From: an uncultured Isosphaeraceae bacterium
GTDB lineage: Bacteria > Planctomycetota > Planctomycetia > Isosphaerales > Isosphaeraceae
DNA: 64,000 nt
NCBI GenBank assembly: GCA_945957605.1
Contig: CAMFLR010000001.1
Coordinates: 124,001-188,000, forward strand
Direction: 5' to 3'
A model generated the notes under the pieces. The model was given only the letters and a program-made list of their open reading frames with translations. It had not been told where the DNA came from and searched no databases. The position numbers were made by a program, and so were the translations under genes. Shown piece by piece: positions 1 through 64,000 of this stretch (position 1 is its first letter; every line of letters begins with the position of its first letter).

Positions 1-576
1 ATTGGTGCGATGGGCGGCGTCGGTATGCTCTCCGCTGGTTTGCTGGGCGGCCCTGGCATCGGCTTCGAGCAGGACTATTTTGCCTCGAAGCAACTCAAGG
101 AAAAGAGCCCGGCAGCGTTCGCTCGGTACGAGGCTGACAAGGACAACACCTTCCTCTCGTTCCAGGCCCGCGGGCTCGACGGTGCCAAGGCCGGTGTGCT
201 CGAGAAGTACAAGATCGAGGCAGGCAAGTCGCCTGTGGACGAAGGCGGCGAAGGCTTGAAGAAAGATCTCGAACGGCTCAAGGCCGATACGAGCGCCAAG
301 GCCGAAGCCATTGCCAACCAGGATAAGCTGGTCAAGTGGTGGGATGACGCGAAGCAGACGGCCGATGCCGACAAGGAACTGGTTGTCGGCTCGCAACTTT
401 ACGGCGGACGCATGGCACTTCGCTTGACCGCGGCAGTCCCCGCGACGATGGCGGTCATCTACCTGCTGATGATCCTCTACTTCAAGACCCAGGGTGGCTA
501 TCGTGCGATCGAAATCTCGAAGCACGAGGAAGCCGAACTGATGTCGGGCGGTGTCGAAGGGCCGGCCGAGTTCTGA
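1..576 (+). CDS. MFS transporter, C-terminal part (5' truncated by window)
   Basis: The frame is open from base 1, so this is the 3' end of a longer gene; the ATG at base 10 is probably internal. The visible part starts with a glycine-rich membrane segment, continues with about 110 hydrophilic, charged residues containing many Lys, Glu and Asp, and ends with one strongly hydrophobic segment (around residue 140, 'MAVIYLLMILYFK') and a short acidic cytoplasmic tail. This matches, from memory, planctomycete sugar or nucleoside-type MFS permeases that carry a large loop between the last membrane helices. The substrate cannot be told from this fragment. A strong hairpin terminator follows 29 bases after the stop codon. 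Confidence 0.7.
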   Translation: MGAMGGVGMLSAGLLGGPGIGFEQDYFASKQLKEKSPAAFARYEADKDNTFLSFQARGLDGAKAGVLEKYKIEAGKSPVDEGGEGLKKDLERLKADTSAKAEAIANQDKLVKWWDDAKQTADADKELVVGSQLYGGRMALRLTAAVPATMAVIYLLMILYFKTQGGYRAIEISKHEEAELMSGGVEGPAEF

Positions 577-605
577 TTCGGTTGAATCAGTTGCCAGGAT
601 CATTC

Positions 606-640
606 AAAAGGCCCGCGCGATTCATTTCGCCGGGCCTTTT
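606..640 (+). terminator. Rho-independent terminator after MFS gene
   Basis: A perfect 10-bp stem, AAAAGGCCCG pairing with CGGGCCTTTT, encloses a 15-base loop and ends in a T run. The A run on the other side would let it also work for the convergent acyl-CoA dehydrogenase transcript. Confidence 0.85.
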
Positions 641-698
641 GTATTTGCTATCAATGATTTGGCAGTTACGCAGGTAGAACAACGTGGTGGATTGAGTC

Positions 699-814
699 GG
701 GTGGCCTGGACAACTTGTTGTCCAGGTGGCGCAGCCACAAGAGGTTAATCCGGAAAGATTTGCGGCCCCTCTTGTCGCTTCGCGACCGGGACAACGAGTT
801 GTCCCGGCCACCCC
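699..814. repeat. Nested REP-like inverted repeat, copy 1
   Basis: Two outer arms, each beginning or ending in GGTGGC/GCCACC, are arranged as an imperfect inverted repeat around a 23-base spacer. Each arm contains its own inner palindrome (left TGGACAACTTGTTGTCCA, right GGGACAACGAGTTGTCCC) followed by a second small hairpin (GTGGCGCAGCCAC on the left, TCGCTTCGCGA on the right) and the hexamer AAGAGG or its complement. It lies between the convergent ends of the MFS and acyl-CoA dehydrogenase genes. A copy of the same architecture with a different inner palindrome lies at 2039-2164. It resembles REP/BIME elements in design, but no match to a named family is claimed. Confidence 0.8.
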
Positions 815-854
815 TTTCTCATTGGGAACGGAGTTTAGTTCGTAGCTTCAGTGA

Positions 855-2000
855 TTAAAGCCCTAGACCACGCGCAATCAAATTTTTCTGAATATCATTT
901 GTTCCGGAATAGATCAGCGAGCCCACACTGTCGCGCAGATCGCGCTCGATGCCGAACTCAGCCACGTAGCCAGCGGCCCCAAAAATTTGCACTGCATCAA
1001 GGCTGTTTTCGACAAAACATCGCGAAACATGCAGCTTGGCCATCGCGGCGGCGGTGGTCGCATCAAGCCCTTGTGACTTGAGCCAGCCGATTTTGTAGAC
1101 GAGCGGACGGCAGGTTTCGAGTCGCAGCGCCATCTCTGCGATCCGATGCGAAACCGCCTGGAACTTGCCAATCGCCTGACCAAATTGCACGCGCGATTGT
1201 GCATGTGCAATGCATCGTTCTAGCTGACGCTTCATAGCGCCGAGCGTCGAGGCGAGAATGGCTCCGCGTTCCCATTCCATCGACGCGTTGAAAATCTCGG
1301 CGCCACGCCCTTCGCGCCCGAGCATCGCATCGGCCGGCACCAAACAATCTTCAAACGCGATTTCGCCCATCGGCACAGTGCGTACGCCCATCTTGTTGAT
1401 CGCGCGCACGACGCGAAAACCAGGCGTATCAACCGGCACGATGAACGCGGTGATCCCCATGATTCCGCGTTCGGGAGCCGTGGTCGCATAACAAACGAAG
1501 ATATCTGCAACCGGACCGGCTGTGATCCAGGTCTTGCGGCCGTTGAGCAACCAACCGCCTTCGGTTCGGCAAGCTAACGTCTGCATGCTGAAGATATCGG
1601 ACCCTGCGTTTTCTTCGCTCGCGCCATTTGCACCGATGAGTGAACCATCGCAGAACTGCGGTAGCAGTTGCTGCTTTTGCGCCGAAGTGCCGAATGTGGC
1701 GACAGGCATGATGCTGGTCCAGAGGCAGGCGTTAATCGCGAAGATTAGGCCGTTATCTGGACAGCCATATCCCAAGCCTTCCATCGCGGCGATCGTTTCA
1801 GGCAAGCCTTGCCCCTGACCGCCGAACTCGCGTGCGACTGGCAATCCCTGGATGCCGAACCGCGCGCATTTCGTCCACCCCTCGCGCCAGAACTCGCGGC
1901 GCTCGTCTCGATCGAGCAAATCGTCCTGGAGTTCGGCCTGAGCGAAAGCAATCGCCCGGTCGTGCCAATCGCGCTGGGTTGCAGTGAGCCCGAAATCCAT
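855..2000 (-). CDS. Acyl-CoA dehydrogenase family protein
   Basis: This 381-residue FAD enzyme would alpha,beta-dehydrogenate an acyl-CoA or acyl-carrier thioester and pass electrons to ETF. The family architecture is complete: an N-terminal helical domain, the mid domain with the substrate and flavin motif near 124-134 (GANGASEENAGSD) and 'WITAG' near 158, and the C-terminal helical domain with RVQFGQAIGKFQ at 270-281. The usual catalytic Glu of the C-terminal Y-E-G-T motif is Ser365 (YSGT, 364-367). Glu244 in 'MEWERG' lies where isovaleryl- and long-chain acyl-CoA dehydrogenases place their catalytic base, so the enzyme is probably active. The start is supported by AGGA upstream. The gene stands alone between two REP-like elements; the nearby acyl carrier protein gene raises the possibility of a carrier-bound substrate, which is inference. 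Confidence 0.88.
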   Translation of the reverse strand: MDFGLTATQRDWHDRAIAFAQAELQDDLLDRDERREFWREGWTKCARFGIQGLPVAREFGGQGQGLPETIAAMEGLGYGCPDNGLIFAINACLWTSIMPVATFGTSAQKQQLLPQFCDGSLIGANGASEENAGSDIFSMQTLACRTEGGWLLNGRKTWITAGPVADIFVCYATTAPERGIMGITAFIVPVDTPGFRVVRAINKMGVRTVPMGEIAFEDCLVPADAMLGREGRGAEIFNASMEWERGAILASTLGAMKRQLERCIAHAQSRVQFGQAIGKFQAVSHRIAEMALRLETCRPLVYKIGWLKSQGLDATTAAAMAKLHVSRCFVENSLDAVQIFGAAGYVAEFGIERDLRDSVGSLIYSGTNDIQKNLIARGLGL

Positions 2001-2038
2001 CTCGGTGCGTTCCTAATGGGCGCGGCGGTTTTGCAACC

Positions 2039-2164
2039 GGGTGGCCCAGGTTCTCGAACCTGGGCGGCGGAGCCGCAAGAGTTATCGGTTGCAGCTTGAT
2101 TCAACCGAATACGGTGCTTATCTCTTGCCGCTGCGCGGCCCAGGTTCAAGAACCTGGGCCACCC
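2039..2164. repeat. Nested REP-like inverted repeat, copy 2
   Basis: The plan is the same as copy 1: GGTGGC outer ends, an inner palindrome in each arm (CCCAGGTTCTCGAACCTGGG and CCCAGGTTCAAGAACCTGGG), a small GC hairpin (GCGGCGGAGCCGC, and CCGCTGCGCGG on the other side), CAAGAG/CTCTTG inner borders and a 40-base spacer. The two inner palindromes agree with each other but not with those of copy 1, so folding ability is conserved while sequence is not. It lies directly upstream of the acyl-CoA dehydrogenase start and would be in its leader or promoter region. Confidence 0.8.
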
Positions 2165-2269
2165 TGCTCAAAGACAAACGAAGAGCCTCGCAGCGTTCCG
2201 CACACTTTATCGCGTCCAATGAGGGGCGAACAGAGAGGATCGCTTCTCGCGCAATGAGGATGCACCCCA

Positions 2270-2668
2270 ATGAACCGGCCGCGCGTGCCCGCCGTCGTTC
2301 GCTACACCTGGGCGTTTCCAACCACCTGTGTGGGGCTTTTCGCCGGCGCGCTTACCCTGGCCACCAAAGGAAGGGTTCAGCGACGTCAGGGGGCGCTCGA
2401 GTTTCACGGCGGCTTCGCGCGAAAGTTTCTCGAGTCGAAGATGGTCAGCGCCTCGGCCATGACGCTCGGCCACGTCATCATCGGCCGCGATACACACTGC
2501 CTCGACTATTGCCGCGACCACGAACAAGTGCACGTCCGCCAGGTTGAGCTCTGGGGACCGTTCTTTTTGCCTGCGTATGTGGCCGCGAGCGCCTGGGAAC
2601 GGCTACGCGGCCGGCATTATTACTACGACAACTGGTTCGAGCGCGACGCCCGGGCGAAGAGCGAGTAG
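2270..2668 (+). CDS. Small membrane protein with HExxH motif, unknown function
   Basis: This 132-residue protein has a hydrophobic stretch at about residues 13-32 and a second around 96-108. The central part contains His84-Glu85-Gln86-Val87-His88, a formal HExxH zinc-binding motif, followed by 'VRQVELWGPFFLPAYV'. From memory, short proteins with this HEQVH-RQ-WGPFF block occur in planctomycetes and cyanobacteria without an assigned function. HExxH suggests a gluzincin-like metal site, but no third ligand is obvious and the protein is much shorter than typical peptidases. The gene is divergent from the acyl-CoA dehydrogenase and converges with the export lipoprotein gene, the stop codons lying a few bases apart. 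Confidence 0.6.
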   Translation: MNRPRVPAVVRYTWAFPTTCVGLFAGALTLATKGRVQRRQGALEFHGGFARKFLESKMVSASAMTLGHVIIGRDTHCLDYCRDHEQVHVRQVELWGPFFLPAYVAASAWERLRGRHYYYDNWFERDARAKSE

Positions 2669-2672
2669 CCGA

Positions 2673-3398
2673 TCAACCGCCGCCCAGCAGCGAACTTAGC
2701 ACGCTCGGGGGCTTGCCGCCGGGGACGATGATTCGGTCGCCGGGGAAGAGCTGGTAGTTTGTCGTCGTGTCGCCGCGATCCTTGATGCCGATCCAATCGA
2801 TTTTCAGCACGTGATCGCCAGCCCCAGAAGGATGGGGACGGACGAGATACGCCTTGTCGGGCAGGCTGTTCGACCGCAAGCCGGCTGCGAGGATGCCGTC
2901 GAGCACCGTTTCGCCACCGGTGATCGGGAACTTGCCCTGGTTGGAAACGGTTCCAAGCACGTAATAGAACTTGCTTTGCGACCCGTTGACGAGCCGAACC
3001 GATACGTCGAAAGTCTGCTTCTGGTTGCCGCCGTGCGACGTACTGTAGGCGTAAAGATGCTGGGCGAGCTTCTGTTCGATCTGCCCCAGCGTAAGGCCGG
3101 CGACGTAGACGTCCCCCGCGTAGCCGAGGTCGAGATTTCCATCGGCCTGCACGGTGAGCGTGGTGATCGTCAGGTCGGGTACCGCGGGTTTGACGGCGAC
3201 TTCAAGCTCGTCGGGCGGTTCAACGACGTAAGGCGGCATCGACACCATCTCCAGCTCTTTGGGCTGGTGAGGGTCAATGATGCCGAACTGGGGCACGTGC
3301 TTCGCCGAGTGGTTCGCGCCAAGCTGGCAGCCCGCGGCGAACGGGATGAGGCAGCACGCAGCCACGAGCCATCGGGAAGGAAGCGTCCGTGCGATCAT
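2673..3398 (-). CDS. Polysaccharide export lipoprotein (Wza/Poly_export family)
   Basis: This 241-residue protein has a lipoprotein signal peptide with lipobox 'AAGC' (Cys24). It continues with a Poly_export-type domain (about 55-125; 'VEPPDELEV', 'DGNLDLGYAGDVYVAGLTL') and an SLBB-like domain (about 135-220; 'YYVLGTVSNQGKFPITGGETVLDGI', shown here in part: 'YYVLGTVSNQGKFP'), ending in a Gly-rich tail. The family forms outer-membrane channels for exported polysaccharide. It is shorter than enterobacterial Wza and is not next to a Wzc-type kinase or glycosyltransferases, so it may serve a dispersed or partner-encoded system. The start has AGAGGG about nine bases upstream. Confidence 0.85.
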   Translation of the reverse strand: MIARTLPSRWLVAACCLIPFAAGCQLGANHSAKHVPQFGIIDPHQPKELEMVSMPPYVVEPPDELEVAVKPAVPDLTITTLTVQADGNLDLGYAGDVYVAGLTLGQIEQKLAQHLYAYSTSHGGNQKQTFDVSVRLVNGSQSKFYYVLGTVSNQGKFPITGGETVLDGILAAGLRSNSLPDKAYLVRPHPSGAGDHVLKIDWIGIKDRGDTTTNYQLFPGDRIIVPGGKPPSVLSSLLGGG

Positions 3399-3548
3399 CG
3401 GGCTAAACCCTCTTCCCGTCGTTTATGCCAGCACAACTCTTTCTGAGCTGTGCGAGCCCGGCGCGGCCGCGGCTCAACCATGAACCGAGGGCCGATCACT
3501 TTACCAATTCGGCGCAGTCAGTCGTGCGACTTGAATAAATAGCTCCAA

Positions 3549-3577
3549 TTGACGCAATCCCGGGTTTCGGCTACAAA
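3549..3577 (+). promoter_or_regulatory. Candidate sigma70-type promoter for the acyl carrier protein gene
   Basis: A TTGACG -35 box and a TACAAA -10 box are separated by exactly 17 bases. The implied transcript has a leader of about 75 bases before the acyl carrier protein ATG. Consensus identity is 5/6 and 4/6. Confidence 0.4.
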
Positions 3578-3659
3578 TCCCGCGGTCCAGGCACCCATGC
3601 GCCCAGAGATCTGGGATGCGTGATGTGTTGTAATGCCATCGCAACAGCGAGGTTACGCG

Positions 3660-3914
3660 ATGAACCCGATCAGTCGAGAGGTCTCGGATTACATCCTCAA
3701 GAACTTCCTGCGCGGTGAAGATCCGGAGCTTCTGACCGAAACCACGCCCCTCATCACCGGCGGCGTGCTCGACTCGATCGCCACGCTCAAGCTCGTCGTG
3801 TTCATCGAAGACCGCTTCGGCGTGCAGGTTGAGGCACACGAAGCGGGCGTCGAACACCTCGACTCAGTAGGCCAGATTACGCAGCTTATTCAGTCGAAGA
3901 AGTCGGCTGCGTAA
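3660..3914 (+). CDS. Acyl carrier protein
   Basis: This 84-residue carrier protein has the phosphopantetheine attachment site at Ser39 within 'GGVLDSIATLKLV'. Acidic residues and a helix pattern (SREVSDYILKNF, IEDRFGV, 'LDSVGQITQLI') fit the four-helix ACP fold. The ATG was chosen because GAGG lies seven bases upstream; an in-frame start 27 bases earlier has no ribosome binding site. It is a free-standing carrier, not the fatty-acid-synthesis acpP, since no fab genes are present. It converges with the GH3-family gene, with only 8 bases between stops; the pair may act together, with GH3 activating an acid that is loaded on this carrier (inference). Confidence 0.88.
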   Translation: MNPISREVSDYILKNFLRGEDPELLTETTPLITGGVLDSIATLKLVVFIEDRFGVQVEAHEAGVEHLDSVGQITQLIQSKKSAA

Positions 3915-3922
3915 AGAGCGAG

Positions 3923-5512
3923 TTATCGTGCTGGTCCATCGGGCAGTTCGGTGAGAATTTGCCCGGCGTCGCGAAGCAGCGAGACCATCTCGGCGGTCAG
4001 GCTTCCCGAGTTATCCATACGCGGGACCTTATGCTGGCCGCCCAGCTTCCCTTTGGCCTTCATCCAGGCGTCGAAACCGCCCGGCTTGAGGACGATCAGA
4101 GCAGGAAGCGGCAAGCCAACGCCCTCGGCGCGGTGGGCCTGATAATCGGCATTGCGCTCGATCAGATCGGCGTCGAGCTTATCGCGGAAGATCGCCAGTT
4201 CTTCAGGCGGCTTGAGAAACTCGACGACGAACTGGTGATAACCGAGCGAACCGCGGAAGACTGGCCCGACATGCCAGTCTCGCACCGCCGCGCCGGTTTC
4301 TCCCGACGCATTGGCGATCGCCGACTCGACTTCCTCACTGATCAAATGCTCGCCGAACGCCGAAAGTGTGTATTTGGTGCGCCCGGTGAATTGAATCATC
4401 GGCGGCGAGAGCGATTCGAAGCGGATGGTGTCGCCGATGATGTGTGACCACATCCCCGCGCATGTCGAAACGACAATCGCATAATTCACGCCGACCTGAA
4501 CGTTCCCCAGCCAGTGACGCGTTGGATGCGCAGAGCCGAGTTCGTCAGTTGGTATAAATTCATAGAATATGCCATGATCAAATAAGAGTCTGAGCAAGCC
4601 TGTATCGGGATCGCCGAACGCGATGAAGCCTTCCGAGCAGGGATACGTTTCCTGCAAACGAATCTTGTCGCTTCCCAGGATCTCGGCGAACGCATTCCGA
4701 TATGGGTCGAACTTCACGCCGCCGTGCGAAACGACTTCCAGGTGCGGCCAGACCTCGGCGATCGTCTTCTTGCCGGTGAGGTCGAACAGTCGCTGGAACA
4801 GCACGAGCAGCCAACTCGGCACGCCGCCCACGAGCGTGATGCGCTCGTTCATGCTGCGCTCGGCGAGGAGTGAGAGCTTCTTCTCCCAGTTCGATTCAAG
4901 CGCGATGTCGAGCGGCGGGAACGTATATGGGCGAAGCAACTCGTTCAGTTCGGCTGCGGCTATGCCGGAAAGATCACCCTGCCGCACATTTTCGGCCGGA
5001 CGTTCGAGATTCGTCGACCCGCCCAGGAAGAAAAGCTTGCCACCGAACAGGTTCGACTGGGGATTGGCGGCGAGATGATACGCGATCATCGTCTTGCCGG
5101 CCTTGGTGTTCGACGCGATCATCTCGCGCGTTACCGGGATGTACTTCGTCGCCCCTTGTGTCGTGCCGCTCGTTAGCGCGAAGTAAGGGATGCGTCCCGG
5201 CCAGGTCATATCGTCGAGCCGGGGATAGCTACCCATGAAGTAGCTATTCCAAAGGTCTTCATACGTCCGAATTGTGACGTTCTTCTGATAATCCTCAACG
5301 GTCCGGATCGACGCGAACTTGTGGTCGCGGCCGAACTGGGTGTTGCTCGCTGTGCGCACGAGGCCGAGTAGCACGTCGCGCTGAGTGGCAACGGGATCGG
5401 CGGCGGCGAGCCAGGCGGTGCGGCGGCGGGCGTAGGCGTGGAACCCCGCGTTGACCAGGCCGCGCACGGGCCCGGCGCCCGCGACGAACGTCAACGGGGT
5501 CAAGGCGTTCAT
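3923..5512 (-). CDS. GH3-family acyl-adenylating enzyme
   Basis: This 529-residue protein is of the GH3 (auxin-responsive promoter) superfamily, the ANL-related enzymes that adenylate a carboxylic acid and transfer it to an amine or thiol. The three nucleotide motifs are visible: SGTTQGATK at 115-123, 'YPCSEG' at 290-295 and 'HIIGDTIRF' at 357-365 with Asp361. Length is near that of plant GH3 proteins. The bacterial members have no settled substrate, and none is claimed. The start is preceded by GAGGAG and lies 9 bases after the stop of the methyltransferase gene, so the two are probably co-transcribed with the hydrolase further upstream. Confidence 0.85.
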   Translation of the reverse strand: MNALTPLTFVAGAGPVRGLVNAGFHAYARRRTAWLAAADPVATQRDVLLGLVRTASNTQFGRDHKFASIRTVEDYQKNVTIRTYEDLWNSYFMGSYPRLDDMTWPGRIPYFALTSGTTQGATKYIPVTREMIASNTKAGKTMIAYHLAANPQSNLFGGKLFFLGGSTNLERPAENVRQGDLSGIAAAELNELLRPYTFPPLDIALESNWEKKLSLLAERSMNERITLVGGVPSWLLVLFQRLFDLTGKKTIAEVWPHLEVVSHGGVKFDPYRNAFAEILGSDKIRLQETYPCSEGFIAFGDPDTGLLRLLFDHGIFYEFIPTDELGSAHPTRHWLGNVQVGVNYAIVVSTCAGMWSHIIGDTIRFESLSPPMIQFTGRTKYTLSAFGEHLISEEVESAIANASGETGAAVRDWHVGPVFRGSLGYHQFVVEFLKPPEELAIFRDKLDADLIERNADYQAHRAEGVGLPLPALIVLKPGGFDAWMKAKGKLGGQHKVPRMDNSGSLTAEMVSLLRDAGQILTELPDGPAR

Positions 5513-5521
5513 ATTCGCTCC

Positions 5522-6100
5522 TCAACCAGGCTGCTTCATGCCCTTGCAGTGATAGGCACCGGCCGGCGGAAAGTTTCTCGGTTCAAAGATGAATTTGACG
5601 CGTTCAAAGTATTTCTTGTACAGACCTTGATACACAAGCGCTAGCTCGGTGATCTGGCTGTATTCGCCATCGGGCGCAAGCACGTTGCGCACGACGTCAA
5701 AATATTCGCGTTGGAAGTCCTTGGGAAACGAAGGAACCGGCAGGCCCGAAATCACGTAATCGACCTGATCGATCCCGCGCTCGCGGAGCATCGTCGCGAG
5801 GTCGCGCACGTCCCCTTCGATCACGTCGAAGTTGGGAATCTGGCTGTACCGTTCCTTGAGCAGCTGGGAAAAATCCGGGTCGCGTTCGAGAATGATCACC
5901 CGCGTTTCGGGACGAACTTTCTCGGCGATCACCTTGGTGATCGGCCCGGTTCCGGCACCGAGTTCGACGACGACTTTTGCTTTGGACCAGTCGACGTTGC
6001 GCACCGTTGCGCGAGAGAGCCAGGGACTGCTGGGAGCAATGCTGGCGATCTTGGTTCCGTGGCGGAAGAATTTCTTGATGAACAGAAGGTTGTCGCTCAT
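5522..6100 (-). CDS. Class I SAM-dependent methyltransferase, PmtA-like
   Basis: This 192-residue Rossmann methyltransferase has the SAM motif I 'VELGAGTGPITK' at 45-56, an acidic residue ending strand 2 ('ILERDPDF'), and 'VIEGDVRDL' near 103. The N-terminus 'FIKKFFRHGTKIASIAPSS' is the signature of bacterial phospholipid N-methyltransferases and relatives, which act on membrane lipid head groups at the cytoplasmic face. The 'SGLPVPSFP' segment after motif III also fits that group. The substrate could equally be another lipid. It lies 9 bases upstream of the GH3 gene and 68 bases downstream of the hydrolase gene on the same strand. Confidence 0.82.
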   Translation of the reverse strand: MSDNLLFIKKFFRHGTKIASIAPSSPWLSRATVRNVDWSKAKVVVELGAGTGPITKVIAEKVRPETRVIILERDPDFSQLLKERYSQIPNFDVIEGDVRDLATMLRERGIDQVDYVISGLPVPSFPKDFQREYFDVVRNVLAPDGEYSQITELALVYQGLYKKYFERVKFIFEPRNFPPAGAYHCKGMKQPG

Positions 6101-6168
6101 CGGTTCCTGCGCAAAAAGTCGGCGCGGTCGCTCGGCACACGAAGCGACCGCGCCGTTGGAAACAGCGA

Positions 6169-7050
6169 TCAGGGCCTAACTGCGGCCGTGATTGCAGAAA
6201 GCCGGCTCGGCTTACCTTCACGAGCGAGGTACTTGTGAGGATCGAGCTGCGGCGGGATGTTCTTCAACCCGTCCTTGAGGAAGCGCGTGACAAGCTGGTT
6301 CACCAGGTGCGATTTCTCGATCTGAGGCGCGTGGCCGCACTTCGGAATCACCACCTGCTTCACCTTGAGAATGCGCTCGGCGGCTTTCACCGACCCGTAC
6401 ACATCCGAGATGACCTTGTCTTCGCTGCCCCAGATCGCCAGTGTGTTGTGCGGGATCTTATCGAGCAGGTCGGAAACCGAGTGGCCGACCGTCCCGCGGA
6501 GAGTCCGAAGCACACCCTTCTTCCACTCGCGATTCTGGAACTTCTGGCCAATCACGTTGACCAGCTCTTCGGTCGCGAACTGCCCCTTGTGGAAGACCGA
6601 CTTCACCAAAGTGCCATACTGGCTACGGCGAACGCCTTCCATCATCGGCAGGTTCTCGTCGCCATAAAACCCGGACGGGCAAATGAAGACGAGCTTCGAG
6701 ACAAGCTTGGGATAGCGGGTAGCAAACGTGGCGATGACCTGACCGCCCAGGCTCGATCCTACAAGATTATAGGGCGGACGTTGAACGAACTCGTGCAGGT
6801 ACTGCGCGAGACGCTCCGTGAGATAGTCAATGGTCACCTCGCCGCCAGCCTCGATGTGCTGGTGGAGCGAGGCTCCGTCGTAAACCAGAATTTCGGGCAC
6901 TCGTACGTCAAAATGACGCGACCAGGAACGGCGATTGGCAAACCAGCAGACCGACTGCTCTGCCAGGCCGTTGACCAGAATGAGCGGATTGGCTCGGTCG
7001 TAGGCATTCAGGCGATGCAAGTCAAAAAGGTTGCGGACGCTGGGCTTCAT
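6169..7050 (-). CDS. Alpha/beta hydrolase
   Basis: This 293-residue alpha/beta-hydrolase shows a complete catalytic triad: nucleophile Ser100 in 'VGSSLGG', Asp211 in 'IWGSEDKVI' and His240 in 'CGHAPQIE'. The oxyanion region is 'LVNGLAEQS'. It lacks a signal peptide and is probably cytoplasmic. The ATG used here removes a 60-residue N-terminal extension with low-complexity, non-conserved sequence; AGGGAG lies about 12 bases upstream of it. It is the first gene of a likely operon with the methyltransferase and GH3 genes. A lipase, thioesterase or ester hydrolase role in the same lipid pathway is plausible but not shown. Confidence 0.83.
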   Translation of the reverse strand: MKPSVRNLFDLHRLNAYDRANPLILVNGLAEQSVCWFANRRSWSRHFDVRVPEILVYDGASLHQHIEAGGEVTIDYLTERLAQYLHEFVQRPPYNLVGSSLGGQVIATFATRYPKLVSKLVFICPSGFYGDENLPMMEGVRRSQYGTLVKSVFHKGQFATEELVNVIGQKFQNREWKKGVLRTLRGTVGHSVSDLLDKIPHNTLAIWGSEDKVISDVYGSVKAAERILKVKQVVIPKCGHAPQIEKSHLVNQLVTRFLKDGLKNIPPQLDPHKYLAREGKPSRLSAITAAVRP

Positions 7051-7388
7051 TGTGGAGAAAAACTCCCTGGGGCGAGCGTGCACATCCGAGCGACACTCGT
7101 TTGGCAGCCGGGCCTGGCAAAAACAAGACCCCAATGCCAGGTGGCACGACGAGACACGAAGGGCGCCGATTGGTCGCGTCGCCCCCCGCGCGGACTCAAA
7201 TAAGATAACACCGCGAGGCCAGTCGTCCAATCACCTCGCACGGATTCTCTTTTGGAAAATCGTCCGTCTCGTGCTCCAAATCGGGATGATCGCTCAGGTT
7301 CAGGGGACCCGCAACTTGACGCCAGGGGGAGCGCTGTTACAACATGATGGGCCAGAGCGTGAGCGAGAACCGGAATGAGGTGCTGAAG

Positions 7389-8411
7389 ATGCGCGTGTTG
7401 TTGACGGGTGGAACGGGTCTGATCGGACGGAAGATCGCGCAGCGCCTCAAGGCCAGGGGCGACGAGCCGATTCTCCTCTCGCGCAAGTCGGACGAAGTCC
7501 GCCGCGAAAAGTCGATGCGCGACTTCAAGGTGATCCAGGGCGACCCGGCAGTTTCGGGTGACTGGCAACATCAAGTAGACGGCGTCGATGCGGTGATCAA
7601 TCTCGCCGGCGAAAACATTTTCGACAAGCGCTGGAATGCCGAGTTCAAGCACAAGATTCGCGACAGCCGCGTGCACGCAACCGAGCAGGTTGTGAAGGCA
7701 ATCGCCGGCGCGACAACCCGTCCCAAGGTACTGGTTCAGGGCTCGGCGATCGGCTACTACGGCATTCACGGAGACGAAGAGCTGACGGAGCAAAGCCCCG
7801 GTGGCTCTGACTTTATGGCACGCGTCGTCCGCGAGTGGGAAGACGCCGCGCACCCCGCCGAGTCGCTGGGACTGCGAGTCGCCCGCGTCCGAACTGGTGT
7901 CGTCCTCGCTCCCAACGCCGGCGCGCTCAAGATGATGACGCCGATCTTCAAGATCCCCGGCGGCGCGTCGCCGATTGGCAGCGGCAGCAGCCCGCTTTCG
8001 CCCGCAACCGGTCACCAGTGGATGAGCTGGGTCCACATCGACGACATCGTCGGGATCTTCCTCTTCGCACTCGATAACGCGGCAGCGACGGGACCGATCA
8101 ACGGCACGTCTCCGAACCCCGCACGCAACGCCGACTTTTCCAAGGCGCTCGCCAAGGCGGTCTTCCGCCCGATGCTGCCCATCGGCCCACCCGACGCCGT
8201 GCTCCGCCTCGCGCTTGGCGAAGTGGTCGACGTGATCGCCAAGGGTCAAAAAGTTTTGCCGGCCAAGGCGCTCGAACTTGGATATAAGTTCGCCTACCCG
8301 ACTTTGCCCGAAGCTCTTAAGCAAATCTTCACGAAAGTGAAGCCTGCCCCCGAGCCCGCCAAGCCCAAGTCGCATGGCCACGGTCACGACAAGGCGCATG
8401 CCCACCACTAA
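7389..8411 (+). CDS. TIGR01777-family SDR epimerase/oxidoreductase with His-rich tail
   Basis: This 340-residue extended SDR protein has an N-terminal NAD(P)-binding motif 'TGGTGLIG' at 6-13, 'NLAGENI', and 'SAIGYYG' carrying the active-site Tyr region, all typical of the TIGR01777/SDR39U1 family (YfcH-like). Its reaction is not known for the family. The C-terminal domain 'FSKALAKAVFRPMLPIGPP' is also diagnostic. After the conserved end the protein carries about 25 Pro/Lys/His residues ending 'HGHGHDKAHAHH', unusual for the family and suggestive of metal binding. The start was placed at the ATG with GAGG 8 bases upstream, 45 bases inside the longest frame. It is divergent from the hydrolase operon. 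Confidence 0.87.
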   Translation: MRVLLTGGTGLIGRKIAQRLKARGDEPILLSRKSDEVRREKSMRDFKVIQGDPAVSGDWQHQVDGVDAVINLAGENIFDKRWNAEFKHKIRDSRVHATEQVVKAIAGATTRPKVLVQGSAIGYYGIHGDEELTEQSPGGSDFMARVVREWEDAAHPAESLGLRVARVRTGVVLAPNAGALKMMTPIFKIPGGASPIGSGSSPLSPATGHQWMSWVHIDDIVGIFLFALDNAAATGPINGTSPNPARNADFSKALAKAVFRPMLPIGPPDAVLRLALGEVVDVIAKGQKVLPAKALELGYKFAYPTLPEALKQIFTKVKPAPEPAKPKSHGHGHDKAHAHH

Positions 8412-8436
8412 GTTGGTTGCGCAGATTTCCTAAAAT

Positions 8437-8484
8437 AAAAGCACGTCGTGGCCTTCTCAATTGAGTTGGGCGCGACGTGCTTTT
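8437..8484. terminator. Bidirectional terminator
   Basis: A perfect 12-bp stem, AAAAGCACGTCG with CGACGTGCTTTT, spans a 24-base loop and carries A and T runs on both sides. It separates the converging epimerase and kinase genes. Confidence 0.8.
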
Positions 8485-8513
8485 GGTTTCAGACCGAACG
8501 CAATTCGGCTGGT

Positions 8514-9794
8514 CTATTTCAGCAAATACCCAACCACAAAACCGATTCCCACCGCCGCCACGAACGCGCCAATCGTCGCTGCTAGCGCCGCTTTCGGCTT
8601 CTGCTGGGCGAACTTCGCCAGCGGTTTGAACCAGCGAGGATACACCGGTTCGACCCGGATCACCTGAGGCTCGGGAGCGGGGGCAGGAGTTGTGGGAGTG
8701 GGCTGTGGCGTGGGATTTGGCGCGGGCGCCGCTGGGGCGGTGATTGGCGTCTTCTTGGGACGGATCAGCGCATTGAGAGCGTCGGCCGCCTCGACACCGG
8801 TTTGATACCGATCGGCCGGCTTGGTCGCCATCAGCTTGTCGAGCACCGCCACAAGGCTGGCGGGAAGTTCGGGCTTGATGTCGGTAATCGGCACCGGCCG
8901 GCCGTTGATGCGCTTACCCAGCCGCTCGATCGGACTTTCGCCGGGGAACGCATGTCGGCCGGTCATCAGGTGATACATCGAGCAGCCCAGCGAATACAGG
9001 TCGCTCCGGCCGTCGACTTCCTTACCACACGCCTGCTCGGGCGACATGTAGTCAACCGTGCCGACCGCAATACCATCGGCCGTCGCAAACGTCGCGTGGT
9101 TATCGGCTTCCATCAACACGCCGAGCCCAAGGTCGAGTACCTTCACCTGCTTGTCTTCGGACACGAGCAGGTTTGACGGCTTCACGTCGCGGTGCACGAT
9201 CCCTTGCTCGTGAGCGTGGGCCAGGCCGAGGGACGCTTGCGCCGCATAGGCGACGACGTCGGCGGGAGGCAGGGCGCCGGCCTTGAGCAATTGCGCAAGG
9301 CTTTGTCCCTGAACGTATTCCATCACGATGTAGAGGATATTGTTCCACGAATCAGCGTCGAAGGCTCGGACCACGTTGGGGTGGTCGAGCTTGCCGACGA
9401 GCCGCATCTCGCGATAGAACCGCGCGATCGCCCGTTCGTTCGAGACGATCTCAGGCGCGATGATCTTGAGCGCCACCACGCGGCCCATGAGCTGGTGCTG
9501 CGCCTTGTAGACGCGCCCCATCGACCCCGACCCGATCCGGTCGAGAATCACATATTTGCCCAGCGTCAGGCCGCTTGGCTTGTTCAGGAGCAGCCGTCGC
9601 GACTGATATTCCGTGAGCAACCGCTCGCGAATCAGCCGTTCGGCGAGTAGGCGGGCGTCGTTCGGGTAGTCGCCCGAAAGCACCTTCACCCGGACGTCGT
9701 TGAACTGCTTCTCGGTGAGCACCCCAGACGAACGCAAAATCGGTAGGAGGTCGGGAGGCGCTTCGCCCGTTTTCGACTTTTCCAACGACGACAT
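8514..9794 (-). CDS. Membrane-anchored Hanks-type Ser/Thr protein kinase
   Basis: This 426-residue protein has an N-terminal region of about 80 residues with helices ('LTEKQFNDVR', 'LLTEYQSRRLL') often seen in planctomycete kinases. A kinase domain follows (about 81-345): glycine loop GSGSMG 88-93, Lys110, catalytic HRDVKPSN 201-208, DLG (instead of DFG) 221-223 and 'GTVDYMSPEQA'. A Pro-rich linker (about 350-385) leads to a single C-terminal membrane helix, so the catalytic domain is cytoplasmic with almost nothing outside. The ATG was preferred over a GTG 60 bases upstream because AGAGG lies six bases before it. DLG does not by itself imply inactivity. Substrates are unknown. Confidence 0.88.
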   Translation of the reverse strand: MSSLEKSKTGEAPPDLLPILRSSGVLTEKQFNDVRVKVLSGDYPNDARLLAERLIRERLLTEYQSRRLLLNKPSGLTLGKYVILDRIGSGSMGRVYKAQHQLMGRVVALKIIAPEIVSNERAIARFYREMRLVGKLDHPNVVRAFDADSWNNILYIVMEYVQGQSLAQLLKAGALPPADVVAYAAQASLGLAHAHEQGIVHRDVKPSNLLVSEDKQVKVLDLGLGVLMEADNHATFATADGIAVGTVDYMSPEQACGKEVDGRSDLYSLGCSMYHLMTGRHAFPGESPIERLGKRINGRPVPITDIKPELPASLVAVLDKLMATKPADRYQTGVEAADALNALIRPKKTPITAPAAPAPNPTPQPTPTTPAPAPEPQVIRVEPVYPRWFKPLAKFAQQKPKAALAATIGAFVAAVGIGFVVGYLLK

Positions 9795-10178
9795 CCGCGA
9801 CCTCTCCCTGTCTCCAACGACACCGCTCACGGGTGTGCTCGTCGCGTCACTCACGAGTTACTTGCCCCCTCGGCAATAGCGCGCACCATGCACCGGCGCA
9901 TTATCCTGGTTCTACCCCAATTAGCCAACGGGTGGTCGCGTGTGACGCCGACATTTTCCGTCCGTGCCCAATTTCACAGCATCTGTATAAAAAAGGTAGG
10001 CCAGTATTTTCCACAAATTCTTGAACACGCGTCAGAAATTCCAGGGCGATAAGGTGTTCGGCGCACACCTGAGCTAATTCGCCGCCCGCCGCTCCCTGGA
10101 CAACCCCCCTGCACCGCGACTACGATCCGAGTCGACTCAATGATTGCCACCCGCCCGATCGAAAGGACCCGCCCCCAA
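9795..10178. other. Divergent intergenic region with a palindrome
   Basis: This is the control region between the kinase (leftward) and HAD phosphatase (rightward) genes. It is locally AT-rich, with TATAAAAAA near 9985. It contains the inverted repeat AGGTGT-N7-ACACCT at 10052-10070, which has the form of a small dimeric-regulator operator. No gene was recognised in it. Confidence 0.35.
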
Positions 10179-11078
10179 ATGTCGGCCCCTCTCGACCCGC
10201 AAGCCGAGCTTCGAAACTTCACGAAGACAAAAGATTTCTTCATCGGAATCGATAGCGACGGCTGCGCGTTCGACACGATGGAAGTGAAGCACAAAGAATG
10301 CTTCATCCCGAACATCATCAAATTCTTCGATCTGGCTGCGATCTCGAAGTACGCCCGCGAAGTTGCCGAGTTCATCAACCTCTACTCTTACTGGCGCGGC
10401 GTGAACCGATTCCCGGGTCTGGTGCTCACCTTCGACATGCTCGCCGAACGCCCCGAAGTCGCGCGGCGAGGCTTCCGCCTTCCGCCTGTTCCTGGCCTTC
10501 GTGCCTGGCTGGCGAAGAATCCGAAAATGTCGAACAGCGCGCTCGAAGCCGAAATCCAGGCGACCGACGACCCCGACCTGGCGATCACGCTCGAGTGGAG
10601 CCTTGCCGTCAATGCGTCGGTCGCCGAGATCGTCCACGACGTGCCGCCGTTTCCTTACATGCGAGAGTCGCTCGTCCTGCTCGATGGCAAGGCCGATGTG
10701 ATGGTCTGCTCGGCGACGCCTGGCGAAGCGCTCAAGCGCGAATGGATCGAACACGGTCTGGCTCGACACGTCGCCGTGATCGCCGGCCAGGAAATGGGTA
10801 ACAAGGGCGAACAAATCTCACTCGCCGCCGCTCATCAGTACGACAAGGACAAGATTCTGATGGTTGGCGACGCCCTCGGCGATCTCTCGGCCGCGCAATC
10901 GAATGGTGCGCTCTTCTTTCCGATCAATCCCGGCCACGAAGAAGAATCGTGGGCCGAATTCCACGACGTCGCGCTCGGCCGGTTCTTTGCCGGAACGTAT
11001 GCGGGCGACTATATGAATTCAAAAATCGAAACGTTCAAAACACTTTTGCCCAAGGAAACTCCCTGGGCAAAGGTGTGA
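10179..11078 (+). CDS. HAD-superfamily hydrolase
   Basis: This 299-residue phosphatase-like protein has HAD motif I 'GIDSDGC' (Asp25, Asp27), motif II 'MVCSATPGEAL', and the acidic motif IV 'ILMVGDALGDLSAA'. A large helical cap lies between motifs I and II (about 35-165). The sequence is complete and appears active. No substrate can be named. The ATG was chosen because GAAAGGA lies about eleven bases upstream; an ATG 39 bases earlier is in frame. It converges with giant protein 1, whose stop lies 30 bases beyond. Confidence 0.82.
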   Translation: MSAPLDPQAELRNFTKTKDFFIGIDSDGCAFDTMEVKHKECFIPNIIKFFDLAAISKYAREVAEFINLYSYWRGVNRFPGLVLTFDMLAERPEVARRGFRLPPVPGLRAWLAKNPKMSNSALEAEIQATDDPDLAITLEWSLAVNASVAEIVHDVPPFPYMRESLVLLDGKADVMVCSATPGEALKREWIEHGLARHVAVIAGQEMGNKGEQISLAAAHQYDKDKILMVGDALGDLSAAQSNGALFFPINPGHEEESWAEFHDVALGRFFAGTYAGDYMNSKIETFKTLLPKETPWAKV

Positions 11079-11108
11079 GTAGACGTATTGGCGACATGCG
11101 AAAATCAA

Positions 11109-14100
11109 TCAGCCCACCGATTGCTGGGCGACGAGCTTGAACTCGAGGAAGCCGAAGAAGCTGAGCGATACGTTGATCAGCGTCGTCCGTCCTGCCTGGA
11201 TATTGGCGACGTTCGCCGCAATGCCGGGCGCGTCGCCAGGACGGGCGAGAACCGCGGTGTAGAAGCCGCTGACCGCTCGCTGGGTTGATTCCGAATTATT
11301 GATCAAGGTCGACACGATTGTCGCGCGCGGCGTGCCGGACGCGATCGCCGAAGTCTGAGCCGATAACTCGGCCGGAGTCGCCTCGCGGCCAAGAATGTCG
11401 TGATATTCGGTCTGAACGAAGTTTGTGTTATCGGCGTGCCGCGCGTTGAATTCAGGGCACGTGAGATAGAAGGACGCAAGATCGACCGTCGACATCCCGC
11501 CCTTCAACAGCGCTGCACCCGCCGAGACATCCGCGGCTGCACCAACGCGGCCCAGGAAACTGATGTAGAACGACTGCACGACGTGGATGAAATACTCGGT
11601 TGAGAGTAACAAACTCGACGCGAGCGTCTGCGCTGTGAGGCTGCCATTCTTGAGCGCTGCGACCGCCGCCGCCTGCCCGGCCGGATCGGTGGCTCGTCCC
11701 AGCACGAGTTGATAGACCGCCTTCACCTCGGCAGTTTCAACGTCGGGATTATGAGCTCCAAACGGCGCAGCGTTCGGGCTGAAAGGTGCGAGCAAACTCG
11801 TCGGCTGAATGCCGATGTTCGCCGTCGCATTCGGCTGCCCGGTTGTGAGCGTAACGCTCATCGCACCGTTGGTCGACGGGCCGAACGTCAGGTCGCCCGG
11901 ATAAGTCGTCGCGCGGATCACGCGGGTTCCGAGTGACAAGTTATTGAACGCATAATGACCCGTGCTGTCAGTTGTCGTCGAAGTCTCGCCACTATCGAGC
12001 ATGCCGTTGTTATTGGCGTCGATGTAAACGACCCGGCCGGCGAGCCCAGGATCTTTGCCGTTTGTTACAAGAAGGCCCGTCGCCTGAGTATCGTTGAAGA
12101 TCACTCCGCTAATCGACAGCCCTGCAATGTTGAACGCAGGGGTGCTGCCGACAGTTAGAGTCCCACTCGAAGCCGTGAGCTTGTAGCCCGTTCCCGCCTT
12201 GTTGAGCGACAGCCCGCTGAATGTTGCCACGCCGTTCACAAGTGCGATCGTCGTTGAACCGCTGAGGGTGCTGCTACCAGGATTCGTGCCAATCGTGAGC
12301 GTTACCGTGCCGTTGTAACCTGTGACGGTATTCCCACCCGAATCCTGCGCAGCCACCGTCACGACGAAAGTCTGGCCGGCGACGATTCCCGCAGGCGGTG
12401 ATGCTGTGAAAACCAGCTTCGACGCCGTTGGGGTGACGTTGATCGAATTCGACGGCACAGACGAAAGGATGCCGCTCGTTGCCGACAACGTGTAGCCGCT
12501 GGCCGGCACGCTGATGTTCAGCCCAGCGAAATTGGCCGTGCCGGTTCCGGTCGGAATCGTGATCGTCTTCGTGCCGCCGAGCGTCGCAGAACCAGGATTG
12601 GCCTGGAGCGCGACCGTGATGCTTCCCGCATATTTGAAGTCGACGTTGCCGTTACCGTCGACGGCTTGCACGGTCAGACCGAACGGAGCGAGTGTCAGTA
12701 CACTGCTGGGCGGTTGTGTGCTGAAAACGAGTTGCGTTGCCGGTGCGGCGATCACGTTAAATGGAATCGTCGTGCCCGAGGCCAGCCCGGGACTCGAAAC
12801 CTGAATCGTATAGGCCGAGCCCGACTTGTTCAGTGTCAGATCAGTGAACGTCGCGAGTCCACCGCTTGTTCCCACGCCAAGTGTTCCGCCGAGCGTACTC
12901 GAGCCGGGATTGTTCAAGAGCGCAGCGGTGATCGTTCCGGCAAAGCTCGGGTCGACGTTGCCATAAGCATCCGCCGCTTGAGCGGTCAGGCTAAAGGCTT
13001 GCGCGGCGACGACAGGCGATGGCGCGGGATTCGACGTGACGATGATCTGCGTATTCGCACCTTTGACAATGTCGATCGGATCCGTCGTCTGCGGCGTGAG
13101 CGTTCCGCTCGAAATTTGCAGCGTGTAGCCAGTTCCCACCTTGTCGAGATAAAGCCCGGTGAACGTCGCCACACCGAACTGGAACGCAACCGTCGTCGTC
13201 CCCGAAAGCTTGCCGCTGGCCGGGTTGTTCGAGATGACGATCTTTGCGTTACCGCTAAACGTGTTCACCGGATTATTGAGCGGATCTTCCGCCTGCACGA
13301 CGATCGAAGGCAACGCTCCGCCTGCGGTGTATGGGCCAGCCCCCGGCTGTGCCATGATCACCAGCTTGCTCGCAGGCGCCTGCGTCACGTTGATCGCCGC
13401 ACTCACCGCGTTCGTGAGCGTGCCGCTCGAAATCGTCAACGTGTCCGACGTTCCCACCTTGTCGAGATAAAGCCCCGCGAACGTTGCGACGCCGTTGATG
13501 AATGTGACCGTTTGCGTGCCGAAGAGATTCGAACCGCCGGAAACGGTAACCAGTGCGCTGCCGCTGTAGGTTGTGACGACGTTGCCCAGAAGGTCTTCTG
13601 CCTTCACCGTAAGGCCGAACGTCTGGCCGTCGGTGACGCTTGTGGGCGGCGCGGTGGTAATCACCAGTTTCGATGCAGGCGGCGGGATGACGTTGAATGC
13701 GCTCGTCGTCACCGATTTCAATGATCCGAGCGCGAGTGGGAGCGAGTAGGTTGACGCCGTCAGCGAGAAGTTCGAGCCGAGCTTGTCAAGCGTCAGGCCT
13801 GTGAAGACGGCGATGCCATCGACCGCGTTCACGGTAGTCGTGCCGCCCAGTGTCGCGCTGACGGGATTACTCGCGAACGACAGTGAAACTGGTCCGTTGA
13901 ACGATGCGTCGATGTTGTTGTTCGCATCGAGTGCCGAGACGGCGAATCCAAATCCGGTCAGCAGGCTCACGTTGCCCGGCGGCTGGGTGTTGATCGCTAC
14001 GTGCGTCGCGCCCAGTGTCGCATTAACCGCCGATGACACCGTCGAGGTCAAACCGCTTAATGTCGCAGTGAATTTGTATCCTGTACCCGCAGCCGAGATC

Positions 14101-16292
14101 TTCAGGCCGGAGAAGTCGGCCTGGCCTCGCACGACGGTCGCGGTCCAGCTTGTCGGCGAACTACCGCCAGGGTTGGTTGTGAGCGTCAGGGTAACAGTTG
14201 AACCATCGGCGAAGTCAGTCACGTTGCCGAGACTATTTTCGAGCGAAACGACGAGTCCGAAACCGCGGCCTGCGATTACGTTGGTGGGTGGCGCGGTTGT
14301 GATGGCGAGTTTCGTCGCTAGCGACAGCGGATTGAGCACCACGGCGGACATGTTGTTCGTCGTGTTCGAGCCTTTGGTCGACGTGAACCAAAGGTTTCCA
14401 TCGCTGCCCGCCGCCAGCGCGGTTGGGGTCTCGCCCGTAACCGGCGTGCTGGTCACGGCGAAGCTCGAACGATCCATCATGCCGACCGCGCTAGCTTGCG
14501 AGAACCAGATGTTTGTGTCAGGCCCGACCGAAATCGATCCGGTATTCGCGGCGGTCACTTCACGCAGCAGCGTTTGAGTCGCCGGGTTGATCACAGCGAT
14601 CTTGCCAGCCGTGCGCTCGGCGACGTAAATCATCTTATCGGTAGGGTTATACACGATCCCCTGGGGATTCGACGTCGCGCTCGTCAGCGAGACCGTCGAG
14701 AACGAATTCGCCGAGGGGTCGAAAATCCCCACCTTCCCCGTTCCCGAATCCGCGAACCAGAGGTCGCCGGTTGTGGGGTCAACCGTCATGCCGTAGGGAT
14801 GAGAACCGGTCGCCAGCGTGAAATTATCGGAAATCGCACCCGAACCTGGATTCAGGTAGCCGATCTTGTCGGCGTCGTATTCCGTGAACCAGACGAAGCC
14901 GCCATTCGATGCGTTATAAACCATCCCGAACGAACTGGTGCGTCCCGGAAATGTTCCGACAAGCGCAGTTGTCCCGGTTGTCGTGTCGAGCTTGAAGAGT
15001 TTCTCCGCACCCTGGAAGTAGACCGGCTGTACGGTGGCATAGACGATGCCGCTGTTCGGATTGAGCGCAAGCGCTTGCACCTGGTCGTACGAAACGCCTC
15101 CGGTGAGCGGATATTGCTTGCTAATCTGTGTCGCCGAATCAAAAACGCCAATCTCATTTCCGGTGCTGACACTTCCGGCATTGCCGCCGTAATACAACTT
15201 GCCCGACGAGTCGGAGATGATCGGTATGCCGTCAACAAGGGCCGTGGCCGTCGTCGTGGCGCTACCAACGGTGTGACTCGACGCGATGATCGAGATCAAA
15301 CCTCTTGGGCTCGTGTACCAGAGCTTGTTCCCGAGCGATGCCACCGCCGTGACACCGCTGCCATTGTTGTTCGGGTTATATTCGGTGATCTTGTTCGTGG
15401 CGACGTTCACCACGCCGATCTGACCGACTCCAGATCCGCCCACTTCCGCGAACCAGATGTTGCTGTCTGGGCCTACCGCAACGTTTGTAGGGGCTGTGTT
15501 TGCGCTTGCGCCCGAGATCGTTGTGAAGGTGGAAGTCGAAAGCGTGTACTTTCCAATCTTTGAAGACGCCGATTCGGCGAACCAGAGATTGCCCGACGCA
15601 TCGACCGTGATTCCCTTCGCCGAGTTCGTTCCGGTACCAAATTGGATTTCAGTGATCTGGTCGGTCGTCGGGTTGAGCTTGCCAATCTGGTTGGTTGATT
15701 GCTCAGTAAACCAGATATTGCCGTCGACCGGGTTGTAAACGATGCCGTAAGGGTTTGCGCCAAGTGTCGGCAGCGGGAACTCGGTGACGGCGTGCGTCGT
15801 CGTGTTCATCTCGCCAATGGCGTTTGCGCTGTTGTTGAACTCGGTGAACCAGAGATTGCCAGCCTGGTCGAACGCCAGCGAAGTGATGCCCGCGGCCGCG
15901 GTTGAGAGTAGCGGATATTCGCTGAAGCTGCTGCTCACAGGGTCGAAGACGCCAATTTGATTCGCCGTGGTTTCGGCGAACCAGACCTTGCCGTCGGGGG
16001 CAATGGCGATTCCGCTCGCGCCAGAGTTGTAGGTGGGAATCTGATACGCACCCTGCGTTCCATTCGATGGGTTGTAGAACGCAATGTTGTTCGACGCTTG
16101 TGTGTACCAGAGATTGCCCGACGAGGTGTCGGCTGCGATCGCGAGTTGCGCACCACCTTCATTACGGAGCGGAAACTGTGCAACCGTGTTCGAGAGCAGA
16201 GTCCGGCTCTCAAACTGTTCCAGGATCGGGCTCAGACTCTTGGAACGCCAAACCTGGCGACGCGAAAGCGCATGCGCACGACGGTGTGCCAT
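11109..16292 (-). CDS. Giant LEPR-XLL-type surface protein: Vgb propeller, Ig-like repeats, SdrD-B-like, DUF4214
   Basis: This 1727-residue protein opens with a basic segment followed by 'LEQFESRTLLS' (about 24-34), the planctomycete LEPR-XLL-type N-terminus that stands in place of a normal signal peptide. Residues about 35-640 are virginiamycin-B-lyase/NHL-like propeller repeats, recognisable by recurring 'GNLWFTE' and 'IGKLNP'; a lyase activity is not implied. Residues about 655-1390 contain seven Ig-like repeats of about 100 residues, each starting like 'ASKLVITTAPPTSV'. An SdrD-B/Cna-B-like domain follows ('VIFNDTQATG', 'YIDANNNGMLDSGE'), then about 210 residues of DUF4214 repeats ('VYQLVLGRATDPAG', 'FLGRVGAAAD'). 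It is probably a secreted or cell-surface adhesin-like protein. No ribosome binding site stands out. Confidence 0.88.
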   Translation of the reverse strand: MAHRRAHALSRRQVWRSKSLSPILEQFESRTLLSNTVAQFPLRNEGGAQLAIAADTSSGNLWYTQASNNIAFYNPSNGTQGAYQIPTYNSGASGIAIAPDGKVWFAETTANQIGVFDPVSSSFSEYPLLSTAAAGITSLAFDQAGNLWFTEFNNSANAIGEMNTTTHAVTEFPLPTLGANPYGIVYNPVDGNIWFTEQSTNQIGKLNPTTDQITEIQFGTGTNSAKGITVDASGNLWFAESASSKIGKYTLSTSTFTTISGASANTAPTNVAVGPDSNIWFAEVGGSGVGQIGVVNVATNKITEYNPNNNGSGVTAVASLGNKLWYTSPRGLISIIASSHTVGSATTTATALVDGIPIISDSSGKLYYGGNAGSVSTGNEIGVFDSATQISKQYPLTGGVSYDQVQALALNPNSGIVYATVQPVYFQGAEKLFKLDTTTGTTALVGTFPGRTSSFGMVYNASNGGFVWFTEYDADKIGYLNPGSGAISDNFTLATGSHPYGMTVDPTTGDLWFADSGTGKVGIFDPSANSFSTVSLTSATSNPQGIVYNPTDKMIYVAERTAGKIAVINPATQTLLREVTAANTGSISVGPDTNIWFSQASAVGMMDRSSFAVTSTPVTGETPTALAAGSDGNLWFTSTKGSNTTNNMSAVVLNPLSLATKLAITTAPPTNVIAGRGFGLVVSLENSLGNVTDFADGSTVTLTLTTNPGGSSPTSWTATVVRGQADFSGLKISAAGTGYKFTATLSGLTSTVSSAVNATLGATHVAINTQPPGNVSLLTGFGFAVSALDANNNIDASFNGPVSLSFASNPVSATLGGTTTVNAVDGIAVFTGLTLDKLGSNFSLTASTYSLPLALGSLKSVTTSAFNVIPPPASKLVITTAPPTSVTDGQTFGLTVKAEDLLGNVVTTYSGSALVTVSGGSNLFGTQTVTFINGVATFAGLYLDKVGTSDTLTISSGTLTNAVSAAINVTQAPASKLVIMAQPGAGPYTAGGALPSIVVQAEDPLNNPVNTFSGNAKIVISNNPASGKLSGTTTVAFQFGVATFTGLYLDKVGTGYTLQISSGTLTPQTTDPIDIVKGANTQIIVTSNPAPSPVVAAQAFSLTAQAADAYGNVDPSFAGTITAALLNNPGSSTLGGTLGVGTSGGLATFTDLTLNKSGSAYTIQVSSPGLASGTTIPFNVIAAPATQLVFSTQPPSSVLTLAPFGLTVQAVDGNGNVDFKYAGSITVALQANPGSATLGGTKTITIPTGTGTANFAGLNISVPASGYTLSATSGILSSVPSNSINVTPTASKLVFTASPPAGIVAGQTFVVTVAAQDSGGNTVTGYNGTVTLTIGTNPGSSTLSGSTTIALVNGVATFSGLSLNKAGTGYKLTASSGTLTVGSTPAFNIAGLSISGVIFNDTQATGLLVTNGKDPGLAGRVVYIDANNNGMLDSGETSTTTDSTGHYAFNNLSLGTRVIRATTYPGDLTFGPSTNGAMSVTLTTGQPNATANIGIQPTSLLAPFSPNAAPFGAHNPDVETAEVKAVYQLVLGRATDPAGQAAAVAALKNGSLTAQTLASSLLLSTEYFIHVVQSFYISFLGRVGAAADVSAGAALLKGGMSTVDLASFYLTCPEFNARHADNTNFVQTEYHDILGREATPAELSAQTSAIASGTPRATIVSTLINNSESTQRAVSGFYTAVLARPGDAPGIAANVANIQAGRTTLINVSLSFFGFLEFKLVAQQSVG

Positions 16293-16468
16293 GTTGAGGA
16301 GTCCAGATGAGGGGGAAAGGAATCATGGACCTTGCGGGCAGTCGGTCAAATCTATCATGCGCAATCCGAACCGATCAACCATTCAAATAGGGTGGTCTCG
16401 TTTTTGATTCATTAAACTTATGCGCTGCAAGCATGCGTTTTTGATGCGAATTCAGTCAGGGCATCGCT

Positions 16469-17125
16469 TCATTGGCCTTCAGGAACGATCCAAAGCACAA
16501 CGCCTTCTTCGAGCTGGATATTCCAGACGTTCCGGTTCGCCCCCGTTTTTGTGAACCGGCGGTGCATCAGCATCATGGGCTTTTCGGTGGGGAGCTGAGT
16601 CGACTTCGCGTACCCGCTGACGGTGGATGAACCGGTACTCGTGCGCCACTCCTTCGGCTCGTCGACGCCGAGGATTTCGTTGCCGTCCTGTCGGACGCTC
16701 ACGCGCCACCCCTTGTCGGTTTCGACTTGATCGAGGCTGAGCCGGTGCCGTCCGGGCGGTATACTCACCCGCGCCGTAGCCTTGATCGGCACGTTCGCTT
16801 CTTTGATTCCGCGGGTCGCGATGCAGAGGTCGAACTTCCCGTCCGGGACGTGAACATCCCACTGGTGGTCGTCGGACCAGTGCGCGTCGAGCTGCACGAC
16901 TGCGAACTTTTTGGGATCGTCGACTTCGAGCTCGCGGGCGATTGGCCGCATCACTGCGATTCGTGCCTTGAGCCGCGCGATATCCTGCTGCTTGAACCAC
17001 CACGACGTCCAGACGCCAATCGCCGCGACGAGCAAAAGCATGTTCTGAAGGTTGAACACGCTCCTGCGCTTCCGCGGCATGCTTTCGACCGGTGCGTCCT
17101 GCGCTTCGGTAACAGATTCCGACAT
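16469..17125 (-). CDS. Single-pass membrane protein, unknown function
   Basis: This 218-residue protein has an acidic, Pro-containing start, a basic patch (PRKRR) and one membrane helix at about 26-42 ('MLLLVAAIGVWTSWWF'). A short coiled region (IARLKARIAVMRPIARELEV) and a beta-rich extracytoplasmic domain with 'PPGRHRLSLDQVE' follow. The downstream position of a similar-plan protein (TM, coil, beta-rich domain) on the same strand suggests the two are related and co-regulated. The ATG was preferred to a TTG six bases upstream because AGG lies six bases before it. No family was recognised. Confidence 0.65.
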   Translation of the reverse strand: MSESVTEAQDAPVESMPRKRRSVFNLQNMLLLVAAIGVWTSWWFKQQDIARLKARIAVMRPIARELEVDDPKKFAVVQLDAHWSDDHQWDVHVPDGKFDLCIATRGIKEANVPIKATARVSIPPGRHRLSLDQVETDKGWRVSVRQDGNEILGVDEPKEWRTSTGSSTVSGYAKSTQLPTEKPMMLMHRRFTKTGANRNVWNIQLEEGVVLWIVPEGQ

Positions 17126-17151
17126 GATCAACCTATTACAGTGTGCAAGTA

Positions 17152-17766
17152 TCAGGGCTGGGGCGTGAGCGTCAGAATAACGTCGTCGATGACGAATGTA
17201 TTGCCATCGCGCCGAACAAGACTATTCGTCAGAATTGGGTCATTCGCGAGCGACTCCGGAACGGTCACTCGGAGCAACACGATCGGCTTTCCGATTTCGT
17301 ATTCGACCTGCTTCGGAGAAAGAGTCTCAACCTTGAACTCGTTGAAATGCTTGATCATCCATTCGTCAAATTCCTTCGTTCCCGAAGACGAACGCGAACT
17401 ACTCCCTTGAAACGAGGTGTAACGTTCGAGCTGACCGCTCTTGCTTTGGCGATAACGTGTCCGCGCGATGAAATCGACGTCGACCATCGAGTTGCCCGAC
17501 GAGGCGCCGCTTTGGTAACTGAGCGAGTAGTTCATCTTGGCCGGCATATGAACGCGCCAGGCCCACGACATTGGCTCGCCCGTATCGAGCACTTGAATGT
17601 AGACTTTTGATGGATCTGTGATTTCAACATCACCAGCGACCTGCGCGAGGCGACGAAAATCGGCCTGAAGGCGATTTCGTTCGTTTCCCGCGCTGAAGTC
17701 GAAATATCCACCGATGAGGATAATGACAAGAAAGCCAAAGAGAATTCCACGCGATATCATTCTCAT
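17152..17766 (-). CDS. Single-pass membrane protein, unknown function
   Basis: This 204-residue protein has an N-terminal membrane helix (about 4-22, 'ISRGILFGFLVIILIGG'), a short coil (NERNRLQADFRRLAQVAG) and a beta-rich domain with a Ser-rich linker (SSSRSSSGTKEF). The layout, including 'VEITDPSKVYIQVLD' after the coil, parallels 'LEVDDPKKFAVVQLD' of the adjacent gene, so the two look like divergent paralogs. A longer in-frame reading overlaps the divergent permease gene and is Cys-rich and unlike the rest, so the start was set at the ATG before the membrane helix. Function unknown. Confidence 0.65.
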   Translation of the reverse strand: MRMISRGILFGFLVIILIGGYFDFSAGNERNRLQADFRRLAQVAGDVEITDPSKVYIQVLDTGEPMSWAWRVHMPAKMNYSLSYQSGASSGNSMVDVDFIARTRYRQSKSGQLERYTSFQGSSSRSSSGTKEFDEWMIKHFNEFKVETLSPKQVEYEIGKPIVLLRVTVPESLANDPILTNSLVRRDGNTFVIDDVILTLTPQP

Positions 17767-17939
17767 CGCCCACGACGGTTTCACTGCGGGATGATTTCCG
17801 CCCAGGTCATTCGCCGCCCCGCCACAAAGATTAACAAATTCGGCGCAGAGTTGGGCAAAAACGTCGCAAGTCGCACAATTGCCGCATAAGATCTGATCCT
17901 TCGAACAACGCTCAGGCGATGACGCAGGATTCTTGCAAA

Positions 17940-19445
17940 ATGGCGGCCGATCCGACGAACGAAGGTGACGACGAGCAAACGCTGCGCGCGATGGGATATC
18001 GCCAGGAACTCGCGCGGCGGATGTCGAGCTTTTCCAGCCTCGCACTCTCAATGTCGATCATCTGCGTTCTCTCCGGCGGCGTCACGTCGTTTCACCTGGG
18101 ACTTTGCGGCGTCGGGGGCGCATCGATTGGCCTGGGCTGGCCGCTTACGTGCCTGTTTTCGCTGGCCGTCGCCGCGACGATGGCCCAGCTTGCTTCCAGT
18201 TTCCCTACAGCCGGTGGACTCTATCACTGGGCCGCCATTCTCGGGGGACGCGGCTGGGGCTGGCTTGTCGCCTGGTTCAACCTCGCTGGCCTTGTGACGG
18301 TGCTCGCGGCCGTGAACGTTGGTTGCTATCGATTCGCCGTCGGTGCGCTGGGGCCCGTGCTTGGTTTAAGTTCATGGTGGCTCGAACCGATTGGTCAGCT
18401 CATCGGTGTCAGCTTGATCACGATTTCACATGCAAGTATCAACCATGTTGGCATTCACGCAACTACGCGTATGACCGACTTCAGCGGCTATTTGATCGTG
18501 GCTGTCTCAGCAATCCTCGCGGCCGGATTGTTCGCTTTCGCTCCATCGCACGACTTCACGCGTCTGGTCTCGTTCGCAAACTTCAGCGGCGATTCAGGGG
18601 CAAACGTGTGGCCTGCAACCGAAAGCCTCGTCTATCTCTTCGCGTTGGGATTGCTTCTGCCCGCCTACACCATTACCGGTTTCGATGCCCCCGCGCACGC
18701 CAGCGAAGAGACGCGCTCGGCCTCGCACGCGGTGCCGCGAGGGATCGTTCGCTCGGTGTTGATCTCGGGAACAGTCGGCTGGATTCTGTTGATTGCGGTG
18801 GTTCTGGCTGCGCCAAACCTTGCGGAATCCGCGCGACTTGGCGAAGGAGCCTTTCTGGCGATCGTACACAAAGTTCTTCCCGCACAACTCGCAATCGGCC
18901 TGACGATCGGCATCATCATCGCGCAATATCTCTGCGGCCTCGCAACCGTCACCTCGGCCTCGCGCATGACCTTCGCTTTCGCGCGCGACGGCGGCCTCCC
19001 CTGCTCCGCCTGGCTGAGATTCGTCAGTCCCAAGCACCGCACCCCCGCGCCGGCAATCTGGACGGTCGCAATCGCCTCCGTCGCATTCACGGCTTGGACG
19101 CCGATCTATTCGACGATCACCGCCGTGTGCGTGATTTTCCTGTATCTTTCGTATGTCATTCCCACCGCGCTCGGGTTCTTCGCATATCGCCGCACCTGGA
19201 CCGAATTCGGCCCCTGGCACCTCGGCCGCTGGTATCGTCCCCTCGCGGCTATAAGCGTGATCGGTTGCATCTGTCTACTCGTGATCGGTATGCAACCGCC
19301 GAACGATCGCTCGATTTGGGTGGTTAGCGTTGCCACAGCTCTTCTTGCGATCATCTGGTTCGCCCGCGAAAGATCGCGATTTCCTGGCCCGCCGGTGATT
19401 GATATGCGACCCAACGGCGGAAAAACGATTCAAAATAATGATTGA
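17940..19445 (+). CDS. APC-family amino acid permease
   Basis: This 501-residue secondary transporter has about twelve hydrophobic helices. The N-terminal signature 'LGYRQELARRMSSFSSLAL' type segment (here 'MGYRQELARRMSSFSSLA'), 'SFPTAGGLYHWAAILGG' after TM2-3 and 'GFDAPAHASEETRSA' in the cytoplasmic loop are characteristic of the GABA/amino acid permease branch of the APC superfamily. It would import an amino acid or amine by proton symport or exchange; the substrate is not deducible. The start at this ATG has AGGA ten bases upstream; another ATG 21 bases earlier is possible. It ends a few bases from the converging membrane protein gene. Confidence 0.88.
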   Translation: MAADPTNEGDDEQTLRAMGYRQELARRMSSFSSLALSMSIICVLSGGVTSFHLGLCGVGGASIGLGWPLTCLFSLAVAATMAQLASSFPTAGGLYHWAAILGGRGWGWLVAWFNLAGLVTVLAAVNVGCYRFAVGALGPVLGLSSWWLEPIGQLIGVSLITISHASINHVGIHATTRMTDFSGYLIVAVSAILAAGLFAFAPSHDFTRLVSFANFSGDSGANVWPATESLVYLFALGLLLPAYTITGFDAPAHASEETRSASHAVPRGIVRSVLISGTVGWILLIAVVLAAPNLAESARLGEGAFLAIVHKVLPAQLAIGLTIGIIIAQYLCGLATVTSASRMTFAFARDGGLPCSAWLRFVSPKHRTPAPAIWTVAIASVAFTAWTPIYSTITAVCVIFLYLSYVIPTALGFFAYRRTWTEFGPWHLGRWYRPLAAISVIGCICLLVIGMQPPNDRSIWVVSVATALLAIIWFARERSRFPGPPVIDMRPNGGKTIQNND

Positions 19446-20081
19446 TCAAAGGTATTCAAGCTTGTGCGCGGCATCCACACCCCAGATGACCATCAGGCCC
19501 TCGACGAGAAGCCAGCCGAGGTAATGGCTGATCGTTGCGACCTTGTCTTGGCGATCGGGCCGGGGTAAATACAGCGAGATAATTGCAATCGAGAATGTAA
19601 GCCGGCAGAACTCTGACATCAGTGTATAGTGCAACACCATAGACCGATGACTAACGATTGGAGCAGCCTCCCATACTTGAGCGGAAAGGACGAGACCGCA
19701 CCAGGCCATAACAAGGTGTCCGCCGCTGATTCGTTTACCCATGCGCACCCGATACGCGACAAACACCGGGCCAAAACTATAAACAATCATTGCGATGACG
19801 TAGATCGGGGCACAGCCCGATCCGCCCAGGAAGAGCCATATGATCATCAAGATGCCGGCGACTGGCGCAGCAATGTTTGAGAGGTTTTTGCGAATACTGC
19901 GCGGCTCGTCTGCAAAGAGACGGTCAAAAGGCCAAACCAGCATAAGAAACGGTATCCAGAAGAAAACCAGAGTCGTGCAAACGTAGCCAAGAGCGTCAAA
20001 AGGAAATGGGGTGAGCACGGCGACCACAAGCACAGCCACCATCGCCTGCCGAATTGTGATTTTGCCGAGCGTAAATGACAT
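19446..20081 (-). CDS. Multi-pass membrane protein, tandem paralog A
   Basis: This 211-residue protein has about six hydrophobic segments. It begins 'FTLGKITIRQAMVAVLVV' and contains 'WPFDRLFADEP', 'ISGGHLVMAW' and, at its end, 'LVEGLMVIWGVDAAHKLEYL'. The same landmarks in the same order occur in the next upstream gene, so the two arose by tandem duplication. The N-terminal 'ITIR..M..V' segment before the first helix is frequent in planctomycete small membrane proteins. Function unknown. Confidence 0.7.
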   Translation of the reverse strand: MSFTLGKITIRQAMVAVLVVAVLTPFPFDALGYVCTTLVFFWIPFLMLVWPFDRLFADEPRSIRKNLSNIAAPVAGILMIIWLFLGGSGCAPIYVIAMIVYSFGPVFVAYRVRMGKRISGGHLVMAWCGLVLSAQVWEAAPIVSHRSMVLHYTLMSEFCRLTFSIAIISLYLPRPDRQDKVATISHYLGWLLVEGLMVIWGVDAAHKLEYL

Positions 20082-20123
20082 TCGGGCGATCCCGATGGTG
20101 GTTGCGGTTCAGGAATGATAAAG

Positions 20124-20750
20124 CTAGAAATATTTCAGTACTCTAGCAGATGAAACACCCCAGAGCACGACGACAAGTTCCATTAGAATCCAACCTGCGT
20201 AGTGCACTATTATTCCGGGGTTGTCTGCAGGTTCTGGACTCGGCAGTTGAGGCGCGAGAAGAGAAATCGCGAGAGAAATCCATGCCAGGTCGATCATCGC
20301 GAGTTGCACTGCCGCGACTTGTTGGCAGCCTCGATCTGCGAAGAGTAGCACTGAAAGAGAAACGCTCGCCCATCCCCCAACGGCGTGACCGCTCGTTATC
20401 GGTAGTCGTGCACGTAATCGGTGTCCCACGAACAGCGGGGGAACCATGAGCGCGGAAAAAAACAGGCCGATCAGCAAGCCAGTGGGCGATGCGACGAGGC
20501 AGACGAACGCGAACCAAGTAATCGCAACGGGAGGCAGAATGACGATCCATAAATGAGTTGGCGATCTTCGTGAATCGGCTGTAAATAGTCCATCAAAGGG
20601 CCAGGTGATGAGTGAGATCGGAACCCAGAAGAATGGCACAACCAAACAGAGTGCGGAGATCGTCTGATCGCGGAGGGACAAGACGACCGCGGCGAGTACC
20701 ACGAGAAGCATCAGACGTCTGATCGTGATTTTAGGGCTGGAAAATCGCAT
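20124..20750 (-). CDS. Multi-pass membrane protein, tandem paralog B
   Basis: This 208-residue protein parallels paralog A: 'KITIRRLMLLVVLAAVV' start, 'WPFDGLFTADS', 'ITSGHAVGGWASV' and the end 'LMELVVVLWGVSSARVLKYF'. Six or so membrane helices are predicted by eye. The start is firm, with GAGGAG seven bases before the ATG. It lies 42 bases upstream of paralog A and is probably co-transcribed with it. It is divergent from the 594-residue protein gene. No family or function was recognised. Confidence 0.7.
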   Translation of the reverse strand: MRFSSPKITIRRLMLLVVLAAVVLSLRDQTISALCLVVPFFWVPISLITWPFDGLFTADSRRSPTHLWIVILPPVAITWFAFVCLVASPTGLLIGLFFSALMVPPLFVGHRLRARLPITSGHAVGGWASVSLSVLLFADRGCQQVAAVQLAMIDLAWISLAISLLAPQLPSPEPADNPGIIVHYAGWILMELVVVLWGVSSARVLKYF

Positions 20751-20927
20751 GACGCTCTCCTCGCCAGCGTGATAAGGCTCTTCCGATCAAACCCGACAAT
20801 CGAGAGCCACGAAATCGAAGGAAAGCGCACGGAAGGCGAGAAGAAACTTGCCCGAATACCGAACCTCATCCACGACGCGATGTCTGAAAGCGTGCCAATC
20901 ATTTCGAAGCGGAAGAGGTTAAGGATC

Positions 20928-22712
20928 ATGGCGATTCGATTTTTCACTTACAATGGATGGAACGATAAGCTCGAGGTCGCCGTCGACACGCGGCCGCAGG
21001 TCCTTCGTCTGGCCATCGATCCGTACATGACTCACGATGAAATGATGCGCGGTGATGTCGGCATAAGAAGCGATGTCGGCGGCATCAGGACAATCAATTT
21101 CGACACAAAACGCAGCTACTCGGCGGCGATTTATCCCAGCATCGTCGCAATGCCCGGGCGTGGAAATCGGTTTGTCGCGGCGTCGGTTTTGGCTCAAAAA
21201 ACGAAGGTCGTCGACGATGGGATTGTCGCGGCCATTGAAGTTTTGACGAACGATGGTCGTAGTTCGTTCCCTGGCCGCGCGCCGTTTCTTCGTGGCCTGC
21301 AAGAATTGCTCCGCGCTCAGTGGGCTGCGAACCCAGACGAAAAACATCTTGCAGAGGCGATCGGTTTGGTTGCCGCGCTGCGATCGCTCAATTCTGAAGG
21401 CGAATCGGAGGAAGAAGAAGGCTGGCCGACGGCTTTGAAGTTGCGCAAAGGACGTCATCTTCGCGAAATCCGCCAGGAATGTGCTGGCGACATTCCGCTC
21501 GGAATCTACTCGTGGGATGCGCGGTTTGGTGCGATCTACCGCCAGGGAAAGGCACTTCAGCTTGCGCTCGAGCCGGCGCTTGCGACCCTCCTTGCGGATG
21601 CGATTGCAGGTGATGCAACTACGCGCGAAAGCTATCGACGACTTCTCGCGCTTGCGAATCTGACGAACCCGTTTGTGCGTCCAACGCTCTTGGAAGATCG
21701 AACAGATTCCGCGATTTTCCCTGCTTCGGAATCGCTGGAAGGCCAGATTGTAAAATTACTGTTTGGCAACTCGCCAATTCCGCCAGGTTTCGACCTGATC
21801 GGCGAGCTTATTGCGCGGGTTGTCGATCGAACGATGTCGCTCGCACCCACGAGTGAAAGCGGTTGGTACGACCACGTCGTGCACTCGCTTGAGCCGCTGC
21901 TCATTCCCGAGCGCATGCCCGAAGCGGCCAAACTCCGGTTTGATGCTTCTTATCAGTCCGATCTCCGCGACCTGTTTCGTTCGCTGCTGGCTCTTACGCG
22001 CGAAACGCACATCAAACAACTGGAGACTCCGCGCGCAGGCGGTGCCCCGCTCGTCGTAAGTCCGCACCTTACGTTCGAGCCGCTGGCGGAGCATTATCTC
22101 AGACGTGCGCAATCCTATCGCTTCGTGCGCGAACGATTGCTCGAAACTGTCGGCGAAGATGCGTTGCGTGGCCAGAATTGCCTGCGGCAGAGTGGTGACA
22201 CTGGTGTGTCAATCCTCGACGAGTTGATTGGAATGGAACGTCTCTATGTTGGAGCGTGGGCGATCGTGCACGACGAGATTGGAATGCCGATCAAAGTCGC
22301 CGACGCCACCGAACTCGCCTGGATCCATTCGGCCCGCGCCGACGCCCGTGCATGGCGAATCCGGCATCTGAACGATCCCGACCTGGCGGAAGACGTTCGG
22401 ATGATGGTGCCGCTCTACTTCGACATCGAGCGAAAAGAGTGGGAAGTTCTCGCCATGCTTGGCTACGAACAACGCAACCTTCGTGCGACATTTGAAGTGA
22501 AGCCGGACGTAACGATTCGCGACTCCCGAGGTGAACTGCGTCAGCACGAGATCGTCTGGTCGAGGAACTCGTTCCCATTGCCTCGTCCGGTGACGGTAAC
22601 CTGTCGCACGCGGCGATTGCTCAATCGCGAGCAATTTCGCGGGTTGTGCAAAGAGCACGTGACGATTCCTGCGATCGTCGCAGCGGTCGAGGCACTCGAA
22701 CCGGCGTGCTGA
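20928..22712 (+). CDS. Unrecognised 594-residue protein
   Basis: The protein has no signal peptide or membrane helix and is probably cytoplasmic. It is rich in Arg, Leu and Glu with an acidic patch ('GESEEEEGW') near residue 160. The second half contains helical stretches and 'ERLYVGAWAIVHDEIGMPI' and ends 'CKEHVTIPAIVAAVEALEP'. No catalytic motif or known family was recognised. The start was placed at the ATG preceded by AAGGATC rather than 159 bases upstream, where the sequence is basic and overlaps the divergent promoter zone. A phage, toxin or helicase relation was looked for and not found. Confidence 0.6.
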   Translation: MAIRFFTYNGWNDKLEVAVDTRPQVLRLAIDPYMTHDEMMRGDVGIRSDVGGIRTINFDTKRSYSAAIYPSIVAMPGRGNRFVAASVLAQKTKVVDDGIVAAIEVLTNDGRSSFPGRAPFLRGLQELLRAQWAANPDEKHLAEAIGLVAALRSLNSEGESEEEEGWPTALKLRKGRHLREIRQECAGDIPLGIYSWDARFGAIYRQGKALQLALEPALATLLADAIAGDATTRESYRRLLALANLTNPFVRPTLLEDRTDSAIFPASESLEGQIVKLLFGNSPIPPGFDLIGELIARVVDRTMSLAPTSESGWYDHVVHSLEPLLIPERMPEAAKLRFDASYQSDLRDLFRSLLALTRETHIKQLETPRAGGAPLVVSPHLTFEPLAEHYLRRAQSYRFVRERLLETVGEDALRGQNCLRQSGDTGVSILDELIGMERLYVGAWAIVHDEIGMPIKVADATELAWIHSARADARAWRIRHLNDPDLAEDVRMMVPLYFDIERKEWEVLAMLGYEQRNLRATFEVKPDVTIRDSRGELRQHEIVWSRNSFPLPRPVTVTCRTRRLLNREQFRGLCKEHVTIPAIVAAVEALEPAC

Positions 22713-22790
22713 TCGACCAAATGGCGGAAGGCACGCGTTTGTGGTGAAATTGACGGCGGAAACCCACCTACTCTCACCCGAGCCTCGCCA

Positions 22791-24167
22791 ATGACACAGC
22801 CGCGCATCAATCGTCGTGAAGTTCTCAAATCCTCGCTCGCCTGGGCGGGGGCGATTTCTCTCGGCACCTCGGCCCGTGCGCTCGGGTTTGTCGCGGCGAA
22901 CGACCGCCCACGCGTCGGGGCGATCGGCACGGGGAGCCGGTGGTGCCAGAAGGCCGCTGGACTCAAAGGACCGCACGGCACCGCGCCCGATTTTCGGAAG
23001 CTCGGCGACTATGTTGCGATTTGCGACGTCGATGCGAATCGCCGCGGTCTTGCAACTGAGCTGGTGAAGGACTGGTGCGGCCACAGTCCCGATGCCTCAG
23101 TCGACTACCGCGCGATCATCGATCGCAAAGATATCGATATCGTACACATCACCACGCCCGACCACTGGCATGCAAAGATTGCGATCGAAGCGATGCTCGC
23201 AGGCAAGGATGTTTACTGCGAAAAGCCGATGACGCTGACGATCGACGAAGGCAAGAAGATGTGCGAGGTGACCAAGAAAACTGGTCGCATCGTGCAGATC
23301 GGCACTCAGCAGCGCAGCGAGATGACGTTCCTGAAAGCGATTGCACTCGTGCGCGATGGCCGGATTGGCAAGCTCAAGAAGGCGACCTGTTCGATCGGTG
23401 CCGCGACGAGCAGCCCCCAAATTCCGGTGGTCGATGCGCCGAAGACGCTCGATTGGAATCTCTGGCTCGGGCCAGCGCCTCAGGTTGCGTTCCGCTACCT
23501 CGCGGGCGATAACGGCGAAACCAAAAGCTGGTCGCGCTGCCATTACGAATTCCGCTGGTGGTACGAATACTCGGGCGGCAAGCTGACCGACTGGGGCGCG
23601 CACCATGTCGATATCGCCACCTGGGCGATGGACAAAACCGCGACGGGGCCGGTCTCCGTCGATCCCGTGATGGTGAAGCATCCCGTCGCGTTCAAGGATG
23701 GTTTCCCGACCGACGACTCGCGCTACAATACCGCAACCGAGTTCCTCATCCGCGCGAAATACGCCGATGGCATGGAGCTTGAGATTCGCCACGATGGAAC
23801 GAATGGCATCACTCTGGAAGGGACCGAGGGAAGCATCTTCGTGGCGCGCGGCAAGCTATCAGGCAAGGCGGTCGATGAGCTCGCATCGAAGCCGCTGCCG
23901 GACGGTGCGATCGAACGCGTCTACAAGGGGCGACCAGTTGTCGACCACTTGCGAAACTTCTTCGATTGCGTCGTCGCCAGCAAGGAACCGGTTTCTGATG
24001 TTTACAGCCATCATCGTGCACTCACGACGTGCCATCTCGCCGGCATCGCAGCGCGTTTCGGCCGCCCGGTGAAGTGGGATCCCGCGCGAGAGATGATTGT
24101 CGATGATCCTCAGGCCCAGGCGTTCCTCGCCCGCGAGCCACGGAAAGGATTTGAGACTTCTGTCTGA
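22791..24167 (+). CDS. Gfo/Idh/MocA-family oxidoreductase, TAT-exported
   Basis: This 458-residue NAD(P)-dependent sugar-type oxidoreductase has a twin-arginine leader ('INRREVLKSSLAWAGAI'), a Rossmann motif 'VGAIGTGSRW' at about 42-51, the family hallmark 'EKPMTLTI', and a C-terminal beta-sheet substrate domain with 'GGKLTDWGAHHVDIATWAM' (Asp and two His of the active region). Exported members are abundant in planctomycetes and are presumed to act on sugars or cyclitols outside the cytoplasm, usually with cofactor bound before TAT export. Neighbouring genes do not fix the substrate, though a glycosidase fusion lies 1 kb downstream. Confidence 0.9.
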   Translation: MTQPRINRREVLKSSLAWAGAISLGTSARALGFVAANDRPRVGAIGTGSRWCQKAAGLKGPHGTAPDFRKLGDYVAICDVDANRRGLATELVKDWCGHSPDASVDYRAIIDRKDIDIVHITTPDHWHAKIAIEAMLAGKDVYCEKPMTLTIDEGKKMCEVTKKTGRIVQIGTQQRSEMTFLKAIALVRDGRIGKLKKATCSIGAATSSPQIPVVDAPKTLDWNLWLGPAPQVAFRYLAGDNGETKSWSRCHYEFRWWYEYSGGKLTDWGAHHVDIATWAMDKTATGPVSVDPVMVKHPVAFKDGFPTDDSRYNTATEFLIRAKYADGMELEIRHDGTNGITLEGTEGSIFVARGKLSGKAVDELASKPLPDGAIERVYKGRPVVDHLRNFFDCVVASKEPVSDVYSHHRALTTCHLAGIAARFGRPVKWDPAREMIVDDPQAQAFLAREPRKGFETSV

Positions 24168-24174
24168 AACGAAA

Positions 24175-24220
24175 GGAAATCGGCGCGACACTTCACATCG
24201 AACGTGCCGCGCCGATTTCC
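24175..24220. terminator. Bidirectional terminator-like hairpin
   Basis: A perfect 13-bp inverted repeat, GGAAATCGGCGCG with CGCGCCGATTTCC, spans a 20-base loop between the converging oxidoreductase and PEP-CTERM genes. It lacks a long T run. Confidence 0.6.
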
Positions 24221-24241
24221 ACCACTCGACACGAGCGAGAC

Positions 24242-24850
24242 TTAATTCCCGCGCGCGTTCATTCTGCGACGAAGACTTCCGAAACCGAGCGTCACGATCG
24301 CTGAAATCGCGAGTGTAATCTGCGATGGTTCAGGCACGGCCGAGACAATGGTGTCGGAGGTGACTGCCCACACGGGAAGTAGATCGGTGTCGTTTGCCTG
24401 GCTGGGGTAGCCGTAGAAGAAGTTGAAACTCACGCCGCTCACGGGAGTCCAGTAATACGTCTGCACATTCGCAGCGTAGTCGTTCGTCCCCGCGCCGAAG
24501 AAAACCTGCGTGCCGTATTTGTGATCGGCTCCCGGGGATCCGGGAGCACCAAACGGATAGAGATTCGTGAAGAGCGAGGTGAATTCCGCCTCATCCGGCA
24601 GTCGCCACTGAATACCGTTCAAACCCGGAATCGCTAACGAACTCGCCCAGGTTTGCGCTCCGCTATAATCAAACGTTTGGCCCGAGAGATTCGCGTCGCG
24701 CGTCCAGGTGACTTGTGTCACGTTATCATAAATCAAATCGACACCATTGATTTTCTCATAGACCAACCCCGCTCGCGCCTCGCTTGCCGCGAACGCGCCG
24801 AGCACAATCCCGGTCAGCATGACCAACGCCGCACGCCTTGAACCCTGCAT
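24242..24850 (-). CDS. PEP-CTERM protein with DUF1566-like domain
   Basis: This 202-residue exported protein has an N-terminal signal peptide ending near 'SEARAG', a central DUF1566/Lcl-type domain ('WRLPDEAEFTSLFTN', 'QTFDYSGAQTWA', 'YYWTP') and a C-terminal PEP-CTERM sorting signal: VPEPSQ, a hydrophobic helix and a basic RRR end. Such tails are processed by exosortase and anchor or release proteins at the surface. The start was chosen at the ATG with GGAG six bases upstream, 21 bases inside the longest frame. The domain has no assigned catalytic role. Confidence 0.85.
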   Translation of the reverse strand: MQGSRRAALVMLTGIVLGAFAASEARAGLVYEKINGVDLIYDNVTQVTWTRDANLSGQTFDYSGAQTWASSLAIPGLNGIQWRLPDEAEFTSLFTNLYPFGAPGSPGADHKYGTQVFFGAGTNDYAANVQTYYWTPVSGVSFNFFYGYPSQANDTDLLPVWAVTSDTIVSAVPEPSQITLAISAIVTLGFGSLRRRMNARGN

Positions 24851-25203
24851 CGCAAGCTCCGTTCGTGTCATTAAACGTGTCGTATTTGGGCCGCTCGCCT
24901 GCTCTCAACCTGTGCCAAGGTTGCTAGCGAGAGGGTTTCGCGGCGAATGTCGGCCAAGTTTAACGGATAAGCCGCCATTTGCCATGAAGATTCCTGAACG
25001 TGGTATAAAAAAGCCGTTTGTGGCATTCTTCGCCGTTCCCACCACATACGCACGAACTCGCCGATCGTTACCGCTCAGCGGCGAGTTTGCGTAATTCGCT
25101 TGTCTATCACGAGTTGCGGACGGTCGTATGCCTGTGGCGGCCGCACGGTTATGCTTTGGGCGGGTGTCATCAAATCGACGCGCAGCCAACGAGGAGTCGC
25201 ACG
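24851..25203. other. Divergent intergenic region
   Basis: This region lies between the PEP-CTERM gene and the deacetylase fusion gene. A weak promoter candidate, TTGCCA at 24979 and TATAAA at 25004, points right with an over-long 19-base spacer. An open frame continues upstream of the fusion gene's start here, but its sequence has no signal peptide and is treated as non-coding. Nothing else was recognised. Confidence 0.3.
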
Positions 25204-28116
25204 ATGCGCACGATCGTACTTGCAATCATGATGGCGCTAGTTTGCGTCACGAGCTCGAGAGCGCTCGAGCCGATACCAGATAAGCTCGTCGTTTTAACAT
25301 TTGACGACGCGAGCCGGTCGCATGTGGAAGTGGCGGCCCCGTTGCTCAAGAAGCACGGGTTTGGCGCGACGTTCTTCATCACCGAAGGATTCGACTTCCC
25401 CACGAATAAACGCGACTACATGACGTGGGAAGAAGTGGCCCAACTGAATCGCGATGGATTCGAGATTGGTAACCACACGCGCGACCACAAGCCGCCATCG
25501 TCGAAAGACGCGAAAGAAACGCTCGCGCAGCTTGCAGCGATCGACGCGAAGTGCGCCGAGCATGGCATTCCCAAACCGGTGTCATTCGCCTATCCCGGCA
25601 ATGCGCTCGATAAGGATGTGCTCGCGCTTTTGCGACAACATGGAATCAAGTTCGCCCGCCGCGGTGGTGCGCCGGAATATCCCTATGAAAAAGGACAGGG
25701 ATTCGCATATGAGCCGGGGATTGACCATCCGCTGCTCATTCCGTCGGCCGGCGACGGTCGACCGAACTGGACGCTCGATAACTTCAAGCAGGCGGTGAAT
25801 CAGGCGCGCGGCGGAAAAATCGCGGTGATTCAGCTTCACGGCGTTCCGGACACGGCACATTCGTGGGTGAATACCCCAAAGGCGGTATTTGAATCGTACG
25901 TGCGATACCTCGCCGAGAATGGCTACAAGGTGATCGCCATGCGCGATCTGGCGAAATATGTTGATCCCGATCAGGTTCCCAAAGATCCCTGGGAAGTGAT
26001 TGAAAAACGCAAAGCCGCGCTCGCCACGAATACAACCCACACTCGCGCGAACGTGCCGGTCGAAATCTCGTTCACGGCGAATAACGTACCGAACGACCCG
26101 TTCACGGATTTCGAACTCGACGTCATGTTCAAAACTCCTTTAGGCGGGGCTTTGCGCGTGCCGGCCTTCTGGGCGGGAGGCAAAACGTGGAAGGTGCGAT
26201 ATGCCTCCCGCGAAATCGGCGTTCATGCGTATGTAACGCTGGCGAACTTTGCCGAGTTGAATGGCAAGCCTGGACGCGTCGAAGTTGAAGCTTATCAGGG
26301 CGAGAATCTGCTCTATAAGCTTGGACCTGTGCGCGTCGCCGACGACAAGCGGCACATGGCCTATGCTGATGGCACACCGTTCTTCTGGCTGGGCGACACA
26401 TGGTGGATGGGCCTCTGCCATCGCATGAAATTCCCCGAAGATTTCGCGACACTCACCGCCGATCGCAGAACGAAGGGCTTCAACGTCGTCCAGATCGTTG
26501 CTGGATTATATCCCGACATGCCGCCGTTTGATCCTCGAGGCGCGAACGAGGCGGGGTTCCCGTGGGATCCAAAATTCGAGCGGATTCGCCCTGAGTATTT
26601 CGACGCTGCCGATGCGCGGTTGCAATACCTTGTCGACCAGGGAATCACCCCCTGCATCGTCGGCATGTGGGGGTATTTTTTGCCGGAAATGGGAGTTGCA
26701 AAGGCGAAGGCCCACTGGCGTTATCTCATCGCACGCTATGGTAGTTGGCCGGTCGTCTGGTGTGTCGCGGGCGAGGCGAATTTGCCTTATTACCTCGCGA
26801 AAGGTTTCCCGTACGACTCGCGCGAACAGGTTCACGGCTGGACTGAGGTGATGAAATACGTTCGCGCCACTGACCCGTTCCATCGGCCCGTCACAATTCA
26901 TCCGACGGCGATCAACAAGTACACATCACGGCACGCAACCGATGATCCTGCCCTGCTCGACTTCGACATGCTGCAAACTCCGCATGGTCAGCGAGAGGCA
27001 GCAGGCATCACGTTGCAGGCAGTTCGCGAGTCGTACGCCGCATTGCCGAAAATGCCGGTGATCGACGGTGAGGCGGCTTACGAAAAGCTGAGTGACAGTC
27101 TCCCCACCGAATGGACTCGTGCGATGTTCTGGATTTGCATGGCCGAGGGCGCAGCGGGTCACACGTATGGGGCGAATGGCATCTGGCAGGTGAATCGCAA
27201 GGGGCAACCGCACGGTAAGTCGCCTCATGGAGGGTCGTACGGCCTTATCTCGTGGGATGAAGCGATGGTGCTACCTGGTTCTGGCCAGATTGCGGCGGGC
27301 AAAGCGTTCCTTGAAAAACGCGGCTGGACGAAGTTTGAACCGCATCCGGAGTGGGTTGCGTGGGACGGTGGAGATGCGGCGCAACCTCCTGCGCTCGGCA
27401 AGTGGATCTGGTTCCCGGAAGGTGATTCGTCAAAAGACGCGCCTGTTGCGCCGCGGTATTTCACACGCAAATTTGAGCTGCCAGCCGATCGCGCAATCAA
27501 ACGTGCTCGGTTGCGACTCGGGGCCGACGATCGTTACGAGGCGTGGGTGAATGATGCTTCCGTTGGCTCGGGCGGATCGTGGCTCGATCCTCTGTTGGTT
27601 GATGTCGCAACGCGATTGAAACCCGGTGTGAATCACCTGGCGATCCGCGCAGAAAACATGCCGGCGCCGGTGAAACTCAATCCGGCCGGATTGACCGCGG
27701 CGCTCGAAATTGAGTTCGCAGATGGCAACAAATTGCGCATCGAAACTGGCGCTTCCTGGCAGTCGTCAAAGAGCGAATTTCCGGGTTGGCGTACGGGCGC
27801 GAATACGGAAGACACCAAGCCTGCGCGCGAGATCGGCCCCATGGGCATCGCGCCATGGGGCATGCCGCAGTCACGTCCTGCATTCCCGCCGCTCGCGTTT
27901 GGCGATCCATCAGCCACGCGAGTGTTTTATATGCTCGATTGCAAACCCGTTGTGATCAAGGGGCTCGAACCGGGGCGGATGTACCGTGTCGAGTCATTCG
28001 ACACGGTTCAGGGACAAGCCGCTTCTGCAGGCGAAATCAAGGCTGATGCATCAGGCACTGCGCGACCCAGCGTTCCGGCGCACGGTCACGACTGGGTGTT
28101 GGCACTCACTCCTTGA
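25204..28116 (+). CDS. Secreted fusion: polysaccharide deacetylase + DUF5060-like + DUF4038 glycosidase + galactose-binding-like domain
   Basis: This 970-residue protein has a signal peptide (1-20). A NodB polysaccharide deacetylase domain (about 25-260) shows TFDD at 32-35 and the zinc pair His91/His95 in 'GNHTRDHK'. A beta domain of DUF5060 type (about 285-385) follows, then a DUF4038/GH140-like TIM barrel (about 388-745) with 'FFWLGDTWWMG' at 394-404, a likely acid/base Glu525 in 'VAGEAN' and likely nucleophile Glu623 in 'VIDGEAAYE'. A galactose-binding-like domain (about 765-890) and a tail end the protein. Two hydrolases in one chain suggest de-esterification followed by cleavage of an acetylated plant or algal glycan (inference). 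The ATG has GAGGAG upstream. The 3' end overlaps the convergent kinase gene by 31 bases. Confidence 0.87.
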   Translation: MRTIVLAIMMALVCVTSSRALEPIPDKLVVLTFDDASRSHVEVAAPLLKKHGFGATFFITEGFDFPTNKRDYMTWEEVAQLNRDGFEIGNHTRDHKPPSSKDAKETLAQLAAIDAKCAEHGIPKPVSFAYPGNALDKDVLALLRQHGIKFARRGGAPEYPYEKGQGFAYEPGIDHPLLIPSAGDGRPNWTLDNFKQAVNQARGGKIAVIQLHGVPDTAHSWVNTPKAVFESYVRYLAENGYKVIAMRDLAKYVDPDQVPKDPWEVIEKRKAALATNTTHTRANVPVEISFTANNVPNDPFTDFELDVMFKTPLGGALRVPAFWAGGKTWKVRYASREIGVHAYVTLANFAELNGKPGRVEVEAYQGENLLYKLGPVRVADDKRHMAYADGTPFFWLGDTWWMGLCHRMKFPEDFATLTADRRTKGFNVVQIVAGLYPDMPPFDPRGANEAGFPWDPKFERIRPEYFDAADARLQYLVDQGITPCIVGMWGYFLPEMGVAKAKAHWRYLIARYGSWPVVWCVAGEANLPYYLAKGFPYDSREQVHGWTEVMKYVRATDPFHRPVTIHPTAINKYTSRHATDDPALLDFDMLQTPHGQREAAGITLQAVRESYAALPKMPVIDGEAAYEKLSDSLPTEWTRAMFWICMAEGAAGHTYGANGIWQVNRKGQPHGKSPHGGSYGLISWDEAMVLPGSGQIAAGKAFLEKRGWTKFEPHPEWVAWDGGDAAQPPALGKWIWFPEGDSSKDAPVAPRYFTRKFELPADRAIKRARLRLGADDRYEAWVNDASVGSGGSWLDPLLVDVATRLKPGVNHLAIRAENMPAPVKLNPAGLTAALEIEFADGNKLRIETGASWQSSKSEFPGWRTGANTEDTKPAREIGPMGIAPWGMPQSRPAFPPLAFGDPSATRVFYMLDCKPVVIKGLEPGRMYRVESFDTVQGQAASAGEIKADASGTARPSVPAHGHDWVLALTP

Positions 28117-29768
28117 TGAGGCGGAATATCGCGCAGAAGCTTCTGCAAGGTGTTGAGGTCGAGCGGTTTCACGAGGTGGTGGTCGAACCCCGCCTCGCGA
28201 GACCGCCGCAGATCTTCCTCCTGTCCCCAGCCAGTCATTGCGACAATGAGCGGCTGGTCGCCTTCGGTGCGCAGCCTGAGCAATTCCGCCACCTTGTAGC
28301 CGCTTAGGCCGGGCAAGCCGATATCGAGAAGCACGACGTGCGGCTTGAACGCGAGTGCTTTCTCAAGCGCTTCTTCACCACCAAAACAGACGAGCGTGTC
28401 TTGCTGCCAGACTTCGCTAAGTAGCAGACCAATCGACTTGGCCGAGTCGACGTTGTCGTCGACAATGAGCACCCTGCGTCTGGGCAGCCCTACTCCGTCG
28501 ACCGAGAAGCCGTCGACCTGTTGAGTCGGTTTCACGCTAGTCGCCGGGGTGCGAAAAACCGGCAGCCTTATGATGAATTGCGACCCTTTTCCAAGACCAT
28601 CGCTCCACGCCGCAACGCTACCGCCGTGCAGCTCGGTCAGGCTTTTCACCAGGCTCAGGCCGAGCCCCAGACCGCCTTGCGAGCGGTCGAGCCGGCGTTC
28701 AACCTGGACAAATAGGTCGAAAATGTGTGGTAGTTTTTCAGGCGCGATCCCGATGCCGCTATCGGTAAGCGTGATGACCACAGTGTCGCCGTCGAGCCGG
28801 GCGGCGAGATGAATTTCGGCCCCGGTGTCAGAATACTTCGCAGCGTTGGTCAGCAGGTTGCCCAGGATCTGTTCGAGTCGCGTTGGGTCGGCGTTGAGGC
28901 GAATGGTTTGAATGGGTAAGGACACGGAAAGTTCGTGATTCTTGGCATCCATCATTGGCCGCGCCGCTTCCACTGCGCGGTGCACAACGGTGCTTAGCTC
29001 GACGATTTCCTTGCGCAGCTCAATCTTGCCCGAGGTGATTCGCGAAACGTCCATCAGGTCGTCGATCAACCGCGCAAGGTGAGAAACCTGGCGCTCCATC
29101 AGACCCTGGACTTTTTCCGAGTACGACGGATCATCGCCGCTATGTTTGAGCACATAAAGCGCATTGCGAATCGGCGCGAGCGGGTTGCGAAGTTCGTGCG
29201 CGAGCATCGCCAGGAATTCATCCTTGCGGCGATTCGCTTCCTGCAACGACATGCGTTCGCGTTGCTCCGTCAGGTCGCTGACGATCATGCAAATTGATAG
29301 CTCGTCGTTGACGATGAGCGATGAGATCGCCACGAGTACGGGAAGCCGGTCGCCATTGTCGAACTCGAACTCGAATTCTCCATGATGGCCGGTCGTTCGG
29401 CCGCGATCGAGCGCTTCGAGGAATTCAGCGCGGTGCGCACGGGGGAGAAACTCGGTGACACTCGCACCAATCACGCGCTCGATCGGCCGCGAAACCATCT
29501 CGGCGAATCGACGATTGCAGTAGAGGATAACGGCGGCGACGCTTACCGTCGCCGCGCCTTGCTGCATCGACTCGATCAATTCGCGGTAAGGATGATCGGC
29601 GCCGTGGAGCGTGAAAACGCGATCGCCATTGGGGCCGTTTACAACCAGCGCATCAACCTCGCCATTGCGAATCGCGCGCAGAGTCTCTTCGGCTTCTTCC
29701 AATCGATTTCTTAGCGATTCCACGTCGTCATTATCAAAGTCGGAAGACACGTGACCGGTCTCCTTCAC
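28086..29768 (-). CDS. PAS hybrid sensor histidine kinase with receiver domain, in kai operon
   Basis: This 560-residue soluble hybrid kinase has an N-terminal coiled segment (about 16-36), a PAS domain (about 60-170), HisKA with phospho-acceptor His191 in 'LAHELRNPLAPI', HATPase_c ('DSGIGIAPEKLPHIF' 337-350, 'GGLGLGLSLVKSL'), and a receiver domain (about 432-550) with acidic pair 'VDDN' and phospho-acceptor Asp482 in 'LLDIGLPGLSG'. There are no membrane helices. It starts with GTG, overlapping the kaiB stop by 4 bases (GTGA), so translation is coupled to the Kai genes. It is the probable output or input partner of KaiC/KaiB, in place of the cyanobacterial SasA, but unlike SasA it has no KaiB-like sensor domain of its own. 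No DNA-binding output domain is present. Confidence 0.88.
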   Translation of the reverse strand: MKETGHVSSDFDNDDVESLRNRLEEAEETLRAIRNGEVDALVVNGPNGDRVFTLHGADHPYRELIESMQQGAATVSVAAVILYCNRRFAEMVSRPIERVIGASVTEFLPRAHRAEFLEALDRGRTTGHHGEFEFEFDNGDRLPVLVAISSLIVNDELSICMIVSDLTEQRERMSLQEANRRKDEFLAMLAHELRNPLAPIRNALYVLKHSGDDPSYSEKVQGLMERQVSHLARLIDDLMDVSRITSGKIELRKEIVELSTVVHRAVEAARPMMDAKNHELSVSLPIQTIRLNADPTRLEQILGNLLTNAAKYSDTGAEIHLAARLDGDTVVITLTDSGIGIAPEKLPHIFDLFVQVERRLDRSQGGLGLGLSLVKSLTELHGGSVAAWSDGLGKGSQFIIRLPVFRTPATSVKPTQQVDGFSVDGVGLPRRRVLIVDDNVDSAKSIGLLLSEVWQQDTLVCFGGEEALEKALAFKPHVVLLDIGLPGLSGYKVAELLRLRTEGDQPLIVAMTGWGQEEDLRRSREAGFDHHLVKPLDLNTLQKLLRDIPPHQGVSANTQS

Positions 29769-30109
29769 TCCACGATGTTCAAGCCTTTCAACACTCGCGG
29801 CTTGTCCGAGAGGTCGCCTACCAGCTTGCGCAAAGGCAGTGGTAGAAGCTTGATCAACGTGGGAGTTGCCACAATCTGGTGCGATCGGGCGTTTATGGGC
29901 AATTGATAAATATCCACGACTTCAAGTTCGTAACGGCCTTCGAGGTATTCTTCGCAGATTGCCTTGATGCGCGCAATGGCTTCAGTCGAGCGCGGAGTCA
30001 TACCGCTGACGAACAATCGGAGATGATACTTTTCCCACGCCGGTTCACCGTCCAACGTGGGAGTGGAGATATCACCGTGCGGTGGAGAGTCCGCGTTGCT
30101 AATCGCCAT
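29765..30109 (-). CDS. kaiB: KaiB-family protein (second copy)
   Basis: This 114-residue protein has a 25-residue polar N-terminal extension followed by the thioredoxin-like KaiB fold: 'YHLRLFVSGMTPRSTEAI' strand-helix, 'YELEVVDIYQLPINA', the conserved 'IVATPTLIKLLPLPLRK' with cis-Pro region, and 'LVGDLSDKPRVLKGL'. KaiB binds the KaiC ring and releases or sequesters other partners. The ATG lies 4 bases after the stop of the upstream kaiB copy and its own stop overlaps the kinase start. It is about one-third identical by eye to the other copy, so the two probably have separate roles. A longer frame upstream overlaps that other copy and is rejected. Confidence 0.9.
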   Translation of the reverse strand: MAISNADSPPHGDISTPTLDGEPAWEKYHLRLFVSGMTPRSTEAIARIKAICEEYLEGRYELEVVDIYQLPINARSHQIVATPTLIKLLPLPLRKLVGDLSDKPRVLKGLNIVE

Positions 30110-30113
30110 TGGT

Positions 30114-30434
30114 TTACTCTGCCTGCGATTTTGCGGGACGGAGTTGCAGCCCGACCAGGACGCGTTCCGTGTCGGAGAGGTCGCCGATGATCTTGCGGAT
30201 TGGTTCGGGCAGCTTGCGAACAAGCGTGGGAATCGCCACTATCTGGTCGCCGCGGGCAAGTTGAGGATTCACCAGCAGGTCGATCACCTGAATCGTGTAT
30301 TTCCCATTTAAATGTTCTTCGCAAACTTTCTTCAAATTTGCAAATGCTGTGACTGATTTTGCGGTCTGCCCAGCCACGTAGAGGCAGAGATCCCAGGTTT
30401 CGTCGATCGTGTCCCACTCGCTTGTATCGGACAT
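30114..30434 (-). CDS. kaiB: KaiB-family protein (first copy)
   Basis: This 106-residue KaiB protein shows '[18 protein letters not shown]', '[18 protein letters not shown]', '[17 protein letters not shown]' and '[15 protein letters not shown]', all diagnostic of the family. A strong ribosome binding site, AAGGAG, lies seven bases before this ATG, so the nine extra in-frame residues upstream are left out. It is the second gene of the operon, 61 bases after kaiC, and is followed after 4 bases by the other kaiB copy. Residues of the fold-switching region are present, but whether it switches fold cannot be read from sequence. Confidence 0.92.
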
Positions 30435-30495
30435 GACACACTCCTTAGGTCGTTGAACCATTGTGGTTGTTCAATCGTGCAATCCACGAGCGTTC

Positions 30496-31941
30496 TCACG
30501 TTGTTGCCTCTCCACCTCTCTCTATCGCGAGTTTGACGCCGTCGCTCGTGATTTTGTAGTTGCGAATCTTCCGAGAATGTCGCAGGCCACGCGCTTTCAC
30601 GATGGCGAGCGACGTCCGCCGTTCATCGTCCTCCGTAAAGTCTTCAAGCCAGATCCATGCATCGATAATCGAGGAAATTCCGCTCGTTGCTTCATCAGGC
30701 GAATCGCGCTTGTGAGTCAGGTTCGTGAGCACTGTTGTGATGCCTCGCGCCTTGAGCAAATCGATCAAGCGCACGAGCATCGAATGTGCATCAATCGTCG
30801 TTCCCGCCGCGAGGAAGTTGCTGATCGGGTCGACCACAACTACCGTCGGATTGAACTCGCGGACGAGTCGTTGAAGTGTGACAAGGTGCATTTCCAACCC
30901 GAATCGAGTTGGACGCGAGGAATAGATCTTGAGCTTGCCGGATTCGAGCGATCGGCCGAGGTTGATCCCGATCGACTGCATGTTGCGAAGTAATTGCTTG
31001 GGCGATTCCTCAAAAGAGAAGTAAAGGCATCGTTCGCCTCGCTCGCAGGCGCCTTCGGCAAAATGAGCACCTAGGCTGGTTTTGCCGGTGCCTGCAGTTC
31101 CCGAGATGAGCACGCTACTGCCGCGGAGATAGCCGCCACCATCGAACATGGAGTCGAGCTCGGCGATGCCGGTTGAGATCCGCTCGTCGGTCGCTTCGTG
31201 CGTCAGGCCGGCCGCAGTGATCGGCACAACCGAGATGCCGTCGTTGTCGATCAGAAACGGGAATTCGTTTGTATCATGCGCAGTGCCGCGGTATTTCACG
31301 ACGCGCAGCCGGCGCGTGGATATCTGGTCGTGCACGCGATGGTCGAGCAAGATCACGCAGTCGGAGACGTATTCTTCCAACCCGTGTCGTGTGAGTGTTC
31401 CTTCGGCGCGCTCGGCAGTGATGACTGCCGTGACGCCTTTTTTCTTGAGCCAGCGGAACAGCCGGCTGATCTCATCACGCAGGATCAACGTGTTCGAGAG
31501 GCCGCTAAAAAGGACCTCGATCGTGTCGATCACAACGCGTTTGGCGCCAATCGAATCGATTGCGAATCCGAGCCGGACGAAAAGTCCTTCAAGGTCGAAT
31601 TCACCAGTCTCTTCGATCTCGCTGCGATCGACATGAACATAGTCGATGTCGATCAGCTTCCGGGCGACGAGGTCGGCCACTTCGAACCCGAGCGACTGCA
31701 CGTTCTTCGCGAGTTCTTCTGCGGTTTCCTCGAACGCTATGAACAAGCCAGGCTCACCGTGATCGGTTGCGCCTCGTACGAGGAACTCCATCGCGAGCAG
31801 CGTTTTGCCACTTCCTGCGCTACCGCAGACCAGAGTCGGGCGGCCCTTGGGAAAGCCCCCACGTGTGACCTCGTCCAGTCCTGCAATTCCGGTCGGCACT
31901 TTCTCCAATGTGCCTTCGAGAACACCATCAGCGCTTTTCAT
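30496..31941 (-). CDS. kaiC: KaiC: double RecA-domain circadian-type ATPase/kinase
   Basis: This 481-residue KaiC has two RecA/KaiC domains. CI has P-loop GSAGSGKT at 40-47 and catalytic Glu71-Glu72; CII has GTAGTGKT at 281-288 and Glu311-Glu312. The phosphorylation site equivalent to cyanobacterial Ser431-Thr432 is Ser423-Ser424 in '[14 protein letters not shown]', so autophosphorylation remains possible. The protein ends about 30 residues earlier than Synechococcus KaiC (from memory 519 residues); the missing part is the A-loop and tail that KaiA binds, in agreement with the absence of kaiA. A GTG nine bases upstream is an alternative start. It heads the operon kaiC-kaiB-kaiB-histidine kinase and has a long leader with a hairpin. 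Confidence 0.92.
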
Positions 31942-32360
31942 GTCGTACACATCTCGCAGTTAAGAACCCCTCATTGCCGTTGAACGATCTCCCCCGCCGG
32001 CACTCCGGCAACCTGACCGTTCAACGGACGACACTTTCACAGCCGCGAAGACCGAACGCACATCGCGTGCCAATTGCTCGCGATACTGACCGGAAATCAG
32101 AACTCAATGGTCATGATTATGCGTCTTTCGCAGCCAATCGGCATAAACCAAGACAGGGTTTCAGGTTGCGCAACACGGTTGGTAGCCTATTCGAGTGTTC
32201 AGTTGATGGGTGGCAGGCTGGCCTGGTCTGGTCCCGGGCGGAAGAGAAGATTAGACTATTTGGCTGCGAAATTCCGAGCGCGGCGGCCCGCAATGGGAGA
32301 TTCCGGGCGGCTGCGATTTGCCTTCAACTTTCTCACCATGCAAAGGTTGAACGAAGCGCG
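31942..32360. other. Divergent intergenic region between kaiC and gnd
   Basis: About 420 bases with the kaiC leader hairpin at one end. A rightward open frame runs through it into gnd but has no coding-like composition. No clear promoter boxes were found for gnd. Confidence 0.4.
31977..32027 (-). promoter_or_regulatory. Nested hairpin in kaiC leader
   Basis: A perfect 10-bp inverted repeat, CCGTTGAACG with CGTTCAACGG, encloses a second perfect 5-bp hairpin, GCCGG-CACT-CCGGC. It lies about 35 bases upstream of the kaiC start. It could be an operator, an attenuator-like leader structure or a promoter-proximal terminator; no T run follows on the kaiC strand. Confidence 0.45.
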
Positions 32361-33818
32361 ATGAGCGAACCCACCGCCGACATTGGACTGATTGGCCTCG
32401 CCGTGATGGGCGAGAACCTGGTTCTGAACATGGAAAGCCACGGCTACACGGTGGCGGTCTACAACCGAACAACTTCGAAGGTCGACGAATTCGTCAACGG
32501 TCGCGGCAAGGGGAAGAAGCTCGTCGGCGCTCACACGGTGAAGGACCTGGTCGCATCGCTCAAGCGCCCGCGCAAGGTCATGATCATGGTTAAAGCGGGT
32601 GCGCCCGTCGATGCCGTGATCGAAGAAGTCGCGCCGTTCCTCGAACCGGGCGACATCCTCATCGACGGTGGCAACACCCACTATCCCGACACCACCCGCC
32701 GCACCCGCGCCCTCAAAGAAAAGGGCCTGCTGTTCGTCGGCACCGGCGTCTCGGGCGGTGAAGAAGGTGCGCTCAAGGGACCGTCGATCATGCCGGGCGG
32801 CAATCCCGACGCGTGGGAATCGGTGAAGCCGATCTTCCAGGCGATCGCGGCCAAGGTCGATGGCGGCACCCCCTGCTGCGATTGGGTCGGCGACGAAGGA
32901 GCCGGGCACTATGTGAAGATGGTGCACAACGGCATCGAATATGGCGATATGCAGCTTTGCTGCGAAGCCTACCAGCTCATGAAAGACCTCGCCGGGATGG
33001 ACGCCCCCGCGATTGGCGAAGTCTTCGGTCGTTGGAATCAGGGGAAGCTCGACAGCTACCTCGTCGAGATCACCCGCGACATCCTGGCGTACAAGGATGA
33101 AGACGGCCAACCGCTCGTCGATAAGATCCTCGACACCGCCGGCCAGAAGGGCACCGGCAAGTGGACCGTCACGTCGGCGCTTGATCTCGGCATCTCGCTG
33201 ACGCTGATCGGCGAGGCCGTGTTCTCGCGCTGCCTGTCGGCTCAAAAGGAAGAGCGCGTCGAGGCGAGCAAGGTGCTCGAAGGGCCGATTCCGAAGATGT
33301 CCGGCGACATGCAGGCGTTCATCAACGACATCGAGCAGGCTCTCTACGCGAGCAAGCTCGTGTCGTACGCTCAGGGCTACGTCCTGATGAACGCGATGGC
33401 CAAGGAATCGGGCTGGAAGATCAACAACGGCGGCGTCGCTCTGATGTGGCGTGGCGGTTGCATCATCCGTAGTGCGTTCCTCGGCAAGATCAAGGAAGCG
33501 TTCGACCGTAACCCGAACCTGACGAACCTGCTGCTCGATCCTTACTTCAAGGAAGAGATCACCAAGGCGCAGGTCGGCTGGCGGCGCGTTTGCTCGGCCG
33601 CTGTGAGCCTGGGTATCCCCGTCCCGGCGATGACCTCTGCCCTCGCCTACTTCGATGGCTATCGCTCGGGCCGCTTGCCCGCCAACCTGCTGCAGGCCCA
33701 ACGCGATTACTTCGGCGCCCACACGTACGAGCGGACCGACAAGCCGCGCGGTGAGTTCTTCCACACGAACTGGACCGGCCGCGGCGGCACGACGGCGTCG
33801 ACAACGTATAACGTCTGA
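32361..33818 (+). CDS. gnd: 6-phosphogluconate dehydrogenase (decarboxylating)
   Basis: This 485-residue enzyme of the oxidative pentose phosphate pathway converts 6-phosphogluconate and NADP+ to ribulose 5-phosphate, CO2 and NADPH. Visible marks are the N-terminal '[17 protein letters not shown]' Rossmann motif, '[11 protein letters not shown]', '[20 protein letters not shown]' and '[14 protein letters not shown]' containing the catalytic Lys, and the C-terminal dimer tail with '[15 protein letters not shown]'. Length is that of the long, homodimeric form. The ATG begins just before the first Rossmann strand; an upstream in-frame reading of 150 residues is not conserved. It is divergent from the kai operon; a metabolic link to KaiC is only speculation. 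Confidence 0.96.
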
Positions 33819-33838
33819 CGCATTTGAATTGACACACC

Positions 33839-33874
33839 AAGTCCGGGCTCGATTTCATGCGAGCCCGGACTTTT
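33839..33874 (+). terminator. Rho-independent terminator after gnd
   Basis: A perfect 13-bp stem, AAGTCCGGGCTCG with CGAGCCCGGACTT, has an 8-base loop and a TTTT end. Confidence 0.9.
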
Positions 33875-33911
33875 CTGAGACGCGGCAGAATCTTCGGTCA
33901 AAGTTCATTTT

Positions 33912-34670
33912 ATGCTTACGTGCGTTAATGCGATTGTTTTAAAAGCATTTTGGTTAATACTGTATTTAAATTTGGGATTACAGGCCGGTGATCGGCCGGC
34001 TAGTTTCTCGAATCTTTTGCGTGATGGGTCATTCGAAGTTGCTGGTGTACCGAATTGGAATCAGATGATGAACAGCGGGCCGAACTCTCGGCCGACGGTC
34101 GTCGATTCGCCCATATTTGAAGGCAAGCGTGCGCTTAGCATACAAGTTGAAGGAAAGCCCGACGAAGTACGCGTTGCCCAGCTCGTGCAAGTGAAATCCG
34201 ATCATCATTATCGCATGAGCGGCTACATCAAAACAAAAGATGTCGTTGCTGCAGGTCCAGGAGACGGCGGCGCATCACTCAGTTGGCTTGGCCACAGCAA
34301 ACACAGTCAATTTCTCAAGGGAACGAACGACTGGACTTTGGTTGAATTTGAATTCCAGGCGAACGAAGGAGGCGAAGTCACAGTCGCGGCGCGGCTTGGA
34401 TATCCCAAGTGTCCCGTGACCGGACAGGCGTGGTTTGACGACATTCGCCTCGTGGAGATCGATCCGCCAAAACTTCATTTGCCTCGAGCGATCGAGCTTA
34501 CACCCGAGGAAGCGGCAAAGTTTCGTCGCGAGCATGTTAGGAAGAACTTTACACGCCCCATATTGACGCTTGTATGTATTCTTGCGGGTCTTTACTCTTG
34601 GCAGCGTCGCCACAAGGCTCGGCTTCAAGCTCGGATGCAGAAGCCAACAGACGACCATCCCCTTGCATGA
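33912..34670 (+). CDS. Signal-anchored protein with carbohydrate-binding-like domain
   Basis: This 252-residue protein has an N-terminal hydrophobic signal (about 5-22) and a beta-sandwich domain (about 33-185) of CBM4/9 or galactose-binding type: 'NLLRDGSFEVAGVPNW', 'VQVKSDHHYRMSGYIKT', 'GQAWFDDIRLVE'. A C-terminal membrane helix (about 222-236, 'PILTLVCILAGLYSW') precedes a basic cytoplasmic tail. It is probably an envelope protein displaying a ligand-binding module to the periplasm or exterior. No catalytic motif is seen. Its 5' region is much more AT-rich than the neighbouring genes. Confidence 0.65.
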   Translation: MLTCVNAIVLKAFWLILYLNLGLQAGDRPASFSNLLRDGSFEVAGVPNWNQMMNSGPNSRPTVVDSPIFEGKRALSIQVEGKPDEVRVAQLVQVKSDHHYRMSGYIKTKDVVAAGPGDGGASLSWLGHSKHSQFLKGTNDWTLVEFEFQANEGGEVTVAARLGYPKCPVTGQAWFDDIRLVEIDPPKLHLPRAIELTPEEAAKFRREHVRKNFTRPILTLVCILAGLYSWQRRHKARLQARMQKPTDDHPLA

Positions 34671-34995
34671 GACGCAGCGACAACGCTTCTTAAGACCTTG
34701 CTTGTTGTCTCTCCGAAGTGAAGCGTCAATCCGCGCCCGAGAATGAGACCTGTGGCAACGGCTTTTTTGGCAGCTCATTGCCAATCTAGGTGCGATTCCG
34801 CGAAGTAAACTAATACGTCGATGCAGATAAAGCCAACTTGGTATCGATATAAGCTCAGCACTTACTTAAGCTCTCACATTTAGCAAATACTTCAATTACA
34901 TTTAACGCACTCTTCATGCTTCTTGTGGTCCCTCCGACTACCCTATTGTCCGCCAGCCAGGAGTTATCGGAGTTGTACTTCAGGAGATTTCATTC
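34671..34995. other. AT-rich intergenic region
   Basis: This region is clearly lower in GC than its surroundings. It holds a short inverted repeat TTGGCA-N6-TGCCAA with a preceding T run near 34767, and the AGGAG ribosome binding site of the next gene at its end. No gene was recognised. Confidence 0.35.
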
Positions 34996-35670
34996 ATGCG
35001 ATCTGTTTGGATCGGATTCTTGCTTTTAGGTATGGCGTCGACGGCGCGAGCCGACGTCATCGCTGCCTGGACTTTTGAAACATCGCAACCGGTAACCGCC
35101 GGTCCCTTCGCCGCGGAAGTGGGTGTGGGCCAGGCGAGCGGCCTGCACACGTCGAGTGCGACTGTTTACAGCACGCCAGCAGGTAACGGCTCGACGCACT
35201 CGTTTAGCTCAAATACCTGGGCGGTCGGTGACTATTATCAGTTCACCTTTAGCAGTGTCGGATTCACAAATCTGACGCTCGTCTTCGATCAAACTAGCTC
35301 CAACACCGGCCCACGCGACTTCCAGCTTCAGACCAGCGTCGACGGGACGAACTACTCCAATCTGGGCAGCGTCTATTCAGTGCTGGCCAACGCCGCTCCC
35401 AACCCGACATGGAGCCCGGGCACCAATCAGTCTATCTACACCTTGCCCCTCGTAAACCTTCCCGACGGAATCGTCGGTATTCGATTGGTTGACGCCTCGA
35501 CCGTTTCAGCCAACAGCGGGACAGTTGGCACGGCCGGAACCGACCGGATCGACAACGTGACCATTTCAGGCACCGCCGCGGTGCCCGAGCCAACTTCGCT
35601 GGTCCTGTTCGGACTCGGCGGCGTGGGGCTGGCCGTTGGGATTGCTCGTCGTCGCAAATTGACGGTCTGA
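34996..35670 (+). CDS. PEP-CTERM surface protein
   Basis: This 224-residue protein has a signal peptide ending 'STARADV' (about residue 20), a beta-rich central region ('WTFETSQP', 'YYQFTFSSVGFTNLTLVFD', 'DRIDNVTISG') and a C-terminal PEP-CTERM signal: VPEPTS, the hydrophobic 'LVLFGLGGVGLAVGI' and 'ARRRK'. Exosortase would process it at the membrane. The middle resembles a jelly-roll module seen in other PEP-CTERM proteins and has no catalytic motif. AGGAG lies eight bases before the ATG. Confidence 0.85.
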   Translation: MRSVWIGFLLLGMASTARADVIAAWTFETSQPVTAGPFAAEVGVGQASGLHTSSATVYSTPAGNGSTHSFSSNTWAVGDYYQFTFSSVGFTNLTLVFDQTSSNTGPRDFQLQTSVDGTNYSNLGSVYSVLANAAPNPTWSPGTNQSIYTLPLVNLPDGIVGIRLVDASTVSANSGTVGTAGTDRIDNVTISGTAAVPEPTSLVLFGLGGVGLAVGIARRRKLTV

Positions 35671-35790
35671 AATTCTTGCTGGCGGTGAAATCCGTAAATG
35701 ATTTGATTGTTAATGATGTAAGAAAGCGGTTGCGCCGGGGGGGAACTGGCGCAACCGCTGATTGTCTTTTTGAATGCGAGTGAAACTCAA

Positions 35791-37989
35791 TCACTCCGGC
35801 TCGGGATTAACGCTACGAAATCCTCCCATACCGCCCATGCCCCCTGCCATTGCTCCGCCGCCGATCGGGCCTTCCTTCAAGTCACCAGAAAGAAACTTCG
35901 GCTGCGGCAAGTCGCGAGCGAATTCGAGGCGGAATTCGTAGGTGAGATACATCGTCTTCTCGCCGATCGCACCAGGCGGAACGTCGAGATCCCATCGCAG
36001 CATGTTGTCCATGCGGGAAGTGCGGAGGTACATCGGATCGGCGCTCAACTCGTTGGAGGTTTTCACGAGATTGACAAGCACCGCCTCGCCCTCAGGCTTG
36101 GGCAGACGATCCCAGAGTTGCACTTTGACCGGTGTCGAACGGTAGTTTCGCAAGCCGATACGGAATTCGTATGTGAGTACTTGATTCCCACCTTGAATGA
36201 CGCGAGACTTCTTCATCAGACGGCGAACGACTTGTACTTGAGGATCGACGCCAAATCCCGCGATGAACGGCTCGCCTGCTGCCACGAGTGGAAGCTTCAT
36301 CCGGCCGACGAAATCGCTGCCGACATACACGCTCGCCTCACCGGGGAGCAGAACGGTTTCGCTTTTGTTCGTCAGCTTCGCCAGGCGATAGACGCGCGGG
36401 GTAAGGACGGGGACCGCCTTGGCGTGATATTCGGCGGGAAGCTCGATGCGAGTCACTTCGAGCAATTGCGGATCGCGCCGCGAGGGGATATCAAGGCGTC
36501 CACCGATCTTGAATGAGATGCTGGGGCTGTCCTTTTCTGGCTCGACCTGATCCTCGAGTTTGCCTTCGGCGATGCGGAGCTCGACAGCCTGGTCTCTCGC
36601 TGCGTCGCGGTTCAGAATCGGTGCGCCGAATTCGAGCTCGGTGCCCGGCCGCCGCGACCCCATCATCATCCCCATTCCGCCGAATCCTGCAGGGAAGCGT
36701 GACGCGTCTGACGGAAGCGCGTCGGGGATGTCCCAATCGCCTGGGCAGGTAACGACAATAAGCCCATCCTTCACCTTGTAGACCATACCAAGCTGACTGA
36801 GCATCATCTTGAGCGACGTCTTGATCGGCAGATCTTCCTGGTCGAATGTGAGTGGCGACGTCAAAGTCTTTTCGACTTCTTGAAGACCGATTGGATCAAC
36901 GTAGATTGGCAATCCACTCTTGAACGTGGCGCTGACGGTGTTCTGCTTGATATATTTAACCACGTCTTCAAGCGGTGTTTCATTGGGGAAGGCCATGGTG
37001 AGCGGCGCATTGAGTGCTGCCAGAATGGCTTTCGACTGCTCGCTGTTGTCGTCGGTCGGCGATTTGTCCACAACCTTGGCAACCGCCATCTTGAGCGGGA
37101 GAAACTCGGGCGGTGCGGCGTCGAGTGAGGGTTTGGCGTTTGACAGCGTGATCTCAACGTCGGTCCAGGATTCACCGCTCACCTGGCTCACAGCGGCAAG
37201 ATATTCGAGCCGCACCGGCGCGTTGTCGGCCCCGCCGCGGAGGCGGTATTGCGGCAACCAACCCGCGCCGCTCACGAGATAGCCGAGCCGGAACTTGGAC
37301 GCCTCGCGCTTCAGGCGATTGATCACGACCACGGCGTCACGCTCGGTACGGGCCGAGCCGGCAGACAACTCGTTGAGCTGACGACGAATGAACTCGGTCG
37401 CCTCGGTATTGGTACGCGTTCGTTCGCGAAGCTCGCTGGCGGCCTTCGTCTTTTCCTCGCGGTTCGTCATCACGAAGCGGCTGAGCGTGATGATCGCCTC
37501 GCTGTCGAGACGTCCCTTTTCGGTCAAGCTATTGAGAGAATTTCCAGTAAAGCCTTCGAGCTTTTGAAGGTACGCCAGGTCCTGTTCCTGCACCGCGGCC
37601 TCTTTTTGAAGTCGTTGCGCCTCATCTTGAAGCTTCTTGAGTTGTTCTTCTTTCTCGCGCACTTCCGCCCGGGTGTCTTGCTTCACAGCCCTTGTGCGGA
37701 ACCGTGTGCTCAGCACGCGTACCGTTTCGCTCCCTTCGGCGAAGAGCGACGTATCAACCACTCCAGCCGGCAAAGGGGTAATCACAATCTCAGCGGTTCC
37801 CTCGCCCTCGGGAACGCTCACTTCTCGGATCACGAGTGCCTGCCCCTGATAGACCGTCACACTCGTGATCTTGCTCTGCTCGGCTTTGGGCAGCGCGCCG
37901 GGCCTCACAATCCCCGTGGCCGGGTCGATTTCGCCGAGTCCTCCAAACTGCGCGCACGAGATCACAGCCAGCCAAAGTAGGGTGGACAT
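35791..37989 (-). CDS. DUF4140/DUF4139 protein with STN-like insert
   Basis: This 732-residue exported protein has a short N-terminal signal and a DUF4140 domain (about 40-140, 'SVTVYQGQALVIREV'). A long coiled coil (about 105-155, Lys/Glu/Gln-rich) is followed by a DUF4139 domain that begins at 'AGWLPQYRLRGG' and resumes near 500 ('YVGSDFVGRMKLP', 'RNYRSTPVKVQLWDRLP'). Between the halves is an STN/secretin-N-like module (about 325-420: 'AFPNETPLEDVVKYIKQNT', 'LKMMLSQLGMVYKVKDG'). The C-terminus is Gly/Met-rich. The family is loosely linked with 'mucoidy inhibitor' annotations, which do not give a function. AAGGG precedes the ATG. Confidence 0.78.
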   Translation of the reverse strand: MSTLLWLAVISCAQFGGLGEIDPATGIVRPGALPKAEQSKITSVTVYQGQALVIREVSVPEGEGTAEIVITPLPAGVVDTSLFAEGSETVRVLSTRFRTRAVKQDTRAEVREKEEQLKKLQDEAQRLQKEAAVQEQDLAYLQKLEGFTGNSLNSLTEKGRLDSEAIITLSRFVMTNREEKTKAASELRERTRTNTEATEFIRRQLNELSAGSARTERDAVVVINRLKREASKFRLGYLVSGAGWLPQYRLRGGADNAPVRLEYLAAVSQVSGESWTDVEITLSNAKPSLDAAPPEFLPLKMAVAKVVDKSPTDDNSEQSKAILAALNAPLTMAFPNETPLEDVVKYIKQNTVSATFKSGLPIYVDPIGLQEVEKTLTSPLTFDQEDLPIKTSLKMMLSQLGMVYKVKDGLIVVTCPGDWDIPDALPSDASRFPAGFGGMGMMMGSRRPGTELEFGAPILNRDAARDQAVELRIAEGKLEDQVEPEKDSPSISFKIGGRLDIPSRRDPQLLEVTRIELPAEYHAKAVPVLTPRVYRLAKLTNKSETVLLPGEASVYVGSDFVGRMKLPLVAAGEPFIAGFGVDPQVQVVRRLMKKSRVIQGGNQVLTYEFRIGLRNYRSTPVKVQLWDRLPKPEGEAVLVNLVKTSNELSADPMYLRTSRMDNMLRWDLDVPPGAIGEKTMYLTYEFRLEFARDLPQPKFLSGDLKEGPIGGGAMAGGMGGMGGFRSVNPEPE

Positions 37990-38346
37990 GGGTTGCCCTT
38001 CATGTGTGCAAAATTGGAAGTGAGACTCGGCCGGAAAAAGGCCTCGGCCGCAGAACCCTCGAAGCTTAGATGCGCGCCGCTCTGATTTTGTTCGAACGCT
38101 TCATGCACCGATCTCCGAGGCCGGCAACCCGCTTCACTTTTTTTGGCGACAACGCACTAGCTTATCAAAATCCATTCTGCTTGAATTGTTTATCCAGATA
38201 TCCCATTTTCTGTATTTTTCGAGAATTGATGTTCTAAGCTTGCTTGATTCGCAACTGAGACGTTTTCGTCGAGTTGCGGGATGGGAAACGGCATCGCTGA
38301 ACCGACCGTTTCGCGATTACACACCACCAATTCAAGGTCGAAATCG
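37990..38346. other. Divergent intergenic region upstream of giant protein 2
   Basis: AT-rich control region between two large divergent exported-protein genes. It includes runs such as TTTTTTT near 38138 and an AAGG ribosome binding site at the right end. No confident promoter boxes or gene were identified. Confidence 0.3.
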
Positions 38347-41300
38347 ATGATCTTCAAACGACGTAACGCTTTTTCTAGCCAAAATATCGATCGCCGCGGC
38401 TCACGAAAAACTGGGCGTGCGAATAGGGCCGCTTTGCGTTCGGTTGAAATGCTCGAAACGCGCCAGTTGTTGACGGTCTATCTGGTTTATAACGCACTCA
38501 ACGGCGGGATTGGCTCACTCCGCAACGCGATCAACGAAGCGAACGCGCATCCCGGGCCCGACACGATCGCCTTCCCCGTGCCTCTCGTGATCAAGGTGAC
38601 CAACCAGTCACTACCCGCGATTACCGACCCGATCACGATCGACGGCACGACGGTGCAGGGTTACAACACGTCTTCGCCGCTGGTGACGGTGAACTTCAAT
38701 GGTCGGGATGGCTTCCGGTTCAACGCCGGTTCGCAAGGCTCGACGCTCAAGGCGCTGTCGCTCGTCAATGCGAAGAATGCGGGCGTCACGCTGAATGCGT
38801 CACACATCACGCTCGAATCGAACTACATCGGCCTCGCCTCCGATGGCAAGACGGTGCTTGGCAATCGTGGCGACGGCGTGCAGATCAACGCCAGCTCGCG
38901 CGGTAATGTGATCGGCCATGTCGATCCGATCCAGAGCGTCGGATATTACACCAGCCAAAACGTGCCGACTCAGCCCGTCAGCCTCTGGCAAGGCATTCGT
39001 GGCGCCGACACGAGCGGACAGTATTACATCACCGGAACTTCGGGCAACAACGGCCTGCTGTTCGACGGCACGATCGACGGCCACGGTTCGAGCTACACGG
39101 TTAACTATCCCAGCGCCGAGACCACAAGCGTCTATGGCGTGAACAACCTGTACAACGCCAGCCAGGGTGTCGGCGCGGGGCACTTTCAACTCGTCGGAGT
39201 CTACAAGAACGCCGATTTCGCCACGTCTCCGGTTGAAGTGAACGGCTTCGTTTACCAGGGGACGGTTAACGATCTCAACAATCCCGCCAACTACGAAACT
39301 GTCGACTACCCCGGCGCGAAATACACCTACGTCCACAGCGCCATGGGCGGCCTGGCAGTCGGCAACTTCGATGGCCCCACGTCCGACGGCCAATCGCTCG
39401 GCGCCGGCCAGGCGTTCATCTACGACCTTTCAACCAAGACCTTCACGCTGATCCAGCTTCCCGGCGCAACCAGCGTAACGGCCTATGGCATCTGGCAAAA
39501 CGCCGACGGCAGTTACACGATTTGCGGCGGTTACAGCGTGCAAGCTGTGAACAATGTCAACGATCAGAATGCACCGATTGGTGCGGCATATCTCGTTGAT
39601 TACGATCCCCGAAAGGGCTTCACCAACTTCACCGGATTCAACTATCCCAACGGTGCCGCGGGCACGACATTCCTCACGCACTTTGAGGGGATCAGCGGCG
39701 TCGAACGCGGGATCTACAACCTCGTCGCCGATTCGGTTCAGGTTGGCTCGACCGCCAATCTGGCGCAGGGTTCGGTAGTCGAAGTTCGCCGCAACGACGA
39801 TGGCACGTTCGGCGTGGGAACATGGGAAGACCTCAACTTCGCCAATATCGGCGTAACGAGCGCGAATTCGATCTACGGCAACGCCGTGGTGGGAATTGCC
39901 GCCGGCCCCGAAGTTCCGCTGTTCACCTACCAGGCTCAGGTGAACGTTGGCACGACGCTGTCGAACGTGATTAGCGGCAACGGGGGCAACGGGATTGGGA
40001 TCTACGGATCGAGTGATAATATCGTCAGCATGAACGAGATCGGTACCGACGTCTCGGGCACGCAGAAACGTGGAAACGGCAAGAACGGGATTCTGATCAC
40101 CGGGCCCGCTGCACATAACCTGATCGGCGGCGTGGCGACCAGCGGTAACAATCCGACGAACGGCGTCTTCTATCGGCCGGCCCAGGGAAATATCATCTCG
40201 GGCAACAAGGCTAACGGCTTGCTCATCACCAAGGGCGCCACGGCCAATCAGTTGAGCGGCAACTTCATCGGCACGACCGTGACCGGCGAAGCCCCGCTTG
40301 GCAACAAGCAAGACGGTGTGGCGATCGTGAAGGCGGACGGCAACGGTCTGATCGGCTGCTCCGTGCTGCAGGATCCGTTCATCTACTACAACGTCGTCAG
40401 CGGCAACGGCGCGAACGGCGTCCGTGTGACCGACTCGGACAACACGACGATTCAAGCGAACTTCCTGGGTGTCGACGCCAACAATTCGATACCCGTCCCC
40501 AACGCCCGCGACGGCTTGCTCGTTTCGGGCCGAACGGTGAATACCGTGGTCGGCGGAGTTATCCCGCTGGGTAACGTGATTTCCGGCAACACGGGCAACG
40601 GTATCGAGGTGACCGGTTCGGCCACGAAGTTCCTGTCGTTCAACACATTTGCCGGTGTGCTCGCGTTCGGCGGCGTCGCGGCCAACGGTGGCGACGGTAT
40701 CTTGATCACCGCGAGCGGCAAGGGAAGCCAGGTCCTCACGTCGATTCTCTCGGGCAATCATCGCAACGGTCTCGAACTCGGTGGCAACGCAACCGACGTT
40801 CAGATCAGCAATGTCGCCGGCGGCACGGTGACGGCATTCAACGCTCCACAGCCGAACTTTGGCGATGGCCTGCTGATCACGGGACACGCCCACGACAATA
40901 TCATCGGTGGCTTCCAGGAATCGGTCGCGCCTCAGGACACGTTCTCCTCGAACCTGCGATACGGCATTGAAATCAACGGCTCGGCTTATAACAACCACAT
41001 CTTCGACAACTTTATTGGTGTCGGCGGCAAAGGACAGACCGCGTTGCCGAATCGGCTTGGCGGGATCTACGTGGGGCCGGGAACGTCGGGCAATGTGATC
41101 GGTGGTCGGTCGATCGCCGAGACGAACAAGGTTTACAGCAGCTTTGGTGCGGGGATCGTGCTCGACCACACGCGCCGTACGTCGCTCTTCAACAACGACG
41201 TGCAGTCGAATCCCAAGGGCGGAATCGTCGTCTTGGGCGGGAGCAAGAACACGATCGGCTCGGCCGACGCCGGTAACTCGGTCACGAACAACGGCTCGGA

Positions 41301-41580
41301 CGGAATCTACCTGACCGGCAACCTGAGCGGCACCGTTGTGCAAGGGAACAAGTTCAACTCGAACCAGGTGAATGGTATCGAACTGGTGAACGCCCAGAAC
41401 TTGCTCGTGGGTGGCCCAACGCCGGCGCTTGGCAACAGTGCCAATGACAATCAGATTGGTTACGGGCTGATTGCTGTTGGTAACAGCAGCGGCACTACCG
41501 TCGCGAACAACGTCTTCCTGCGAAACGCCGCAGGAAACGTGAATCTGACGAACGCCAAGGGGATCAAGTTCATCCCTTGA
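38347..41580 (+). CDS. Giant LEPR-XLL-type beta-helix surface protein
   Basis: This 1077-residue protein has a basic N-terminus ('MIFKRRNAFSSQ', 'RRGSRKTGRANRAALRS') ending in 'VEMLETRQLLT', the LEPR-XLL-type signature. A CSLREA-like opening module follows ('GGIGSLRNAINEANAHPGPD', 'PITIDGTTVQGYN'), then many right-handed parallel beta-helix coils of NosD type, seen as recurring 'NVISGNGGNGI', 'NLIGGVATSG' and 'NFIGTTVTG' units. A non-helix island lies at about 195-520. It has no cysteine-rich or catalytic motif and is probably an extracellular adhesin or surface-layer protein. AAGG lies nine bases before the ATG. Confidence 0.87.
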   Translation: MIFKRRNAFSSQNIDRRGSRKTGRANRAALRSVEMLETRQLLTVYLVYNALNGGIGSLRNAINEANAHPGPDTIAFPVPLVIKVTNQSLPAITDPITIDGTTVQGYNTSSPLVTVNFNGRDGFRFNAGSQGSTLKALSLVNAKNAGVTLNASHITLESNYIGLASDGKTVLGNRGDGVQINASSRGNVIGHVDPIQSVGYYTSQNVPTQPVSLWQGIRGADTSGQYYITGTSGNNGLLFDGTIDGHGSSYTVNYPSAETTSVYGVNNLYNASQGVGAGHFQLVGVYKNADFATSPVEVNGFVYQGTVNDLNNPANYETVDYPGAKYTYVHSAMGGLAVGNFDGPTSDGQSLGAGQAFIYDLSTKTFTLIQLPGATSVTAYGIWQNADGSYTICGGYSVQAVNNVNDQNAPIGAAYLVDYDPRKGFTNFTGFNYPNGAAGTTFLTHFEGISGVERGIYNLVADSVQVGSTANLAQGSVVEVRRNDDGTFGVGTWEDLNFANIGVTSANSIYGNAVVGIAAGPEVPLFTYQAQVNVGTTLSNVISGNGGNGIGIYGSSDNIVSMNEIGTDVSGTQKRGNGKNGILITGPAAHNLIGGVATSGNNPTNGVFYRPAQGNIISGNKANGLLITKGATANQLSGNFIGTTVTGEAPLGNKQDGVAIVKADGNGLIGCSVLQDPFIYYNVVSGNGANGVRVTDSDNTTIQANFLGVDANNSIPVPNARDGLLVSGRTVNTVVGGVIPLGNVISGNTGNGIEVTGSATKFLSFNTFAGVLAFGGVAANGGDGILITASGKGSQVLTSILSGNHRNGLELGGNATDVQISNVAGGTVTAFNAPQPNFGDGLLITGHAHDNIIGGFQESVAPQDTFSSNLRYGIEINGSAYNNHIFDNFIGVGGKGQTALPNRLGGIYVGPGTSGNVIGGRSIAETNKVYSSFGAGIVLDHTRRTSLFNNDVQSNPKGGIVVLGGSKNTIGSADAGNSVTNNGSDGIYLTGNLSGTVVQGNKFNSNQVNGIELVNAQNLLVGGPTPALGNSANDNQIGYGLIAVGNSSGTTVANNVFLRNAAGNVNLTNAKGIKFIP

Positions 41581-41591
41581 TCAGTTGATGG

Positions 41592-41624
41592 GATGACCTG
41601 GCGCGACCCTGGCGCCAGGTCATC
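41592..41624 (+). terminator. Terminator-like hairpin after giant protein 2
   Basis: A perfect 13-bp stem, GATGACCTGGCGC with GCGCCAGGTCATC, has a 7-base loop and begins 11 bases after the stop. The T tract downstream is weak. Confidence 0.6.
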
Positions 41625-41817
41625 TCGTTCTGTATTACGCAGACTTCAAGGCGTATGTTAGATCCGGGTTGGTAAGCGGTATTCGCGCCCGGGTCAGCCT
41701 TTTCTGGGTGCCACTGGCGTACTCGACCAGTGTTTTTAATGTCACTTTGGGCACACTGGTGGACTACCCCATCGGTCGGATTGCGACCGCCACCTCGAAA
41801 TCCATCGTGACCCAATA

Positions 41818-43284
41818 TCAGAATAACTCCGCAATCGGCATTCCGCCATTCTCGACGATATAACGCGGCCGTCCGGTTCCATCGACATATTGAGAATCAA
41901 TCGGTACACCCATGTGCTTGTAGATCGTTGCTGCGAGATCTCCGGGCGTGACGGGCCGATCCTTGATATGCCCGCCATCCGCCTCGCTCGCGCCGATCAC
42001 CTGCCCGTGCCTCATCCCACCGCCGGCCAGGGCCATTGACATCACGACAGCCCAGTGATTGCGGCCGTCGGTGCTCCCTTGCGTGCCCATCTGCGGCGTA
42101 CGGCCGAATTCGCCCATGGCGATCACGAGCACGTTATCGAGCATCCCGCGCTCGTCAAGATCGCCCACGAGTGTTGTGATCAAGTGATCAAATAAGGGTA
42201 AGAGTGGCTTCAGACCCTTGCTGATGCCACCATACGGGGGAATGTTATCGCCGTGGTTGTCCCACGTACCCGAGGCTGTGTGATAACTGAGGTCAAGCGT
42301 AACAAACGCTGCCCCCGCTTCGACTAACCGCCTCGCCAAAAGCGCTTGCTGGTGCCAGAGGTGTTTGCCGTAGCGATCGCGCATTTTCTGCGGCTCGCGG
42401 GAGAGGTCGAACGCATTCCGGACGCGATCGCCCAGCAAAAGATCAACCGCTTGTTGCCCAAAGCGATCCATCGTTTCGATTTCGGGCGAGCGGTCGAGCG
42501 TGCGTTTGAGATGATCAAGGTCGGAGAGCAGACTGCGGCGGTCGAGCAATCGCTCCTGGCTCAGGCCTGAAGGGAGTCGGAAGGTCGATGGTTGAGAGAT
42601 TCGGCCCGAGTCGACGCCGACGTTGTTGTAGATTGGCAGTCGAGAGGCGGCATTTGCGAGAAATGGGTCGTATTTTGATCCGAGATAGCCAGCGTGCGGA
42701 ATGTGAGATCGCGAGGTCTGGAACGCCACATAAGCCGGCATCGCTGGATGATTCGGCCCGTGAAACTTCGAGACGAGGGAGCCGATGGCCGGGTATTTTT
42801 CGGCCTCGGGATTCACTCGCGGCTCGGCAAGAAGGTTGGCCGTTTGCATCACGCTGTTCGGCTCGTGATTGCTGAACTTGCAATCGACTGAACGAATCAG
42901 CGTGAATTTATCGAGCATCGCTGCCTGTTTAGGCAGGTGCTCGCAAACTTGAACGCCCGGTAGCTTTGTCGAAATGACGCCGAACGGGCCGCGGTTTTCC
43001 AGCGGGCGATTCGGTTTGGGGTCCCAGGTGTCAATCTGGCTGGGGCCGCCGGTCATCCAGAGCAGGATTACCGCCGAATTGGATTTGGACCTGAGCGGAG
43101 AAGTTTCCGCTGCGCGGGCGCGGAGGACGTCGGCGAAGCTGAGGCCCGCCATCCCGGCGAGTCCAGCCTTGAGCATGTTGCGCCGGCTTGCAACCACAAG
43201 TCCTTCGTGGCTCCGCGCGTTCAAACCGCCGAACGCGTGGGAGTGGCTATGCTGCGCAGCATGGTTGGCGTCCGATCCGCTCAT
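41818..43284 (-). CDS. DUF1501 protein (TAT-exported sulfatase-like)
   Basis: This 488-residue protein is of the planctomycete DUF1501 family, an alkaline-phosphatase/sulfatase-like fold of unproved activity. It has a twin-arginine-like leader ('SRRNMLKAGLAGMAGLSFAD'), 'ILLWMTGGPSQIDTWDPKP', 'FTLIRSVDCKFSNHEPNS' and C-terminal 'VIAMGEFGRTPQ' and 'HWAVVMSMALAGGGM', all family hallmarks. DUF1501 genes are usually paired with a DUF1549/DUF1553 cytochrome-like gene; no such partner is adjacent here. The ATG with GAGG six bases upstream was chosen, 18 bases inside the longest frame. A His-rich stretch (HAAQHSHSH) precedes the leader. Confidence 0.9.
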   Translation of the reverse strand: MSGSDANHAAQHSHSHAFGGLNARSHEGLVVASRRNMLKAGLAGMAGLSFADVLRARAAETSPLRSKSNSAVILLWMTGGPSQIDTWDPKPNRPLENRGPFGVISTKLPGVQVCEHLPKQAAMLDKFTLIRSVDCKFSNHEPNSVMQTANLLAEPRVNPEAEKYPAIGSLVSKFHGPNHPAMPAYVAFQTSRSHIPHAGYLGSKYDPFLANAASRLPIYNNVGVDSGRISQPSTFRLPSGLSQERLLDRRSLLSDLDHLKRTLDRSPEIETMDRFGQQAVDLLLGDRVRNAFDLSREPQKMRDRYGKHLWHQQALLARRLVEAGAAFVTLDLSYHTASGTWDNHGDNIPPYGGISKGLKPLLPLFDHLITTLVGDLDERGMLDNVLVIAMGEFGRTPQMGTQGSTDGRNHWAVVMSMALAGGGMRHGQVIGASEADGGHIKDRPVTPGDLAATIYKHMGVPIDSQYVDGTGRPRYIVENGGMPIAELF

Positions 43285-43560
43285 CGCGCCCCCTCTTTGC
43301 AAAGGTCCGCAGTCTCCCCCGGCTAGATCTCAAACAAAAGTGAAGCATATCACGGTGGAACGTGCAACGCATCACACATTCGCCAAATGTTTGTCAAATT
43401 CAGGGGTAGTTCAGGCGTATTGAGGCTGGGCTTCGTAGGGACTGGTAAGCGACAGTGCCAAAACGCTTGGTCGAGCTTGACCCTTTCACGGGTTTTGCGA
43501 ACACTTAGCGTGGGGCGAACCTCCTCCGCCGGCCGGCGTGGCTCCTTCTCAGGCGATTGC

Positions 43561-44871
43561 ATGACCCAATATGGCGACGAAACGGTTGCTTTTCATGGCA
43601 GCCGGATCGCGGAACTCGACTCCGACGACGGCTTTCCCGCCGTGGACGACCTCGCCCACCGGGCCCTGGCGCAGTATCGCCTCGGCGCGGTGATCGGACG
43701 AGGCTCGATGGGCCGAGTTTACGAGGCCGAGCACCTTGCTCTTGCGCGCGCCTGTGCGATCAAGGTGCTGAATCCGGGGCTGCTGATACGCACACCGCAA
43801 ATGCGCGAGCAGTTCTGGTCAGAAGCGCGGGTCGTCGCCAACCTCGTGCATCCCAACATCGTCACCGTGCACAACTTGGGGAGCGATCGCGGGTACAACT
43901 TCATCGAGATGGAGTATGTGCAGGGCGGCGTCACGCTCAAGGAAAAGCTGGTGCGTGAGGGGGCGTTCGACCCGATGCGCGCGTCGACGTTCGTGCATCA
44001 GGTTGTGAGTGCGCTCGGTGCCGCACATCGCGCCGGTCTGGTGCATCGCGATATCAAGCCGACCAACGTGCTGCTGACCGCCAACCAGCAAGCGAAACTC
44101 GCCGATTTTGGCCTGGTCCGCCGCTTTCAAGACTTCGAGTTGGCAGGTACAAGCGTCGGCGGAACGCCCACATTCATGGCGCCCGAGCTGTTTGCAGGCT
44201 CGCCGGCGAATCCGCGGACCGACCTCTACGCCGTCGGCGTGATGCTCTACTACCTTCTGAGCGCCCGTCTGCCGTTCGCCGCGGAGAAGATCTCGCACCT
44301 GATCGACATGCATCGCAACGATCCTGCCCCCGACATTCGCGCGATCGCCCCGGAGGTAAACGACGACCTCGCTGCGATTCTCAACCGCTGCCTTGCGAAG
44401 GATCCGAACCGGCGGCATGACTCAGCCGAGCACCTCGAAGAAGACCTTGGCACGGTGATCGGCCAGATGCTCGACACCGAAAGTCTGGTGGCCGAGGCGA
44501 CCGACGGGCTCGACTGCTTCGTGCAAGGAGCGCGCGACCACCACCGGATCATTTTCAAGCTGCCCAAGGACCGGTTGCAGGAAGTTTATGTCGAGGTGGG
44601 CCACGGCCGGCACAAGGAACGCTTACTTTCGGTGTTCTCAGTCTGCTGCCCGGCCGAGCCGCGGCATTACGAATTCGCTTTGAAACTCAATTCCGAGCTG
44701 ACGTACGGCGGGTTATCAGTCCGGAGCGTGAACGGCGTGCCGATGCTGATCATGTCACGCACGTTTTTGCTGGCGCATGTGGAGGCCTCGGAAATTCGTG
44801 CGACTTTGCGAGAAATCGCGCGAAGGAGCGACTGGGTCGAGCAACAATTGACGCATGCCGACGTTTATTGA
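43561..44871 (+). CDS. Soluble Hanks-type Ser/Thr protein kinase with C-terminal accessory domain
   Basis: This 436-residue kinase has the glycine loop GRGSMG 46-51, Lys68, HRDIKPTN 162-169, DFG 182-184 and 'GTPTFMAPELF', so it looks catalytically complete. The kinase domain spans about 38-305. The final 120 residues form a separate alpha/beta region ('IIFKLPKDRLQEVYVEVGH', 'LLSVFSVCCPAEPRHYEF', 'EIRATLREIARRSDWVEQQL') that recalls YbjN or type III secretion chaperone-like folds; this is a weak resemblance only. No membrane helix is present. The ATG fits the domain start; the longer frame upstream is Arg/Ser-rich and not convincing. Confidence 0.87.
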   Translation: MTQYGDETVAFHGSRIAELDSDDGFPAVDDLAHRALAQYRLGAVIGRGSMGRVYEAEHLALARACAIKVLNPGLLIRTPQMREQFWSEARVVANLVHPNIVTVHNLGSDRGYNFIEMEYVQGGVTLKEKLVREGAFDPMRASTFVHQVVSALGAAHRAGLVHRDIKPTNVLLTANQQAKLADFGLVRRFQDFELAGTSVGGTPTFMAPELFAGSPANPRTDLYAVGVMLYYLLSARLPFAAEKISHLIDMHRNDPAPDIRAIAPEVNDDLAAILNRCLAKDPNRRHDSAEHLEEDLGTVIGQMLDTESLVAEATDGLDCFVQGARDHHRIIFKLPKDRLQEVYVEVGHGRHKERLLSVFSVCCPAEPRHYEFALKLNSELTYGGLSVRSVNGVPMLIMSRTFLLAHVEASEIRATLREIARRSDWVEQQLTHADVY

Positions 44872-44950
44872 TAGTAAGAGCCTTTGCTTTTTGCGCCTGC
44901 ACGTTTTACGCTGACGGCACTTCAAGAATCTTGCGAGCTGGGTTCAATCT

Positions 44951-45454
44951 ATGCCGCCTCATGACGATGCGACTGCTCCTGTGAGCCTGATTCTGGCTGG
45001 GCTGGTGTTTTGCTCCGCAGTGTTCCTGGGGTATCGGCAATATCGCGAAGCGCGACACCGGCCCCCAGCGCTTCTTCCGCGTGATGAGAAGTACTTCGCG
45101 CTTCAAGACCTCAGGCGCGCGATCGGTACAATCGTGCTCCTCATCCTCAGCCTTGCCCTCGCAGTCGGTGGGCAGATGCCGACGCGGATCAACGGAAAAG
45201 CGAATCTCAAGTTCATACAGATCTGGTCTGGCGTAGCGTTTCTCCTCGTCGCGCTCCTCGGCCTGGCGGCCCTCGACATGCTCGCCACACGGATTTATGC
45301 CCGTCGGCAGCGGCAGCAAATCGTCGACGAAGGGTTGGCGATCATTGAAAGCGAGCTCCGTAGCAACGTCGAAGCTCGTCGACGCGCAGCACTTCATCAG
45401 CAGAATGGGCATGCGTCGCCCCCTTCATCGCCATCGTCCGACGGCCAGTCCTGA
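44951..45454 (+). CDS. Small membrane protein, unknown function
   Basis: This 167-residue protein has three hydrophobic segments (about 11-27, 58-74 and 92-113), then a helical Arg/Glu-rich cytoplasmic stretch (RRQRQQIVDEGLAIIESEL) and a Ser/Pro-rich tail. It follows the kinase gene by 79 bases on the same strand and may be co-transcribed. No family was recognised. Confidence 0.55.
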   Translation: MPPHDDATAPVSLILAGLVFCSAVFLGYRQYREARHRPPALLPRDEKYFALQDLRRAIGTIVLLILSLALAVGGQMPTRINGKANLKFIQIWSGVAFLLVALLGLAALDMLATRIYARRQRQQIVDEGLAIIESELRSNVEARRRAALHQQNGHASPPSSPSSDGQS

Positions 45455-45739
45455 CGGAACTCCTTCGCAGGGAAAAGGTTTCGTCGCGGGGCGGAATTCA
45501 GGAGCATGAGACTCCACCGCTCGTCGATGGCTCGAATGTCGATTTGGCCTCGAATCGACTATTCAATCTTTCGATAGTGCGAAAAAATCACTATTGGTTG
45601 ACTCGAAAATGGGACGACTCTAGGATTGGAGAGACAGCCTGCCGAAGTCGATTGCCGTCGCCGATACCCTCCTCTCTGATCGGCGGCCCTCGCCTTCCCC
45701 CATCTGAACCACGTCCGACGCTTTCGGGGAGCCCTCGAG

Positions 45740-47629
45740 ATGAAGCCCGGCGTTATTCTCAAGCGATCGTTGCTGCTCGCGCTCATACTTGCGCTTCTGG
45801 GTTTGGTGCAGGTCAAATCCACCCGCGCCGCCGAGCCCGACCCCAAAACGTACTGGAACGTTGATGACGTTCGCCCCGGCATGAAGGGGAAAGGCCGGAC
45901 GGTGATGGTCGGCACCAAGCTCGAGGAGTTTGATGCCGAGGTTCTGGGCGTGATGAAGGGCGTTACACCCGGGCGCGACATGATTCTCTGCCGCCTCAAA
46001 GGTTGCAACCTCGAGCACGCCGGCATCATTCAAGGGATGAGCGGCAGCCCGATTTACATTGATGGCAAGCTGCTGGGCGCCGTCGCGTTCGCGTGGGAGT
46101 TCGCCAAGGACCCGATCGCCGGTGTGACCCCATTCTCGCAGATGGTGCAGTACGCCCGTTCCAGCGATCGCCAGCTTGCGGCTGAAGGCGCTGAAGGTCG
46201 CGAGGTTCACGCGTTTCATTTCGATGCCGATGGCATTGCGAACGGCCTGAGCGGAATGGATGCGGCGATTAGCAAGCCGGTCGCCGTTTCGGGGGCTGGT
46301 CTCGCCGGGATGAAACCGATCGCCACGCCCGTCGCCGCGACTGGTTTTTCGCCGCGTGCCCTGGCGATCCTCGCCGACGGACTCAGTCCCATCGGCCTCG
46401 CTCCGATGGCAGGCGGCGGCGCGACCGAGCGGATCAAAAAGGAAGAGGGCGAACGGCCACTCGTTCCCGGTGCTCCACTGTCGATCGCCATGGTGACCGG
46501 CGACTTCGACATCTCAGGCATCGGCACGGTGACGCACGTTGAAGGGGATCGTGTCTACGGCTTTGGCCATCCCATGATGAGCCTGGGCGCCTGCCAGTTT
46601 CCGTTGATGACAGGTTATATTCACACTGTTTATCCGCGAGCAAGCGTGAGCATGAAAATGGGCTCACCCTTGAAAACCGTCGGAGTAATGGATACCGACG
46701 TGTCGACGGGTGTCGCCGGCCGTTTGGGCAAAGGGCCCGACATGCTGCCGATGACGGTTAAAGTGACGAGCGGACGCTATTCCGAGCCGCAGACGTTCCG
46801 CGTGAACATCGTCCGCGAGCCGAACCTGATGCCGACGCTCGTGATGGCCGTGCTTTCGAACGCGATCGATACCGAGGGGGAACTTCCCTCCGAACTCACC
46901 GCGCGGTTGCGGGCGAAAATCGTCATCAAGGGCGGCCAGACGATTGAACTCGACGACGCAATCAGCGGCCCGCGCTACTCGGGGCCGATGGGGCCGCAAG
47001 CAATGTTCGGACCCGTCGCAACGATCGTCAGCCTGCTGACGCGCAACCCGCTAGCGCCGATTCGCATTGAAGGAATCGAGGCACAGGTTGAGGTCGCGCG
47101 TGGTCGGACGACCGCGACTGTGGAAGCCGTGCGACTGGCGAGCGATCGCGTCGAGCCTGGCCAGACGGTCAAGGCACTGGTTACGGTCAAGCCTTTCAAA
47201 GGGGATCGTGAGACGTTGACGATCGCCATGAAGCTGCCCAATGACTTCCCCGAAGGAACTTACGACCTCAACATTTGCGATATGAGCAGCAGCATTCGCC
47301 GCCGCTTCCGCAACGATCCGCAACTTCTCGAACCGCGCGACACCGCTGATCTGCTCAAACTGGTTCGCGCGCAAGTTGAGGTGAATCGCAAGTCGCTGTC
47401 GCTCCACGTTCAACGCCCCGATAAGGGGCTGTCGGTTGAAGGCCAGGCTTTGCCCAACTTGCCGGGAAGCGTCCGAGCTGTTTTCTCCACATCCCGCCAA
47501 ACGCCTGACCCGCAAATCAGGGCGGATCAGGTACAAACCATCGAAACTCCCTGGGTTATCGAGGGGAGTCAATCGATGCGGTTCAGCGTGGTGCGAGATA
47601 GCGGCGTAAGTCTGGCTGGGCAGCGTTGA
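45740..47629 (+). CDS. Exported SpoIVB-like S55 peptidase-domain protein, permuted motif order
   Basis: This 629-residue protein has a signal peptide (cleavage near 'RAAEP', about 31). Its S55-like serine-peptidase site is 'GIIQGMSGSPIYIDGKLLGA' with probable nucleophile Ser103. The His motif 'YGFGHPMMSLG' (His277) and 'KTVGVMDTDVSTGVAGRLG' come after it, whereas in Bacillus SpoIVB the matching His motif and 'KTIGDINRNSPFGI' come before the Ser, so the domain looks circularly permuted. Residues about 370-629 are a beta-rich C-terminal region ('VEPGQTVKALVTVKPFKG') typical of these proteins. It is probably periplasmic or surface-bound. GGGGAG precedes the ATG. It starts a run of four co-directional genes. 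Confidence 0.82.
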   Translation: MKPGVILKRSLLLALILALLGLVQVKSTRAAEPDPKTYWNVDDVRPGMKGKGRTVMVGTKLEEFDAEVLGVMKGVTPGRDMILCRLKGCNLEHAGIIQGMSGSPIYIDGKLLGAVAFAWEFAKDPIAGVTPFSQMVQYARSSDRQLAAEGAEGREVHAFHFDADGIANGLSGMDAAISKPVAVSGAGLAGMKPIATPVAATGFSPRALAILADGLSPIGLAPMAGGGATERIKKEEGERPLVPGAPLSIAMVTGDFDISGIGTVTHVEGDRVYGFGHPMMSLGACQFPLMTGYIHTVYPRASVSMKMGSPLKTVGVMDTDVSTGVAGRLGKGPDMLPMTVKVTSGRYSEPQTFRVNIVREPNLMPTLVMAVLSNAIDTEGELPSELTARLRAKIVIKGGQTIELDDAISGPRYSGPMGPQAMFGPVATIVSLLTRNPLAPIRIEGIEAQVEVARGRTTATVEAVRLASDRVEPGQTVKALVTVKPFKGDRETLTIAMKLPNDFPEGTYDLNICDMSSSIRRRFRNDPQLLEPRDTADLLKLVRAQVEVNRKSLSLHVQRPDKGLSVEGQALPNLPGSVRAVFSTSRQTPDPQIRADQVQTIETPWVIEGSQSMRFSVVRDSGVSLAGQR

Positions 47630-47701
47630 AACGGTTACGATTCATGCCGTGCGCTCGCATTGCGCGCTGAAATCTCCTTCCTATGAACATGGAGGTGTGT
47701 C

Positions 47702-49840
47702 TTGACGCCACCCCCTCGATCGCTGCTGGCGCTCGCGTGCGGCCTGGGTCTGTTCGGGGCGGCGACTTGCCTCGCCTCCAAGGTGGAAACCTGGCGTCAC
47801 GATAGTGCGTCGGCCTTCAACCGCGGCAAGAAGGAACGCGTTGTCGTTGCCGATAACGGCGAGGTTTCGCTGAGTCGGCCGCTCACGCCCGTTGGCTCGC
47901 TGACAGCGGCCCGCGTGTGGGACATCGCTCGCGACCTCAAGGGAAACGTCTACGCAGCGACCGGCGACGAGGGGAAGGTTTTCAAGCTCGTCAAAGAGCA
48001 GTGGGAAGTCGCCTACGACGCCACTGACACACAGGTTCTGTCGATCGCAGCGACCGGCGACGGTCACGTTTTCGTCGGCACCGGCCCATCGGGTTTGGTC
48101 GTCGATTTGAATGATCCCAAGAAAGCCGCGCGGCCCGCGCCTGGCGTGCAATACGTCTGGGATCTCGCGACCGACAAGAGTGGCAATCTCTACGCGGCGA
48201 CCGGGCCCACCGGCCAACTCTGGAAGCGTGACAATAAGGGACAGTGGTCCCTTTTGCTCGACTCAAAGCACTCGCACATTCTCTGCGTCGCGGTTCGGGG
48301 CGATGGCTCCGTCTTCGCGGGAACGGATGGCGAAGGGTTAATCTACCGCGTTTCGCCCGATGGCAAGGTCTCGGTCGTTTACGACGCACCACAATCGGAA
48401 GTGCGGGCGTTGACGGTTGGCCCCGATGGTTCCGTCTTCGCGGGTACGGCTGTGGAATCGAGCGGCGGTTCTGGCTCGGGCCGGCCGTCGTCGTTGTTCG
48501 GTGGTGGCACAAGCTCGCTCGGCGGCAGCAGCGCGACACCGCTTGAAGCATCAACAGCGAAGCGTGCGGCCGATGCGCCACAGTTGAAGGAAAATCGGCC
48601 CGCGGATCGGCCGTCGTTCAGCGGTGGAACCGCCGCGCCGAAGCCCCCCTCCCCTGGAGAAAACGCGGTCTATCGGATTGGTGCCGATGGCGTGGCTCGC
48701 GAGATTCTCCGTGGTCGTTTCCTCGTTCACGCACTGGCCATTCAGGGCGATCGACTCTACGTTGGCACGGGTCCTGAAGGGATCCTCTACGAACTGCGCG
48801 GCACCGGCCGCTCGACCGCGCAAGTCGCCCGACTTGATTCAGGGCAAATTCTGGCGTTGGCGGATGATCGCGATGGCGGCCTGCTTGTTGGCACTGGCGA
48901 TCCGGGTACTGTCGTTCGCCTTGGCGCGGGGCATGTGCCCGTCGGGTCGCTCACGTCCGACGTGCTCGACGCCAAGCTGATCAGCCGGTTTGGCTCGGTT
49001 AACTGGAAAGCCGACGTTCCGCGCGGCTGTTCGCTTGCGGTTCAATTGCGGTCCGGCCAAGTAGGCGAGCCTGATGAAACCTGGTCGCCCTGGACGGCCG
49101 AGCAAGCACTCAGTGAAGGTTCGCACCCGAGCGTTCCGGCCGGACGGTTCGCGCAATTCCGCGTGATCTTCCGGACTGATGATCCATCAATCACGCCCGA
49201 GTTGCGTACCGTTGCTTTGCGATATCAGACTGAAAACCTTGCACCCGAAATCACCAAGCTCGACGTGCCCGATATCTCCGCCGGCGATGGATCGACAAAG
49301 CAAGCGAAGCTGACGGTTCGCTGGGACGCTTCTGACCCGAATGGCGACGAACTCGAATATCGCCTGTTCGTGAAAAAAGAAGGTTGGCCCAGTTGGATTG
49401 CGCTCACGGAGAATCCCGTCACCGAGTCGAAATATGAATGGGATTCGACTTCGGTTCCCGGTGGATTCTATCGTGTGCGCCTGGTCGCGAGTGACCGGCT
49501 GTCGAATCGTCCTGAAGACGCGTTGACTCGCGATCGCGAGAGCGAGCCGTTCTTGATCGATCACGAAGCGCCGAAAGTAGCAATCGAGCGCAAGGGCGAT
49601 GGGCCCACTTTGAGGATTCGTCTCGCTGACGACGCAACACGCCTCACCAAAGCGGCGTATGCGATCGACGGCGGCGACTGGCGGCCGATTTTTCCGGATG
49701 ACAGCCTCTTCGACGCCCAGCGCGAAACCATCACGCTCAAGCTTGCCGAGTTGAAGTCCGGAACGCACGTGGTGATGGTGCGTGCGACCGACGCGGCGGG
49801 AAATATCGGCACGGCCGACGTGGTCTTCGAGGCGAAATAG
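47702..49840 (+). CDS. Exported beta-propeller protein with Ig-like C-terminus (TTG start)
   Basis: This 712-residue protein has an N-terminal signal (about 5-24, 'LLALACGLGLFGAAT') and a WD40/YVTN-like propeller (about 55-430) with repeated 'GNVYAATGDEGKVFKL' and 'GSVFAGTDGEGLIY' units. A low-complexity Ser/Gly/Pro island (about 255-310) interrupts it. The C-terminal half holds 'SWKADVP'-type and fibronectin/Ig-like domains ('YRLFVKKEGWPSW', 'RVRLVASDRLSNRPED'). The only good start is TTG, with GGAGG six bases upstream; the nearest ATG is in another frame. The neighbouring S55 gene is 72 bases upstream. A structural or sensing role is likely; no catalytic motif is seen. Confidence 0.78.
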   Translation: MTPPPRSLLALACGLGLFGAATCLASKVETWRHDSASAFNRGKKERVVVADNGEVSLSRPLTPVGSLTAARVWDIARDLKGNVYAATGDEGKVFKLVKEQWEVAYDATDTQVLSIAATGDGHVFVGTGPSGLVVDLNDPKKAARPAPGVQYVWDLATDKSGNLYAATGPTGQLWKRDNKGQWSLLLDSKHSHILCVAVRGDGSVFAGTDGEGLIYRVSPDGKVSVVYDAPQSEVRALTVGPDGSVFAGTAVESSGGSGSGRPSSLFGGGTSSLGGSSATPLEASTAKRAADAPQLKENRPADRPSFSGGTAAPKPPSPGENAVYRIGADGVAREILRGRFLVHALAIQGDRLYVGTGPEGILYELRGTGRSTAQVARLDSGQILALADDRDGGLLVGTGDPGTVVRLGAGHVPVGSLTSDVLDAKLISRFGSVNWKADVPRGCSLAVQLRSGQVGEPDETWSPWTAEQALSEGSHPSVPAGRFAQFRVIFRTDDPSITPELRTVALRYQTENLAPEITKLDVPDISAGDGSTKQAKLTVRWDASDPNGDELEYRLFVKKEGWPSWIALTENPVTESKYEWDSTSVPGGFYRVRLVASDRLSNRPEDALTRDRESEPFLIDHEAPKVAIERKGDGPTLRIRLADDATRLTKAAYAIDGGDWRPIFPDDSLFDAQRETITLKLAELKSGTHVVMVRATDAAGNIGTADVVFEAK

Positions 49841-49906
49841 GCTTGTCAACCTGGGGCGCCGGCCTGTACGTTTGTGTCAGGCCCAAGCGTTTTCCAGGAA
49901 TCATCC

Positions 49907-50776
49907 ATGACCATTCGCCCCAAACGCCGCGGGCTAAGCGCCGTTGAAGTGATCATCGCCGTGATTGTGGTGGGCATCGTCATGCTTTATGCGATGCTCG
50001 CCATTCCGCGCAGCCGGGAGACTGCTCGCAAAACCGGTTGCCAGAAAAATCTGATGCAAATCGGCATGGCGCTGTCGCTCTACACACAGGGCAATGGCCC
50101 GCTGCCGCCCGTGCGATATGGCGAAGATAGTCCGCTGGCGGAAATGCTCAATGAGCTGAAACAGCCCGATTTTCTGGGGCTTCGCGATCGCAAAGTTGCG
50201 CCACGATTGGCGGGTAAAGCGCCAACTGCCGGACCAGTCCGAGGATTCGCATGCCCGAGCGATCCCGGCGCGAACGACGGATCCCATCCAGCCCCGATCA
50301 GCTATCGCGCCGCGACTGGCGACACGTTTGACGGTCTCCACGGCGCGTTCGAGCCTGGCCAACGAATTCGCATGAGCGAAATCGAGCAAGGGAAAGGGAT
50401 CGGGTTCGTAGCCGCGTTTTCCGAGCGACTCGTGGGGAGCGATCGGCCCGAACCATTGGCCGACTATTCGCTTGTACCAGGGCCAATTGGAACCGACGCT
50501 TGCCCTGCCGCCAATCCAGCCGCACGCAAGAGCGATGCGGGATCGTCGTGGCTCTTATCGAACTGGACGAACACGCTTTACCATCACGCGATACGACCGA
50601 ACGTCGAGCCATCATGCGTGGCCGACGATGGTAAATCTGCGGGAATGGGCGCGACAAGTGCGCACGCTGAGGGCGTTCATGTTTTGACGCTCGACGGCGC
50701 GGCGAAGATTTACAGACCAAGCGTCGACGCCACCATCTGGCGCGGCCTGGCGAATACGAGGATGCCTGATCGATGA
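49907..50776 (+). CDS. Prepilin-like DUF1559 (SBP_bac_10) family protein
   Basis: This 289-residue protein has a type IV prepilin-type N-terminus, 'RRGLSAVEVIIAVIVVGI', with Gly before the cleavage point and Glu at mature position 5. The following region 'ARKTGCQKNLMQIGMALSLY' is the DUF1559 signature. The C-terminal part ends with 'VHVLTLDGAAKIYRPSVD', matching the 'H-x-G-G-x-N-x' end region of this planctomycete family only loosely. These proteins are assumed to be pseudopilins or surface filaments. AGGA is eight bases upstream of the ATG. The stop overlaps the start of the next gene by ATGA. Confidence 0.85.
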   Translation: MTIRPKRRGLSAVEVIIAVIVVGIVMLYAMLAIPRSRETARKTGCQKNLMQIGMALSLYTQGNGPLPPVRYGEDSPLAEMLNELKQPDFLGLRDRKVAPRLAGKAPTAGPVRGFACPSDPGANDGSHPAPISYRAATGDTFDGLHGAFEPGQRIRMSEIEQGKGIGFVAAFSERLVGSDRPEPLADYSLVPGPIGTDACPAANPAARKSDAGSSWLLSNWTNTLYHHAIRPNVEPSCVADDGKSAGMGATSAHAEGVHVLTLDGAAKIYRPSVDATIWRGLANTRMPDR

Positions 50777-51396
50777 GTCGGAAGCCTGCCTTGATTTTTG
50801 ATTTCGGCAACGTAATCGCCCATTTCGACTTCACCCGATCGTGCGCGCACTTCGGCCGGCCGATTCAGCTCAGCGGTGCGGAGTTCCTGGCGCGAGCCCG
50901 CGCCGCGGGATTCATGGAATTGCTCGAAGTCTATGAAGCCGGCAAGATGACGTCGCAAGCCTTTCACGCGGAGCTATGTGCGCGCATGGGAATCGACGTC
51001 GGATACGAAGAATTCGCAGCCGTTTGGGGTGATATCTTCAGCGCAAACGAGACCGTTCACGAGTTGGTGAAGGTCCTGAAAGCCGCCGGTTACGAGCTGT
51101 ACCTCGGCTCCAACACCAACGACATGCATTTCCGCCACTACCGCAAACAGTTCGACGATGTACTCAGCCTGTTCGATGCGCTTGTGCTGTCGTACGAGGT
51201 GGGATACATCAAGCCCGATGCTGGCTTCTTCGAGGCCGCGGCCAGAATTGCCAATCGACCGGCGGGTGAATGTATTTTTATTGATGACGTCGAAGTGAAT
51301 ATCGACGGAGCGCGTTCGGCAGGACTTGTTGCGCTGCACTACCGCGATACACCGACACTCTTGCGCGAACTTGCGGAGTTGGGGATCAGTGCCTGA
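50773..51396 (+). CDS. HAD-IA family hydrolase (YihX-like)
   Basis: This 207-residue phosphatase has motif I 'LIFDFGNVIAHFDF' (nucleophile Asp10, with Gly at the usual second Asp position, as in YihX-type enzymes), motif II 'YLGSNTNDMHF', motif III Lys in 'GYIKPDAGFFE' and motif IV 'CIFIDDVEVNIDGARSAG'. The helical cap sits after motif I. E. coli YihX acts on alpha-D-glucose 1-phosphate; that substrate is only a guess here. Translation is coupled to the DUF1559 gene by a 4-base overlap, an unusual pairing of an enzyme and a pilin-like protein. Confidence 0.87.
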   Translation: MSRKPALIFDFGNVIAHFDFTRSCAHFGRPIQLSGAEFLARARAAGFMELLEVYEAGKMTSQAFHAELCARMGIDVGYEEFAAVWGDIFSANETVHELVKVLKAAGYELYLGSNTNDMHFRHYRKQFDDVLSLFDALVLSYEVGYIKPDAGFFEAAARIANRPAGECIFIDDVEVNIDGARSAGLVALHYRDTPTLLRELAELGISA

Positions 51397-51421
51397 GAAA
51401 ACCGGTCTCGACTGGAATTGA

Positions 51422-51796
51422 TCAGAATTCGCTCCAGTCGCAAATCATCATGGTGAGAGATTTGAGACCGCGAAGCTCGAATTCGTTGACAAGGAAAAGC
51501 TCCGCGAAATTCAGGGCAAGTTCAATAGAACTAAATGTGCCGACCTCGTGAATGTAACTTGCGCCGTCGGCATCTTTTATTCCTGCAAAGTAGCGAAGGT
51601 CTTCGCTCACTCTCATGAGGGCAAATACGCGCCGATTGTTCTGAAAGATGACGCCTGGATCATCTAACATGGCATTCCATTCGGCGTCGCTTCCATCCCA
51701 CTGCAAATCGGCAAATCCACCTGGTTCCGGCCCACCTACGGCGTTGACAATCGGCTCAATCAATATGGAGTATGCTTTGATATCGTCGATGAGCAT
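51422..51796 (-). CDS. Small unrecognised protein, third gene of DapA/DHOD-like operon
   Basis: This 124-residue protein is acidic and hydrophobic in alternation ('MLIDDIKAYSILIEPIVNAV', 'DLQWDGSDAEWNAMLDD', 'FALMRVSEDLRYFAG') and ends 'MMICDWSEF'. The layout recalls immunity or SMI1/YrhA-like small alpha/beta proteins, but no family can be named. The chosen ATG is 14 bases after the DHOD-like stop; a longer reading runs into that gene and is rejected. It is probably the last cistron of the operon. Confidence 0.5.
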   Translation of the reverse strand: MLIDDIKAYSILIEPIVNAVGGPEPGGFADLQWDGSDAEWNAMLDDPGVIFQNNRRVFALMRVSEDLRYFAGIKDADGASYIHEVGTFSSIELALNFAELFLVNEFELRGLKSLTMMICDWSEF

Positions 51797-51810
51797 GGTT
51801 TTGCCAGCGT

Positions 51811-53082
51811 CTAGTAGACGTCGTTTGCCCACTCCGCGGTTTCGCGGACTGAAATTGAATTGACGCCGCGAATATGTGCAAGATACTTCATCCAGGCGAT
51901 GAAACCTTCGCGCGGATCGAAGTAAAGTCGATGCAAAGCTCTTTCGAGCTTGCTGCCGCGTTTCATCGCGAACTCGCTCGTCGGCAAGCAAAAAAGTGTG
52001 TGAATTTGAAAGCTCGAGCAGCCCCATAGGAGATATTCCACGGCGATTCGACCGGAATGAATGTCGCCGGTTGCGCTGATGGGCGGAGACGGGCTGGCGA
52101 TTTCACCGCGAGCCTGCGCCATTCGTAGTGATGAGAGAATTCTCAAGTTGCGAGTGCTGAGATCTGGTCCACCGTACGCAACGCCTCGCTTGTCGCCGAA
52201 CTCCTTTGCGGGATCGAACAGCCTGTTCGCATACACGAGGGCATCGGGCCGACCTATTCCAGGGCGATGCAGCAATTCGAGCAGGTGAAGCTGGAAAACG
52301 TCGTCGTCGAGTGAGTTGAAGACCTTGATCGCCACGACGGTCGGCGTTTTGACTGCCTCGCGAATGCGTGGGGCGACTTCGCCCAGCCAGCATTCCAACG
52401 TGGCACGCGAAGCCGCACGATCGTTACCCGCGAGCGTCGGCGAGAAATCCTTCTCGATGACCAGCGGCTGATCGGGGGTTGCTTCAACAAGCCGCTGAGT
52501 CGTGTATTGATACTCGTCAACGCGCCACGTCGATTCGTCGGGTCCAGGCAGGTGATACTTCACGGACGGCACGACGAGCATCCCAGCCGGAGCAGCGATC
52601 GCGTGGCTTTCACGGACGAGTTGGATGTAGTCGTTCAGGCTTCCCGGCCAGCCGCGACCATTCCAGGTGATCGTCCAGCCCGATTGACCGTCGCCTCCAG
52701 TGATTGGTTCAACGACCATCCGCGCTTCGGGAATCGCCCAGGCACCCATCGAGCGTTCGCCAGTGGCGTTTTCGGCGATCACCGTCTTCAGGACGACGAA
52801 TCCGAGACCCGCATTCGCAGCTTCGTCAATCTGGCCCGCGTTCAGCGTGAGCTGGCCCGATGCTTTGCCGAACGGGTTCTTGATCGGCCGGCCAGCGTAC
52901 TGACTACTCAGATCGATCCCATACCGTTGCAAAACATAGTCTTCCAAATTGTGCGGAAGGCCGTGCTCGGCGAAGTTGCGATAATCATCCTCAAGTGCTT
53001 GCGCAACTTTAGCATCAAGCGTCGGTGTCTCGGGAAGCAGGCGCGGAGGATGCGGAAACGAACTGGATGATGTGGCGTTCAT
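51811..53082 (-). CDS. Dihydroorotate dehydrogenase-like FMN protein
   Basis: This 423-residue protein has a TIM-barrel FMN enzyme layout like DHOD and dihydropyrimidine dehydrogenase. It shows 'IKNPFGKASGQLTLNAGQID' near the start of the barrel, 'AGLGFVVLKTV', 'VVAIKVFNS' and the phosphate-binding end 'ISATGDIHSGRIAVEYLLWG' with 'SSFQIHTLF'. It is longer than class 1/2 DHODs and its N-terminal 50 residues are different, so it is not called pyrD. The start ATG overlaps the DapA-like stop by 4 bases (ATGA), giving strong coupling. The substrate is unknown. Confidence 0.7.
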   Translation of the reverse strand: MNATSSSSFPHPPRLLPETPTLDAKVAQALEDDYRNFAEHGLPHNLEDYVLQRYGIDLSSQYAGRPIKNPFGKASGQLTLNAGQIDEAANAGLGFVVLKTVIAENATGERSMGAWAIPEARMVVEPITGGDGQSGWTITWNGRGWPGSLNDYIQLVRESHAIAAPAGMLVVPSVKYHLPGPDESTWRVDEYQYTTQRLVEATPDQPLVIEKDFSPTLAGNDRAASRATLECWLGEVAPRIREAVKTPTVVAIKVFNSLDDDVFQLHLLELLHRPGIGRPDALVYANRLFDPAKEFGDKRGVAYGGPDLSTRNLRILSSLRMAQARGEIASPSPPISATGDIHSGRIAVEYLLWGCSSFQIHTLFCLPTSEFAMKRGSKLERALHRLYFDPREGFIAWMKYLAHIRGVNSISVRETAEWANDVY

Positions 53083-54038
53083 GCAACATCCACCTGGCCG
53101 ATTCGTGCCAGGCACTCGGCGATCTGTTGGTACTCGAGAGCGCCAAGCTTTGGTCCCCAGGGATCGTGCGCGGCTTCAGACGGGATGATCCCTTGATGGA
53201 CAAGACACACGAGCATGCGGCCGATGTATCCTTCCATCGGACTGATAAACGTATGCTGTGCCAGTTCGTCGATAGCGTCGTTTTGAGAAAGGAACGCGTG
53301 TGCATTTCCTGACCAATATGCTTGAAGAAACTGGTCCTGGAGCGTTGTGCAGGCTGCGCCCATGCCGATGAGTGCGGCGTTTGCGCCGCACATGAGGCTG
53401 TAGCCGAGGAAACGATCCTCGCCGGTAAAGAGGATTTTCGTGGGGGCAACGTCGCGGACCAGCCTGACGATTTGCTGGAATGTGATGACGCGATCAAGTG
53501 TGGCAATTTTGATGCCTGCCACGTCGTCTCGCGCCAGCAGTTGAGTTAGCGCAACGGGGCTGTACGACACTCCTCCAGCCGCTTCGTAGAGATAAAACAA
53601 GATCAGCGGCAGGCCAGCCTCGGCAATCGCTGCGTGATATTCGAGCACGAGCGTGTCGTTGTCACGCAGCCCGCGGAATCGCGCAGGAGGATGGACGAGC
53701 AAGGCGTCGGCACCGTTGTTTGCGGCGAGTTTCGCCATCGTCACTGCCGACCCGATGACATCGCTGGGGCGAATCGCATCGGGCGAAGGACCGGCCGCGG
53801 CGATCAGTGTTTTGTCGGAGCCAAGTCCTTCGCGCCAATCGCGCAGGACGACCACACGAGTTTCGTCGTCGAGTTTGAGGCCCCGGCCGGTGTGGGCCCA
53901 GACGGCGACGCCGCCGATCGGTTGCGCCGCCATCCAGCGGATGTAAGCTCGCTGGGCATCGCGCATCAAGTTGCCTTGGCTGTCGAACAGAACGGGGACG
54001 GCGGGAAAAAGCCGGTGGCGGAATCGCGCTAGGTCCAT
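53079..54038 (-). CDS. Dihydrodipicolinate synthase-family (DapA-like) aldolase/lyase
   Basis: This 319-residue class I TIM-barrel protein has the Schiff-base Lys177 in 'GIKIATLD', Tyr149/Tyr151 in 'ILFYLYEAAGG', and the family start 'PAVPVLFDSQGNL'. The usual GTTGE segment is replaced by 'VWAHTGRGLKL', so it is probably not the lysine-pathway enzyme but a relative (keto-acid or sugar-acid lyase, or similar). It is the first gene of an operon with a DHOD-like oxidoreductase. Length is normal for the family. Confidence 0.82.
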   Translation of the reverse strand: MDLARFRHRLFPAVPVLFDSQGNLMRDAQRAYIRWMAAQPIGGVAVWAHTGRGLKLDDETRVVVLRDWREGLGSDKTLIAAAGPSPDAIRPSDVIGSAVTMAKLAANNGADALLVHPPARFRGLRDNDTLVLEYHAAIAEAGLPLILFYLYEAAGGVSYSPVALTQLLARDDVAGIKIATLDRVITFQQIVRLVRDVAPTKILFTGEDRFLGYSLMCGANAALIGMGAACTTLQDQFLQAYWSGNAHAFLSQNDAIDELAQHTFISPMEGYIGRMLVCLVHQGIIPSEAAHDPWGPKLGALEYQQIAECLARIGQVDVA

Positions 54039-54661
54039 CGTGGTCAGGCCTTTCGGCGAGTCTCGCCCGTCAAGTCAGCCGTGGTTTGCCCAGCTAATCC
54101 TACCCCGCCGATTTGACTTCGCCCATCTGTGGATCACACTCGAATGATCCACTCGCCGCGCACCCTTGCGCAGAACACCTGAGTTCGCTCCTGTCTGTCC
54201 CCTCGAATCCACACCTCCCGCGAATTCTACCAGAAGTCACTTGACGGCCCGCAGGCCACCGGCGATGATTGAATGAGTGCATGCAGTCACTCAGTCAAAT
54301 CTTGCCGATTGGACTGTCGTGGTTGAGAAGGTAAATCCGTAAGTCGCGATCCGTGAGTCTCGAGGTTTTGGGCAATTGACGCAGATTGAGTCGATTGCGA
54401 TGATCAGAGATTCCCTGGTGATTGTGGTTTGCGAGTTGCGGAGAGACGGGCGATTAGGTTGAGGCGAGCGACCCTGGGAGGGGTGGCGGGGAGTGAGTCG
54501 CGGGGGACCGGGATGGTCTCGAAAGCGGCTGGCTAGTCAAACGCGAATATCGGGGCGCTAGGTTCGATCACCTTGAACATTCGAGTTCGCTCTCGCGGCC
54601 TGGGCCTGTGCGGCTGACGGCGTGAGAGGCAGGACTTCGGGGCTTACCGGGGAGTTTGTCG
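54039..54661. other. Long intergenic/leader region upstream of giant protein 3
   Basis: About 620 bases without a gene. It holds a hairpin GTGGATCA-N8-TGATCCAC at 54129-54152, a candidate promoter TTGACG-N17-GATGAT at 54376-54404, a G-rich tract at 54476-54512, and the GGGGAG ribosome binding site of the next gene. Confidence 0.4.
54376..54404 (+). promoter_or_regulatory. Candidate promoter for giant protein 3
   Basis: TTGACG and GATGAT hexamers are separated by exactly 17 bases. This predicts a leader of about 250 bases that contains the G-rich tract. Confidence 0.3.
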
Positions 54662-57600
54662 ATGGGAAGCTTCAACGGGAAGGGACGCGAGCAGGAAATG
54701 AAGCGGCGAAAAGCCCTGACGGCCAAGCGGCTGCGTCCAGCGGGAGAAGGGCTTGAAGACCGCAGACTCCTCTCGAGCGGGAATAACCCCGGTTCCGGAA
54801 ACGTGGTGCCGCTGGTCCAACTGGCCGCCGGCAGCCTCACTGTGAATTCGATCACCCCCGGCGGTGGGTTGACCTATACCAACACCCCGAACTCGCTGGT
54901 CGTCACCTTTAGCAAGGCGGTTCAGCTTTCGAGCATCAACTCGAACTCGCTGACTGTGACCGGCCCGACCGGCGTGACGGTCAAGCTGGGCACGCCGACG
55001 GGTGTCGACGACCCCAACTTCCCAACCCAAGTCTCGTTCCCGTTCGTCTTCACCCGCGCAGCCGGGGCGAACGCGAATGCGAAGTTCACCGACACGGTGA
55101 ATGCTGGCACGATCACGGCGAAAGACGGCTCGCTCGTCTCTCAGTTCACCGACAGCTTCACGCTGAACGACACGACCTCGCCGCGGATCACGAACGCGAC
55201 CTTCAACGGCCGCACCATCACGATCGCGTTCAGCGAGCAGATCGATCAGTCGACGATCAACCAGCAGAACATCGCGCTCGTTCGTGCAGGTGGTCCGAAC
55301 AACGGGTTCAACAATAACCCGGCAAACGTGATCGTGACGAACGACTCGCGCGTCAAGTATTCGTACAACGCGAGTACGCAGACGGTTACGATCGACCTCT
55401 CGGGCCTGCCGCAGACCCTGCTGCCGACCGACCACTACGCACTCGTTGTCAACTCGCCGACGTTCGACTCGGGCGGCAACGTGCTGACGCAAGGCGTGAC
55501 CGACCAGGTTGGAAACGCGTTGAACGGTAAGTTCAATGGTGTCTTCCCGTCGGGCATCACTCCGCCCGCCCCGCCCGCGAAGCCGGTCTACAGCAGCTTC
55601 GTGGAGGATCTCGGCGTTCGCACGCTGACCGCGCCGATCATCACGTCGGTCGGACTCGCCGCCGGCTCCGACTCGGGCATCGCGAACGACAACAACACGA
55701 ACGTCAATCGCCCGACGTTCACCGGTCACATCACGGCGCCCTTCCCCGGAACGGCCGCAGGCGTGACCGTTCTTGTCGAGTTCAACGGTCTTCAGCACAC
55801 CGATCCGATCACGGGCCAGCCGCTGCCGATCGGCACGCTGAACCTCAACATCGGACCAGGAGGTCGCGGTTTCACCGGCTCGTACGACGCCGTTGTCACC
55901 ACAGACGCGAACGGCAACTTCACGGTTGTCTATCCTGCCGGTCTGGCCAAGCTGCCGGACGGCCTGAATCGCGTTCGCTTCCTGGCGATTGCTCAGCCCG
56001 ACGCCCCGCCGCTGCCGGGCTTCTCGGTGCTCCTCGACCAGTCGTTCCGGGTTGACACCACCCTGCCCGGCATGGACACCGGTTCGACCCACCCGAGCGG
56101 TGCCTCGCTGCTGCAGGGTGCGACGATCAGCTCGCTGTCGAATCTCTCGGTCTTCTTCAGCGACTCGGTTCTGCCGTCGAACCTCGGCAACCCGCTCGCA
56201 GTGCCGACAAGCCTCTCCTTCCCCGCGCTCGACCCGGCGACGGCGAACAACCTGAGCAACTACTCGCTGTACCAGGTTGATGCGAACGGCAAGTTCCTCG
56301 CTGACGAGTCGCAGTTCATCAAGACGGCGACGTTCGTTTCGACGACCGTCCGTACGCTGACGAGCCAGCCCTACACCGGCCACGTCGACCTCACGTTCTC
56401 GTCCGGCCTGCCCAAGGGCTATTACATCTTCGTTGCTCACACGCAGGAACCCGGCTTCTCCGGTCTGCGTGACGCCGCTGGTAACCTGCTCGCCGGTGAT
56501 CCGACGAAGCCGGGCGTCGCGGCCGACTACAAGCTGATGTTCAACTATCAGCCCGAAGCGACGTTCATCACCAATGTCGACGCCGTCAGCCCCGACGGCA
56601 CGATCAGCGGTCCGCGGTCGTACTTCGAGGTGCCCCTGCCCGGCACCACGCCTCGCGCTGAAGCTCCGCCGAACGAGTTCGTTGTTCACTTCTCGAACCC
56701 GCTCAACCCGAATGCTGACTACACGAACGCGGTCCAGCTCATCGCGTCGGCCGACGCGAACGGCGGGTCGGGCGGTACGTCGGATGGTAACTTCGGTAGC
56801 CTCGGCATCAACGACGACGGCTCGGGCTACAGCCGCGTTCTGCCCGCCGGCACCACGGTGACGCTCGCGAGCTCGAACCCCGCAGCCACCAGCCCGGCCG
56901 ATCCTGGCTTCAACGACGAGCTGATCCTCCAGCTTCCCGACAACTTCGTTCTCAGCCCCGACTACTACCGCCTCTATCTGCCGAACTCGACGCAGACGAC
57001 CGGAAATTCGACGTCGCTCAACACGGCGGTGTTCGACATCTTCGGCAATCAGCTCGACGGCGAGTTCCTGGGCAACCAGACCGCGGACGGCAGCTACCAG
57101 GACCTGCTGCCGACCGGTGCTGAACGCGTCGGTCTCTCCGGCGACGGTACGCCTGGCGGTGCCTTCCTGACGGGCTACGTCATCACGGCCAATGCGAACA
57201 TCATCTACGCCCAGCCGGGGGCGCCTGACGACCCGTTCAACCCCGCCAACGCTCCGGACGGCAGCATCGCGCATCCGTTCCCGACCCTCGCTCCGCAAGC
57301 CGTCTACACTGCGGCCAACGGCGGCGACCTGAACTCGTCGGTGAACTTCGGAACTGGTTTCAATCCGATCTACGACCGCATGCATGCGGGCGTCTTCCAT
57401 CGTTCGGCACTCTACGCGGCCCAGGTCGCTTCCGCAAAGGGCCCGGTGGTTGTCGTCGCTCTTCCTGCAATCCCGGGTACCGCAACCCAATCGTTTGTCA
57501 TCCAGGCTCCGTCGGGTACCGATGCGATTGCCAACGACGGCAGCGTCTCCGTCCCCGCGATGACGACCCTCGTCTTCGCTCCCGGATCGACCGTCAAGCT

Positions 57601-60600
57601 GCTGAACGCTTCGATCCTCGTTCAGAACCAGGGTTCGGCGATCCAGGTTGAAGGTGGTGCAAACCCCGGTCAGGCGGTGAACTTCACCTCCTATCTCAAC
57701 GACGCGATTGCCGGCGACACAAACGGCGACCAGGGGAACACAACCGCGCGTGGCGGCGACTGGGGCGGTATTCTGCTCCGCAACTTCGACCAGACCAACC
57801 GCTCGTCGACGTTCCCCGGCCAGCTTCAAACGACGGCCAACACCGCTCAGAACAACCGCCTCAAGGGGCCTGGTGGTGTCGACGCGATCTCGGGTGCCGA
57901 CGATGCCATGTCGGTGATCAATTTCGCCAACATCAGCTTCGGCGGCGGTGCGGTACCGCAGACGATCGGTTTCCGCTACGACGCGATCACGTTGCAGAAC
58001 GCCCGTCCTGCGATCACCAACACCTCGATCTCTCAGACCGGTCTGGGACGAGGTGCACAGGCAGCGATCTCGGCGAACGTCGACTCGTTGCGTGAAGATG
58101 CGACGGCTCGCGGCCCGCTCGTTCGCGACGTTAACTTCTCGCAGAACAGCCTCAACGGCATCTACATCCGTGCGGAAGTCAACGGTGTAGCTGAGGCGAC
58201 CAACGCCATCAACTACCCGATTAACCCCGCGACCTCGGGCGGCCAGCGCAACTTCACCTTGAGCTCGCCCTACCCCTACATCCTCACCACGCCGATGGTT
58301 GTTGGCGGTCTATTCCTCGAAGAAACCGGCGGTGTTTCGTCGAGTGAGCCGGATCGTCTCTACATCCAGCCCGGCATGATGGTGAAGCTGTCATCCGGTG
58401 CGGGTATCGAAGTCGTCGGCTTCGGGACCGGTTCGCGTCAGGCGAGCATCAATATCGGCAGCCGTACGTATATCAATGAGTTTGATATCAATCCGGCGAT
58501 TGCCCCGACGCTTCCGAACGGGCAACCGAATCCGAACTTCAAGCCCAATCCTAACAGCGACGCCAACGTCGTGCTGACGTCGATCTTCGACAACCTGGCA
58601 TCGACGCAGTATTTCGATCCAACGACCGGACTCGCGACGCAAATCGTCGCGCCGTCGGACTCGGCTAACACGGGGCCGAACAGTCCGCTGCAGCCGACGA
58701 CGGGGAACGTTCCCGACGCCTCGCGCTGGGGCGGCATCCAGATCGATTCGCCGGCAGTCGCGGTCATTAACGATACGACGGTGCAGTTCGGTGGTGGATT
58801 GGTTAACACCGCCGGTGGTTCTACACCGCGGCACGCACTTCAGTTTGTCGGAGCGAGCGGTTCGGGCTCCAACGGCACGGGTACGCACGTTTCGATTACC
58901 AACAACAACTGGTATTCAAACGCCGACACGCCGATTCAGACTACGCCAAACGGCCTTCTCGCTGCTGATCCGCTTCGGCCACTGCAATCAGGAAATCCGT
59001 TCCTTCGCGGCAACGTCTTCCAGAACAATGATTACAATGGTTTGGGTGTAACGTCCGACACTGCTGGCGCGGCTCAGGTCAACGGTCTCATCAACACTAG
59101 CAACGGTCTTCTCACGGTAAACTCGGTCTGGGGCCTCACAGACCTGACGTACATCCTGAAGGGAACAATCGTTCTTGGGCCGGGACCAAACGGTCGCGCA
59201 CCAATCGGCGCAGCTTCGGGTCCCCAAGCCGTACCGGCACCAGGAGTCACGCTGACAGTTCAGGCGAATCTTCCGGGAACGATCCTGGCGGACGGCTCCG
59301 TCATCGGAAAGCCGGGTGAGTCGCCGATCGTCAAACTCCTCAACATCAATGGCGCCGTTCCTTCGCTACCCTCGGTTCTGGGCAGCACGATTGGTATCGA
59401 AGGCTACCAGGGTGCTGGCTTCATCTCTGGCGTCGATAACGGCGTTGATCCCAGCGCAGACTCTCTGGTCGATACAGGTGTCAATAGCGCTCTCCGATTC
59501 GTCGGGATCGGCGCCAATCAGACGACCGGGCAGGCACGCGTGCCTGTCATCATCACGTCGATGCACGACAGCACCGTTGGTACGACGGTGCGCGGCGTGA
59601 CGATGAATCAGGCAATTTCTGGTGACACTACCGCGCCGGCCCCCGGCGACGGCGGCAATATCGAGTTCGGTGCGCTCGGCGCCACGAGCTTCAACTTTTA
59701 CGACCCGCGTCTCGGCAGCATCATCGACAATGCCGACATCCGCTACATGAGCAACATCATCCAGCAGGGTGGTGGGATCGTTAACATTGTCAACACCGAC
59801 ACGACTGCGGGCGTCGATCTCGGCGACCAGTATCTCAATCAAGAGATGGGCCAGCCGGCAAACGTCAACGGAGTGCTCGACTACTCGTCGCAATTCAATA
59901 CGCCGCGTTCGATCACTCTCTCGAATTCCAACTTCTCGAGCTTTAGCGGTACAGGTTTCTACGCTGACCACGGTCACAACAGCTTGGCCGCATCGGTTAT
60001 CGGCGGTGGTTCAGGCGGGTTCGCGTTCCCGACTCGGCTTGGAATTACCAGCGAGCCCACGTACAGCTTCCTGTACAACAACACGTTCTCGAACATGCCG
60101 AATGCTGTGCAGGTTGTCTCGCAACAGGGGTCAGACAACGGCACAACTGGCGATTTGCCCGCTCAGCTCATTCTGTTGAACAACACGTTCTATCAGACAG
60201 GGAATTCGGTTGTGTTGACCGGTGCCGTGCCGACGAGCACCAACCCGCGGTCGCACGTCTACTACCTGTCGATGAACAACATCTACGATGGGGCCACTGG
60301 TCCCGTCTTCACGCTCACCAACCGAGTGATCGGACAGAGCCAGAACGACCTCTTCTTCAATAACGCCAGCATCGGTGCAGGCACAACACACGCAGTGTTC
60401 GGCGACCCGGCGTTCATCGACCCGAACAACGGGAACTTCAATCTCCTTTCAACCTCTGCCGCGATCGACTCGGCCCGATCCGAAATCGGCCCGTATGCTC
60501 TCGGAAATATGCTCAGCCCGCCCGTTGACCAGGTTCTTGGTCCTCAGGCGGCCATCCGAGATCCGAATAACTTTGGCCGCACGAACCTTATCGGTGGCCT

Positions 60601-63600
60601 CAGCGGTGCGTTCGTCACCCCGACCGACTACATCTTCCTCCCTGGTTCGCCGTTGCCGAACTACGTGAGCGAGTGGGTTCCGCAGATTACCGGAACTGCG
60701 GGCAGCTATACTGGTCCGTTCTCGAACGCCGCAACGTTCGCTTACGCTCCGATCACCGGCGAACGTGACGCGGCGGGCAACCTCCGCATCGACGATCCCA
60801 ACAAGCCGAACCTCGGTTCTGGTGCCAGCCCGTTCTTCGATATCGGTGCGTTCGAGTATGTTCAGGTCTTCCCGCCGCACGTCACCGGTGTGACGGCAAA
60901 TTACACCGATCCCACCGCGCCGACGGGTTCGACCACCAAGTCGATCTACTCGACGACTGGTGTGGCCGGAACGAATATCGCTCCCAACTCGATCTCGTTC
61001 CAGCTCGACCACAACATCGATCCGACGACCATCACCAACCAGACGGTGTTGCTCCAGGCATCGGGTGGCGACGGCCTCTTCGGCAACGGCAACAGCGCGG
61101 CCGACCGGTTCATCGACCTCTCGGGCAAACTGTCGTTCAACTCGCTCACGAACGTCCTCACGATCAGCCTGGCCAATGCCGGTCTCATTCTGACGAACGA
61201 CGAGTACCGCCTCGAGTTGGTCGGCACCGGTTCGCAGGTGCTGCGTGACCCGCAAGGTAACGCTCTCGACGGCGAAAACACCGTCGGTGGTCTGGCGACG
61301 GGTGCTCAGCTCCCGCTGCCTTCGGGCGACGGCGTGCCGGGTGGCAACACCTACGTGACCTTCACGATCGACACCAACCCGCCCAAGATCGTGCCGAACA
61401 CGTTCTTCCTCGACCCTTCGACCGACAGCAATCGCATCGACGGCGTTACGAACAACACCACCCCGAACTTCCAGGGGAACATCACCGACATCTTCCCGCC
61501 GGCCAACCCGGTTGCGGGCCAGACGGTGATCATCGACATCTCCACCAAGGGCGACGGTGTCTTCGACCTTCTGAACGCCGGCACCGGCACCACCGATGCC
61601 AACGGCCACTTCTCGGTGAAGATCAACACGCCCCTGCCCGACTCGCAGTACAACGTCGGGGCGAACGGCTACCTGGCCTTCGACTACACCAAGAACCCGC
61701 CGGTCTACCAGACGACGAACTACGGCTACTCGATGGCCCGCGTTCGCATCGTCGACCAGGCTGGCAACGTGTCGAACAAGGTCACCGACCCGCTCAGCTC
61801 CTACATCGCCGCCGGTGCTGTCACCTCCTTCGTGGTTGACACAACGGGCCCGACGATCACCGCGGCCACCCCATCGAACAACCAGACGACTGGTGTCACG
61901 GCGAACGGTGTGCCCGTCACCATCACGTTCAACAAGAACGTTGACCCGGCGACGATCAACGCCAACTCGATCAAGGTGCTCCGCTCGGGTGGCGACGGCG
62001 TGTTCGGCAACGGCAACGACGTGCCGGTCACGATCGACCCGAACAGCATCTCGTTCAAGTACCTTGGTGGTGCGCTCGGTGCTGAGTCGGTGACGTTCAA
62101 CATCATCGGCAGCCAGGCCAACCCGCTCGCCAACGACCAGTACCAGGTGACGATCGCCGGTGCCGGCACCTCTGTGGTGACCGACATCGCGGGCAACGCC
62201 TTGAACGCGGTGGGTGCGGGCTCGACAGGGTCAAACTTCACTGACACCTTCATCGTGTACTCGCCGACGATCCAGCACACGCTGTTCGTGGGCTCCGCGT
62301 TCGCCAGCGATCCGACTGCGAAGCTCGGCTCGCGTGCCAACCCGTACACGACGATCCAGTCGGCGATCAACGCGGCCCAGCTTGGTGACGTGGTTGCGGT
62401 TCTGCCCGGCCTCTACACCGAGTCGATCACGCTCAAGTCGCTCGTCACGGTGCGTTCGGCCGACCTCAGCAGCACCGACAACATCGTGCTCCCGGGTGAT
62501 CCTCTGCAGACGATCATCCGTGCCCCAGCCGTCACCTCCGCCACGACCCCGACCGGCACTGGTGCCACGGTCGCGACGGTGACCGGTATCAACATCGCCA
62601 GCTCGACCGGCGGTACGGCCGTCCTGAACACCGAGTTCAGCGGCTTCACCGTGGCCAGCCCGCTGGCCGGTAACCCGGCGACGGGGACGATCCAGACGGG
62701 TTCGGTTGGTATCCAGCTCATCAACGCGAACATCCTGATCGACCGCAACTTCGTGGTCGACTCCTACATCGGGATCGCCGAAGCCTCGACGGGTATCAAC
62801 GCGATCTTCCCGCGAGTGTTCAACAACGGCATCATCGGCAACAACGTCGGTTTCTCGATCGACGGTACCCTTGCCTCGAGCCTGGCAGCAGTCGCTCAGG
62901 TCTCGAACAACACCTTCGCCTTCAACAACCAGGGTGCTGGTGTCGCCGCGCTCGCGTCGGGTCCGCTGCTCGTCACCTTCGCCAACAACATCTTCTGGCA
63001 GAACCACGACCTGACATCGGCCCGCAATGGCGACGCGATCGCTGCCAACGTGCCGAACAAGACGCTCGTTCTGAGCAACCTGTTCTCCGGCAACGGCGCC
63101 AACCCCAACAGCACGGCGGACGACACGTTCAACATCGGGACCGGCTTCCAGCCGCAAATCCTGACGACGACCGCCCCCGACGGCCTGGGCAACTTCACCG
63201 GCGACCCGGCGTTCGTTTCGCCGCGTGACCCGCGCCCGACGGCCGACGGACCTGCATCGTTCTTCAACGATGCCGACTTCGACCTGCTGTTCACGTCGGC
63301 CGCCATCGATCGTTCCAACCCGGCCTACGCCCCCGCGACCGACTTCCTCTATCGCGGCCGGATCATCGTCCCGGGACGTGCCTTCACCGTCACCAGCCCG
63401 TACAGCGCCAGCGTCGGCCCGGCCGATGTCGGAGCCTTCGAGTACGGCGGCACCGGCGGAATCCCGCTCGGCGGCCAGACTTTCCGCGTGGTTAACGACT
63501 CGCTCGCTTCGGGCAACTCCAGCCGCGCTGGCGGGACGGTTGTGCCCTACACGGCAGCTCCGTCGTCGATCACCGTCAACTTCTCGTCGAACGTCAAGCA

Positions 63601-63961
63601 GTCGAGCGTGTCGCTGACCGACCTCGTCATCTCGGGTACTGGCATCTCGGGCTCGAACCCGGTTCGTGCCACCAGCCTGTCCTGGATCGACGGCCACACC
63701 GTCAAGTTCAACCTCACCGGAGGTTACAACAAGTCGGGTACGGTTCAGGTCCAGATCCCGCAAGGTGCTGTGACCGACACCGCCGGCCGCGGCGTTGCAG
63801 CCTTCACCGACTCGATCACCCTCTCGCCGACGACCTCGACCACGATCTCGCGATCTGAAGTCGTTGCGAGCACCACGCCCACCCCGACCGTCGTCTCGAT
63901 CCCGGCGGTCATCCCGACCCCGGTCGTCAAGCCGAAGGCCAAGATCAAGAAGAAGCACTAA
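54662..63961 (+). CDS. Giant LEPR-XLL-type surface protein with SbsA/Big_5-like repeats and beta-helix blocks
   Basis: This 3099-residue protein has a basic N-terminus (MKRRKALTAKRLRPAGE) and 'GLEDRRLLSSG', the LEPR-XLL-type signal. Ig-like Big_5/SbsA-type domains with 'VTFSKAV', 'IAFSEQIDQSTINQQN', 'LDHNIDPTTITNQT' and 'ITFNKNVDPATINANS' starts occur at about 60-290, 2080-2210, 2400-2530 and 2940-3055. Ig-like bacterial adhesin modules lie at about 320-470 and 2240-2395. Two beta-helix (DUF1565/right-handed helix) blocks lie at about 845-2070 ('DGSIAHPFPTLAPQA') and 2540-2930 ('NPYTTIQSAINAAQLGDVVA'). The tail is Thr/Pro-rich and ends 'KPKAKIKKKH'. The ATG has GGGGAG seven bases upstream. 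Probably a very large surface or secreted fibre; no catalytic motif. Confidence 0.88.
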   Translation: MGSFNGKGREQEMKRRKALTAKRLRPAGEGLEDRRLLSSGNNPGSGNVVPLVQLAAGSLTVNSITPGGGLTYTNTPNSLVVTFSKAVQLSSINSNSLTVTGPTGVTVKLGTPTGVDDPNFPTQVSFPFVFTRAAGANANAKFTDTVNAGTITAKDGSLVSQFTDSFTLNDTTSPRITNATFNGRTITIAFSEQIDQSTINQQNIALVRAGGPNNGFNNNPANVIVTNDSRVKYSYNASTQTVTIDLSGLPQTLLPTDHYALVVNSPTFDSGGNVLTQGVTDQVGNALNGKFNGVFPSGITPPAPPAKPVYSSFVEDLGVRTLTAPIITSVGLAAGSDSGIANDNNTNVNRPTFTGHITAPFPGTAAGVTVLVEFNGLQHTDPITGQPLPIGTLNLNIGPGGRGFTGSYDAVVTTDANGNFTVVYPAGLAKLPDGLNRVRFLAIAQPDAPPLPGFSVLLDQSFRVDTTLPGMDTGSTHPSGASLLQGATISSLSNLSVFFSDSVLPSNLGNPLAVPTSLSFPALDPATANNLSNYSLYQVDANGKFLADESQFIKTATFVSTTVRTLTSQPYTGHVDLTFSSGLPKGYYIFVAHTQEPGFSGLRDAAGNLLAGDPTKPGVAADYKLMFNYQPEATFITNVDAVSPDGTISGPRSYFEVPLPGTTPRAEAPPNEFVVHFSNPLNPNADYTNAVQLIASADANGGSGGTSDGNFGSLGINDDGSGYSRVLPAGTTVTLASSNPAATSPADPGFNDELILQLPDNFVLSPDYYRLYLPNSTQTTGNSTSLNTAVFDIFGNQLDGEFLGNQTADGSYQDLLPTGAERVGLSGDGTPGGAFLTGYVITANANIIYAQPGAPDDPFNPANAPDGSIAHPFPTLAPQAVYTAANGGDLNSSVNFGTGFNPIYDRMHAGVFHRSALYAAQVASAKGPVVVVALPAIPGTATQSFVIQAPSGTDAIANDGSVSVPAMTTLVFAPGSTVKLLNASILVQNQGSAIQVEGGANPGQAVNFTSYLNDAIAGDTNGDQGNTTARGGDWGGILLRNFDQTNRSSTFPGQLQTTANTAQNNRLKGPGGVDAISGADDAMSVINFANISFGGGAVPQTIGFRYDAITLQNARPAITNTSISQTGLGRGAQAAISANVDSLREDATARGPLVRDVNFSQNSLNGIYIRAEVNGVAEATNAINYPINPATSGGQRNFTLSSPYPYILTTPMVVGGLFLEETGGVSSSEPDRLYIQPGMMVKLSSGAGIEVVGFGTGSRQASINIGSRTYINEFDINPAIAPTLPNGQPNPNFKPNPNSDANVVLTSIFDNLASTQYFDPTTGLATQIVAPSDSANTGPNSPLQPTTGNVPDASRWGGIQIDSPAVAVINDTTVQFGGGLVNTAGGSTPRHALQFVGASGSGSNGTGTHVSITNNNWYSNADTPIQTTPNGLLAADPLRPLQSGNPFLRGNVFQNNDYNGLGVTSDTAGAAQVNGLINTSNGLLTVNSVWGLTDLTYILKGTIVLGPGPNGRAPIGAASGPQAVPAPGVTLTVQANLPGTILADGSVIGKPGESPIVKLLNINGAVPSLPSVLGSTIGIEGYQGAGFISGVDNGVDPSADSLVDTGVNSALRFVGIGANQTTGQARVPVIITSMHDSTVGTTVRGVTMNQAISGDTTAPAPGDGGNIEFGALGATSFNFYDPRLGSIIDNADIRYMSNIIQQGGGIVNIVNTDTTAGVDLGDQYLNQEMGQPANVNGVLDYSSQFNTPRSITLSNSNFSSFSGTGFYADHGHNSLAASVIGGGSGGFAFPTRLGITSEPTYSFLYNNTFSNMPNAVQVVSQQGSDNGTTGDLPAQLILLNNTFYQTGNSVVLTGAVPTSTNPRSHVYYLSMNNIYDGATGPVFTLTNRVIGQSQNDLFFNNASIGAGTTHAVFGDPAFIDPNNGNFNLLSTSAAIDSARSEIGPYALGNMLSPPVDQVLGPQAAIRDPNNFGRTNLIGGLSGAFVTPTDYIFLPGSPLPNYVSEWVPQITGTAGSYTGPFSNAATFAYAPITGERDAAGNLRIDDPNKPNLGSGASPFFDIGAFEYVQVFPPHVTGVTANYTDPTAPTGSTTKSIYSTTGVAGTNIAPNSISFQLDHNIDPTTITNQTVLLQASGGDGLFGNGNSAADRFIDLSGKLSFNSLTNVLTISLANAGLILTNDEYRLELVGTGSQVLRDPQGNALDGENTVGGLATGAQLPLPSGDGVPGGNTYVTFTIDTNPPKIVPNTFFLDPSTDSNRIDGVTNNTTPNFQGNITDIFPPANPVAGQTVIIDISTKGDGVFDLLNAGTGTTDANGHFSVKINTPLPDSQYNVGANGYLAFDYTKNPPVYQTTNYGYSMARVRIVDQAGNVSNKVTDPLSSYIAAGAVTSFVVDTTGPTITAATPSNNQTTGVTANGVPVTITFNKNVDPATINANSIKVLRSGGDGVFGNGNDVPVTIDPNSISFKYLGGALGAESVTFNIIGSQANPLANDQYQVTIAGAGTSVVTDIAGNALNAVGAGSTGSNFTDTFIVYSPTIQHTLFVGSAFASDPTAKLGSRANPYTTIQSAINAAQLGDVVAVLPGLYTESITLKSLVTVRSADLSSTDNIVLPGDPLQTIIRAPAVTSATTPTGTGATVATVTGINIASSTGGTAVLNTEFSGFTVASPLAGNPATGTIQTGSVGIQLINANILIDRNFVVDSYIGIAEASTGINAIFPRVFNNGIIGNNVGFSIDGTLASSLAAVAQVSNNTFAFNNQGAGVAALASGPLLVTFANNIFWQNHDLTSARNGDAIAANVPNKTLVLSNLFSGNGANPNSTADDTFNIGTGFQPQILTTTAPDGLGNFTGDPAFVSPRDPRPTADGPASFFNDADFDLLFTSAAIDRSNPAYAPATDFLYRGRIIVPGRAFTVTSPYSASVGPADVGAFEYGGTGGIPLGGQTFRVVNDSLASGNSSRAGGTVVPYTAAPSSITVNFSSNVKQSSVSLTDLVISGTGISGSNPVRATSLSWIDGHTVKFNLTGGYNKSGTVQVQIPQGAVTDTAGRGVAAFTDSITLSPTTSTTISRSEVVASTTPTPTVVSIPAVIPTPVVKPKAKIKKKH

Positions 63962-63968
63962 GCCGTTC

Positions 63969-63983
63969 CTCCGGATTCCGGAG
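63969..63983 (+). other. Short hairpin after giant protein 3
   Basis: CTCCGG-ATT-CCGGAG is a perfect 6-bp stem with a 3-base loop just past the stop codon. It may be the start of a terminator, but the window ends before a T run could be seen. Confidence 0.35.
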
Positions 63984-64000
63984 TGACCACACGAGCTTGA

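Follow-up and report, generated by a model that had tools for sequence, protein, structure and literature searches.

We found that an uncultured Isosphaeraceae bacterium encodes a single chain, by its N-terminal sequence secreted, in which a NodB/CE4-type deacetylase is joined to a DUF5060-DUF4038 glycosidase carrying a CBM67-like lectin domain. We consider it fairly probable (about 0.6) that both enzymes in the protein work and that their proximity aids deacetylation and cleavage of an acetylated rhamnose- or galactose-bearing polymer. Within the window, i.e. the whole 64,000-nucleotide stretch that was analysed, the gene is one uninterrupted frame of 970 codons, opening with ATG at 25204 directly downstream of a Shine-Dalgarno-like stretch (GAGGAG) and closing with a stop codon at 28114-28116. 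Its features are collected in Table 1. The last 31 bases of the gene (28086-28116) overlap tail-to-tail with a minus-strand sensor-kinase-like gene (28086-29768). The first-pass annotation had described a secreted single chain with a deacetylase, a glycosidase barrel and a sugar-binding-like domain. The frame and its coordinates proved exact, the N-terminus reads as a signal peptide and all the listed domains were recovered, but the DUF5060 domain and the C-terminal beta-sandwich had been overlooked.

Table 1. Features of the fusion gene, in window coordinates
Feature	Coordinates	Strand	Evidence
Whole gene, secreted fusion protein, 970 aa	25204..28116	+	Open frame and Pfam
Signal peptide, residues ~1-20, MRTIVLAIMMALVCVTSSRA	25204..25263	+	Judged by eye from the sequence
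NodB/CE4-type deacetylase, residues ~20-274	25261..26025	+	Pfam, invariant residues, model, CE4 fold matches
Junction linker, residues ~272-280	26017..26043	+	Comparison with standalone NodB (L071/L088) and standalone glycosidase (L047/L115) genes
DUF5060 beta-sandwich, residues 281-375	26044..26328	+	Pfam PF16586 (1e-13); model
DUF4038/PF13204 (GH140-like) TIM barrel, residues 376-722	26329..27369	+	Pfam, PDB alignment, fold match, column counts
CBM67/Pleurotus-lectin-like jelly-roll, residues 729-889	27388..27870	+	PDB sequence match, fold match, alignment
C-terminal beta-sandwich, DUF4038 type, residues 892-970	27877..28113	+	Model; a relative (L117) weakly matches PF12904 (0.001)

Pfam assigns residues 25-150 to Polysacc_deac_1 (8e-22), residues 286-346 to DUF5060 (1e-13) and residues 380-709 to Apiosidase/DUF4038 (PF13204, 8e-67; 226.5 bits versus a curated cut-off of 26.5). 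Orthologues of either half are ∼50-80% identical, and the domains are hence conserved far beyond chance. The structure prediction suggested at the outset gave confident AlphaFold models from homologue alignments (pLDDT ∼94), with mean pLDDT 93.8 and pTM 0.92 for the NodB part and mean pLDDT 93.7 and pTM 0.86 for the glycosidase part; they match CE4 and GH140 structures, respectively.

The deacetylase half carries most of the CE4 signature (motif definitions from PMC5855634). Motif 1 is present as TFDD (D34 and D35), motif 2, H(S/T)xxH, as H91-T-R-D-H95, and the motif 5 His as H212 in IQLHG. The first-pass annotation had claimed intact metal-binding Asp and His residues and had looked to their loss in homologues as the sign of a degenerate domain. 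Our alignment of 24 homologues, diverging down to 42% identity, shows instead that the base Asp (D34), the metal Asp (D35), both metal His (H91 and H95) and the motif 5 His (H212) are invariant. Pfam, the model and the CE4 fold agree with this assignment. Foldseek places the model among CE4 enzymes (best match 1e-9, probability 1.00, TM 0.5-0.6 by query length), and the metal triad, base, acid and fold are common to the CE4/NodB deacetylases PplD (6dq3), PdaA (1ny1), PgaB and IcaB. In contrast to these enzymes, the window NodB has LHG at motif 5 and reads FAYPG (residues 128-132) at motif 3, where the Arg of RxPY is absent, so that deacetylase activity is not assured. PplD, the best PDB sequence match of this half, reads AIAYPSG at the same position and also lacks the Arg. 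A possible counterpart of motif 4, DxxD(W/Y), is SAGDGRPNW (DARPxW in relatives), in a part of the alignment that is of low confidence. Unlike the four enzymes named above, the domain belongs to a family of planctomycete type, in which no close member has a solved structure.

The missing motif 3 Arg, together with known CE4 pseudoenzymes of similar fold (PDB titles 7bkf and 6hpa), raises the question of whether one half is catalytically dead and acts as a binding or stabilizing domain. We regard this as quite unlikely. The D, D-H-H and H set is invariant in the 24 homologues, both candidate catalytic Glu residues of the barrel are retained throughout the glycosidase clade as judged by column counts, and no rate acceleration is seen: in a tree of 38 NodB rows the end branch of the fused copy is 0.16 versus 0.12 and 0.13 in its nearest kin, and, domain by domain, the glycosidase half is about as similar to its relatives as these are to one another. 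Since rates are normal in all domains, both enzymes are probably active, and neither half looks degenerate.

The glycosidase half was expected to hold a DUF4038/GH140-like barrel with two candidate catalytic Glu residues, and both the PF13204 match and the residues bear this out. The candidates are E524 (AGEANLP, 26773-26775) and E623 (DGEAAYE, 27070-27072), which we take to be the acid/base and the nucleophile following the usual convention for clan GH-A, i.e. the opposite way round to the published prediction for BT_1012. In the PDB alignment they correspond to Asp187 and Glu284, the catalytic pair of BT_1012, for which structural prediction made Asp187 the nucleophile/base and Glu284 the proton donor (PMC4032388). 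Position 524 is Glu in 35 of 40 aligned rows, and Asp appears in five outgroup rows only. For PF13204 as a whole, this position is Asp in 82% and Glu in 17.3% (PMC4032388). The Glu/Glu pair thus bars a canonical GH140 assignment but not membership in the superfamily.

Fold comparison is in line with this placement. The top Foldseek match of the glycosidase model is the Bacteroides protein BVU_0362 (PDB 4n0r, titled 'putative glycoside hydrolase'; ∼17% identity over the fold); GH140 apiosidases, SaRha78A and Pleurotus lectin are also returned. Among solved GH140 structures, TM-scores by target length reach 0.79 for 8t9w and 0.76 for 5msy. The window protein shares the PF13204 barrel fold, the C-terminal sandwich and the nucleophile Glu with the GH140 apiosidases (BT_1012, PDB 3kzs/5msy; the mangrove enzyme 8t9w), but it is only 17-18% identical to them over the fold, has Glu in place of the acid/base Asp, and carries additional DUF5060 and lectin domains. 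By sequence, the barrel matches apiosidase 8t9w with an E-value of 2e-15, versus 4e-115 for a second PF13204 gene of the same genome (L002, G000:C9:163445-164491), which has Asp at the position of E524. The difference argues that the window clade is a distinct Glu-type branch. We considered the window barrel as a canonical GH140 enzyme and rejected this because of the Glu/Glu pair and the weak match to characterized apiosidases. A scan of genome contigs with the glycosidase half as query placed Glu-type DUF5060-DUF4038 members in Planctomycetota, Verrucomicrobiota, Armatimonadota, Acidobacteriota, Bacteroidota, Chloroflexi and other groups (e.g. L119, L126, L153, L181 and L189); no characterized member of the clade was found in this analysis.

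The sugar-binding-like domain claimed at first pass is supported by a PDB sequence search, in which residues 732-889 match the lectin of Pleurotus ostreatus (E 5e-24) as well as SaRha78A (3w5m; E 7e-17); a further comparison gives E 5e-20 for 3w5m. The jelly-roll, the WIWFPEG and ADD/ADN motifs and the Asp179 position are common to the window domain, the CBM67 of SaRha78A and the Pleurotus lectin. D775/D776 align with Asp179/Asn180 of SaRha78A, presumably its Ca-binding pair, and D775 is retained in 15 of the 20 rows that have the domain. Unlike in these two proteins, the domain is placed as an insert between the barrel and the C-terminal sandwich of that barrel; the insert is present in 20 of the 40 aligned glycosidase rows.

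In relatives the two halves are kept apart. The same-genus genome G398 encodes the glycosidase half (L047, 68% identity) with its own N-terminal leader, and no NodB match was found in that genome. A further relative (G427, L048) likewise has the glycosidase half with its own leader and without NodB (63% identity), as do many others, and in Paludisphaera soli (G420) both halves are separate genes on different contigs, the NodB half alone being L071. No NodB domain occurs in the same ORF at any of 89 loci of the glycosidase clade, and a NodB-like ORF lies nearby, with a weak match, at one of the 89. The search for the same domain order that the first-pass annotation had proposed did not turn it up again: searches at phylum, class and family level, which covered 836 genomes if overlaps are included, returned no other full-query match and hence no second NodB-DUF5060-DUF4038 chain. 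The large genome searches scored the two best candidates per genome, among which a fused chain would still show. Given that the relatives' glycosidases lack NodB, that no locus is fused and that NodB occurs with other partners, the fusion is, as far as these comparisons reach, lineage-specific.

At the junction, the C-terminal helix of NodB is kept and runs into DUF5060, and the glycosidase starts just past the position expected for its leader; neither the stop codon that ends NodB in relatives nor their second leader is present. The fusion being known from a single genome, one might suspect an error of assembly or the loss of a stop codon between two adjacent genes. This is hardly credible, since the in-frame join lacks the stop, the second leader and whatever DNA lay between the genes, which is more than a single base error could remove. 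The two genes are also not neighbours in the relatives examined, GC and GC3 are similar on either side of the junction, and the contig is 1.29 Mb long. The fusion has the appearance of a recent and perhaps unique event that united two genes still separate in relatives.

The NodB half in other planctomycetes is often free-standing. It is also joined to a sulfatase and a SASA esterase (L091, from the same family as the window), SASA (L095, L098), a BNR sialidase-like domain (L094), an FAD oxidoreductase (L096, L100), rhamnosidase parts (L046) or a weak PL14-like domain (L038). The 38-row tree places the window copy together with Isosphaeraceae copies that are free-standing or fused to a sulfatase (SH-aLRT 99) and requires no fewer than 12 partner changes; the tree comes from a short search, and the details of its deep branches are unsure. 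The NodB unit is thus a promiscuous module. In the literature, mostly outside subscription journals, we found nothing that describes the present domain order or the partner swapping of planctomycete NodB.

Several further NodB-containing chains were observed. A conserved domain of ∼290 aa (PYPGGRHPR...IRPQRETK..., with a CPC motif) lies C-terminal to NodB in many planctomycetes (L079:586-1461, minus strand; L010, L013, L080-L087, L092, L099 and L101-L103); Pfam does not recognize it, and no PDB sequence matches it convincingly. The Isosphaeraceae chain L091:376-3996 (minus strand) adds HEAT-like repeats to NodB, sulfatase and SASA acetylesterase, giving three possible glycan-modifying activities in one chain. 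In L106:5353-7413 (minus strand), NodB is followed by a C-terminal segment without a Pfam match that carries an HExxH-like LIHELAHNIH and is possibly a zinc peptidase. In L093:1802-4279 and L097:2511-5216, NodB is followed by ∼500 aa with WWSGDTHSHR/WWSGDAHNHR, which resemble a PHP-type metallohydrolase by eye and have no Pfam match.

The chief rival to our reading starts from this partner swapping. The fusion might be incidental, with a wandering secreted planctomycete NodB acting on one common target (e.g. N- or O-acetyl groups of cell-envelope or exopolysaccharide) and a glycosidase whose substrate is unrelated. The variety of NodB contexts (free-standing, or with sulfatase and SASA, SASA, BNR sialidase-like, FAD oxidoreductase, ∼290-aa and other partners), the label changes on the tree and the lack of any NodB pairing in one ORF among the 89 glycosidase loci all favour it. 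On the other hand, the sulfatase, SASA esterase, sialidase-like, PL14-like and rhamnosidase partners look glycan-active, which fits NodB units that serve as helpers of glycan breakdown. We hold an incidental fusion to be possible rather than likely. The first-pass annotation had proposed concerted deacetylation and chain cleavage on one glycan. The domain identities, the leader and the intact residues hold up, but there is little sign that evolution has kept the two activities paired for a common glycan: only one such fusion came to light in the searches, the one nearby NodB-like ORF is a weak match, and NodB is joined to many unrelated partners.

Gene context does not name the substrate. Within the window, no polysaccharide-utilization cluster surrounds the gene. 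A conserved gene neighbourhood was considered and rejected, the window neighbours (GFO/IDH/MocA oxidoreductase, sensor kinase, 6PGD, DUF1501 and others) being neither glycan-related as a set nor common to relatives. Across the ∼89 glycosidase-clade loci, SDR dehydrogenases are found as neighbours at 9 loci, and HpcH/HpaI-type or cupin proteins at ∼6; the SDR and HpcH/HpaI neighbours point faintly to oxidative catabolism of sugar acids, but not strongly enough for a sugar to be named. Two other ORFs of the window, at 54656-63961 (plus strand, 3101 aa) and 11109-16292 (minus strand, 1727 aa), bear the N-terminal motifs LEDRRLLSS and QFESRTLLS, as in giant planctomycete surface proteins.

In the two-enzyme reading that we prefer, a fusion event in Isosphaeraceae would have joined an N-terminal NodB/CE4-type deacetylase to a pre-existing DUF5060-DUF4038-CBM67-like glycosidase, with loss of the second leader. 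We infer that the lectin domain would hold a rhamnose- or galactose-type side chain while both sites act on the same glycan. The NodB site would remove acetyl groups via a metal-activated water, with D34 as base, D35, H91 and H95 as metal ligands and H212 as acid, and the barrel would cut the glycosidic bond by retaining double displacement, with E524 as acid/base and E623 as nucleophile. The joining would supply proximity and no new chemistry. What the data show directly are the domains and their folds, the residues, the leader as read from the sequence, and the fused state, together with its absence from the relatives searched.

An experimental precedent for a deacetylase-glycosidase chain is the GH11-CBM36-CBM36-CE4 xylanase Xyl from a Trinervitermes hindgut metagenome (PMC9165906). 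Like the window protein, Xyl combines a glycosidase, sugar-binding domains and a CE4 deacetylase in one secreted chain; unlike it, Xyl has another glycosidase family, domain order and binding modules, its CE4 domain is C-terminal and its xylan substrate is known. Glycosidase-CE4 chains as such are thus already known; the novelty lies in the particular set of domains and, at a broader level, in a NodB family that swaps partners. Should the two sites work on one and the same glycan, the protein would serve directly as a tool on acetylated polymers rich in rhamnose or galactose. It would also offer a first way into the function of the Glu-type DUF5060-DUF4038 clade, whose members come from several phyla. 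A broader idea, which we put forward with considerable doubt, is that planctomycetes attach one interchangeable secreted NodB to many secreted enzymes as a general unmasking module for a class of acetylated glycan typical of their habitat. One deacetylase module with many planctomycete partners is, in any case, a testable lead on the acetylated polymer that these bacteria meet.
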